This document shows, in pieces, positions 1 to 45,986 of a DNA stretch of 45,986 bases. The translations under genes were made by a program, and so were the position numbers. A model generated the notes under the pieces. That model was not told the origin of the DNA, searched no databases, and worked only from the letters and a program-made list of their open reading frames with translations. The stretch covers positions 1 through 45,986 of the forward strand of contig DAHUXW010000060.1 of NCBI GenBank assembly GCA_027306925.1, given 5' to 3'. Each line of letters opens with the position of its first letter. The stretch's first letter is position 1. Origin of the DNA: Acidimicrobiaceae bacterium (GTDB lineage Bacteria; Actinomycetota; Acidimicrobiia; Acidimicrobiales; Bog-793).

Positions 1-1171
1 CCGCGAGGCTCTCCACGAGCGCCGCGACGAGCGCCGCCCGCCGCCAGGTCTCGTCCACGAGGACGTGCTCGTCTCTCGCGTGCGCTCCTCCGCCGACCGC
101 CCCCAGCCCGTCCAGCGTCGGCGCGCCGGCTGCCGCGGCGAGGTTCCCGTCCGACACTCCTCCGACGCGCGCCGGGACGAGTGCGCCGAGCCCGAGCATC
201 GCAGCGATCTCCTGCGCGCGCGCGAGCAGCGGCACGCCGGACGACTCGGGCAGAGGCGGCCGGGACGTCACGCGCTCGAGCGAGACGCGCGCCCCGGTGC
301 CGGTGTCCGAGCCCGCGATCTCGCGGATCGCGTGCTCGAACGCCACGAGGGCGGCGGGATCGAACGAACGGACGTCGACCGTCATCTCGGCGTGCTCGGG
401 CACGACGTTCGGCGCGCTCCCCGCGGACAGCAGCGTCGGCACGACCGTGAGGCCGCGCCCGGGATCGTGCATCGCGTCGAGCGCGAGCGCGAGCCTCGCG
501 AGCTCGACGCCGGCGTTGACCCCGCGCTCCGGCTCCAACCCCGCGTGCGCCGCGCGCCCGTGCACGCGGACCCTCCACACCATCCACCCCTTGCGCGCGA
601 TCTTCACGCCGCCGACCGGGCCGGGCTCGAGGACGAGCACCGCGTCGGCCGAGCGCGCGAGCGACTCGACCAGCGCGCTCGACGTCGGGGAGCCCACCTC
701 CTCGTCGCTGGTCACGAGCATGCTCGCCCGCGCGCTCGTGCCACCCGCGGCGAGCGACCCGAGCGCGTGCAGCCCCAGGACGATCCCCGCCTTCATGTCG
801 TACGCGCCGGGCCCGCTCGCGACGCCGGCGCTCACGACGAACGGCCAGTCCGAACCGGTCCCCGCAGGCCAGACCGTGTCGAGGTGTCCGAGCAGCAGCA
901 CCTGGCCGGGTGCGGGCTCGGTGGACCAGACCTCGGCCAGGCCGAGCGCTCCGAGCAGCACGTTCGGCCGGCCGCCCGACTCGACGACGCGCGCCGGGAT
1001 CTCCTTCCGCCTCGCCTGGTCCGCGACCAGCGCCGCGGTCGCGCGGCAGCGGGCGACGTCGTCCGTCGGCGATTCGCAGCCGACGAGCTCGGCCAGGTCG
1101 TCGAGCATCGTCGAGTGGTGCGACGCGAGGCGCGCCTCCAGGTGCGCGATCGCTTCTGGACTGACGGTCAT
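1..1171 (-). CDS. M20-family metallopeptidase/amidohydrolase (glutamate carboxypeptidase-like), C-terminus cut by window edge
   Basis: Reverse-strand frame open from ATG at 1171 to the window edge: MTVSPEAIAHLEARLASHHSTMLDDLAELVGCESP...LLLGHLDTVWP...GPGAYDMKAGI...TSDEEVGS...; HxDTV and DEE motifs of M20 peptidases. Absent from the ORF track because it has no stop in the window. Confidence 0.88.
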   Translation of the reverse strand, partial: MTVSPEAIAHLEARLASHHSTMLDDLAELVGCESPTDDVARCRATAALVADQARRKEIPARVVESGGRPNVLLGALGLAEVWSTEPAPGQVLLLGHLDTVWPAGTGSDWPFVVSAGVASGPGAYDMKAGIVLGLHALGSLAAGGTSARASMLVTSDEEVGSPTSSALVESLARSADAVLVLEPGPVGGVKIARKGWMVWRVRVHGRAAHAGLEPERGVNAGVELARLALALDAMHDPGRGLTVVPTLLSAGSAPNVVPEHAEMTVDVRSFDPAALVAFEHAIREIAGSDTGTGARVSLERVTSRPPLPESSGVPLLARAQEIAAMLGLGALVPARVGGVSDGNLAAAAGAPTLDGLGAVGGGAHARDEHVLVDETWRRAALVAALVESLA

Positions 1172-1267
1172 CGGCCTCCTGTGGCGATGCTCGAGGCGAC
1201 CGGCCGCCGCCCGGCGCGATGCGCCACGACCTGCGCGGGCCGGCCGCGGTCCGGGACGACCCGGCGG

Positions 1268-1996
1268 CTACGAGGCGCGCTCCTGCGAGGGCTCCTGCCC
1301 GGCGTCGACGGCGCCGGAGCCGTTCTCCGACGCCTTGCCGGCACGTTGTGCAATATGCAGCTGGAGGCGCTCGGAGGGCACGCGGACGTGCGCCGCCGCG
1401 AGCTCGGCCGCCTTCTCGACGTCGCCCTTGCGGGCGGCGCTCAGGATCCTGCGGTGCTCGGTCACCGATCGGCTCGGGTTGCCGCGAAGCGACAGCGTGC
1501 GGTCCTGGAACCCGCCGATCTCTCCCATGAGGGTGTTGTGCACCTGGTGCAGCTTGCGATTGCCGCTCAACTCGCAGAACAGGTTGTGGAACGCGATGTT
1601 GGCCTCGAAGAAGGGCGTGAGATCGCTATCACCTGCCCGCGCGTCCATCTGGTCGACGTAGCGCTCGAGGTCGTCGAAGTCCGACCGGGTCAGCCGCGGG
1701 ACGGCGAGGCGGACCGCCGTCGACTCGAGCGCCTCGCGGACCTGGTAGGCGTCGACGAGCTCCTCGGCGGTCAGCGAACGCACGACGGCGCCGCGACGCG
1801 GCCGGATCGTGACGAGACCCTCCGACGCGAGGCGCCCCATCGCCTCCCGGATCGGACCACGGCTCACGCCGAGCTCCTCGGAGAGCGCGACCTCGGAGAG
1901 CACGCTCCCGGGCACCAGGCGTTGCTGGCGGATCTCGTCCCTCAGGTGGTCGTACACACGCTGCCAAAGGGTTAGGTTGTCGAACGCGCGTTCCAC
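1268..1996 (-). CDS. GntR-family regulator, FadR/FCD subfamily (copy 1)
   Basis: VERAFDNLTLWQRVYDHLRDEIRQQRLVPGSVLSEVALSEELGVSRGPIREAMGRLASEGLVTIRPRRGAVV: GntR wHTH followed by FCD domain. Confidence 0.93.
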   Translation of the reverse strand: MERAFDNLTLWQRVYDHLRDEIRQQRLVPGSVLSEVALSEELGVSRGPIREAMGRLASEGLVTIRPRRGAVVRSLTAEELVDAYQVREALESTAVRLAVPRLTRSDFDDLERYVDQMDARAGDSDLTPFFEANIAFHNLFCELSGNRKLHQVHNTLMGEIGGFQDRTLSLRGNPSRSVTEHRRILSAARKGDVEKAAELAAAHVRVPSERLQLHIAQRAGKASENGSGAVDAGQEPSQERAS

Positions 1997-2069
1997 CTGC
2001 ACCTCCCGCCCGGCCCGCCACGAGCCGCGCCGTCTCGCGCCGAAGCCTAGTGGCGGCGCGCTCGACGCG

Positions 2070-2089
2070 GTTAACAACATGCAGTCGGC
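2070..2089. promoter_or_regulatory. Putative GntR operator, site A
   Basis: GTTAACAACATGCAGTCGGC, a diverged copy of sites B/C; also shares the CCTAGT-N18-GTYAACARCATGCAGTCG arrangement with them; 74 bp upstream of GntR copy 1. Confidence 0.55.
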
Positions 2090-2190
2090 GCGAACAGATC
2101 ACCGCCTCGCGACGGGCGCGGCGCACGTTGCGCGGGGCCGACTCGCCGCCCGCGACGGGGGCCGTGGCGAGCGCGGCCAGTACCTCGAGC

Positions 2191-2604
2191 TCAGGCGTGC
2201 GGCGCGGACGAGAACTGGATGACGTGCCAGCCCGACCAGTCCGGCTGGCAGGCGATCGCGGCGTTGTCGTAGTTCGTGACCAGCCGATCGCCGATCACGA
2301 CGGTGCAGTACGCCTGCACGTGGGGATCGCCGAAATCGGCGCTGCAGCGCACGATCGCGTGGTGCTCGTACGATCGTCCGTTCTTCACGCAGGCGAGCTG
2401 GACGAGGTGGAGGTGCTGGGACTCGAGCTCGGCCCGCAGCGTCGCGGTCGCGGTCGCGACGGCTCCCCCGCTCGGGACGACCGGAAAGCCGATCGGCGTC
2501 GAGGCGCTGCCCCCGGGAAGCGCGACCGCGAGCCCGATCGCGATGCCGGCCGCGCCGGCCGCGGCGACCCCGTAGGCGAGGAGCTTCGGGCGGGCCGGCC
2601 TCAC
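2191..2604 (-). CDS. Small exported or membrane-anchored hypothetical protein
   Basis: 137 aa with N-terminal hydrophobic segment LLAYGVAAAGAAGIAIGLAVALPGG and three later Cys; 4-bp overlap with the next gene. Confidence 0.6.
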   Translation of the reverse strand: MRPARPKLLAYGVAAAGAAGIAIGLAVALPGGSASTPIGFPVVPSGGAVATATATLRAELESQHLHLVQLACVKNGRSYEHHAIVRCSADFGDPHVQAYCTVVIGDRLVTNYDNAAIACQPDWSGWHVIQFSSAPHA

Positions 2605-3635
2605 GGGTGCAGAACGACCTTCGTGGCGGTGCGGTTGCCGAAGACGCGGTAGGCCTCGGCGGCCTCCGACAGCGGCATGTGGTGCGACACGATCGCCTCG
2701 GGCGCGAGCTGTTGGTTCACGACGAGGTCGAGCAGGCGCTCGCGGTCCTCGTAGGGGGCGCCGATGTGGAAGCGCAGGCTCAGCTCGCGCTCGAACATGA
2801 GGCCTGCGTTGAGCGGGTAGTCGGGCTCGAAGTGCGCGCCGACCACCGAGACGGTCCCCCTGCCGCGGGCGAGCGTGAGGGCGATGTCGAGGCCCGGCTG
2901 CACGCCTGTCGCCTCGACGACGACGTCCGCCCCGAGCCCGCCGGTGAGCGAGGCGACGGTCTCGGCCGCGTCCTCAGGTCGCACGGCACGGACCGCCGGA
3001 CCGAAGGCGCGGGCGAGCTCGCAGCGCTGCTCCAAGCCGTCGACTGCCACGACGCTCGCGGCCATCCTCGAAGCGCACAGGACCGCCATCAGGCCGACGG
3101 GGCCGCAGCCGACCACGACGACATGGTCCGTCAGCTTCGTGCCGACGCGGTCGAGCGCGGCGAATCCCGTCGGGAGGATGTCCGCGAGGAAGACCGCGCG
3201 GTCGTCCGACAGCGCGTCGGGGAGCGGCAGGAGGCAGCGGTCCGCGTGCGGGACGCGCACGAGCTCGGCCTGACCGCCGTCGAGCCGTGGGTACACGCCC
3301 GAGTAGCCGAACAGCGACCGTCTCTCGCACTGCGACGTCCTGCGGGCGCGGCAGTGGGGGCACGTGCCGTCGGAAGTGGTGCTCGAGCACACGACCCGTT
3401 GCCCGACCGGGATCGCCACGTCCTCGCCCACCTGCTCGACGACGCCGACGAACTCGTGTCCGAGCACGGTCGCCGGGTCGAACCCGGGCACGTAGCCGTG
3501 GAGCGGCATGAGATCGGCGCCGCAGATCGCGGTCGCGGTCACCCGCACGACCGCGTCACGCGGATCGAGGATCCTCGGCTCGTCGACGTCGGCGATCCTG
3601 ACCTCGCCCGGACGGTCCACCACGACTGCCTTCAT
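2601..3635 (-). CDS. Zinc-dependent medium-chain alcohol dehydrogenase
   Basis: GHEFVGVVEQVG motif, CPHCRARRTSQCERR structural zinc loop, GCGPVGLMAV nucleotide-binding motif. Confidence 0.9.
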   Translation of the reverse strand: MKAVVVDRPGEVRIADVDEPRILDPRDAVVRVTATAICGADLMPLHGYVPGFDPATVLGHEFVGVVEQVGEDVAIPVGQRVVCSSTTSDGTCPHCRARRTSQCERRSLFGYSGVYPRLDGGQAELVRVPHADRCLLPLPDALSDDRAVFLADILPTGFAALDRVGTKLTDHVVVVGCGPVGLMAVLCASRMAASVVAVDGLEQRCELARAFGPAVRAVRPEDAAETVASLTGGLGADVVVEATGVQPGLDIALTLARGRGTVSVVGAHFEPDYPLNAGLMFERELSLRFHIGAPYEDRERLLDLVVNQQLAPEAIVSHHMPLSEAAEAYRVFGNRTATKVVLHP

Positions 3636-4036
3636 GCCGGCTCCTCGATCTCGATGACGTATCCGTCGGGGTCGACGCAGAAGAAGCGGCAGCCGCCCCA
3701 GGGTGGGTGGTACGCGGGAGCGAGCGTGCGCACGCCCGCCGCCTCGAGGGCGCCGAACGCGGCGTCCGCGTCGTCGACCTCGATCACGAGCAGCGCCGCA
3801 GTGCTCGCGGGATCACCCGGAGCGACGAGATCGACCCCGGGTCGGTCCTCGGCGGGATGGCCCTGCTCGGCGAGCGAGAGCCTCGTGCCGCCGAGCACGA
3901 GCGTCGCGTAGGGCGGGTCGTCGTAACGCGCCTCGACCGCGAAGCCGAGCACCTCGGCGTAGAACCTGGCCGACGCGTCGACGTCCTCGACCGCGAGGAT
4001 CGTCCCGACGCGCGTCGCGCGATAGCTCGTCGTCAA
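3632..4036 (-). CDS. VOC (glyoxalase/dioxygenase fold) protein
   Basis: GTILAVEDVDASARFYAEVLGFAVEAR...FFCVDPDGYVIEIEEP typical of the VOC superfamily. Confidence 0.85.
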   Translation of the reverse strand: MTTSYRATRVGTILAVEDVDASARFYAEVLGFAVEARYDDPPYATLVLGGTRLSLAEQGHPAEDRPGVDLVAPGDPASTAALLVIEVDDADAAFGALEAAGVRTLAPAYHPPWGGCRFFCVDPDGYVIEIEEPA

Positions 4037-4100
4037 CCTGCGACTCCTCTCCCTCGGACCCCGTGGGGCCGTCCGCCGTCGCGTGCCGCCGCGTGTGCCA

Positions 4101-4778
4101 TCAGCCGTCGTCTCCCTGCACCGCCATCTCCGCGATGTGGTCCTGCAACCGCTCGAACGGCACCCGGACGTGCGCCGCGGCGAGCTCCGCGGCGTGCGTC
4201 GCGTCGCCGCGCCTCGCCGCGCGCAGGATCGCGCGGTGCTCGGTCACCGACTCGTTCGGGTCGCCGCGCAGCGACAGCGTACGGTCCTGGAAGGCGCCCA
4301 TCTCACCCATGAGCGTGTGGTGGACGCGGTGGAGCTTGCGATTGCCGCTGAGCTCGCAGAACAGCTCGTGGAACTCGATGTTCGCCTCGAAGAGCCGGTC
4401 GACGTGACCGCCGGCCGTCGACTTCTCCATCTCGTCGGCGAGCGCCTCGAGGCGTGCGAGGTCCTCGGGCTCGAGGCGGGGCACGGCGAGGCGCACGGCC
4501 ATCGACTCGAGCACCTCGCGCACGAGGTACGCGTCGACGAGCTCCTCGACGGTGATCGCCCGTACGACGGCACCGCGCCTCGGCCGGACGGTCACGAGGC
4601 CCTCGGTCGCGAGGCGGCCCATCGCCTCGCGGATCGGACCCCGGCTCACGCCGAGCTCCTTCGAGAGCGCGACCTCCGACAGCTCCGAGCCCGGCTCGAG
4701 GCGTCGCTCGCGGATCTCGGCCCGCAGGTGGCGGTAGACGCGCTGGGCGAGCGTGAGGTTGTCGAACGCCGTGTCCAT
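4101..4778 (-). CDS. GntR-family regulator, FadR/FCD subfamily (copy 2, paralog of 1268-1996)
   Basis: MDTAFDNLTLAQRVYRHLRAEIRERRLEPGSELSEVALSKELGVSRGPIREAMGRLATEGLVTVRPRRGAVV; near-identical wHTH to copy 1. Confidence 0.93.
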   Translation of the reverse strand: MDTAFDNLTLAQRVYRHLRAEIRERRLEPGSELSEVALSKELGVSRGPIREAMGRLATEGLVTVRPRRGAVVRAITVEELVDAYLVREVLESMAVRLAVPRLEPEDLARLEALADEMEKSTAGGHVDRLFEANIEFHELFCELSGNRKLHRVHHTLMGEMGAFQDRTLSLRGDPNESVTEHRAILRAARRGDATHAAELAAAHVRVPFERLQDHIAEMAVQGDDG

Positions 4779-4818
4779 CCGAAACCCTCCCTCCCGGACG
4801 CGCCGGCCGTCGCGAGTG

Positions 4819-4838
4819 CGCACGAACCCGTTCGTGCG
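4819..4838. promoter_or_regulatory. 20-bp perfect palindrome upstream of GntR copy 2
   Basis: CGCACGAAC-CC-GTTCGTGCG (9-bp arms), 41-60 bp upstream of the GntR2 start. Confidence 0.5.
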
Positions 4839-4840
4839 AT

Positions 4841-4931
4841 CCACGCCTTGCGGCTCTCTCGAGGACCCTAGTAGAGTGCCACGAGTTCTTGTCAACAGCA
4901 TGCAGTCGACGAGCGCAGTCCTGTAGGGGGG
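4841..4931 (+). promoter_or_regulatory. Promoter/operator module, copy 1 (upstream of LIV-type ABC operon)
   Basis: Near-identical to 10121-10212. Contains TTGCGG-N18-TAGAGT (possible -35/-10) followed by dyad GTCAACAGCATGCAGTCGAC. Confidence 0.7.
4891..4910. promoter_or_regulatory. Putative GntR operator, site B
   Basis: GTCAACAGCATGCAGTCGAC; imperfect dyad, 16/20 self-complementary. Confidence 0.65.
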
Positions 4932-5080
4932 ACTCCGCTGGTCGGATCGCCGGCCCGGCATGACGCATTCGCTCGCCGGGACACTGCTGGCGAACGCGTG
5001 AGCAGTAGCTACACGAAAGGTGCTGGGCGAAGTACTGCGTGCACATTGGGAGCCGGATCAGGCAACAGGGTGGGGGAACG

Positions 5081-6367
5081 GTGAAAAAGTCAGCAGCAGC
5101 AGCAGCAGCTATCGGCGCGGGAGCTCTTGCCCTTGTGGCAACGCCAGTCTGGGGTGCCCCACCGGCCGTGGCGCACTCGGGCTCGGGATCCCTCGTGGTC
5201 GCGATCTTCCACGCCTACTCCGGTCCGAACGCCGCCTTCGGCCCCGAGGCCGCCGCGGGGTGCTTCCCGGCCGAGAAGCTCATCAACGCCGCCGGCGGCG
5301 TCCTCGGGCACAAGATCGTCTGCGATCCGACCGACTCCAAGGGCGACCCCGCTGACGCCGTGCCCGCGGCGAACCGTCTCATCGCGTCGACGAGCTCCCT
5401 CGTCGGCGTGCTCGGAGGGGGCTCCGACACCGCGACTGCGGTCGTCCCGCTGTTCGCACAGGCGAACATCCCGGTCTTCTCGACGACCGGTCAGGCGTCG
5501 TTCGACCACTCGACGTCGCCGTATTTCTGGCGGATCCTCTCGCCGGACCCGGCCCAGGGCGGCGCGATGGCCGCGGCCGCCAAGAAGCTCGGGTTGACGA
5601 GGGTCGCGACGGTCTTCGGCAACGACTCCTCGGCCCAGGGGTCAGCCCCCGCTGCGATCGCAGGTGTCACCAAACTGCACCTCCACCTCGTCACGAACCA
5701 GACGATCGCCATCGGGCAGCTCTCCTACCGCTCCGAGGTCCAGAAGCTCGCGAGCGCGAAGCCGCAGGTGATCATCAGCGAGGCCGACCCTCAGACGTCC
5801 GCAACCTACCTGTCCGAGCTTCGTCAGCTGGGGACGATTCCCGACCTCATCACCGACCCGGTGTCCCAGGAGCCGGGCTGGCGCAAGGCCGTCATCGGGG
5901 CGATCGGCGCGTCGAACCTGAACGCGCGCGACTACGCGGTGGTGGCGTACGCGCCGCTCACGACGCTCGCGTACCGGACGTACACCGCGGCGCTGAAGAC
6001 GATCGGCAAGCAGGTCTCCCAGCCGATGCAGTGGAACTCGGACCTGTACTCGGTCGCCGACTACGACTCCGTCGTGGTCATGGCGCTCGCGATGGACATG
6101 GCGCACTCGACCTCGCCGAAGGTCTACAACACCTTCATCCCGAAGGTCACGAACCCCTCCGCCGGTGCGGTCGTCGTCCACACCTACGCGGCCGGGAAGG
6201 TAGCTCTCGCGAAAGGCAAGCGCATCCAGTACGTGGGAGCCGCAGGCGCGATCATCTTCGACCGCTGGCACAACGCGGGCCAGGGATTCGCGATCGAGCG
6301 CTACAAGAACGGCAACTGGGCGGTGTCCAGCGTGCTCAGCTCCGCGGAGATCAAGGCGGCCTTCTGA
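5081..6367 (+). CDS. Branched-chain amino acid-type ABC transporter substrate-binding protein
   Basis: GTG start after gggggaac; Ala-rich signal peptide; LVVAIFHAYSGPNAAFGPEAAAGCFPAEKLINAAGGVLGHKIVCDPTDSKGDP typical of periplasmic binding protein type 1 (LivJ-like). Confidence 0.9.
   Translation: MKKSAAAAAAIGAGALALVATPVWGAPPAVAHSGSGSLVVAIFHAYSGPNAAFGPEAAAGCFPAEKLINAAGGVLGHKIVCDPTDSKGDPADAVPAANRLIASTSSLVGVLGGGSDTATAVVPLFAQANIPVFSTTGQASFDHSTSPYFWRILSPDPAQGGAMAAAAKKLGLTRVATVFGNDSSAQGSAPAAIAGVTKLHLHLVTNQTIAIGQLSYRSEVQKLASAKPQVIISEADPQTSATYLSELRQLGTIPDLITDPVSQEPGWRKAVIGAIGASNLNARDYAVVAYAPLTTLAYRTYTAALKTIGKQVSQPMQWNSDLYSVADYDSVVVMALAMDMAHSTSPKVYNTFIPKVTNPSAGAVVVHTYAAGKVALAKGKRIQYVGAAGAIIFDRWHNAGQGFAIERYKNGNWAVSSVLSSAEIKAAF
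5091..5109 (+). repeat. (CAG)6 trinucleotide run in signal-peptide coding region
   Basis: cagcagcagcagcagcagc encoding an Ala run in the h-region. Confidence 0.8.
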
Positions 6368-6423
6368 GCGACCGCAGCAGCACTGCCTGATTGCTTTCGA
6401 GACGAAGCCGGGAGATCGCTTAC

Positions 6424-7311
6424 ATGGGAGTGCTGATGTCAGCGATCGGCTTCGGCATCGTCACTGCCTCGATTCTCGCCGTGAGCTCGGTCGGGTTCAC
6501 GTTGCAGTTCAGCGTCACGAACGTCTTCAACCTGTCCTTCGGAAGTGTGATGACCGGGACCGGCTTCATCGCCTACGCCCTCAACACCTCCGGCGTCAGC
6601 ATCTGGGCATCGATGGCGATCGGGGCGCTGTGCGGTGGTGTGATCTCCGTGGCGCTGAACTGGTTGATCTTCGGCCGGTTCATCCGCCACGGGATCAGCC
6701 GCTTCGGGATGGTCATCGTGACGATCGCGACGGGCCTGATCTGTGACAACACGATCCAGGCGTTTGTCGGGCCCACCTTCTATGCGTACAACGCACAGCC
6801 CGGGAAGGCCTTCAACCTCGCAGGCATGCTGCTCACCGGCCAGGAGCTCATCATCATTGTCATCGCCGCGGTGATGATGACCGCGACCCACGTCGGGCTC
6901 AAGAGCACGCGCCTCGGTGCGGCGATGCGGGGGCTCTCGGTCAACGCCTCGCTCGCGCGCGCGTGCGGGGTGCCGACGAGGCGGGTCGTCGCGGTGGCCT
7001 GGTTCGCATCCGGGGTGATGGCCGGGATCGGGTCCGTGGCGCTCTTCCTCGACACCAGTACCTTCGCAGCGACGACCGGGTCGCAGTTCCTTATCATGGT
7101 GATCGCGGCGGCCGTCCTCGGTGGGGTGGGCTCGGCCGAAGGGGCCGTCGTCGGAGCCCTCGTCGTCGGTCTCGCGACCGAGATCACCGCGGCCTACTGG
7201 AATCCCGAGCTGAAGGACGTGGTCGCGTTCGTCGTGTTGATTCTCGTGCTTCTCGTCCGGCCCCAGGGAATGTTCTCCCAGCTCTCGAGCGAGCGGACGG
7301 CAGTGGGATGA
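6424..7311 (+). CDS. LivH-type ABC permease
   Basis: VGFTLQFSVTNVFNLSFGSVMTGTGFIAYAL...; multi-TM LIV permease; start could also be TTG 6391. Confidence 0.88.
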   Translation: MGVLMSAIGFGIVTASILAVSSVGFTLQFSVTNVFNLSFGSVMTGTGFIAYALNTSGVSIWASMAIGALCGGVISVALNWLIFGRFIRHGISRFGMVIVTIATGLICDNTIQAFVGPTFYAYNAQPGKAFNLAGMLLTGQELIIIVIAAVMMTATHVGLKSTRLGAAMRGLSVNASLARACGVPTRRVVAVAWFASGVMAGIGSVALFLDTSTFAATTGSQFLIMVIAAAVLGGVGSAEGAVVGALVVGLATEITAAYWNPELKDVVAFVVLILVLLVRPQGMFSQLSSERTAVG

Positions 7312-8330
7312 GCGCCGCGACCCAGCTCTACCTCGCAACCGTCAGCGTCTACATCTGCGTCAACGTCATCGCGTCCTGGGCGCTCGACATCCAGTTCGGG
7401 GTGACCGGGGTCCTCAACTTCTCCTTCGTCGTCTTCCAGGCCGCGGGCGCCTACACCGCGGCGATTCTCAGCCTCGGCCCGTCGAGCTCGAGCGGGGGGT
7501 TCCAGCGGTACGTCGGCGGCTGGCGGCTCCCGTTCCCCGTGCCGATCATCGGGGCGATGGTCGTGGGCGCCGTCCTGGCCGGCGTCGTCGGGCTCGTGAG
7601 CCTTCGGCGGCTGCGCTCGGACTACCAGGCGATGGTCATGCTCGTCGTCTCGGTGATCGCGACGATCGTCGCCGAGTCGCAGACCGGCCTCGTGAACGGC
7701 GTCGCCGGGATCTCGCTCGTGGCGAACCCGATGGTGTCGCTCATCCACGCGACGCGCCAGACCCAGATCTGGATCTTCGTGCTCTTCTGCGTGTTCTGCA
7801 TGGCGCTCGTCGGGGTCGTCATGTACGCGACCGTGTACTCGCCGTTCGGTCGGGTACTGCGAGCGGTGCGCGAGAACGACCGCGCGATCGAGGCGCTCGG
7901 GCGCAACGCGAACCGCCACCGCATGCAGGCATTCGTGATCGGCGGAGCGCTCGCGGGTCTCTCGGGGGCGCTCCTCGTCGAGTTCATCGGTGCCTGGGCG
8001 CCGAACGGCTGGTTCTACCCGGAGACGTTCGTGTTCTTCACGGCGGTGATCGTCGGTGGACGCGGCTCGCTCACCGGCGTCGCGGTCGGCGCCGCGCTCG
8101 TCGGCGTCGGCGTGCAGCAGGCCGTCGAGTACCTTCCGATCACCCTCAACCCTTCGGTGATCGCATCGCTCGAGTGGATCATCACGGGCATCCTCACGCT
8201 CGTGTTCCTCTGGACGCGTCCGCAGGGACTGCTCCCGGAACGACGGCGGCGGTTCCCGACACCCTGGCGGTCGGACGCGCCGGAGCTCGCGGAGAGGTCC
8301 GCGGCGACGAAGGGTGACGAGCGTGGCTGA
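7308..8330 (+). CDS. LivM-type ABC permease
   Basis: ATGA overlap with the previous gene; MSAATQLYLATVSVYICVNVIASWALDIQFGVTGVLNFSF...GRGSLTGVAVGAALVG. Confidence 0.88.
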   Translation: MSAATQLYLATVSVYICVNVIASWALDIQFGVTGVLNFSFVVFQAAGAYTAAILSLGPSSSSGGFQRYVGGWRLPFPVPIIGAMVVGAVLAGVVGLVSLRRLRSDYQAMVMLVVSVIATIVAESQTGLVNGVAGISLVANPMVSLIHATRQTQIWIFVLFCVFCMALVGVVMYATVYSPFGRVLRAVRENDRAIEALGRNANRHRMQAFVIGGALAGLSGALLVEFIGAWAPNGWFYPETFVFFTAVIVGGRGSLTGVAVGAALVGVGVQQAVEYLPITLNPSVIASLEWIITGILTLVFLWTRPQGLLPERRRRFPTPWRSDAPELAERSAATKGDERG

Positions 8331-9120
8331 TGTATCCTCCGAGACCGGTGCCGAGACCGGAGCCGCACCGCTACTCGTCGTGGAGGACATCGCCAAGTCC
8401 TACGGCGGGGTGCGCGCCGTCGACGGCATCTCGCTGTCGGTGCCCCGCGGGTCCCTCACCGGCCTGATAGGACCGAACGGTGCCGGCAAGTCGTCGGTGC
8501 TCGGCATGATCGCCGGTGCGATCCGACCCGATCGCGGTCGGATCCTGCTCGAGGGCGAGGACATCGCAGGCCTCCGTCCCTACGACGTCGCGCGTCGCGG
8601 GGTGATCCGCACCTTCCAGGCTGCGAGCGTCTTCCCGCAGATGACTGTGCTCGAGAACCTCCTCCTCGGTGTTCCGCCATGGGACGGCGAGCGGTTCGTG
8701 TCGTCATTCGTCGGGCGCCGGGCCTGGCACCGACGCGAGACGGCGCAGCTCGAGCAGGCGCGATCGATCCTGGCGAGCCTGCAGCTCTCGCGCCACGCCG
8801 ACTCCTACGCCGGCGAGCTCTCTGGTGGGCAGAAGCGATTGGTCGAGATCGGGCGGGCGATCATGGCGCGGCCGCGGCTGCTGCTGCTCGACGAGCCGAT
8901 GGCCGGTGTCGCGAGAACGCTCGCTGCGCCGATCGAGGACCTCATCGCGAAGCTCCGGACCACCGGGATGACCGTCGTGCTCATCGAGCACGAGCTCGGG
9001 CTCGTGGAGAGGCTCTGCAGCCCGGTGATCGTCCTCGCGCAGGGCAAGGTGCTCATGCAGGGCGCGATGGACGAGCTGCGGGCCGATCCCGACGTGAGGC
9101 GGGCCTACCTTGTCGGCTGA
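8314..9120 (+). CDS. LivG-type ABC ATPase
   Basis: GPNGAGKSS Walker A, LSGGQKRLVEIGRAIMARPRLLLLDEP. Confidence 0.92.
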   Translation: MTSVADVSSETGAETGAAPLLVVEDIAKSYGGVRAVDGISLSVPRGSLTGLIGPNGAGKSSVLGMIAGAIRPDRGRILLEGEDIAGLRPYDVARRGVIRTFQAASVFPQMTVLENLLLGVPPWDGERFVSSFVGRRAWHRRETAQLEQARSILASLQLSRHADSYAGELSGGQKRLVEIGRAIMARPRLLLLDEPMAGVARTLAAPIEDLIAKLRTTGMTVVLIEHELGLVERLCSPVIVLAQGKVLMQGAMDELRADPDVRRAYLVG

Positions 9121-9868
9121 CGTCGCCACATCGGGAGCGGCGGTGCGCAGCACGAGCGCGCCCTCGCTCGTGCTCGACCGCGTGAGCGCCGGCTACGGGG
9201 GCGCCGCGGTCATCGAAGACGTCTCGTTCTCGGTCCGCTCCGGAGAGGTGGCCTGCGTCGTCGGCCCGAACGGCGCCGGCAAGTCGACGCTGCTCCGCGC
9301 GATCACCCGCGACGCCGTGCTGATCTCGGGGCGGATCCTCCTCGCGGGCGAGGACATCTCCGAGACCGCTGGCAACGACCTCGTTCGCCGAGGACTCGCA
9401 TGGGTGCCTCAGCTCGACGACGTCTTTCCGATCCTGACGGTGCGCGAGAACCTCGAGCTCGGTGGCTACAGCCTCGACCGACGCCGGATGCGCGCTCGCG
9501 TAGAGGAGGTCGTGGCGATCTTCCCGCTGCTCTCGCGGCTCCTCGGTCGGGTCGCGGGCCAGTTGAGCGGTGGCGAGCGCAAGCTCCTCGCAATCGGCCG
9601 GGCGCTCATGCCAGGCCCTTCGGCCGTGCTGCTCGACGAGCCGACCGCCGGCCTCTCCCCGGAGATGACCCAGCTCGTGCTCAACACCCACGTCGAGGAA
9701 TTGCGCCAGAGTGGAGTGGCGGTGCTGCTCGTCGAGCAGCGCGCGCTCGAAGCGATCGCCGTGTCCTCGGAGGTCCACGTGATGGTCGACGGCAGGCTCA
9801 GGGTCTCGAAGCAGGCGCGCCTTCTCACCGACGGCGAGGAGCTCGCCCGTCTGTTCCTCGGCGAGTAG
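9110..9868 (+). CDS. LivF-type ABC ATPase
   Basis: GPNGAGKSTLLRAI, LSGGERKLLAIGRALMPGPSAVLLDEPTAGLSP. Confidence 0.92.
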   Translation: MSADVATSGAAVRSTSAPSLVLDRVSAGYGGAAVIEDVSFSVRSGEVACVVGPNGAGKSTLLRAITRDAVLISGRILLAGEDISETAGNDLVRRGLAWVPQLDDVFPILTVRENLELGGYSLDRRRMRARVEEVVAIFPLLSRLLGRVAGQLSGGERKLLAIGRALMPGPSAVLLDEPTAGLSPEMTQLVLNTHVEELRQSGVAVLLVEQRALEAIAVSSEVHVMVDGRLRVSKQARLLTDGEELARLFLGE

Positions 9869-10120
9869 CCGCGGACCGCGCTGCGCCTACCTCGACGAGG
9901 GTCTGCGGCGTCGTCTCGTCCCGATCCGCCCGAGCCGGCGGAGGCACGCCCCGGCGCCGTCGAGCCCGGACCTCGACGGGCGACGGCTCGACCTCGCAGG
10001 CCCTGTTGCCGGCAGGAGGGCTCGAACCGGGTGCCCTCCGGCGACATCGCAGTCGATCCGTCGGACAGGCCGGCGCGTCGGAGGTCGGGCGGTGGGTCCG
10101 GGCCGAAGCCCGCCTTTCGC

Positions 10121-10212
10121 CCACGCCCTTGCGACTCTCCCGAGGACCCTAGTAGAGTGCCGGGCGTTCTTGTCAACAGCATGCAGTCGACGAGCGCAGT
10201 CCCGTAGGGGGG
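10121..10212 (+). promoter_or_regulatory. Promoter/operator module, copy 2 (upstream of BMP-type ABC operon)
   Basis: Near-identical to 4841-4931. TTGCGA (10129-10134)-N18-TAGAGT (10153-10158), then the operator dyad. Confidence 0.7.
10172..10191. promoter_or_regulatory. Putative GntR operator, site C
   Basis: GTCAACAGCATGCAGTCGAC, identical to site B. Confidence 0.65.
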
Positions 10213-10359
10213 AGACTCTGCCGGTCGCATGCACGAGAGGACGAGCACCGCATCGGCCGTACTGCAGGGGAATCGTTGGGACAGACCCACACGGCAACGC
10301 TCTCGGCGAACGCACGAGTGGCGGGACGGGGGTCGACGGAGCAGTTGAAGGAGCCACGC

Positions 10360-11433
10360 ATGCGCGCAATCCTCCGTGGAGGACCAATCATGGCGGTATC
10401 GGCAGCTGCGGCTGTCGCGATCGCGGGAATCGCAGTCGTGCCGTCGTCGGCATCGCCGACGACGGCGGCGAAGGCAAGGGCCGGGGTGAAGGTCACGAAG
10501 ATCGCGATCGCACTGCCGGCGAAGCCCACCGACTACGGCTGGAACCAGCAGGGGCTCGACGCCGCGAAGTCGGTCGCGAGCTCGGTCGGCGCGAAGCTGA
10601 CGACGATCTCGAACATCGGCTACAACAACACCCAGTCGATCCTGTCCCAGCTCGCGCAATCCGGCGCGCAGTTCATCATCGCCCACGCGAGCGGGTACGA
10701 CACCGCGGCGAAGCAGGTCGCGTTGCGCTACCGGGTCCCGGTGATGACCTACGACGTCCCGAACGAGCTCGTGCCCGGTCTCGTCTCGACGATCACGACG
10801 TCGGCGGAGCAGGGCGGCTACCTCGCCGGCATCCTCGCCGCGAAGGAGACCAAGACGGGCACGGTGGGGATCGTCATCTCCGCGAGTGACTCGAACTGGT
10901 TCGAGATGAGCGGTGGCTTCGCCGCCGGCGTGGCGAGCGTCAACAAGAAGATCAAGGTGCGCTTCGCGGAGATCGGCCCGGCGTCCTACGACGACTCGGC
11001 CGGTGGTAAGCGGGTCGCGAGCACGTTGATCTCGGCCAACGCCGACGTGATCTTCGGGATGGGTGACGACGCCTCGTTCGGCTACCTCCAGGCCGTGTCG
11101 ACCGCCAAGGCCGGCCACAAGGTCTGGTACATCGGCGACATCGGCAACATGGGGCCGATCGACAAGCAGCACGTGCTGCTGTCCTCCGAGATCTGGTCGT
11201 TCACGAAGGTCTTCAAGCAGGCCGTTACGGACATCCAGAACGGCACCTACGGGAAGCACGCGTACAACCTGACCCTCGGCAACGGCGGCATCTCGATGCT
11301 GAAGACGCAGTACATCTCGGCTCCGGTGTGGGCACAGATGCAGGCGGCGAAGGCGAAGATCGTCTCGGGTGCGATCAAGGTTCCCGTCGCGCTGACCCTC
11401 GGCGCGGTCAAGAAGCTCGTCGCGGCAGCCTGA
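10360..11433 (+). CDS. BMP/Med/PnrA-family ABC substrate-binding protein
   Basis: KIAIALPAKPTDYGWNQQGLDAAKSVASSVGAKLTTISNIGYNNTQSILSQLAQSGAQFIIAHASGYD...; RBS gaaggag before ATG 10360. Confidence 0.88.
   Translation: MRAILRGGPIMAVSAAAAVAIAGIAVVPSSASPTTAAKARAGVKVTKIAIALPAKPTDYGWNQQGLDAAKSVASSVGAKLTTISNIGYNNTQSILSQLAQSGAQFIIAHASGYDTAAKQVALRYRVPVMTYDVPNELVPGLVSTITTSAEQGGYLAGILAAKETKTGTVGIVISASDSNWFEMSGGFAAGVASVNKKIKVRFAEIGPASYDDSAGGKRVASTLISANADVIFGMGDDASFGYLQAVSTAKAGHKVWYIGDIGNMGPIDKQHVLLSSEIWSFTKVFKQAVTDIQNGTYGKHAYNLTLGNGGISMLKTQYISAPVWAQMQAAKAKIVSGAIKVPVALTLGAVKKLVAAA
10440..10466. repeat. Perfect 12-bp inverted repeat inside the BMP signal-peptide region
   Basis: GCCGTCGTCGGC-ATC-GCCGACGACGGC. 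Confidence 0.6.
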
Positions 11434-11459
11434 GCGGGTCGCGAGAGCTAGAGACATCG

Positions 11460-13103
11460 ATGGCCGACGGAGCGCTGGGGGCAGGCATGTCGCCGACTGA
11501 CCCCGGCGCTCCGGCCGTCGAGCTGGTGGGAATATCCAAGCAGTTCCCCGGCGTGCTGGCGAACGACGACGTGCATCTCGCCGTCCGCCGGGGCGAGGTG
11601 CACTGTCTGCTCGGCGAGAACGGTGCCGGCAAGTCCACCTTGATCAGCATCCTCTCGGGGATGCAGCGCCCGGACTCCGGGACGATACTGATCGACGGCG
11701 AGCCCGCGAGGATCCGATCGCCGCGCGACGCGCTCAAGATGGGCATCGGGACCGTCTACCAGCACTCGACGCTCATCCCGGCGCTGAGCGTCCTCGAGAA
11801 CCTCATGCTCGGCGAGAGCCGCAGGATCGTGCTCGACCGGGGACGCGCTCGGGCGCGCATGGCGGAGATCGCGAAGATGCTGGGCGTCGAGGTGGACCCG
11901 GACGCACGCACCGGCGATCTCGCGCTCGGCCGCCAGCAACAGGTCGAGATCATCTCCGCGCTCTGGAAGGGATCGCGGGTCCTCGTGCTCGACGAGCCGA
12001 CCTCGATGCTCACGCCCCAAGGCGTCGAGGAGCTCGAGAAGGTGCTGGTGCAGCTAAAGCAGCAGGGAACGGCGATCATCTTCATCACGCACAAGCTCCA
12101 CGAGGCGCTGGCGGTGAGCGACCGCATCACGATCCTCCGCCGGGGCCGCGCCATCGGGGAGCTTTCGAGCGAGGAGATCCGGTCCTCGACCCCGGAGCAG
12201 AACCGGGCGACGATCGTCCGCCTCATGTTCGGCGACGCGACCGACATCGGCGACGCCCCCGAGCTGCAGACGCGCATCGAGGACGTGGAAGACCTCGGCG
12301 CACGTCGTCTCACGATCGCGGCGGGCGACGAGGAGGAGCCGATCCTCGAGCTCAAGTCGGTGTCGGCGCCCGGCGACGGCCTGGAACCCGGGATCGTCGA
12401 CGTCAGCATGAAGGTGCGGGCCGGGCAGATCCTCGGAGTCGCAGGCATCGACGGCAACGGCCAACGCGCGCTCGCAGAGACCATCGCTGGGCAGCGGCGC
12501 GCGCGCACGGGCTCCGTCGAGCTGTTCGGCACTCCCGTGAACCGTCTCGGCGTGTCCGCGCGCCAGAAGCTCGGTCTGCGCTACGTCACCGACGACCGGC
12601 TCGGCGAGGGGATCGTCCGGAACCTGAGCGTGTCGATCAACCTGTTGCTGAAGCGCATCGGCGAGCAGCCGTTCTGGCGCCGCGGCCGCATCGACGCGCG
12701 CAAGGTCAACGCCGCGGCTCTCGAGCTCGTCGCCGAGTACGACATCCGGACGCCGGGCATCGCGACCCGTGCCGGCACGCTCTCCGGTGGCAACATCCAG
12801 AAGCTGCTCCTCGCACGCGAGCTGTCGCTCGGTCCGAAGGTCGTCGTGTTCAACAAGCCGACGTACGGCCTCGACCTGCGCACGACGGAGAACGTGCGTG
12901 AGGTCATCCGGCGCCTTACCGCCGAGGGAGCGGGTGCCGTGCTCATATCGACGGACCTCGACGAGCTGCTCGAGCTCGCGGGAGAGATCGTCGTGCTCTC
13001 GAGAGGGCGCCTCGTCGGCACGGTCCAGAACGGGCGGGATGCCGCGGAGCGCATCGGCGCGCTCATGATCGGCGACGGCGACTCCCCCGGTGCGGTCGCA
13101 TGA
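11460..13103 (+). CDS. Double-NBD ABC ATPase of BMP/nucleoside-type importer (YufO-like)
   Basis: Two NBDs: GENGAGKSTLISILSGMQRPDSG and degenerate second domain GIDGNGQRALAETIAGQ...LSGGNIQKLLLARELS. Confidence 0.9.
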   Translation: MADGALGAGMSPTDPGAPAVELVGISKQFPGVLANDDVHLAVRRGEVHCLLGENGAGKSTLISILSGMQRPDSGTILIDGEPARIRSPRDALKMGIGTVYQHSTLIPALSVLENLMLGESRRIVLDRGRARARMAEIAKMLGVEVDPDARTGDLALGRQQQVEIISALWKGSRVLVLDEPTSMLTPQGVEELEKVLVQLKQQGTAIIFITHKLHEALAVSDRITILRRGRAIGELSSEEIRSSTPEQNRATIVRLMFGDATDIGDAPELQTRIEDVEDLGARRLTIAAGDEEEPILELKSVSAPGDGLEPGIVDVSMKVRAGQILGVAGIDGNGQRALAETIAGQRRARTGSVELFGTPVNRLGVSARQKLGLRYVTDDRLGEGIVRNLSVSINLLLKRIGEQPFWRRGRIDARKVNAAALELVAEYDIRTPGIATRAGTLSGGNIQKLLLARELSLGPKVVVFNKPTYGLDLRTTENVREVIRRLTAEGAGAVLISTDLDELLELAGEIVVLSRGRLVGTVQNGRDAAERIGALMIGDGDSPGAVA

Positions 13104-13149
13104 CGACGGGCGCCCGGCTGCGCGAAGCGCGCGAGGCGGAGGTCCGAGC

Positions 13150-14316
13150 GTGGCGATAGCGGCCGAGGACCGGGCTGCTGCGCCCGCGCCGCCGGCGCCG
13201 CCGCCCGCGCGGACGGCGACCGGGCGCGGCCAGATGGTCGTCCTCACCTTCGTGCGCTCGCTCGTCCCGGTCGTGCTCGCGCTGCTCGCGGGCGCGGTGC
13301 TGCTGCTCGTGCTCGGGCGCAGCCCCGTACGCTTCTACTCCGACGTCTGGCGCTACGGCGTCGAGCTGAACAACTGGCAGAACAGCGCGGTCCTCATGGC
13401 CCCGCTGCTGCTCATGGCGGCGGCGCTCGTCGTGGTGTTCCGGGCCAACATCTGGAACCTCGGCTACGACGCGCAGTACCTGCTCGGAGCGGTGTTCGTC
13501 GTCGGCTACGGGCCGTGGATGTTCGCGCACTTCCCGCGACCGGTCGCGTACGCCGTGCTGTTCGTCATCGCCGGGCTGGCCGGAGCGATCTGGACGATCG
13601 TCCCGGCGCTGCTTCGCGCCTACTTCGGCACGAACGAGATCATCACGACGCTCATGATGTCGTTCATCGGCATCGACGTCGCGAACATCCTCGTCAAGGG
13701 TCCGTTCCAGGACCCGACGGTCACGATTCCGCAGACCAAGACGATCCCGTACAACGACATGCTCCCGAACATCCCCGGCACGCACATCCACGTCGGGTTC
13801 CTCGTCGCGCTCGGCATCGTGCTCGTGCTGCACTACCTGCTCACGCGCACGTCGTTCGGCCTGAGGCTGCAGGTGTTCGGCGAGAACCCGAAGGCCGCCC
13901 GCCACGTCGGCATCAACGTGCGGCGCCTCATCATCTCGTCGTTCCTCTGGAGCGGCTTTCTCATCGGCGTCTCCGCAGCAGTCGACATCCTCGGGCTGTG
14001 GTCGTACGTGCGGTCCAACTGGAACCCGAGCTACGGCAATACGGTGATCCCGTTCGTCTTCCTCGCGAGGCTGAACCTCCTCGCGGTCATCCCGTTCGTC
14101 GCGTTCTACGCGGTGCTGTCGACCGGCGGCGACCTCGCGACGCAGGCCGTCAGCCTGCCGACGGACTTCCTGCTCGTGATCGTCGCCCTCATCTTGTTGT
14201 TCATGACGATCATCGAGTTTCTCGGCCGGCGCCGTGAGCTCGGCCAGAGCTACCTGACCAAGGGGCTCAGGGAGGCCCTGCGCCAACCGCTCGTCCGGCG
14301 GAGGAGGTCCCCATGA
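13150..14316 (+). CDS. ABC permease (YufP-like)
   Basis: MAAALVVVFRANIWNLGYDAQYLLGAVF...FGTNEIITTLMMSFIGIDVANILVKGPFQDP; BPD_transp_2 type. Confidence 0.88.
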   Translation: MAIAAEDRAAAPAPPAPPPARTATGRGQMVVLTFVRSLVPVVLALLAGAVLLLVLGRSPVRFYSDVWRYGVELNNWQNSAVLMAPLLLMAAALVVVFRANIWNLGYDAQYLLGAVFVVGYGPWMFAHFPRPVAYAVLFVIAGLAGAIWTIVPALLRAYFGTNEIITTLMMSFIGIDVANILVKGPFQDPTVTIPQTKTIPYNDMLPNIPGTHIHVGFLVALGIVLVLHYLLTRTSFGLRLQVFGENPKAARHVGINVRRLIISSFLWSGFLIGVSAAVDILGLWSYVRSNWNPSYGNTVIPFVFLARLNLLAVIPFVAFYAVLSTGGDLATQAVSLPTDFLLVIVALILLFMTIIEFLGRRRELGQSYLTKGLREALRQPLVRRRRSP

Positions 14317-15269
14317 CCGCTGTCCTGGCCGCGGCCTCGGGACTGTTCACGCAGTCGTTCGTGACCGCCCTCATCGCGGGTGGGGTGCTCGCGTCCATCC
14401 CGCTCATGTTCACGGCGGTGGGCGAGGCGATCTCCGAGCGCTCGGGCGTGTTGAACATCGGCCTCGAGGGCATGATGCTCGTCGGCGCGTACACGGGCTT
14501 CCTCGGCGCGTACGAGGCGCACTCGATGTGGGTGGGCTTCCTCACCGGAGCGCTCGGCGGCGGCGTCGCCGCCGCGTTGATGGTCGTGCTGAGCGTCCGA
14601 ATGGGCCTCGACCAGATCGTCATCGGGATCGCGATCACGCTTGCGGGCGAGGGGATCACGAGCGTCCTGCAGCAGGCGCAGTTCGGCGGCGCCTACCCCC
14701 GGCTGCCCGCGTACCCGCAGGTCGCGATCCCCGGTCTCGACTCGATCCCCATACTCGGCAAGAGCCTGTTCGACCAGCCCCTCGTCGTCTACTTCGGTCT
14801 CGGCCTCGTCGCCGCGGTCGCGTGGATGTTCAGCAGGACCCGCTGGGGCCTCGAGCTGCGGGCCGCGGGGGAGAAGCCGGAAGCTCTCGACGCGGCGGGC
14901 GTGAGCGTCCTGAACACCCGCAGCTACGCGACGCTCGCGACCGGGGCGCTCGCGGGAGTCGGCGGGGCCTACCTCTCCGTGATCGCGGCCGGGACCTTCA
15001 CGCCGTTCATGACCCAGGGCCAGGGTTACATGGCGATCGTCATCGCGATGCTCGCGAGGGGGCGCCCGGTCTGGGTCGCGGTCGCATCGTTCGTCTTCGG
15101 TATCTCGCTGTCGCTGTCGACGGCGCTTCAGCTCACCGGGATCAACATCTCGGCCGACGTGATCAACATGCTGCCGTTCGCGGCGATCATGCTCGCGCTC
15201 GTCATCTTCGCCCGCAGCGCCTACCTTCCGCCCGCGCTCGCAGTGCCGTACGTGCGCGGTGCGCGCTAG
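14313..15269 (+). CDS. ABC permease (YufQ-like)
   Basis: IPLMFTAVGEAISERSGVLNIGLEGMMLVGAYTGFLGAYEA; 4-bp overlap with the previous permease. Confidence 0.88.
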   Translation: MTAVLAAASGLFTQSFVTALIAGGVLASIPLMFTAVGEAISERSGVLNIGLEGMMLVGAYTGFLGAYEAHSMWVGFLTGALGGGVAAALMVVLSVRMGLDQIVIGIAITLAGEGITSVLQQAQFGGAYPRLPAYPQVAIPGLDSIPILGKSLFDQPLVVYFGLGLVAAVAWMFSRTRWGLELRAAGEKPEALDAAGVSVLNTRSYATLATGALAGVGGAYLSVIAAGTFTPFMTQGQGYMAIVIAMLARGRPVWVAVASFVFGISLSLSTALQLTGINISADVINMLPFAAIMLALVIFARSAYLPPALAVPYVRGAR

Positions 15270-15343
15270 TGGTCGCGCTGCGAGCGGGAGCCGGACGTGA
15301 GCGATGAGACCGACCGAGGAAACGCCCGACCGAGGAAGCGAGG

Positions 15344-16519
15344 GTGACGACGATGCGTGAGGTGGACTTCACACTCTCGGCGGGGCCGACGGCGGCGAGC
15401 GCGCGGACGCTCGCGGCACTCGGCTCGCCGATCACCTACCACTACGACCCGGAGTTCCTCGACGCGTTCCGGCGCACGGAGCGCAAGGTCGCGTCGATCT
15501 TCCGCACCGAGAGCTCCGTGGTGATGATGCAGGGCGAGGCCGTGCTCGGGCTCGAGGCCGCGGCGCGCGGGCTCGTGCGCCCCGGCGACAAGGTGCTCAA
15601 CCTCGTGTCCGGCGTCTTCGGCAAGGGCATGGGGATGTGGTTGACGGACTTCGGTGCCGACCTCCACGAGATCGAGGTTCCCTACGACGACGTCATCGAC
15701 CCGGGCGACGTCGAGCGGTTCCTCGAGAGCAACCCCGACACGACGATGGTCGCGGTCGTGCACTGCGAGACGCCGTCGGGAACCGCGACGGACGTCGCGT
15801 CGATCGGCCGGATCGCCGCGGCACGGGGCGTGCTGACGCTCGTCGACTGCGTGTCGAGCGTGGGCGGCATGGCGTTCGAGGTCGACGAGTGGGGCCTCGA
15901 CGTCTGCGTGCTCGGTCCGCAGAAGTGCCTCGGCGGCCCGCCGGGGATGTCGCTCATGTCCGTGAGCGAGCGCGCGTGGGAGGTGATGGAGAAGAACCCC
16001 CAGGCCCCGAGAGGCTCGTTCCTCTCGCTGCTCGACTGGAAGCGGACCTGGTTCGGCGAGGGCCGGTTCCCGTTCACGCCGTCGGTGGTCGACGTCCACG
16101 GCGTCGAGTCCGTGTGCGACCAGATCCTCGAGGAGGGCGTCGACGCGTCGATCGCCCGCCATGCGGCCGCCGCGAGCGCGTGCCGAGCGGGCGTGGCGGC
16201 GATGGGGCTCAGGATCTGGCCCCGCTCGGAGGCGATCGCAGCGAACTGCGTGACCTCGATCGCGGTGCCCGACGGTCTCGACCACGACCGGATCCGCAGC
16301 CACGCCCGGGAGCGCTACGGGGTGATGCTCTCCGGGGGCCAGGGGGCCGGGAACCTCGTGCGCATCGGTCACATGGGCCCGACCGCTAACGGCCTCCACC
16401 CGGTGGTCGGCCTCCTCGCGCTCGGGCGCTCCCTTCTCGACATGGGCGCGCACGTCGACGTGGGGGCCGGTGTCGAAGCGGCGCTCGCGTCGATCGCGGC
16501 GCGGTCGGGTGCCTCGTGA
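15344..16519 (+). CDS. Class V PLP aminotransferase, probable pyridoxamine-pyruvate aminotransferase
   Basis: SAGPTAASARTLAALGSPITYHYDPEFLDAF...GEAVLGLEAAARGLVRPGDKVLNLVSGVFGKGMGMW...HCETPSGT...LGPQKCLGGPPGMSLMSVSERAW...RIGHMGPTA; pattern matches recalled M. loti PPAT rather than generic serine-glyoxylate aminotransferases. Confidence 0.78.
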   Translation: MTTMREVDFTLSAGPTAASARTLAALGSPITYHYDPEFLDAFRRTERKVASIFRTESSVVMMQGEAVLGLEAAARGLVRPGDKVLNLVSGVFGKGMGMWLTDFGADLHEIEVPYDDVIDPGDVERFLESNPDTTMVAVVHCETPSGTATDVASIGRIAAARGVLTLVDCVSSVGGMAFEVDEWGLDVCVLGPQKCLGGPPGMSLMSVSERAWEVMEKNPQAPRGSFLSLLDWKRTWFGEGRFPFTPSVVDVHGVESVCDQILEEGVDASIARHAAAASACRAGVAAMGLRIWPRSEAIAANCVTSIAVPDGLDHDRIRSHARERYGVMLSGGQGAGNLVRIGHMGPTANGLHPVVGLLALGRSLLDMGAHVDVGAGVEAALASIAARSGAS

Positions 16520-16551
16520 CCGCGGCGCTCGAGCGAGTGCGAAGCAAAATT

Positions 16552-16571
16552 GTCGGCTGTCGCCTGTTGAC
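16552..16571. promoter_or_regulatory. Putative GntR operator, site D
   Basis: GTCGGCTGTCGCCTGTTGAC; reverse complement GTCAACAGGCGACAGCCGAC matches sites B/C at 15/20 positions; 96 bp upstream of the LLM start. Confidence 0.55.
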
Positions 16572-16666
16572 AGTTTAGACGCGACTATGTTCGGATGGGG
16601 GCGGACGTGGTTCCGCCGCCGGTGGCGGCTGGCCTCCGGTCGTCATCGAGGGGAAGAGGTGCTCGA

Positions 16667-17701
16667 GTGGAATTCGGCGTAAATCTCAACAACCGTGAGC
16701 CGTTGATCGCACCGGCCTACACGCTGTCGGACCTGCTGCAGCTCGCGGTGGTCGCCGAAGACGTCGGGTTCGACTCCATCTGGGTCGGAGACAGCCTGTT
16801 CTCGAAGCCGCGCTACGAGCCGCTCAACTTGATGTCGGCGCTGTCGCAACGCACCTCGCGGGTGCGGATCGGCACCGCTTGCCTCGTCACCTCGACCCGC
16901 AACCCGCTCTACCTCGCCCTCGAGTGGGCGACGATGGACCACCTGTCGAACGGCCGCTCCATCCTCGGCGCCTGCATGGGCAATCCAGAGGTCGGCGTGA
17001 AGCGCGAGTTCGCGGCGCTCGGGCTCGACTTCGCGGACCGCGCGACGATCTTCGAGGAGGGCCTCGCGGTGCTGCGGGCCCTGTGGACCGAGGGCAGCGT
17101 CAACTACCGCGGCAAGTACTACACGTACGAGGACGTCGCGTTCCACTCGGGCACCGAGATGGCGCCGCTCATGCCGCTTCAGAAGCCGCCGCCCACCTGG
17201 GTCGTGTCGAACATCCGGCTCACCGGCGATCTCGACCCGGGCGTCGCGAGCCGCCGGCTCGAGCGCGCGTGCGACCGGGTCATCCGCTACGGCGACGGCT
17301 GGATGACCTGCTGTCGCGCGGAGCACCCGGAGGAGGTCGTCGAACAGGTCGCCCAGCTGCGCACCGCCGCGGCGAAGCTCGAGACGGACTTCGACCGCTA
17401 TGTGGTCTCGTACCAGGTGACGATGAACATCGGCGACTCCAAGGAGAAGGCCCGTGAGGCCTTCGGCAACTACATCGGTGCCTACTACCCCGAGCTGTCG
17501 AAGGCCGTCGACCTGTCCAACTGGGGTCCGGTCGGGAACCCCGACACGATCGTCGAGTGGTTCATGAAGTTCCGGCAGGCCGGTGTCGACCACTTCGTCT
17601 GCCGCTTCGGCGACATGGACCAGTTCGCCCAGGTCGAACGCTTCGCGAACGAGATTCTCCCCGTCCTGCGGGCGAACGACGTCGAGATCAGCGCCCACTA
17701 A
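16667..17701 (+). CDS. LLM-class (luciferase-like) flavin-dependent oxidoreductase
   Basis: GTG start after ggggaagagg; VEFGVNLNNREPLIAPAYTLSDLLQLAVVAEDVGFDSIWVGDSLFSKPRYEPLNLMSALSQRTSRVRIGTACLVTSTRNPLYLALEWATMDHLSNGR. Confidence 0.9.
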   Translation: MEFGVNLNNREPLIAPAYTLSDLLQLAVVAEDVGFDSIWVGDSLFSKPRYEPLNLMSALSQRTSRVRIGTACLVTSTRNPLYLALEWATMDHLSNGRSILGACMGNPEVGVKREFAALGLDFADRATIFEEGLAVLRALWTEGSVNYRGKYYTYEDVAFHSGTEMAPLMPLQKPPPTWVVSNIRLTGDLDPGVASRRLERACDRVIRYGDGWMTCCRAEHPEEVVEQVAQLRTAAAKLETDFDRYVVSYQVTMNIGDSKEKAREAFGNYIGAYYPELSKAVDLSNWGPVGNPDTIVEWFMKFRQAGVDHFVCRFGDMDQFAQVERFANEILPVLRANDVEISAH

Positions 17702-17721
17702 GACTCAACAAGGAGGTCACC

Positions 17722-18744
17722 ATGTCCGTGAACGAGCAGGTGCGCACCGAAGCCGAGATGCGCGCGGCGGCCGAACTCGTCGTCGACGTGTGCTTCGAGG
17801 TCAAGGAAGGCGACACCGTCACGATCATCACCGACAACACCCGGAGCGAAGAGGCCGACATGGTGGCCACCGTCGTCTCCGAGCGAGGCGGCTGGCCGAT
17901 GATCGCGAACAACGACACCCAGGTGCGGCGGTGCCTCACGGACACGTTGTTCCCGATGGCGCCACCGAAGCAGCTGCACACCGCGATCGTGAACTCCGAC
18001 GACATCATCATCATGACGAACCTCGAATGGGCCAATCGCTTCGCCCACGTGTCCGCGGTGAAGCAGGCGTGCGCGCACCACTCGCGCATCGGCTCGGTCG
18101 AGGAGGGCTTCGGCCGCTGGCCGATCTCCGTGGACGACATCCGCCGCACGATCTCCAACGCGCAGGCGGCGATCAAGCTGCTCGAGGGCAAGAAGCGCGT
18201 GCGGGTCACCTCGCCTGCCGGGACGGACGTCGAGGTGAGCATCGAGGGCAGGCCCGCGCTCGAGGTCGTCCCCGTGAAGCAGCCGGGGGCGATGATGGGC
18301 CCGCTGCCCCTGTGGGGCGAGGTCGCGTACGGTGCCGTCGAGACCGAGACCGAGGGCACGATCGTCGTCGACGGGAACCTTCTCGGGGTCGGGGTTCCGG
18401 GGAACGTCGAGAATCCCGTCACGTGGCACATCGAGAACGGCCGATACACGTCGATAGAGGGGAAGTGGGAGGCGGAGCGGCTCCTGAACGCGATCAGCGG
18501 CGTGCCGGGCACCGAGGTCGTCGCGGAGTTCGCGTTCGGGACGAGCGACTACGCGCCGCTGATCGGCCCGTCGTCGAAGGGGCGCAAGGGAACCGCGCAC
18601 TTCGCTCTCGGCGACAACCAGAACTGCTACCCGGGCGGTCAGAACACGAGCTCGTTGCACCTCGACGGCGTCAACCACAACATCTCCATCCAGATCGTCG
18701 ACACCGGTGAGTACATCGTCAAGGAAGGCGTCTGGCAGCTATGA
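17722..18744 (+). CDS. M29 aminopeptidase / NicX-like (COG2309-type) metalloenzyme
   Basis: RBS aaggaggtcaccATG; EGTIVVDG..., AEFAFGTSDYA, GTAHFALGDN and SSLHLDGVNH metal-ligand-like motifs shared by M29 peptidases and 2,5-dihydroxypyridine dioxygenase NicX. Confidence 0.75.
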   Translation: MSVNEQVRTEAEMRAAAELVVDVCFEVKEGDTVTIITDNTRSEEADMVATVVSERGGWPMIANNDTQVRRCLTDTLFPMAPPKQLHTAIVNSDDIIIMTNLEWANRFAHVSAVKQACAHHSRIGSVEEGFGRWPISVDDIRRTISNAQAAIKLLEGKKRVRVTSPAGTDVEVSIEGRPALEVVPVKQPGAMMGPLPLWGEVAYGAVETETEGTIVVDGNLLGVGVPGNVENPVTWHIENGRYTSIEGKWEAERLLNAISGVPGTEVVAEFAFGTSDYAPLIGPSSKGRKGTAHFALGDNQNCYPGGQNTSSLHLDGVNHNISIQIVDTGEYIVKEGVWQL

Positions 18745-19121
18745 CGGGCGCGCGCACCCGGGCGATCGGTCTGGAGGACGTGGCGCCGATCGAGCTGCGC
18801 CACGACAGCTGGTCGAGAGTGCTCGTGAGCGACAAGACGGTCGACGACAACCACGCGTCCCTCGGCTACTCGGTCTTCGGGCCCGGCCTCGTGACCGCGG
18901 ACCTGTCGCACTCGGTGGACGAGCTGTGCTTCGTGGTGTCCGGCATCGGTGTGATCCGGCTCGAGGACGAGGAGGTCGCGGTGCGCGCGCACAGCGGCCT
19001 CTACATCCCTGCCAAGGTCTGGCACACGGTCGTGAACGAGGGCGACGAGGACCTCGTCATGGTCTTCACGTTCCCGTGGCCGGACTACCCTCCGACCGAG
19101 CGCCGGGACGCGAGGACTTGA
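18741..19121 (+). CDS. Cupin-domain protein
   Basis: LSHSVDELCFVVSGIGVIRLEDEEVAVRAHSGLYIPAKVWHTVVNEGDEDLVMVF. Confidence 0.85.
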   Translation: MTGARTRAIGLEDVAPIELRHDSWSRVLVSDKTVDDNHASLGYSVFGPGLVTADLSHSVDELCFVVSGIGVIRLEDEEVAVRAHSGLYIPAKVWHTVVNEGDEDLVMVFTFPWPDYPPTERRDART

Positions 19122-19867
19122 GCGTCCTCGGTGACCTCGAGCTGACCACCGGTCTCGCGCCGAGATCCGCCGACGAGGCGCGCCGGCAGGTGGCCGCCGC
19201 GTGCCGTATCGTCGCGCGCTACGGCCACGAGGACCTGACGCTCGGCCACGTGAGCGTCCGTGGCCCCGGCGAGCACGAGGTGTACATCAAGGCGAAGGGC
19301 AAGGCGCTCGGCGAGGTCACGCCCGACGACGTCATGCTCGTGCGCCTCGACGATCCCGAGGGGCACCTCGCGCCCGGCGCGCACCTCGAGACCGTCATGC
19401 ACACCGAGACCTACCGCGCGCGTCCGGACGTGAGCGCCGCGATCCACACCCACGCCGTCTACGCGACGGCGCTCGGCGCGACCGTGTCGTCGCTCGAGTA
19501 CCTCTCCCACGACGCGGTGCTGTTCAACGACGGTGTCGGCCTGTACAACGCGTCCGTCGGCATGGTCATGACCCGCGACGACGGCCGTGCGGTCGCGGAC
19601 GCGCTGGGCGGCCACCGCGCGGTCCTGCTGCAGAACCACGGCATGCTCGCCGTCGGCGAGGACATCCGCTGGGCCGTGCTCTCGGCGCTGACGCTGGAGC
19701 GCGCGGTGCGTGTCCAGGTGCTCGCGAGCTCGCTCGGCGAGTTCACCCCGATCCCGGCGGCGAGCGTCGACGAGATCCATCTCACGAAGTACCAGTCGGC
19801 CTTCCTCGACGAGTACTGGTCCGCCTGGGTCAGGAAGCTCCCGAGCGCGAGCGAGGGCCGGCGGTGA
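19118..19867 (+). CDS. Class II aldolase/adducin-fold protein; candidate 3-hydroxy-2-methylpyridine-4,5-dicarboxylate decarboxylase
   Basis: GHEDLTLGHVSVRGPGEHEVYIKAKGKALGEVTPDDV...AAIHTHAVYATALGA...LLQNHGMLAVGE; TTG start overlapping the cupin stop. Confidence 0.72.
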   Translation: MSVLGDLELTTGLAPRSADEARRQVAAACRIVARYGHEDLTLGHVSVRGPGEHEVYIKAKGKALGEVTPDDVMLVRLDDPEGHLAPGAHLETVMHTETYRARPDVSAAIHTHAVYATALGATVSSLEYLSHDAVLFNDGVGLYNASVGMVMTRDDGRAVADALGGHRAVLLQNHGMLAVGEDIRWAVLSALTLERAVRVQVLASSLGEFTPIPAASVDEIHLTKYQSAFLDEYWSAWVRKLPSASEGRR

Positions 19868-20343
19868 GCGAGACGATCTCCGCGATCGTGAACGGCCGAG
19901 CATTCGACGGGGAGGTGGAGGCCAACGAGCTCCTGCTCGACTTCCTCCGCGATCGGCTCGGGCTGATCGGCGTGCGCCAGTCGTGCGAGGTCCAGGTGTG
20001 CGGAACCTGCACGGTGCTCGTCGACGGCAGCCCGGTGAGCTCGTGCTGCTTTCTCGCCTGCGACGTCGACGGGAAGGTCGTGGAGACGATCGAAGGTCTC
20101 GTGGGGACGCCCTTCCACGACGAGATCAGCGAAGCGTTCGTGCGCCACGCGGCGGTGCAGTGCGGCTTCTGCACCCCCGGGATGCTGCTCACCGCGAAGG
20201 CACTGATGGGCACGACCGACCTCGCCTCGGAAGCAGCGGTGCGCCACGCGATGGCGGGCAACCTTTGCAGGTGCACCGGGTACCGGTCGATCCTCGACGC
20301 GCTGATGGAGGTGTTCGATGCCCACGATCCGACGCGCGCGTGA
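19864..20343 (+). CDS. Molybdenum hydroxylase small (2x[2Fe-2S]) subunit
   Basis: SCEVQVCGTCTVLVDG, VQCGFCTPGMLLTAKAL, GNLCRCTGYRSI. Confidence 0.93.
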   Translation: MSETISAIVNGRAFDGEVEANELLLDFLRDRLGLIGVRQSCEVQVCGTCTVLVDGSPVSSCCFLACDVDGKVVETIEGLVGTPFHDEISEAFVRHAAVQCGFCTPGMLLTAKALMGTTDLASEAAVRHAMAGNLCRCTGYRSILDALMEVFDAHDPTRA

Positions 20344-20352
20344 GGTCGCGCC

Positions 20353-22665
20353 GTGACCCGGCTGTCCGAGACGCCAGGTAGGGTCGGGACGGCAGTCGGT
20401 CTCAGCGTCGAGCGGGTCGACGCGCGCGACAAGCTCGCCGGCAAGGCCGAGTTCACGGGAGACCTGCACCCTCCCTTCATGCTCTACGGTGCCGTGCTTC
20501 GCAGCCCGTACGCGCACGCGCTCATCGAGCACCTCGACGTGCGCGGCGCGCAGGACATCGACGGCGTGGTCGCGGTCCTCACCGGCGACGACCTCTCCGA
20601 CATCGACCCCTACTACGGGCACGCGCTGCGCGACCGTCCGGTCGTCGCGATCGGCAAGGTCCGCTTCGTCGGCGAGCCCGTCGCAGTCGTCGCCGCGGTG
20701 ACCCAGGCGATCGCGGACGCCGCGCTCGCGGCGATCGAGGTGAGCTACGAGCCGCTAGAGGTCGCGGCGTCCGTCGACGCGGCGCTCGCGCCGGGGGCAC
20801 CGCTCATCCACGAGGGCGCGGTCAGGCCCGGCCTCGCGCACGGCCTCGGCACCCTCCCAGAGCGCGAGGGCAACATCTGCTACAGCTACGGCTTCAGCCG
20901 CGGCGACACGGCGTCCGCCTTCGACACGGCGGCGGTCGTCGTGGAGGGCGAGTACCGCTTCCCTGCCGTCTACCAGTACTCGATGGAGACGCACACGACG
21001 ATCGCGCACCACCGGGGCGACGACATCGTCGTGTGGTCGTCGTGCCAGCACCCGTTCCTCGTCCGCCAGGAGATCTCCGAGCTCTTCGGCCTTGCCCTCG
21101 ACCGCGTCGAGGTGATCGTGCCGTATCTCGGCGGCGGGTTCGGGAGCAAGTCCTACACGAAGATGGAGCCGCTCACGGTCGCGATGTCGCGCAAGGCCGG
21201 CCGGCCCGTGCGGATCCTCAACCGCGTCGACGAGTCCATGGTCACCACGCGGCGCCACAACATGAAGTGCCGGATGCGCACCGCGGCGGGCGCGGACGGC
21301 GAGCTCGTCGCGCGCGAGGTCGAGATGTGGCTGGACACCGGCGCGTACGCGGACAACGGTCCCCGGGTGACCGCGACCGCCGGCGACGCCGCACCCGGGC
21401 CGTACCGCTGGCGGGCCATGGACGTGAAGGCGCACTGCGTCTACACGACGACGAGCCCGTCGGGCTCGTACCGCGCGTTCGGCTCGACCCACGTCCAGTG
21501 GATCGGCGAGTCCCAGGTCGACGAGATCGCCCGGCGACTCGGACTGGACCGCCTCGAGGTGCGGCGCGCGAACCTGCTCGGTCGGGGCGAGGAGGTCCGT
21601 CCCGGTGCGAAGGGCGTCGACGCGGACCTGGTCGGCGACATCGAGAAGGTCGCGGCCGCGATCGACTGGGGCGCGCCACGTGGGCCGAACCGGGGCGTCG
21701 GGGTGTCCATCGGCCTGCTCGCCGCGGGAGCCCATCCGGTGTCGATGGCCACCGTGCGGCTCGGTCCCGACGGCGGCGTGACCGTCCTCGTCGGCACGAC
21801 CGAGCTCGGCCAGGGCGCGCGCACGGTCATGGGCCAGATCGCGGCGGAGGTCCTCGGCCTCGAGTCGTCGCGCGTGCGTGTGATCGGCACCGACACGGCC
21901 TACACGCCCTACGACCGGTCGACCGGGGCGAGCCGCTCCACCACCGTCGCGGGCAAGGCCGTCGAGGAGGCCGCGCTCGACGTCCTCGACGCCCTGCTCG
22001 AGACCGCGGCCGACGTGCTCGAGGTCGACCGTGAGCAGCTCACGATCGGCGGCGGGGCGGTCGCGGGAGGTGGCCGGACGATGAGCTACGAGCAGCTCGT
22101 CCAGAAGCGGTTCGGCCTCGCGGGCGGCGAGCTCATCGGCCACGGCCGGGTCCAGCCGCGAGGCGGCAGCGGGGGCTTCGCCGACGGGCCGGTCTTCTGG
22201 GAGATCTGTGTCGCCGGCGCCGAGGTCGAGGTCGACACCGAGACCGGCGTCGTGACCGTGCTGCGCACCTCCAGCGTCGCGGACGTCGGCCGGGCGATCA
22301 ACCCGCAGCTCATCGAGCGCCAGGACGAGGGCGGGGCCCTCCAGGGCATCGGCAACGCGATGTTCGAGGAGATGCGCTTCAACGACGACGGGCTGCTGCT
22401 CAACGACACGCTCCTCGACTACCGCATCCCGTCGTTCGAGGACGTCCCGGCCTCGATGGCCTGCACGATCGTCGAGAACGGCGACGGCCCCGGCCCGTTC
22501 GGTGCGAAGGGCTGCGGCGAAGGGGTGCTCGCGGGCCTTCCCGCGGCGATCGTGAACGCGCTCGCCGACGCGGGCGTCGCGATGACCGAGCTCCCGCTCA
22601 CGCCCGAACGGGTGTGGAACCAGATCCAGAAACAGCGGACCGTAGAACCGAAGGAGAGAACATGA
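20353..22665 (+). CDS. Molybdenum hydroxylase large (Mo-pterin) subunit, xanthine dehydrogenase family
   Basis: VDARDKLAGKAEFTGDL, GGGFGSKSYTKMEPL, GSYRAFGSTHVQ, TTELGQGARTVMGQIAAEVLG, GAKGCGEGVLAGLPAAIVNAL (putative catalytic Glu). Confidence 0.93.
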   Translation: MTRLSETPGRVGTAVGLSVERVDARDKLAGKAEFTGDLHPPFMLYGAVLRSPYAHALIEHLDVRGAQDIDGVVAVLTGDDLSDIDPYYGHALRDRPVVAIGKVRFVGEPVAVVAAVTQAIADAALAAIEVSYEPLEVAASVDAALAPGAPLIHEGAVRPGLAHGLGTLPEREGNICYSYGFSRGDTASAFDTAAVVVEGEYRFPAVYQYSMETHTTIAHHRGDDIVVWSSCQHPFLVRQEISELFGLALDRVEVIVPYLGGGFGSKSYTKMEPLTVAMSRKAGRPVRILNRVDESMVTTRRHNMKCRMRTAAGADGELVAREVEMWLDTGAYADNGPRVTATAGDAAPGPYRWRAMDVKAHCVYTTTSPSGSYRAFGSTHVQWIGESQVDEIARRLGLDRLEVRRANLLGRGEEVRPGAKGVDADLVGDIEKVAAAIDWGAPRGPNRGVGVSIGLLAAGAHPVSMATVRLGPDGGVTVLVGTTELGQGARTVMGQIAAEVLGLESSRVRVIGTDTAYTPYDRSTGASRSTTVAGKAVEEAALDVLDALLETAADVLEVDREQLTIGGGAVAGGGRTMSYEQLVQKRFGLAGGELIGHGRVQPRGGSGGFADGPVFWEICVAGAEVEVDTETGVVTVLRTSSVADVGRAINPQLIERQDEGGALQGIGNAMFEEMRFNDDGLLLNDTLLDYRIPSFEDVPASMACTIVENGDGPGPFGAKGCGEGVLAGLPAAIVNALADAGVAMTELPLTPERVWNQIQKQRTVEPKERT

Positions 22666-23588
22666 CGATTCCGAAGACGATCGCGGTCATCGGTGCCGGG
22701 ACGATGGGGCCCGGCATCGCGGCGACGCTGTCCCGATGCGGGTCGAACGTCCGGCTGAACGACGTCGACGGCGCCGTTCTCGAGCGCTCGAAGGCGGCGA
22801 CCGAGCTCGCGTCGCAGGTCCTCGGGCGGCTCGACGCGCCGGAGGCGCCCGGCGGCTCGGTCAGCTTCGAGCTCGATCTCGAGAAGGCGTGCGCCGGGGC
22901 CGACCTCGTCATCGAGGCGGTGCCCGAGAAGCTCGCGCTGAAGCGCGAGATCTTCGCGAGGTTCGAGCAGGCCGTCGCGGCGGACACGGTCCTCGCGACG
23001 AACACGTCGGGGATCCCGATCTCCGACATCGCGGCCGAGCTCGCGCACCCCGAGCGCGTCATCGGCATGCACTGGTCCAACCCGCCGCACCTGATCCCGA
23101 TGATCGAGGTGGTGCCCGGCGAGAAGACGTCGGCGGCCGTCGTCGAGCAGCTCGTCGCCACGATCAAGGCGTTTGGCTTCGAGCCGGTCGTCGAGAAGGA
23201 GGTTCCCGGCTTCGTCGAGAACCGGATCCTCTACGCGATCCTCCGCGAGTGCGTGTCGCTCGTCGAGCGCGGCGTCGTCACCCAGGCCGACATGGACACG
23301 GCGGTGAAGTGGGGGATCGGCTACAAGCTCGCGGTCATCGGCCCGATGCGCCTGCTCGACATGGCCGGGCTCGACATCTACCAGAGCGTCGCCAGCTACC
23401 TCAATCGGGACCTGTGCAACGACGCGGAGGTCGCGTCGCTCGTCACCGACAAGACGGCCGCCGGAAAGCTCGGGATGAAGTCGCTCGGCGGCATGTACGA
23501 CTACGCGGACCAGGACGACGTCAACGCCAACCGCGCGAGGATCGTCGCCGGGCTCGTCGCGGTCCGCAAGACGCTCTCGGCGCTCTAG
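22662..23588 (+). CDS. 3-hydroxyacyl-CoA dehydrogenase family; probable FHMPC dehydrogenase
   Basis: IAVIGAGTMGPGIAATLSRCG...GMHWSNPPHLIPMIEVVPGEKT...EVPGFVENRILYAILRECVSLVERGVVTQADMDTAVKWGIGYKLAVIGPMRLLDMAGLDIYQSVASYLN; strongly resembles recalled M. loti FHMPC dehydrogenase. Confidence 0.82.
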   Translation: MTIPKTIAVIGAGTMGPGIAATLSRCGSNVRLNDVDGAVLERSKAATELASQVLGRLDAPEAPGGSVSFELDLEKACAGADLVIEAVPEKLALKREIFARFEQAVAADTVLATNTSGIPISDIAAELAHPERVIGMHWSNPPHLIPMIEVVPGEKTSAAVVEQLVATIKAFGFEPVVEKEVPGFVENRILYAILRECVSLVERGVVTQADMDTAVKWGIGYKLAVIGPMRLLDMAGLDIYQSVASYLNRDLCNDAEVASLVTDKTAAGKLGMKSLGGMYDYADQDDVNANRARIVAGLVAVRKTLSAL

Positions 23589-23609
23589 GGGGACGGGGAA
23601 GGGCACGCG

Positions 23610-24362
23610 ATGGCTCCGAAGAAGGTCTACATCCTCGACGGCGGTTCGCTCGTCATCGACCGCTCCCAGGTGCTGTGGCACATCGACGTCGGCACTCCCG
23701 TGCGCTTCCCCGTCTACAGCGTCCTCGTCGAGCACTCCGACGGGCTCGTGCTCTACGACACGGGCTACGACCTCGACCACGTGAACCGGGTGCTGCCGTT
23801 CGAGCAGCCGCTCCAGACCCCCGAGCAGTCGCTGACGGCGCAGCTCCGCCTGTGCGGCTTCGACCCGGAGCAGGTGGACGTCGTCGTGAACTCGCACTTC
23901 CACTTCGACCACGTCGGCGGGAACCGCTTCCTCACCGCGGCGACGACGCTCGTGTCGAAAGAGGAGCTCAGGCACGCGAAGGTGCCCGAGCCCTTCGAGC
24001 ACCTCGGCTACTCGGACCTCACGTTCGACTACCCGGGCGTGAAGTACGAGCGCGTGAGCGGCGACATCGAGATCGCCGACGGCGTCTGGCTGTTCGAGAC
24101 ACCCGGCCACACCGCGGGCCACTACTCGATGCTCGTCGAGATGGACGACGGGCCGTCCATGCTCTTCGCCGGCGACGCCGCGTACACCCACGAGAACCTG
24201 GAGCGCGAGATCATCGCGGGCTTCCACCTCGACCCGACGCAGTCGGTCCAGTCGATCAAGCGCCTGAAGCGGCTGGCGAAGCAGCACGGGGCCGAGATCT
24301 ACCCGTCGCACGAGATGGCAGCGTTCCAGACCTGGAAGCACGCCCCCAACTTCTACGCATGA
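23610..24362 (+). CDS. Metallo-beta-lactamase-fold lactonase, probable 4-pyridoxolactonase
   Basis: KVYILDGGSLVIDRSQVLWHID...VRFPVYSVLVEHSDGLVLYDTGYDLDHV...VLPFEQPLQ...VVNSHFHFDHVGGNRF...PFEHLGYSDLTF...TPGHTAGHYSMLVE; resembles recalled M. loti 4-pyridoxolactonase. Confidence 0.85.
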   Translation: MAPKKVYILDGGSLVIDRSQVLWHIDVGTPVRFPVYSVLVEHSDGLVLYDTGYDLDHVNRVLPFEQPLQTPEQSLTAQLRLCGFDPEQVDVVVNSHFHFDHVGGNRFLTAATTLVSKEELRHAKVPEPFEHLGYSDLTFDYPGVKYERVSGDIEIADGVWLFETPGHTAGHYSMLVEMDDGPSMLFAGDAAYTHENLEREIIAGFHLDPTQSVQSIKRLKRLAKQHGAEIYPSHEMAAFQTWKHAPNFYA

Positions 24363-24393
24363 GTGATCACGACCAGAGCGAGGACCGAGGAAC

Positions 24394-25125
24394 ATGAGAC
24401 TGACTGACCGAGTCGCGATCGTCACCGGAGCCGGGCAGGGGATCGGCAGGGCGATCGCCGAGAAGCTCGCCGCCGAAGGCGCGCGGGTCGTCGTCGCGGA
24501 CATCAACGCGGAGACCGCCGCGTCGTGCGCGGCGGCGATCGGCGGCACCGCGCACCAGGTCGACGTCAGCGACGAGGCACAGGTCGCATCTCTCGTCGAG
24601 GCCACCGTCGCCCTCCACGGCAAGGTCGACGTCCTCGTCAACGACGCGGCGATCGTGCCCTTCACCGCGTGGGACGACATCGACTTCGCGGAGTGGCGGC
24701 GCATCATGTCGGTGAACCTCGACGGCACGTTCCTCACGTGCCGGGCGGTCTACCCGCACATGCGCGCCGCGGGCTACGGCCGGATCGTGAACCTCTGCTC
24801 GAACGTGATCGTCGCGGGCACCCCCAACCTCGCGCACTACGTGGCCTCGAAGGGCGGGATCTTCGGCTTCACGCGGGCGCTCGCGACCGAGCTCGGCCGG
24901 TACGGGATCACGGTCAACTCCGTCGCGCCCGGTCTCACCGCGAGCGAGGGCGTGCTCGGTTCGCCGCACGCGGACGCGTTCGACTTCGTCGTCGGGCTCC
25001 AGGCGATCCCGCGCCGCGGCCTTCCGAGCGACATCGCCCCGGTCGTGGCGTTCCTCGCGTCCGAGGAGGCCGGATGGGTGACCGGCTCGATGGTCGTCGC
25101 CGACGGCGGGCACACCCGCCACTGA
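24394..25125 (+). CDS. SDR oxidoreductase, probable pyridoxal 4-dehydrogenase
   Basis: VAIVTGAGQGIGRAIAEKLAAEGARVVVADINAE...NDAAIVPFTAWDDIDFAEWRRIMSVNLDGTFLTCRA...AGTPNLAHYVASKGGIFGFTRALATELGRYGITVNSVAPGL; resembles recalled M. loti pyridoxal dehydrogenase. Confidence 0.82.
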   Translation: MRLTDRVAIVTGAGQGIGRAIAEKLAAEGARVVVADINAETAASCAAAIGGTAHQVDVSDEAQVASLVEATVALHGKVDVLVNDAAIVPFTAWDDIDFAEWRRIMSVNLDGTFLTCRAVYPHMRAAGYGRIVNLCSNVIVAGTPNLAHYVASKGGIFGFTRALATELGRYGITVNSVAPGLTASEGVLGSPHADAFDFVVGLQAIPRRGLPSDIAPVVAFLASEEAGWVTGSMVVADGGHTRH

Positions 25126-25204
25126 GAATGCCCGCGTCGCGGCAGCGGTCGCCCGGGAGCGGGCCGGCCACCGTCGAAGGCCACGAGAAGGAAGTCGAGA
25201 GCTC

Positions 25205-26095
25205 ATGAAGTTGCCGCGGTTCGAGATCCACCGGCCCACGTCCTTCGCGGACGCGTCCCGCCTGCTCGTGGAGCTCGGAGACGACGCGGTCGCCGTGAAC
25301 GGTGGCACCGAGCTCCTGCTCACCATGAAGCTCGGCCTAGCCGTCTACGACCACCTCGTCGACCTGAAACGCGTCCCGGAGCTTCGTGTCCTCGCGCGGT
25401 CGGGGGACCGGCTGGCGATCGGTGCCGGGATGACCCATCGCGAGGTCGAGACGTCGCCGCTCGTGCGGGAGAGCTTCCCCGCGCTCGCGGCGATGCTCGC
25501 CGACGTCGCGAACGTGCGCGTCCGGTCGGTCGGGACGCTCGGCGGGAACCTGTGCTTCGCCGACCCGCACTCGGACCCCGCCACGTTCCTCGCCGCGACG
25601 GACGCCGTCGTGGTCACGGGCGGCGGCGGCGGAGCCCGGCGCGTGCCCGTCGGCCAGTTCGCGGTCGGTCCCTACGAGACCGTCCTCGAGTCGGGCGAGC
25701 TCCTCGCCGAGATCGAGGTGCCGCTCCCGGGGCCGGGGACCGGCGTCTCGCACGTGCGCATGAAGACGCACGAGCGCCCGACGGTGACGGTCGCGTCGAG
25801 GGTCGAGCTCTCCGCCGGCGTCGTCGTGGCGGCGCGCGTCGCGGTCGGGTCGGTCTGCAGCGTGCCCGTGGTCCCGGACACCGTGTCGGACCTGATCGGC
25901 GCCGCGCGGGAGGACTGGGACGCTCGGGTCGCCGCATGTGCCGCGGCGACCGCCGACGCCGTCGATCCGGTCGAGGACGCCGACGGCTCCACCGCCTACA
26001 AGCGCGCGCTCGTGGAGGTCTTCGTCCGTCGCGGCCTGCACCGGGCGCTCGCGTCCGCGGCGAGCTCCGGCGCGGCGGGAAGGTCGACGAGATGA
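25205..26095 (+). CDS. Molybdenum hydroxylase FAD-binding (medium) subunit
   Basis: LVELGDDAVAVNGGTELLLTMKLGLAVYDHLVDLKRVPEL...IGAGMTHREVE...VRSVGTLGGNLCFADPHSDPATFLAA. Confidence 0.92.
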   Translation: MKLPRFEIHRPTSFADASRLLVELGDDAVAVNGGTELLLTMKLGLAVYDHLVDLKRVPELRVLARSGDRLAIGAGMTHREVETSPLVRESFPALAAMLADVANVRVRSVGTLGGNLCFADPHSDPATFLAATDAVVVTGGGGGARRVPVGQFAVGPYETVLESGELLAEIEVPLPGPGTGVSHVRMKTHERPTVTVASRVELSAGVVVAARVAVGSVCSVPVVPDTVSDLIGAAREDWDARVAACAAATADAVDPVEDADGSTAYKRALVEVFVRRGLHRALASAASSGAAGRSTR

Positions 26096-26817
26096 AGCTC
26101 GCGGCGTCGTTCTCCGTTCCACTGCCCGTGGCGGACGCCTGGACGCTGCTCCAGGACATCGAGCGCGCGGCGACCTGGTTCCCGGGCGCGCGTCTCGAGT
26201 CCGTCGAGGGCGAGTCGTTCAAGGGCACCGTGCGGGTGAAGGTCGGCCCGATGATGGTCGACTACCGGGGAACGGCGCGGTTCGTCGAGCGCGACGAGAC
26301 CGCCTACCGGGTCGTGATCGAGGCGTCGGGGCGCGAGCAGCGAGGTTCGGGCACGGCGAAGGCACGCGCGGTCACGGCGCTCACGGCCGCGGGGGAGCGC
26401 ACCGACGTGTCCGTGTCGATCGACCTCGACGTGACGGGCCGGCCGGCCCAGCTCGGGCAGAGCCTCATGCAGGACATAGCGCAGCGCCTCGTCGGCGAGT
26501 TCTCGCACCGGATGGAGGCCGACCTGTCCGCTCACACGACGACCGACGAGCAGCCCGCGGCCGGAGGCGACGGCGCCGCCGCGCACGCGAGCGCCGCGGG
26601 TGGGCCCGTCGGACCGGGCGAAGCTCGAGGCGCGGCAGCCGGCCCCGCGCGCGGCTCCGGCGCGAGGGAGGACGACGTCCTCGACCTCGGTCGGATCGCC
26701 GGGCCGGCCGTGCTCCGCAAGGTGGCGCCGGTCCTGCTCGCGGTCGTGGTGGCCGCGCTGCTCCGGCGCTGGTTCACGTCGCGTCGCGCGGCGCCGCTCG
26801 CGAGGAGATGCCCATGA
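26092..26817 (+). CDS. CoxG-like SRPBCC protein with C-terminal membrane segment
   Basis: FSVPLPVADAWTLLQDIERAATWFPGARLESVEGESFKGTVRVKVGPMMVDYRGTARFVERDE...; C-terminal hydrophobic VLRKVAPVLLAVVVAALLRRW. Confidence 0.88.
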   Translation: MKLAASFSVPLPVADAWTLLQDIERAATWFPGARLESVEGESFKGTVRVKVGPMMVDYRGTARFVERDETAYRVVIEASGREQRGSGTAKARAVTALTAAGERTDVSVSIDLDVTGRPAQLGQSLMQDIAQRLVGEFSHRMEADLSAHTTTDEQPAAGGDGAAAHASAAGGPVGPGEARGAAAGPARGSGAREDDVLDLGRIAGPAVLRKVAPVLLAVVVAALLRRWFTSRRAAPLARRCP

Positions 26818-27542
26818 CGGTCGACGCCCACATGCACGTCGGCGAGTTCCCGCTGTTCGACGTCCGCATGGACGGTGCGGGTCTCGCGGCGACGTTCACG
26901 AAGTTCGACATCGCCTCCGGGCTCGTGTTCTGCCCGGAGAACCACCTCACGCGCGAGGCCGTCGAGGCCGTCGACGCCGCCTACGGGCTCTACTGGGCGA
27001 ACCCGAAGCTGCCCGGCTACCTCGACGAGGCCGCCGAGTACCTCGACCACCCGAAGTTCCGTGGCGTGAAGCTCCACCCGCTGATCGACGGCTACCACCC
27101 CAACGACCCGATCGTGCACCCGCTGATCGAGCTGCTCGTCGACAGGGGCCTTCCCGTCCTGATCCACTGCGGGCACCCGATCTTCACGCTCCCGTGGAGC
27201 ATCGAGGAGCTGGTCGTGAACTTCCCCGCGGCGAAGGTGATCCTCGGGCACATGGGGCACGGCAACATCGTCTACATCAACGGCGCGATCGACGTCGCGG
27301 CGCGCAACCCGAACGTCTACCTGGAGACGTCCGGGATGCCGATGCACTCGAAGATCAAGGAGGGCGTCAACCGGGCCGGCTCCCACAAGGTCCTCTACGG
27401 CTCCGACGCGCCGTTCCACGACCCGGGTGTGGAGATCCTGAAGGTTCGCGTGAGCGGGCTGAGCGACGACCTCGTCGAACGCGTGCTGCACACCAACGCG
27501 GTCGACGTCTACTTCGACGGCGTGCTCCCCGCCCCGGGCTGA
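26814..27542 (+). CDS. Amidohydrolase-2 family metal-dependent hydrolase/decarboxylase
   Basis: MTVDAHMHVGEFPLFDVRMDG...FRGVKLHPLIDGYHPNDP...VLIHCGHPIFTLPWSIEELVVNFPAAKVILGHMGHG...VLYGSDAPFHDP. Confidence 0.85.
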   Translation: MTVDAHMHVGEFPLFDVRMDGAGLAATFTKFDIASGLVFCPENHLTREAVEAVDAAYGLYWANPKLPGYLDEAAEYLDHPKFRGVKLHPLIDGYHPNDPIVHPLIELLVDRGLPVLIHCGHPIFTLPWSIEELVVNFPAAKVILGHMGHGNIVYINGAIDVAARNPNVYLETSGMPMHSKIKEGVNRAGSHKVLYGSDAPFHDPGVEILKVRVSGLSDDLVERVLHTNAVDVYFDGVLPAPG

Positions 27543-27570
27543 GCTCCGAGCGACCGGCCGACGGGACGCG

Positions 27571-27600
27571 ACCGCGGGGTGCCCTCGGGCACCCCGCGGT
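27571..27600 (+). terminator. Strong hairpin, probable terminator of the catabolic operon
   Basis: ACCGCGGGGTGCC-CTCG-GGCACCCCGCGGT: perfect 13-bp stem, 29 bp after the amidohydrolase stop. Confidence 0.75.
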
Positions 27601-27618
27601 CCACACCACCGGTGGAGC

Positions 27619-27653
27619 CGGCCCACCGGACCTGATGGCAGTCCGGTGGGCCG
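27619..27653 (-). terminator. Hairpin, probable groEL terminator
   Basis: CGGCCCACCGGAC-CTGATGGCA-GTCCGGTGGGCCG: perfect 13-bp stem, just 3' of groEL. Confidence 0.7.
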
Positions 27654-27672
27654 TGCATCGACTGTTTCGGGA

Positions 27673-29430
<1,758 letters not shown>

Positions 29431-29445
29431 CTAGCTTGTTCCGAG

Positions 29446-30753
29446 GTGAGCGAGCCAGTGCCGGCGGGATCGTCGAATGCGCCGGGAGCGCGGCTCGAGC
29501 CCCCGGGCGCGCCGTCTGCGGGCGCCCGTGCGGGGGAGTCGATCGGCCGGCGGGTCGTCGCGGTGTTCGCCGTGCTCGTCGGCGTCTCCATCGCGAACCT
29601 CTACTACGTCCAGCCCCTGCTCCCGATGGTGCGACGGGACTTCCATGTCGCGAGCGGCGTCGCCGCGCTCGCGACCACGTCCGCCCAGCTCGGCTTCGTG
29701 CTCGGCCTGCTCTTCCTGCTGCCGCTCGGCGACCTGGTCGAGCGGCGGAGACTGGTGACCGGCCTCGCGCTCGCGTGCGCGGTCTTCCTCCTCGTCGCGG
29801 CAAGTGCGCCGGTCGTCGCAGTGCTGCTCGTCGCGCTGCTCCTCGTCGGCGCCACGGTCGCGCTCGCCCAGGTCCTGCTGCCGTTCGCCGCGACGCTCGC
29901 GCCCGAGCACGAGCGCGGGCGGGTCGTCGGGCTCGTCATGAGCGGCCTGCTCCTCGGCATCCTGCTCGCCCGGACCTTCGCCGGCCTCGTCGCCGCCGCC
30001 TCGAGCTGGCGCGTCGTGTTCTACTGCGCGGCCGGCTCGATGGTCGTCGTGACGCTCCTCGCGTGGACGCGGCTACCGGGCGAGGTCCGCCGCGGCGAGC
30101 TGTCCTACACCGGGCTGCTCAGGTCCCTCGGGGGGATCGTGCGGAGCGAGCCGGTGCTCCGCCGCCGTGCGCTCTTCGGCGCGCTCGGCATGGGCTGCTT
30201 CAGCGTGCTCTGGACGTCGATCGCGTTCCTGCTCTCGGGCGCGCCGTACCACTACAGCACGGCGCGCATCGGCCTGTTCGGGCTCGTCGGCGCGGCCGGG
30301 GCCCTGATGGCCTCGGCGGCGGGTCGCCTCGCGGACCGGGGGCGGAGCGGCGCGGTCACGGTGGTCACGACCGCGCTGCTCGCGGGCTCCTACCTGCCGA
30401 TCTACCTCGGCGCGCACTCGCTCGCAGCGCTCCTCGTCGGGATCGTCGTGCTCGACCTCGGGGTCCAGGGCCTCCACATCACGAACCAGAGCCTCATCTA
30501 CCGGCTCGCGCCCGAGCACCGGTCCAGGACGAACGCGGTGTACATGATCTCGTACTTCCTCGGCGGGACCTCCGCGTCGGGCCTCGCCGCGGCGCTCTAC
30601 TCCTCGACGAGGTGGGCCGGCGTCTGCGCGCTCGGCGCCGCGCTCGGCACGGCGGCGTTCGCCGCGGCCCTCGTGGAGCTGCGCCGCGCCCGCCGGGTCG
30701 CGCTCGGCGACGGTGCGCCCCTCGTGGCGGGGGGTGGCGGGGCGTCGCGCTGA
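29446..30753 (+). CDS. MFS transporter
   Basis: VSIANLYYVQPLLPMVRRDFHVASGVAALATTSAQLGFVLGLLFLLPLGDLVERRRLVTG; 12-TM MFS pattern. Confidence 0.9.
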   Translation: MSEPVPAGSSNAPGARLEPPGAPSAGARAGESIGRRVVAVFAVLVGVSIANLYYVQPLLPMVRRDFHVASGVAALATTSAQLGFVLGLLFLLPLGDLVERRRLVTGLALACAVFLLVAASAPVVAVLLVALLLVGATVALAQVLLPFAATLAPEHERGRVVGLVMSGLLLGILLARTFAGLVAAASSWRVVFYCAAGSMVVVTLLAWTRLPGEVRRGELSYTGLLRSLGGIVRSEPVLRRRALFGALGMGCFSVLWTSIAFLLSGAPYHYSTARIGLFGLVGAAGALMASAAGRLADRGRSGAVTVVTTALLAGSYLPIYLGAHSLAALLVGIVVLDLGVQGLHITNQSLIYRLAPEHRSRTNAVYMISYFLGGTSASGLAAALYSSTRWAGVCALGAALGTAAFAAALVELRRARRVALGDGAPLVAGGGGASR

Positions 30754-30794
30754 GCGCGCGCCCGGGCCGCGCGGTCGGGCGCCTCGGCGCTTCA

Positions 30795-30816
30795 CGCCCG
30801 CTTCAGGTAGCGGGCG
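30795..30816. terminator. Hairpin between MFS and reductase genes (possible terminator)
   Basis: CGCCCGCT-TCAGGT-AGCGGGCG, perfect 8-bp stem. Confidence 0.45.
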
Positions 30817-30828
30817 CATCATAGGGAG

Positions 30829-32226
30829 ATGGCACAGACTGCAACCGGGACGCGGCGCCCGGAGCTCATCGGGGGGATCGGGGACCGTTCGGCCGCCGCG
30901 CCGGGTCGCGCCGCCGCGCGCCGGTGGCTGCCCGACGCGGTGCTCGGCGCCGCCGGCGTCGGCCTCGGCGCGGCGGTCGGGTCGGTGCTCACGTCCGAGA
31001 CCCGGGGCCAGCTCACCCAGGCCGGGGGTGTCGCGACCGTCGTCGGCAGCCTGACCGGCATGGTCGGCGCATACCTCGCGCTGCTCATGGTGCTGCTCAT
31101 CAGCCGCCTGCCCCTCGTCGAGCGGACGATCGGCCAGGACCGGCTCGCGCGCTGGCACCGCCGCCTCGCGCCGTGGCCGATCGCGCTCCTCGCGCTCCAC
31201 GCGATCGCGATCACCGTCGGGTACGCGCAGGCCGCGCGCGTCGGGCCGTGGCACGAGGTCGGCACGCTCCTTTCCGCCTATCCCGGAGTCACGATCGCGA
31301 CGGCCGGCCTCGGTCTCATGCTCGCGATCGGCCTCGTCTCGCTTCGAGCGGTGCGCAACCGGCTGAGCCGTGAGACCTGGTGGCTCATCCACCTCTGGAT
31401 GTACGTCGCGCTCGCGATCTCCTTCGTGCACGTCGTCGTGCTCGGGCCCTCGTTCGTCGTCCACCCGGTCGCGACCGACCTCTGGGACGCGGCGTGGGCG
31501 GCCGCTGCGGGAGCGATCCTCGCCTACCGCTTCGGCCTGCCGGTGGTGCGAAGCGTGCGGCACCGCCTGAGCGTGGTCGACGTCCGCACCGAGGCCCCCG
31601 GGGTCGTGTCGATCGTCTGCAAGGGCCGGGACCTCGAGCGCCTCGACGTGCGCGGCGGCCAGTTCTTCGAGTGGCGCTTCCTCGCTCGTGGCCTGTGGTG
31701 GCAGGCGCACCCCTACTCGCTCTCCTCGCTCCCGCGCCCTCCCTACGTGCGACTCACGGTGAAGGGCGTGGGCGACCACTCGAAGGCGCTCGCGGCGCTG
31801 CGTCCCGGCACGAAGATCGCGATCGAGGGGCCGTACGGCGCGTTCACGAACGACGCGCGCACCCGCAGGCGGGTGGCGCTCGTGGCCGGCGGCATCGGCG
31901 TCACCGCGATCCGCAGCCTGCTCGAGGAGATGCCGAGGACCGCCGAGCCCGTCGTCGTGCTGCGTGCCTCGAAGCCCGAGGACCTCGCGCTGCGCGCCGA
32001 GGTCGCCGACCTCGTGAAGGAGCGGCGCGGCAGCCTGCAGGAGGTCGTCGGCGCACGCGACGAGATCGAGCTCGACGCGAAGGCGCTCCGCCGGCTCGTG
32101 CCCGGGATCGCGGAGCGTGACGTCTTCGTGAGCGGTCCGGAGTCCTTCGTGTTCCACGTCGTCGAGACGCTGCGCGCGATGGGGATCCCCGACGAGCAGC
32201 TCCACTACGAGGCATACGCGTTCTGA
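30829..32226 (+). CDS. Membrane ferric-reductase-like / ferredoxin reductase-type flavoprotein
   Basis: N-terminal multi-TM heme-type domain (LARWHRRLAPWPIALLALHAIAI...WWLIHLWMYVALAISFVHVV), then FAD/NAD domain (WWQAHPYSLSSLPRPPYVRLTVKGVGDHS...ALVAGGIGVTAIRSLLEEM). Confidence 0.88.
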   Translation: MAQTATGTRRPELIGGIGDRSAAAPGRAAARRWLPDAVLGAAGVGLGAAVGSVLTSETRGQLTQAGGVATVVGSLTGMVGAYLALLMVLLISRLPLVERTIGQDRLARWHRRLAPWPIALLALHAIAITVGYAQAARVGPWHEVGTLLSAYPGVTIATAGLGLMLAIGLVSLRAVRNRLSRETWWLIHLWMYVALAISFVHVVVLGPSFVVHPVATDLWDAAWAAAAGAILAYRFGLPVVRSVRHRLSVVDVRTEAPGVVSIVCKGRDLERLDVRGGQFFEWRFLARGLWWQAHPYSLSSLPRPPYVRLTVKGVGDHSKALAALRPGTKIAIEGPYGAFTNDARTRRRVALVAGGIGVTAIRSLLEEMPRTAEPVVVLRASKPEDLALRAEVADLVKERRGSLQEVVGARDEIELDAKALRRLVPGIAERDVFVSGPESFVFHVVETLRAMGIPDEQLHYEAYAF

Positions 32227-32279
32227 GCCCGGTCGCCCGCGGCGCGTCGCGCCGTCGGGGCCCGAGAAGGAGGAAGTGG

Positions 32280-32855
32280 ATGAGAGCGAGGAAGCCGGTG
32301 GTCGCGCTCGGCTCGACGGCGGCCGGGATCGCGGTCGTGCTCGGCCTGCACCCCCAGGGCGGGGCGTTGCTCGCCGCGGGGCTGCGGCGCGCGCCCGGCG
32401 CCGGTCCCGCGACGCCCGCCCGGTCGACCTCGACGACGACGGCCCGCCCGCCCGCGAGCACGACCACAGGGCCGCCCGCCGCCGGGACGCCCTCGACGAC
32501 GACCACGCGGCCGCCCGCCGCGAGCGGAGCCGGGGGAGCGTCCCGGAGCACGTCGGTGCCCGCGGGGAGCGCTCGCGTGCGCACGGCGACGGGAAAGCCG
32601 ATCCAGTACGGGTTCGGCGTGATCTCGGTGCGCGCGACCGTGCGCGGCAAGCGCCTCGCGGACGTCGTCGTCGCTCGCATCCAGGTCGCCGATCCGACCT
32701 CCGGCCAGATCGCGTCGCAGGTCGACCCGATGCTCCGCTCCCAGGCGCTGTCGCTCCAGACGTGGCGGATCAACGGCGTCTCGGGCGCGACCTACACGAG
32801 CGAGGGCTACGCGTACTCGCTGCAGTCGGCGCTCGGGAAGCTCCACTTCAAGTGA
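32280..32855 (+). CDS. FMN-binding-domain exported protein
   Basis: Signal/anchor, Thr/Pro linker, then QTWRINGVSGATYTSEGYAYSLQSAL with SGAT flavinylation motif. Confidence 0.85.
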   Translation: MRARKPVVALGSTAAGIAVVLGLHPQGGALLAAGLRRAPGAGPATPARSTSTTTARPPASTTTGPPAAGTPSTTTTRPPAASGAGGASRSTSVPAGSARVRTATGKPIQYGFGVISVRATVRGKRLADVVVARIQVADPTSGQIASQVDPMLRSQALSLQTWRINGVSGATYTSEGYAYSLQSALGKLHFK

Positions 32856-32928
32856 CGCGGCCGGCCGGGCGCCGCGGCGCGCCGGCACCGGCGCCCGTGG
32901 GCTCCGCGCCGGCGCGCTTCCTTCCCGC

Positions 32929-33204
32929 CTAGCCGCCGGCGACGGCCGGGACGACCGAGAGCGTCTGACCCGCGCTCACCGGCGTGTCGAGGCCGTCGAG
33001 GAAGCGCACGTCCTCGTCCGCGAGGAACAGGTTGACGAAGCGGCGCAGCCCGCCCGACTCGTCGAGCAGGCGCTCGCCGATGCCCGGGTGCGCCGCGTCG
33101 AGCGAGGCGAGGGCCTCTCGCACGGTCGAGCCTTCGACGGCGATCTCGCCTGCGCCGCCGGTGAGCTGGCGGAGCTGGGTGGGGATGCGGACGGTGATGC
33201 TCAT
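32929..33204 (-). CDS. MoaD/ThiS-family ubiquitin-like sulfur carrier protein
   Basis: MSITVRIPTQLRQLTGGAGEIAVEGSTVREALASLDAAHPGIGERLLDESGGLRRFVNLFLADEDVRFLDGLDTPVSAGQTLSVVPAVAGG; C-terminal GG. Confidence 0.9.
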   Translation of the reverse strand: MSITVRIPTQLRQLTGGAGEIAVEGSTVREALASLDAAHPGIGERLLDESGGLRRFVNLFLADEDVRFLDGLDTPVSAGQTLSVVPAVAGG

Positions 33205-34442
33205 CTGGTCGTGCCTTTCTCTACGACGGCGGCGAAGGCCTCGAGCGTCGGCGGGATGACCGCCGACGGCCCGACGTCGTCGCCGAGCGCCTCGACGGTC
33301 TTCAACCCGGTGCCCGTCACGTACGCGACGACCCGCTCGTCGCTCCGCACGACGCCCGACGCGGCGAGCTTCGCGAGCGTCGCGATCGTGACGCCGCCGG
33401 CGGTCTCCGCGAAGATGCCCTCGGTGCGCGCGAGGAGCCGGATCCCCTCGACGATCTCCGCGTCGGTGACCGAGCCGATCGCGCCGCCCGTCGAGCGGGC
33501 GACCTGCAGCGCGTACCAGCCGTCGGCGGGGTTCCCGATCGCGAGCGACTTCGCGATCGTGTCCGGCCGGACCGGGCGCACGATGTCCGAGCCCTCGGCG
33601 AACGCGGTCGCGACCGGCGAGCACCCTTCGGCCTGGGCGCCGGAGATCCGCACCGAGTCGCCGCCCTCCACGAGCCCGACCGCGGTGAGCTCGTGGAAGC
33701 CCTTGTGGATCTTCGTGAGCTGGCTGCCCGACGCGATCGGCACGACCACGTGGTCGGGGACCTCCCAGCCGAGCTGCTCGGCGACCTCGAACGCGAGCGT
33801 CTTCGAGCCCTCCGAGTAGTAGGGCCGGACGTTGACGTTCACGAAGGCCCAGTCCGGGTGCTCGCTCGCGAGCTCCGCGCAGAGGCGGTTCACGTCGTCG
33901 TAGTTGCCGTCGACCGCGATGAGGTTCCCCCCGAATACCGCGGTCGTCTGGATCTTCACGCGCTCGAGGTTCGCCGGCACGAACACGTAGGAGTCCATCG
34001 CGGCGCGCGCTGCGTGCGCGGCGACCGAGTTCGCGAGGTTGCCGGTCGACGCACACGCCGCGACCTTGAAGCCGAGCTCGCGCGACTTCGTGAGCGCGAC
34101 CGAGACGACACGGTCCTTGAACGACCCCGTGGGGTTGCGCGTGTCGTCCTTCACCCACAGCTCGCCGAGCCCGAGCGCCGAGGCGAGCCGGTCCGCGCGC
34201 ACGAGCGGCGTGAAGCCCGCCCCGAGGTCGACCGCGTCGTCGTGGGCGACGGGCAGCATCGCCCCGTACCGCCAGATCGTGGGGGGGCCGGCCGCGATCG
34301 ACTCCCGCGAGACCGACGCGGCGACGGCCGCGTAGTCGTACGCGACCTCGAGCGGGCCGAAGCAGAAGTCGCACACGTGGAGCGCGGCTGCGGGGAAGGA
34401 GCGGCTGCACTCACGACAGCGCAGACCCTGGACGTGTCCCAC
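33201..34442 (-). CDS. Threonine synthase-like PLP enzyme (ThrC or ThrC-paralogous homocysteine synthase)
   Basis: LWVKDDTRNPTGSFKDRVVSVALTKSRELGFKVAACASTGNLANSVAAHAARAAMDSYVFVPANLE...; GTG 34442 preferred over ATG 34457 because GAGGAGG lies just upstream. Confidence 0.88.
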   Translation of the reverse strand: MGHVQGLRCRECSRSFPAAALHVCDFCFGPLEVAYDYAAVAASVSRESIAAGPPTIWRYGAMLPVAHDDAVDLGAGFTPLVRADRLASALGLGELWVKDDTRNPTGSFKDRVVSVALTKSRELGFKVAACASTGNLANSVAAHAARAAMDSYVFVPANLERVKIQTTAVFGGNLIAVDGNYDDVNRLCAELASEHPDWAFVNVNVRPYYSEGSKTLAFEVAEQLGWEVPDHVVVPIASGSQLTKIHKGFHELTAVGLVEGGDSVRISGAQAEGCSPVATAFAEGSDIVRPVRPDTIAKSLAIGNPADGWYALQVARSTGGAIGSVTDAEIVEGIRLLARTEGIFAETAGGVTIATLAKLAASGVVRSDERVVAYVTGTGLKTVEALGDDVGPSAVIPPTLEAFAAVVEKGTTR

Positions 34443-34452
34443 GAGATGCCTC

Positions 34453-34571
34453 CTCATCGCTCGGGCATTGGCACCTGGTGAGACCCGTGCGCCGCCGACG
34501 ATCGGGGCGATCGGAACTGCACTGGTTGCCGCGGCGTCGCAGGGCCCGTCCCTCAGCCGCTCTTGATGGTG
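34453..34571 (-). ncRNA. SAM-I (S-box) riboswitch
   Basis: Reverse strand: CACCATCAAGAGCGGCTGAGGGACGGGCCCTGCGACGCCGCGGCAACCAG...CAGGTGCCAATGCCCGAGCGATGAGG; conserved S-box blocks AUCAAGAG, GAGGGA, GGCCC, GGCAACC, GGUGCCAA and closing GAUGAG. Confidence 0.9.
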
Positions 34572-34657
34572 GTGACAGTGTGGACGACGGCGGGCCGCGC
34601 GTCAAAGTGCCCGCCGGCAGGGCCACTACGTTGCCGTCGGCGCGCGCACCGACGAAG

Positions 34658-35470
34658 ATGGACCGCGTGACCCGGGACGGCGGCGCGATCGCGTCCTTCG
34701 ACCACCGCGACTTCCCGGTCGCCCTCGTGCGCGAGCTGAAGGGCGCGACGAGCGTCTCGGTGTGCATCCCGGCTCGCGACGAGGCGGCGACCGTCGGTCG
34801 GATCGTCGCGTCGGTGCGTGACGGGCTCATGGGCCGCGTCGGGGTCGTCGACGAGCTCGTCGTCGTCGACGACGGCTCGCTCGACGCGACCGCCGTGGTC
34901 GCGCGGCGCGCCGGCGCGCGGGTCGTGCCGAGCTCGACCGCGGCGGGCGGCGGTCCCGGACCGCTCGGCAAGGGCGACGCGATGCGCGCGGGCGTCGCGT
35001 CGACGACCGGCGACCTCGTCGTCTTCCTCGACGCGGACGTCACGAACTTCCGACCGCACTTCGTGTCCGGCCTGCTCGGCCCCCTGCTCACGCGCCCGCC
35101 GACCGCGCTCGTGAAGGGCGCGTACGCGCGCTTCCTCCACGGGAGCCCGACGGGCGGCGGGCGGGTGACCGAGCTCGTCGCGCGCCCGGTCCTCGCGCTC
35201 ACCTATCCGGAGCTGGCCGAGGTCCGCCAGCCGCTCGCCGGCGAGACCGCGGTGCGACGGTCGGTGCTCCGCGAGGTCGAGCTCGCCCCCGGCTACGGCG
35301 TCGAGATCGCGCTGCTGATCGACGTCGCGGACCGCTTCGGCGCAGCCGCGCTCGCTCAGGTCGACCTCGGGACCCGGGCGCACCGGAACCGCCCGCTCGC
35401 CGAGCTCGCGCCCCAGGCGCGCGAGGTCCTCGGCGCGGCGCTCGCCCGACTCGGCCTGCCCGCGAGGTGA
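34658..35470 (+). CDS. Family 2/81-type glycosyltransferase, glucosyl-3-phosphoglycerate synthase-like
   Basis: TSVSVCIPARDEAATVGRIVASVRDGLM...VDELVVVDDGSLDATAVVARRAGARV...GKGDAMRAGVASTTGDLVVFLDADVTNF; GpgS-like. Confidence 0.85.
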   Translation: MDRVTRDGGAIASFDHRDFPVALVRELKGATSVSVCIPARDEAATVGRIVASVRDGLMGRVGVVDELVVVDDGSLDATAVVARRAGARVVPSSTAAGGGPGPLGKGDAMRAGVASTTGDLVVFLDADVTNFRPHFVSGLLGPLLTRPPTALVKGAYARFLHGSPTGGGRVTELVARPVLALTYPELAEVRQPLAGETAVRRSVLREVELAPGYGVEIALLIDVADRFGAAALAQVDLGTRAHRNRPLAELAPQAREVLGAALARLGLPAR

Positions 35471-36885
35471 GCGAGCTCGTCGTCGTCTCCAACCGGGGAC
35501 CGGCCACGTTCGCGGTCGGCGCGGACGGCGCCCTCGTCGCGCGCCACGCGGCCGGCGGGCTCGCCCCGAGCCTCGTGCACGCGCTCGCGGGCACGAACGC
35601 GCTGTGGATCGCGACCGCGATGGGCGACGCGGACCGGCGGGCCGCGCGCGAGGGCGTGGCGGCGGCGCTTGCGGGCGGGACGGAGCTCCGCCTCGTCGAG
35701 CTCGCGCCCGAGGTCCAGCGCGCCGCGTACCGCGTCGTCGCGAACGGCACGCTCTGGTTCGCGTACCACGGTCTGTTCGACCGGGTCCGCCAACCCGTGT
35801 TCGACCGGGCCTGGTACGAGGCGTGGGACGGCTACCGGGAGTACAACCGCACGCTCGCGGGCGAGGTCGCGCGCTGCGCGGACGAGGGTGCGACGGTCGT
35901 CGTGAACGACTACCACCTCGCGCTCGTCGGCTCGTACCTCGCCGCCGAGCGCCCGGACCTTCGGACCGTGCACTTCCACCACACGCCCTTTTGCGACGCG
36001 CACGAGCTGCGCGTGCTCCCGGACGCGGTCGCGGTCGAGCTCGTCGGCGGCCTCGCGGCCTTCGGCGCGTGCGGCTTCCACACCGAGCGCTGGGCCGGCC
36101 ACTTCCGGAGCTGCGCCGCGTCCGTCGGGGTCGAGGCGCCCGAGGTGTTCGCCTCGGCGCTCGGCACCGACGCCGACGACCTTCGAGCGGTCGCGAGCTC
36201 GCCCGGGTGCGCGGCCCGCCGCTCGGACCTGCTCGAGCGCCTCGACGGTCGTGCGCTGCTCTTCCGCAGCGACCGCGTCGAGCCCTCGAAGAACATCCTG
36301 CGGGGCTTCCTCGCGTTCGAGGAGCTGCTCGACACCGTTCCGCGATTTCGCGGCTCGGTCACGTTCGTCGCGCGCGCGTACCCGTCGCGCGAGGAGATGC
36401 CCGAGTACCGCGCGTACCGGGAGGACGTCGAGCGGCTCGTCGAGCGGGTGAACGAGCGCTTCGCGACCGCGGACCACGTGCCGATCGTGCTCGAGGTCGC
36501 GGACGACTTCGAGGCGTCGGTCGCCGCGCTGTGCTCCTACGACGTCCTGCTCGTGAACCCCGTGCGCGACGGGATGAACCTCGTCGCGAAGGAGGGGCCG
36601 GTCGCGAACCGGCACGCCGGGGTGCTCGCGCTGTCGCGCGAGGCGGGTGCGTTCGCCGAGCTCGGGACCCACGCGCTCGCGGTCCAGCCGTTCGACGTGA
36701 GCGGGACCGCCGCGGCGCTCGGGCGTGCCCTCGAGATGCCGGTCGCCGAGCGGCGAGAGCGCGCCGTGGCGCTCGCCGCGGTCGCCGGATCGCGCCCGCC
36801 CGCCCGGTGGTTCGCCGAGGTCGTGCGCGCGGCGCGCACCTCCCGGCTCCGGGGCGGTGACACCTCGGCGGCCGCGCGGCGCTGA
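35467..36885 (+). CDS. GT20 glycosyltransferase (trehalose-6-phosphate synthase-like)
   Basis: VVVSNRGPATF...VNDYHLALVGSYLAAERPDLRTVHFHHTPFCDAHELRVLP...RSDRVEPSKNILRGFLAFEELL...NPVRDGMNLVAKEG. Confidence 0.9.
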   Translation: MSELVVVSNRGPATFAVGADGALVARHAAGGLAPSLVHALAGTNALWIATAMGDADRRAAREGVAAALAGGTELRLVELAPEVQRAAYRVVANGTLWFAYHGLFDRVRQPVFDRAWYEAWDGYREYNRTLAGEVARCADEGATVVVNDYHLALVGSYLAAERPDLRTVHFHHTPFCDAHELRVLPDAVAVELVGGLAAFGACGFHTERWAGHFRSCAASVGVEAPEVFASALGTDADDLRAVASSPGCAARRSDLLERLDGRALLFRSDRVEPSKNILRGFLAFEELLDTVPRFRGSVTFVARAYPSREEMPEYRAYREDVERLVERVNERFATADHVPIVLEVADDFEASVAALCSYDVLLVNPVRDGMNLVAKEGPVANRHAGVLALSREAGAFAELGTHALAVQPFDVSGTAAALGRALEMPVAERRERAVALAAVAGSRPPARWFAEVVRAARTSRLRGGDTSAAARR

Positions 36886-36900
36886 CCGCGTCCCGCCACG

Positions 36901-36957
36901 GCCCGGTCGGCGAGCTGCGGCCCGGTCAGCGAGCTGCGGCCCGGTCGGCGATCGCGG
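36901..36957. repeat. 19-bp tandem repeat (~3 units) at the 3' end of the phosphatase gene
   Basis: GCCCGGTCGGCGAGCTGCG / GCCCGGTCAGCGAGCTGCG / GCCCGGTCGGCGATCGCGG. Confidence 0.85.
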
Positions 36958-37729
36958 CGAGGAAGGCCAGCGCAGTCGCCGGTCCGTCGAGCACGACGTC
37001 CGCGGCGCGGAGGAGATCCGGCGGGGACTCGTCGCTCGCGACCGCGATCCGCGACGTGTACGCCGCCGTACGGTCGTGGAGCTCGTCGAGCGCAGCGAAG
37101 GCGGGGAGGTCGCCCGAGTCGTCGCCGAGGAAGCAGGCCGCCCGCGCGCCCGCGGCGAGCGACGCGACGGCCGATCCCTTGTCGGGCGCAGCGGGCAGCA
37201 CGAGCTCGACCGCCATGCGCGCGGGGCGCGGCGACAGGCCGTGCCGTCCGGCTGTGGCGGTGGCGAGGTGCTCGGCGCGCTCGCGCTCCGCGGGTGCGTT
37301 CCGCCAGTGGAGCGCGACCGACCACCGCTTGCGCTCCACCTCGACGCCGGCGGGGAGCCCGGCCTCGAGCTCGCGCGCCGCGGCCTCGATCGCCTCAGCC
37401 TCGTGGGCGGCGCGCTCGGGCGCCGTGACGTGCCCGTCGGGCCCGGCACGCTCCGCGCCGTAGGAGCCGTAGGCGCGAAGCGGGCTGCGCCCCTCGCCGA
37501 GCGCGAGCCGCGGCACGAGGAACGCGGCCGGCCGCCCGGACACGACGGCGACCGTCCCGAAGCGCCGCGCAAGCCGGTGGAGCACGTCGAGCGCGCCGGG
37601 CAGGGCGTTCGCGTCCGCGGGGTCCCCGACGATCGGTGCGAGCGTCCCGTCGAAGTCCGTGAGCACGCACGTCTGCGCGGGTGCTCGGGCGAGCTCGGCG
37701 ACCGCGGCCCACGCGGGCGGGCCGAGCAC
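36926..37729 (-). CDS. Trehalose-phosphatase family (OtsB-like) HAD phosphatase
   Basis: CVLTDFDGTLAPIVGDPADANALPGALDVLHRLARRFGTVAVVSGRPAAFL...CFLGDDSGDLPAFAAL. Confidence 0.88.
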   Translation of the reverse strand: MLGPPAWAAVAELARAPAQTCVLTDFDGTLAPIVGDPADANALPGALDVLHRLARRFGTVAVVSGRPAAFLVPRLALGEGRSPLRAYGSYGAERAGPDGHVTAPERAAHEAEAIEAAARELEAGLPAGVEVERKRWSVALHWRNAPAERERAEHLATATAGRHGLSPRPARMAVELVLPAAPDKGSAVASLAAGARAACFLGDDSGDLPAFAALDELHDRTAAYTSRIAVASDESPPDLLRAADVVLDGPATALAFLAAIADRAAAR

Positions 37730-37758
37730 GGGGTGCCCGGGCGGGTCGAGCGGCGCGC

Positions 37759-38049
37759 TCAGCGGGGACGGCGCTCGCGGGGCGCCTCCCCGAGGAACCG
37801 GGCGCGCCGCCGCTCGTCGCGCCGGCGCCTCAGCCTGCGGACGAGCAGTGGGTCGTGGGCGAGGGCGTCGGGCGAGTCGATCAGGCGGTCGAGGCCGGCG
37901 CGGTAGGCCGTGGCCGACATGTCGAGGCAGCGGCGGAGCGCGACGGGCTTCGGCTCGCCGCCGTCCTCGAGCCACCAGCCGCGCTCGAAGTCCAGCATCG
38001 CCGCGTCGCGCTCGGTCAGCGCCACGGACCCGTCTCCACGGCCCGACAA
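37759..38049 (-). CDS. DUF3263-family small protein
   Basis: LTERDAAMLDFERGWWLEDGGEPKPVALRRCLDMSATAYRAGLDRLIDSPDALAHDPLLVRRLRRRRDERRRAR matches the actinobacterial DUF3263 pattern. Confidence 0.8.
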   Translation of the reverse strand: MSGRGDGSVALTERDAAMLDFERGWWLEDGGEPKPVALRRCLDMSATAYRAGLDRLIDSPDALAHDPLLVRRLRRRRDERRRARFLGEAPRERRPR

Positions 38050-38219
38050 TGCCCCGGGGGCGCGCGCGAAGCAAGGACCGTCGTCACGCTGGGCTTTCGC
38101 CCCGCCGACACGGGTGTCTGCACACGTGCGAGGCTGTGTCCCCTCCGGCGCGCGGGGCCCGCGCGCGCCCGGGCGCCCGTGCGGAGCCCTCCCGCGGGAT
38201 CGAGAGGAGCGACGGTTTG

Positions 38220-38975
38220 GTGAGCGCGGCAGGCGTGAGCTACGTGGTCGCGTTCGGCGGCGGGGTCGTCTCCTTCGTCTCCCCGTGCGTGCTCCCGGTC
38301 GTCCCCGCGTACCTCTCGATGGTCACGGGCCTCGACCTCGCCGAGGCCGAGGCGGGCGCCCGCCGCCAGATCGGCCGGATCGCGCGCGACACCTCGCTGT
38401 TCATCGCGGGCTTCGGCGCGGTCTTCGTGCTGCTCGGCATGGGCGCGTCTGCGCTCGGCGGCGCGCTCACGCGTGACAAGGTCCTGCTCACACGGGTGTC
38501 GGGTGGCGTGGTCGTCGCGATGTCGCTGTTCATCGCCGGCTCGCTCGTGCTGCGCGCCCCGTTCCTCTACGGCGAGGCGCGCTTCCACCCGAGCGCGGCC
38601 CGCCTCGGCCCGCTCTACGCGCCCGTCGCCGGTGTCGCGTTCGGCTTCGGGTGGACCCCGTGCATCGGGCCCGTGCTCTCGTCGGTTCTCGTCGTCGCGT
38701 CGGCGGACCGCGGAATCGGCCAGGGCGCGCTCCTGCTCGCGGTGTACACGGCCGGTCTCGGCCTGCCGTTCCTCGTCGTCGGCTGCGCGCTCGGGCGCGT
38801 CACCGGGGCGATGCGCTGGGTCAAACGGCGCTCACGACAGGTCACGATCGTCTCGAGCGTGCTGCTCGCCGGATTCGGGGTGCTCCTGCTGCTCAACCGG
38901 CTCACCTGGGTGACCACGGTGCTCGAGGGGTGGATGGGCCACGTCGGCCTCGGCCGGCTCGTCCACGTCGGCTGA
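38220..38975 (+). CDS. ccdA: CcdA-family cytochrome c biogenesis membrane protein
   Basis: VVAFGGGVVSFVSPCVLPVVPAYLSMVTGL...PVAGVAFGFGWTPCIGPVLSSVLVVAS. Confidence 0.9.
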   Translation: MSAAGVSYVVAFGGGVVSFVSPCVLPVVPAYLSMVTGLDLAEAEAGARRQIGRIARDTSLFIAGFGAVFVLLGMGASALGGALTRDKVLLTRVSGGVVVAMSLFIAGSLVLRAPFLYGEARFHPSAARLGPLYAPVAGVAFGFGWTPCIGPVLSSVLVVASADRGIGQGALLLAVYTAGLGLPFLVVGCALGRVTGAMRWVKRRSRQVTIVSSVLLAGFGVLLLLNRLTWVTTVLEGWMGHVGLGRLVHVG

Positions 38976-39003
38976 CCCGCGCGCCGGCGCCCGGCGGCGC
39001 CGG

Positions 39004-41658
<2,655 letters not shown>

Positions 41659-41755
41659 GACGGCCTCCATCGACGTCGATGCCGGACCGCACGCTACCCG
41701 TAGGGCGCGGGCGCGCACCCGCCCGTCCTGCGCGCGGGCGCGCGCGGACGCGGGC

Positions 41756-42334
41756 TCAGGACCCGACGGGCTCGGCGTCGCTCACGAGCGAGGCGTGCGG
41801 GTGCACCTGGTCGCGGAGCTTGCGGAGCAGCGTGACGAGCTCGGCCTGCTCACGCGCGTCGAGCACGCCCGCGAGCAGGCACTCCACGTCGCGCTCGTGG
41901 CGGCTGAGCGCCTCGCGCGTCCGCCGGAGCCCGAGAGCCGTGAGCCGCGCGAACGCGCCGCGCCGGTCGCTCGGGCAGACCTCGCGCTCGACGAGCCCCG
42001 CTTCGACGAGCCGGTCCACCGCCCGCGTGAGCCCGCTCGGGGTGAGGGCCGACTGCGCCGCGAGGTCGCTCATGCGCAGCCGGCCGTCCGCGCTGCGCCC
42101 GAGCCGCACGAGGATCTCGAAGGACTGCCCGCCGACGCCGAGCTCGCCCTCGAGACCCGGCGTGAGCACCTTGCGCAGGCCGCTGGCGGTCTCGAGCACA
42201 AGGCCGATGAGCGTGATCGGGTCGTTCGCGTCTCCGCCGGCGCTGCTCGCGAGCGCCGCGCAGCGGTCCAGGTCGACCGTGCCGTCGTGCGTCGCGACCG
42301 CACTGCCCTCGGATCGGTCGAGCTCGGTGCCCAT
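41756..42334 (-). CDS. MarR-family transcriptional regulator
   Basis: [64 protein letters not shown]. Confidence 0.9.
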
Positions 42335-42353
42335 GGTCGAAGTGTACCCCCGC

Positions 42354-42393
42354 TGCATAACTAGTTGCGCAGGAAATAATTGTGCGGTATTAT
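42354..42393 (+). promoter_or_regulatory. Predicted MarR operator overlapping the yceI promoter
   Basis: TGCATAACTAGTTGCGCA (14/18 dyad, 42354-42371) overlaps TTGCGC (42365-42370)-N17-TATTAT (42388-42393). Confidence 0.65.
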
Positions 42394-42507
42394 CACATCG
42401 GTCCGGCAGCCGGGAAACGGTACCTCGGCGGCGCCGCAGAGCGGTGGCCGGATCGTGCGACCGACACGGCCCGCGACCGCGGGCCGACGACGACGAGGAG
42501 CCTCCAG

Positions 42508-43086
42508 ATGGCAGAGACGACCGAGACCACGAGAACGGTGAACGGGGCGCCGGTGCCGGTGCCCGGCGTGTACGACCTCGACATCGCGCACTCGAGCGTC
42601 GCGTTCGTCGTCCGGCACCTCATGGTGTCGAAGGTGCGCGGCACGTTCCACGGCTTCGACGGGACGATCACGGTCGCACAGGACCCGACCGAGTCGGGCG
42701 TCACCGCTACCGTGCAGGTCGCGACCGTGGACACGCGCGACGAGAAGCGCGACGCGCACTTGCGCTCGCCCGACTTCTTCGACGCGGAGACCTTCCCGGC
42801 GATGACCTTCACGAGCACGCGCGTCCTGCCGGCCGGAGGGACCGACTGGAAGGTCGAGGGCGACCTCACGATCCACGGGGTCACGCGCTCGGTCGTCCTC
42901 GACGTCGAGTTCAACGGCGGGACCGGCGACCCCTACGGCGGCACGCGCATCGGGTTCAGCGCGTCGACCGAGATCGACCGTGAGGACTTCGGCATGACGT
43001 TCAACATGGCGCTCGAGACCGGCGGCGTCATGGTCTCGAAGGTCGTGAGGATCGAGATCGAGGCCGAGGCGATCCTCCAGGCCTGA
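42508..43086 (+). CDS. YceI-family protein
   Basis: GVYDLDIAHSSVAFVVRHLMVSKVRGTFHGFDGTITVAQDP...SPDFFDAETFPAMTFTSTRV. Confidence 0.93.
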   Translation: MAETTETTRTVNGAPVPVPGVYDLDIAHSSVAFVVRHLMVSKVRGTFHGFDGTITVAQDPTESGVTATVQVATVDTRDEKRDAHLRSPDFFDAETFPAMTFTSTRVLPAGGTDWKVEGDLTIHGVTRSVVLDVEFNGGTGDPYGGTRIGFSASTEIDREDFGMTFNMALETGGVMVSKVVRIEIEAEAILQA

Positions 43087-43143
43087 GCCGCGGCTCGCGC
43101 GGGCCGGCAGGGTCGCAGCACGACCCGGCCGGCTCGCCGCCGC

Positions 43144-43247
43144 GCCCGGCGCCCCCGTCGCCCGGCGCCCCCGTTGCCCGGCGCCCCCGTCGCACGGCGC
43201 CCCCGTCGCACGGCGCCCCCCGGCGCCCCCGTTGCACGGCGCCCCTG
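43144..43247. repeat. 16-bp GC-rich tandem repeat (~6 units, irregular at 3' end)
   Basis: GCCCGGCGCCCCCGTC x3 (C/T last base), then GCACGGCGCCCCCGTC-type units; lies immediately upstream of the ABC ATPase start. Confidence 0.85.
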
Positions 43248-43258
43248 GGCCTGATCGA

Positions 43259-44077
43259 ATGCACGCCGTGCCGGCTGCGAGCGCCCGTCAGCCCGTGGCC
43301 GTGGTCACCGGCGTGACCGTCGTGGCGGACGGCCGCCTGATCCTCGGACCGGTCTCGATGACCCTCGGGCCGGGCGAGCACTGGGCGCTCCTCGGGCCGA
43401 ACGGCGCGGGGAAGACGACGCTGCTCTCGCTGCTCGGCGCGCAGCGGCACCCGACGGCCGGCGAGGTCGTGGTGCTCGGCGGTCGCCTCGGGCGAGTCGA
43501 CATGCGCGAGCTGCGCCGCCAGATCGGGGTCGTCGGGCACAACGTCGCGGACCGGCTCCCGGTCGGCGCGTCCGCGCTCGAGCTCGTGCTCACCGGCCGT
43601 GACGGGATCCTCGCACCGTGGTGGGGGAGCTTCGACGCCGCGGACCGCGCCGCCGCGCTCGCGCTGCTCGAGCGCTTCCACTGCGGCCACCTCGCCGACC
43701 AGCGGTTCGTGCAGCTCTCCCAGGGCGAGCGCCAGCGGGTCCTGCTCGCGCGCTCGATGTACGGCCGGCACCGGCTGCTGCTGCTCGACGAGCCGGCGGT
43801 CGGGGTCGACCTTCCCGGTCGCGAGGCGCTCGTCGCCGCGCTCGACTCGCTCGCGTCGGAGCCCGACGCGCCCGCGACTGTGCAGGTCGTGCACACGCTC
43901 GAGGAGCTGCCGTCCTCGACGAGCCACGCGCTTCTGCTCCGCGACGGGCGGGCGGTCGCTGCCGGCCGGGCAGCCGAGGTGCTCGCCGACGAGCCCCTCG
44001 GGGCGTGCTTCGGGCTGGCGGTCCGCGTGCACCGCGACGGGGGCCGCTACAGCGCGCGCGCCGCGTCGTCCTGGTAG
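43259..44077 (+). CDS. ABC transporter ATPase (iron/molybdate-type)
   Basis: LLGPNGAGKTTLLSLLGAQRHPTAGEVVVLGG...LSQGERQRVLLARSMYGRHRLLLLDEPAVGVD. Confidence 0.9.
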   Translation: MHAVPAASARQPVAVVTGVTVVADGRLILGPVSMTLGPGEHWALLGPNGAGKTTLLSLLGAQRHPTAGEVVVLGGRLGRVDMRELRRQIGVVGHNVADRLPVGASALELVLTGRDGILAPWWGSFDAADRAAALALLERFHCGHLADQRFVQLSQGERQRVLLARSMYGRHRLLLLDEPAVGVDLPGREALVAALDSLASEPDAPATVQVVHTLEELPSSTSHALLLRDGRAVAAGRAAEVLADEPLGACFGLAVRVHRDGGRYSARAASSW

Positions 44078-44153
44078 CGGGAGACGTGACGGACGCCGTG
44101 GCGCCGTCGCCGCGAGCGCGCCGTGCCTGCCCGGCCGGCGCCGCCCGGACGGC

Positions 44154-45293
44154 TCAGGGCTTCGGGGGCTCCTCGTCGCGCCGGCCGATCACGTGGACGT
44201 CGATGCCGGTCTCCGCGGCGAAGCGCAGCACGCGGCTCACGACCGAGCCGCGAGTGAGCTCCTCGACGCGGCTTCGCCGGCTCGATCCGAGTACGATCTG
44301 GGCGACCTGCGCCTCGCGGGCGAACGACACGAGCGCGCGCGCGGGCTCGTCGCCGACGATCTCGTGCCACGCCCCACCGACGTCCTCGGCGAGCCGGCGC
44401 ACCTCCGCGAGGCTCGCGCTCGGCGCGGCCGTGTCGGACTGGACGTGGACGACGTGAAGGTCGCCCTTCACGCGCCCGGCCAGGCGGGCGGCGCGGCGCA
44501 CGACGCCGAGCGTTCCCGGGGCGCCCGTCACCGCGACCAAGATCCGCTCCGTCGTCTCCCACACCGCGCTCGGATGGTGCGAGTGCAGGTAGGCGAGGAG
44601 CTCCTCCTCGGTCTCGTCCGCGACGAAGCGGAGCGCGAGCTCGCGCAGCGCGACGAGGTTCTCGGTCCGGAAGAAGCCGGCGAGCGCGTCCGGGACCTTG
44701 CTCGGCGGGTAGACGTTTCCGTGCACCATCCTTCGCCTCAGCTGCTGGGGCGAGGAGTCGATGAGCTCGAGCTGGTCCGCGCGGCGCACGACCCAGTCCG
44801 GGACCCGCTCGCGCACCGGAACGCCCGTGATCTGCTCGACCGCATCGGCGATGCTCTCGAGGTGCTGGACGTTCACGGTGCTCACGACCGCGATCCCCAC
44901 CTCGAGGAGCTCGAGGACGTCCTGCCACCGCTTCGCGTTGCGCCCGGAGCCGGGGACGTTCGTGTGGGCGAGCTCGTCGACGAGCGCGACCTCCGGCCGG
45001 CGGGCGAGCACGGCCTCGAGGTCCATCTCCTCGAAGCTCGACCCGCGGTACTCGACGCGGCGCCGCGCGACGACCTCGAGGTCGCGCAGCTGCTCCTCGG
45101 TGTGCGCGCGCCCGTGGGTCTCGACGAACGCGACCACGACGTCCCGTCCGCGCTCGTGGCGCCGCCAGCCCTCGTCGAGCATCGCCCAGGTCTTTCCGAC
45201 CCCGGCGGCCGCGCCGAGGTAGATACGGAACCGGCCGGCCGGGTTCACGTCACCCGCGTCGTCTGCCACGTCCCGTGACTCGTCGGCGTCCAC
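44154..45293 (-). CDS. KdpD N-terminal sensor domain plus UspA domain, stand-alone
   Basis: GRFRIYLGAAAGVGKTWAMLDEGWRRHERGRDVVVAFVETHGR...VLARRPEVALVDELAHTNVPGSGRNAKRWQDVLELLEVGIAVVSTVNVQHLESIADAVEQITGVPVRERVPDWVV; no histidine kinase domain. Confidence 0.93.
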   Translation of the reverse strand: MDADESRDVADDAGDVNPAGRFRIYLGAAAGVGKTWAMLDEGWRRHERGRDVVVAFVETHGRAHTEEQLRDLEVVARRRVEYRGSSFEEMDLEAVLARRPEVALVDELAHTNVPGSGRNAKRWQDVLELLEVGIAVVSTVNVQHLESIADAVEQITGVPVRERVPDWVVRRADQLELIDSSPQQLRRRMVHGNVYPPSKVPDALAGFFRTENLVALRELALRFVADETEEELLAYLHSHHPSAVWETTERILVAVTGAPGTLGVVRRAARLAGRVKGDLHVVHVQSDTAAPSASLAEVRRLAEDVGGAWHEIVGDEPARALVSFAREAQVAQIVLGSSRRSRVEELTRGSVVSRVLRFAAETGIDVHVIGRRDEEPPKP

Positions 45294-45358
45294 CTCCGGA
45301 TTCTCGCCGATCGCTGGCAGCCGGCGCGGGCACGCGCGCCGGCGCCGCGGGCGACGAG

Positions 45359-45986
45359 ATGAGCGGCTCGCGACCTCCGGACGCGGGAGGGCCCGGCCCG
45401 AACGCGGCGCTCGCCGGCGGCTGCGCGCTCCTTGGCTCGCGCACCGTGCTCGGCGCCGGTCTCGCGGTCGCGGGCGTTGCCCTGCTGAGCGCCGTGATGG
45501 TCCCGCTGCGCGGCCACCTCGGCGTCGCGACGAGCGCGCTCGTGCTCGTCGTGCCGGTCGTGCTCGGCGTCGCCGTCGGCGGCTTCGTCTCGGGCGCCGT
45601 CGCGGTCGCCGCAGGGTTCCTCGCCTACGACCTTTTGTTCATCCCCCCCTACGACACGCTCACGGTGGGCGCGTCGCAGAACTGGCTCGCGCTCGCCGTG
45701 TACGTCGTCGTGATGCTCATCGTCTCGAGGATCGTCGCGAGCCTGCGCGAGGCCCGGGCGCAGGCCCGGCTGCGCGAGCAGGACGCGCGGCGCCTGCTCG
45801 AGCTCTCCGACGCCCTTATCGGCGACGCCTCGCCCTTCGAGCTGCTCGACGTCGTCGCCGCGACCGTGAAGCGCGCGTTTCGCTTGCGCTCGGTCGCCGT
45901 CCTGCTCGCTAGGGCGCCCGGCGACGCCGAGCTCTCGCCGGCACAGCGCGCACCCGGCACGCCCGGGCGCGAGCATCCGGCGGCCT
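45359..45986 (+). CDS. DUF4118 (KdpD-like transmembrane) sensor protein, truncated by window end
   Basis: Frame open from ATG 45359 to the window edge: ...FVSGAVAVAAGFLAYDLLFIPPYDTLTVGASQNWLALAVYVVVMLIVSRIVASLREARAQARLREQDARRLLELSDALIGDAS; GAF-like region begins. Confidence 0.82.
   Translation, partial: MSGSRPPDAGGPGPNAALAGGCALLGSRTVLGAGLAVAGVALLSAVMVPLRGHLGVATSALVLVVPVVLGVAVGGFVSGAVAVAAGFLAYDLLFIPPYDTLTVGASQNWLALAVYVVVMLIVSRIVASLREARAQARLREQDARRLLELSDALIGDASPFELLDVVAATVKRAFRLRSVAVLLARAPGDAELSPAQRAPGTPGREHPAA

Follow-up and report, generated by a model that had tools for sequence, protein, structure and literature searches.

The gene at positions 17722-18744 of the window (the whole stretch of 45,986 nucleotides of an Acidimicrobiaceae contig analyzed here) encodes a protein of the M29/NicX superfamily whose residues fit neither the canonical M29 peptidases nor canonical NicX: the iron site of NicX is lost, and the M29 metal ligands are kept but the M29 catalytic Tyr and DE motif are gone. 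Since it is located in an operon for vitamin B6 degradation that contains no known ring-opening enzyme, it probably takes part in an undescribed mode of breaking the pyridine ring of this vitamin.

The gene starts with an ATG preceded directly by an AGGAGG site, and its stop codon overlaps the ATG of the following cupin gene. Full-length relatives with 70-93% identity are encoded at twelve further loci, and in the comparison with the nearest of them (locus L003) synonymous differences far exceed non-synonymous ones (pS 0.40, pN 0.047), which together mark this as a genuine gene on which strong purifying selection acts. The segments AEFAFGT, GTAHFALGDN and HLDGVNH, singled out in the earlier note, are all present in the 340 aa product and are largely invariant among 13 homologs in this identity range. 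The product matches PF02073 with 31.8 bits, above the cut-off, and none of the NCBIfam families. AlphaFold2, run on a shallow 13-member alignment, gave no usable model (mean pLDDT 41), and a search of viral contigs with two alignments of the sub-family returned zero relatives.

The vitamin B6 operon and its distribution

The proposal that the gene belongs to a pyridine-catabolic operon was borne out by family scans, which narrow the assignment to vitamin B6 degradation (Table 1). The FHMPC dehydrogenase and the pyridoxamine-pyruvate transaminase are the top family matches of their genes, both under the curated cut-offs. The class II aldolase-fold protein is a candidate HMPDC 4-decarboxylase whose substrate is assigned by context; it matches Mesorhizobium loti Mlr6791 (2z7b) with an E-value of 1e-16, and other aldolase-fold proteins score higher. 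The substrate of the molybdenum hydroxylase is likewise assigned from the operon context. The closest solved structures to the LLM protein are FGD and Mer, with RutA only among the weak matches, and it is probably F420-dependent; a gene for F420 ligase (PF01996; G000:C77:4822-5409) is present in 13 of the 13 genomes with the module that were checked, including those labelled Acidobacteria and Armatimonadetes, so that a reductive step before ring opening is possible.

Table 1. Features of the window with their positions, strands and supporting evidence
Feature	Positions	Strand	Basis
Zinc alcohol dehydrogenase	2601-3635	-	PF08240
VOC/glyoxalase protein	3632-4036	-	PF00903
BMP-type ABC transporter (binding protein, ATPase, two permeases)	10358-15269	+	translations; PF02653; syntenic in L003
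Pyridoxamine-pyruvate transaminase homolog	15344-16519	+	NF046070, 1.4e-133, 445 bits, below cut-off of 600
Luciferase-like (LLM) oxidoreductase	16667-17701	+	PF00296; start inferred from homologs
M29/NicX-superfamily protein, B6 clade (340 aa)	17722-18744	+	PF02073; alignment; tree
Codon of His109 (= NicX His105)	18046-18048	+	alignment
Codon of Glu200 (= AmpT metal ligand Glu250; NicX Phe194)	18319-18321	+	alignment
Codon of Glu269 (= AmpT Glu316; NicX His265)	18526-18528	+	alignment
Codon of Arg288 in B6-specific KGRK motif	18583-18585	+	alignment
Codon of His293 (= AmpT His345; NicX Leu300)	18598-18600	+	alignment
Codon of Gln300 (position of M29 catalytic Tyr352)	18619-18621	+	alignment; PMC7023490
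Codons of His313-Leu314-Asp315 (= AmpT His376/Asp378; NicX His318/Asp320)	18658-18666	+	alignment
Small cupin, invariant His, Glu, His	18741-19121	+	PF07883; alignment
Class II aldolase-fold protein	19118-19867	+	PF00596; start uncertain
2Fe-2S subunit, molybdenum hydroxylase	19864-20343	+	sequence motifs in translation; syntenic in all loci
Molybdopterin large subunit, xanthine dehydrogenase family	20353-22665	+	NF043082, 4e-145
FHMPC 5-dehydrogenase homolog	22662-23588	+	NF042925, 5.7e-123, 410 bits, below cut-off of 500
4-Pyridoxolactonase	23610-24362	+	NF047925, 396 bits, cut-off 325
Pyridoxal 4-dehydrogenase, SDR type	24394-25125	+	NF047923, 380 bits, cut-off 325
FAD subunit, molybdenum hydroxylase	25205-26095	+	PF00941; PF03450
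CoxG-like protein	26092-26817	+	PF06240
Amidohydrolase-2 family protein	26814-27542	+	PF04909; start inferred; only here and in L003

The genes for the LLM protein, the M29-like protein, the cupin, the class II aldolase, the 2Fe-2S subunit and the Mo subunit follow one another in a single order in all 14 contigs compared (L003-L014, L047 and L048, with L006 and L011 originating from one MAG). The phylum labels of the respective MAGs, which may be wrong, read Actinomycetes/Actinomycetota, Dormibacterota, Acidobacteria, Armatimonadetes or just "bacterium". Pyridoxolactonase is encoded on 9 of these contigs, and most of the remaining five visibly end inside the block. Among 297 evenly sampled genomes of Actinomycetota, a close form of the M29-like protein (at least 57% identity) occurs in three and pyridoxolactonase in five, and all three are within the five (hypergeometric probability 2e-6, uncorrected for kinship). 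The two genomes with the lactonase and no close M29 form are G262, whose contig with the remaining block genes (L071) starts within the cupin gene, and G187, where the lactonase lies in a different neighborhood (L070). Among 198 genomes of the window's order, the M29-like protein and pyridoxolactonase are both found in the same two.

The BMP-type ABC transporter is the likely importer of the operon; in relatives the module is adjoined instead by a permease (L004:5626-7080, L014:4933-6387, L005:3479-5032, L007:11067-12377 and L008:16343-17629), which matches the NCS1 family (PF02133) in L014 and L007 and looks alike in L004, L005 and L008, and such permeases are likely alternative vitamin B6 importers. 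Upstream of the BMP-type transporter the window has a second ABC transporter, of the branched-chain-amino-acid type (5039-9868, + strand), with no counterpart seen in the syntenic L003. A GroEL gene follows directly after the operon on the opposite strand (27673-29376, - strand), as it does in L003. The zinc alcohol dehydrogenase and the VOC/glyoxalase protein recur with the module (L004, L014, L048 and L071), and the former could provide the otherwise missing 4-pyridoxate oxidation step.

We found no ortholog of 2-methyl-3-hydroxypyridine-5-carboxylate (MHPC) oxygenase in 16 genomes (the window's own, 97.6% complete, and 15 others) searched with a sequence identical letter for letter to PDB 3alj, the best match elsewhere having 33% identity; in the window's genome, the three top-scoring FAD_binding_3 proteins have their matches in 4-hydroxybenzoate hydroxylase and geranylgeranyl/menaquinone reductases. 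A protein from an actinobacterial plasmid with 40.6% identity to the query was rejected as an alkylquinolone-pathway monooxygenase encoded beside aqdC1 and not a B6 gene, so even 40% identity is no sign of MHPC oxygenase. Within the operon, no acetamidomethylenesuccinate hydrolase was recognised, and family scans revealed no other known pyridine-ring-cleaving enzyme. As the search of genomes with the module found no MHPC oxygenase ortholog, a third lower route of B6 degradation is likely.

Kinship and active-site residues

The earlier note had assigned the protein to the same superfamily as NicX, and NicX (7cn3, sequence verified) is indeed its sole close solved relative. The single sequence as a query finds it with E=0.03; hhalign of the family gives 91.5% probability against NicX and 1.7% against AmpS, and a broad profile retrieves NicX with 1e-21 and PepS, AmpS and AmpT with 4e-12 (PepS) to 6e-9. 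In the tree, the B6 proteins form one clade (100/100) with a long stem inside a group of short forms, while AmpS and AmpT are placed apart (100/100). NicX also falls into the short-form group, on a very long branch and without a specific grouping with the B6 clade.

Residues were counted over 15 proteins of the B6 clade, 20 other short forms and 8 long forms. The ligands of AmpT (E250, E316, H345, H376 and D378) correspond to E200, E269, H293, H313 and D315, which are invariant in the B6 clade (15/15) and nearly so in the other short forms. At position 300, where M29 peptidases have the catalytic Tyr, 12 of the 15 B6 proteins have Gln and none has Tyr, nor does any examined short form; the EEHYHD motif of M29 reads EEHQHD in the window's protein. 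The conserved DE motif (DE[K/N]) preceding H345 is changed to GR (within KGRK) throughout the B6 clade, with Arg at position 288 in 15/15 as opposed to Glu in 18/20 other short forms and 8/8 long forms. In the tested M29 aminopeptidase LmAmpII, replacement of any of the six EEHYHD residues with Ala kills the activity, including Y352A (PMC7023490). The label of leucyl aminopeptidase, which the earlier note suspected to be in error, is therefore probably wrong, and aminopeptidase activity is improbable.

The Fe(II) ligands of NicX are His265, Ser302, His318 and Asp320, each of them essential, and its substrate residues are His105, Glu177 and His189 (PMC7910607). Only two of the four ligands are kept here (Glu269, Ala295, His313 and Asp315 at the respective positions). 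The replacement of His265 by Glu had been recognised before; the losses of Ser302, Glu177 and His189, and the retention of the five M29 ligands without the catalytic Tyr, go beyond that. The HxD pair, previously put forward as a likeness to NicX, does align with His318/Asp320, but it is common to all M29-fold proteins compared and so does not point to NicX. Among the substrate residues, His105 is kept as His109, found in 15/15 proteins of the B6 clade, 19/20 other short forms and 0/8 long forms (AmpS/AmpT type), while Glu177 and His189 are replaced by Val182 and Pro194 in a region that is less surely aligned. Arg293 of NicX, important like His105 and needed for iron binding, where it positions the metal Asp (PMC7910607), is paired by the profile alignment with the Glu position of the DE motif, i.e. 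with Arg288; MAFFT puts another NicX Arg there. With the Fe(II) center and the residues that bind dihydroxypyridine (DHP) not conserved, the description as a "NicX-like ring-cleaving enzyme" cannot be read from the sequence, and NicX-type Fe(II) chemistry is unproven.

A possible third route and competing explanations

By homology, the upper steps would lead from pyridoxamine via pyridoxal, 4-pyridoxolactone, 4-pyridoxate, FHMPC and HMPDC to MHPC; everything below MHPC is inferred, from the substrate and the metal to the reaction and the sequence in which the steps follow, whereas the gene content of the operon, its conservation, the missing MHPC oxygenase ortholog and the conserved residues were observed. 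Molybdenum hydroxylases are expected to attack a free carbon beside a ring nitrogen, and the enzyme of the operon may add a hydroxyl at C6 of MHPC. As the B6 ring already has a 3-OH group, the product would be a 2-pyridone that has the 2,5-dihydroxypyridine pattern as well as a methyl and a carboxylate group, chemically near the NicX substrate and also a hydrolysable lactam. The M29-fold protein might bind one or two divalent metals via E200, E269, H293, H313 and D315, hold the substrate carboxylate with the basic K286, R288 and R70, use His109 as acid/base, and hydrolyse the C-N bond of the lactam or of an amide made from it, with the LLM protein and the cupin acting directly before or after this step.

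We regard it as an even bet that uncultured bacteria of several phyla use such a third route for the B6 ring, in which MHPC oxygenase with its hydrolase gives way to the Mo hydroxylase, an F420-type LLM protein, the cupin and a novel subfamily of the M29 fold (EEHHD, no catalytic Tyr), and in which the member of this subfamily opens the pyridine ring or lactam. The specific role of a metal-dependent hydrolase that opens the ring of C6-hydroxylated MHPC or its amide product, in an undescribed lower branch, is put forward tentatively, at somewhat under even chances. Hydrolytic cleavage is favored over O2-dependent cleavage because all metallohydrolase ligands are kept and because the M29-like protein is the only hydrolase-fold protein without an assigned role in the conserved block; moreover, any pathway that uses the B6 ring must break C-N bonds. 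Against this role, the substitution of Gln300 for Tyr means that ordinary M29 hydrolysis is not expected, each EEHYHD residue being needed (PMC7023490), the overall sequence appears closer to NicX, an oxygenase, and the Arg that stands where the DE motif has Glu is reminiscent of NicX Arg293. The amidohydrolase encoded downstream, considered as a general hydrolase of the pathway, was not adopted, as it is present only here and in L003.

A NicX-type dioxygenase, with Fe(II) on H293/H313 and carboxylates and O2 cleaving the C5-C6 bond of 6-hydroxy-MHPC (2,5-dihydroxy-6-methylnicotinate, from the Mo hydroxylase) to an N-acetyl amide, is the main rival and, with the substrate corrected, the idea of the earlier note; we consider it rather doubtful. 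The proposed substrate has the exact 2,5-dihydroxypyridine core, no solved homolog is nearer than NicX, two of whose important residues (PMC7910607) have counterparts in His109 and probably in Arg288, and the operon offers no further known enzyme for ring cleavage; set against these are the exchange of essential Fe ligands and DHP-binding residues, an intact M29 ligand set that NicX has lost, the tree, and the small cupin, which could be the oxygenase instead. That cupin keeps its His/Glu/His and has a weak match to gentisate dioxygenase (E 0.017), and RutA, an LLM oxygenase that opens the uracil ring, is among the weak matches of the LLM protein. Either of the two might thus open the ring and leave to the M29-like protein another step, such as hydration, decarboxylation or isomerisation of the ring-opened acid, as the loss of the catalytic Tyr and DE motif would allow. 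We think this quite unlikely, for the LLM protein is closer to F420-dependent dehydrogenases/reductases than to RutA, and we know of no M29-fold member with such chemistry. A genuine leucyl aminopeptidase placed in the operon by chance would explain the PF02073 match and the five ligands, yet the Tyr is missing and the DE motif is GR in 15/15 proteins, and the gene has its fixed place in the block in 14/14 contigs and co-occurs with pyridoxolactonase; we rejected this explanation on the lost Tyr and DE motif and deem it highly improbable.

For vitamin B6, two degradation routes are on record (PMC3538738), and the catabolism of cofactors has been characterized as a largely unexplored field (PMC12746152). 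We found no earlier description of a route like the one proposed here in the open-access literature, and the operon makes it testable with defined substrates. Annotation pipelines likely call such proteins aminopeptidases and thereby hide the pathway.

Comparison with known systems

With NicX from Pseudomonas putida KT2440 (PDB 7cn3/7cnt/7cup) the M29-like protein shares the superfamily, the length (~340-350 aa), the HxD ligands, the His105 equivalent, perhaps an Arg in the Arg293 region, and presumably a place in pyridine degradation after the ring has been hydroxylated; it differs in the replaced His265/Ser302 and Glu177/His189, and in having the M29 ligands Glu200 and His293, which are absent in NicX. 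With the M29 aminopeptidases AmpT (2ayi), AmpS (1zjc) and PepS (4icq) it shares the five ligands E/E/H/H/D in the same order and the PF02073 match above cut-off, but those chains are longer (408-418 aa), retain Tyr352 and the DE motif where it has Gln and GR, and are separated from it in the tree (100/100). The B6 clade lies between hydrolytic peptidases and an oxygenase, with the peptidase ligands kept and the catalytic Tyr lost, which makes the conversion of a metallohydrolase fold into a ring-cleaving dioxygenase directly testable.

Short M29-like "aminopeptidases" of Actinomycetota (L020-L039, 22-36% identity) are similar in their EEHHD ligands, His109 equivalent, short length and absence of the catalytic Tyr, but they retain the acidic DE motif, in whose place the B6 clade has KGRK; Trp198 and a separate long stem (100/100) further set the clade apart. 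As these proteins, too, retain the metal ligands and the NicX-type His and have no M29 catalytic Tyr, many such "aminopeptidase" annotations are doubtful. MHPC oxygenase and acetamidomethylenesuccinate hydrolase of M. loti occupy the same metabolic slot, in which the ring is opened and nitrogen released once MHPC has been formed, but their folds (FAD monooxygenase and alpha/beta hydrolase) are unrelated to that of the M29-like protein.
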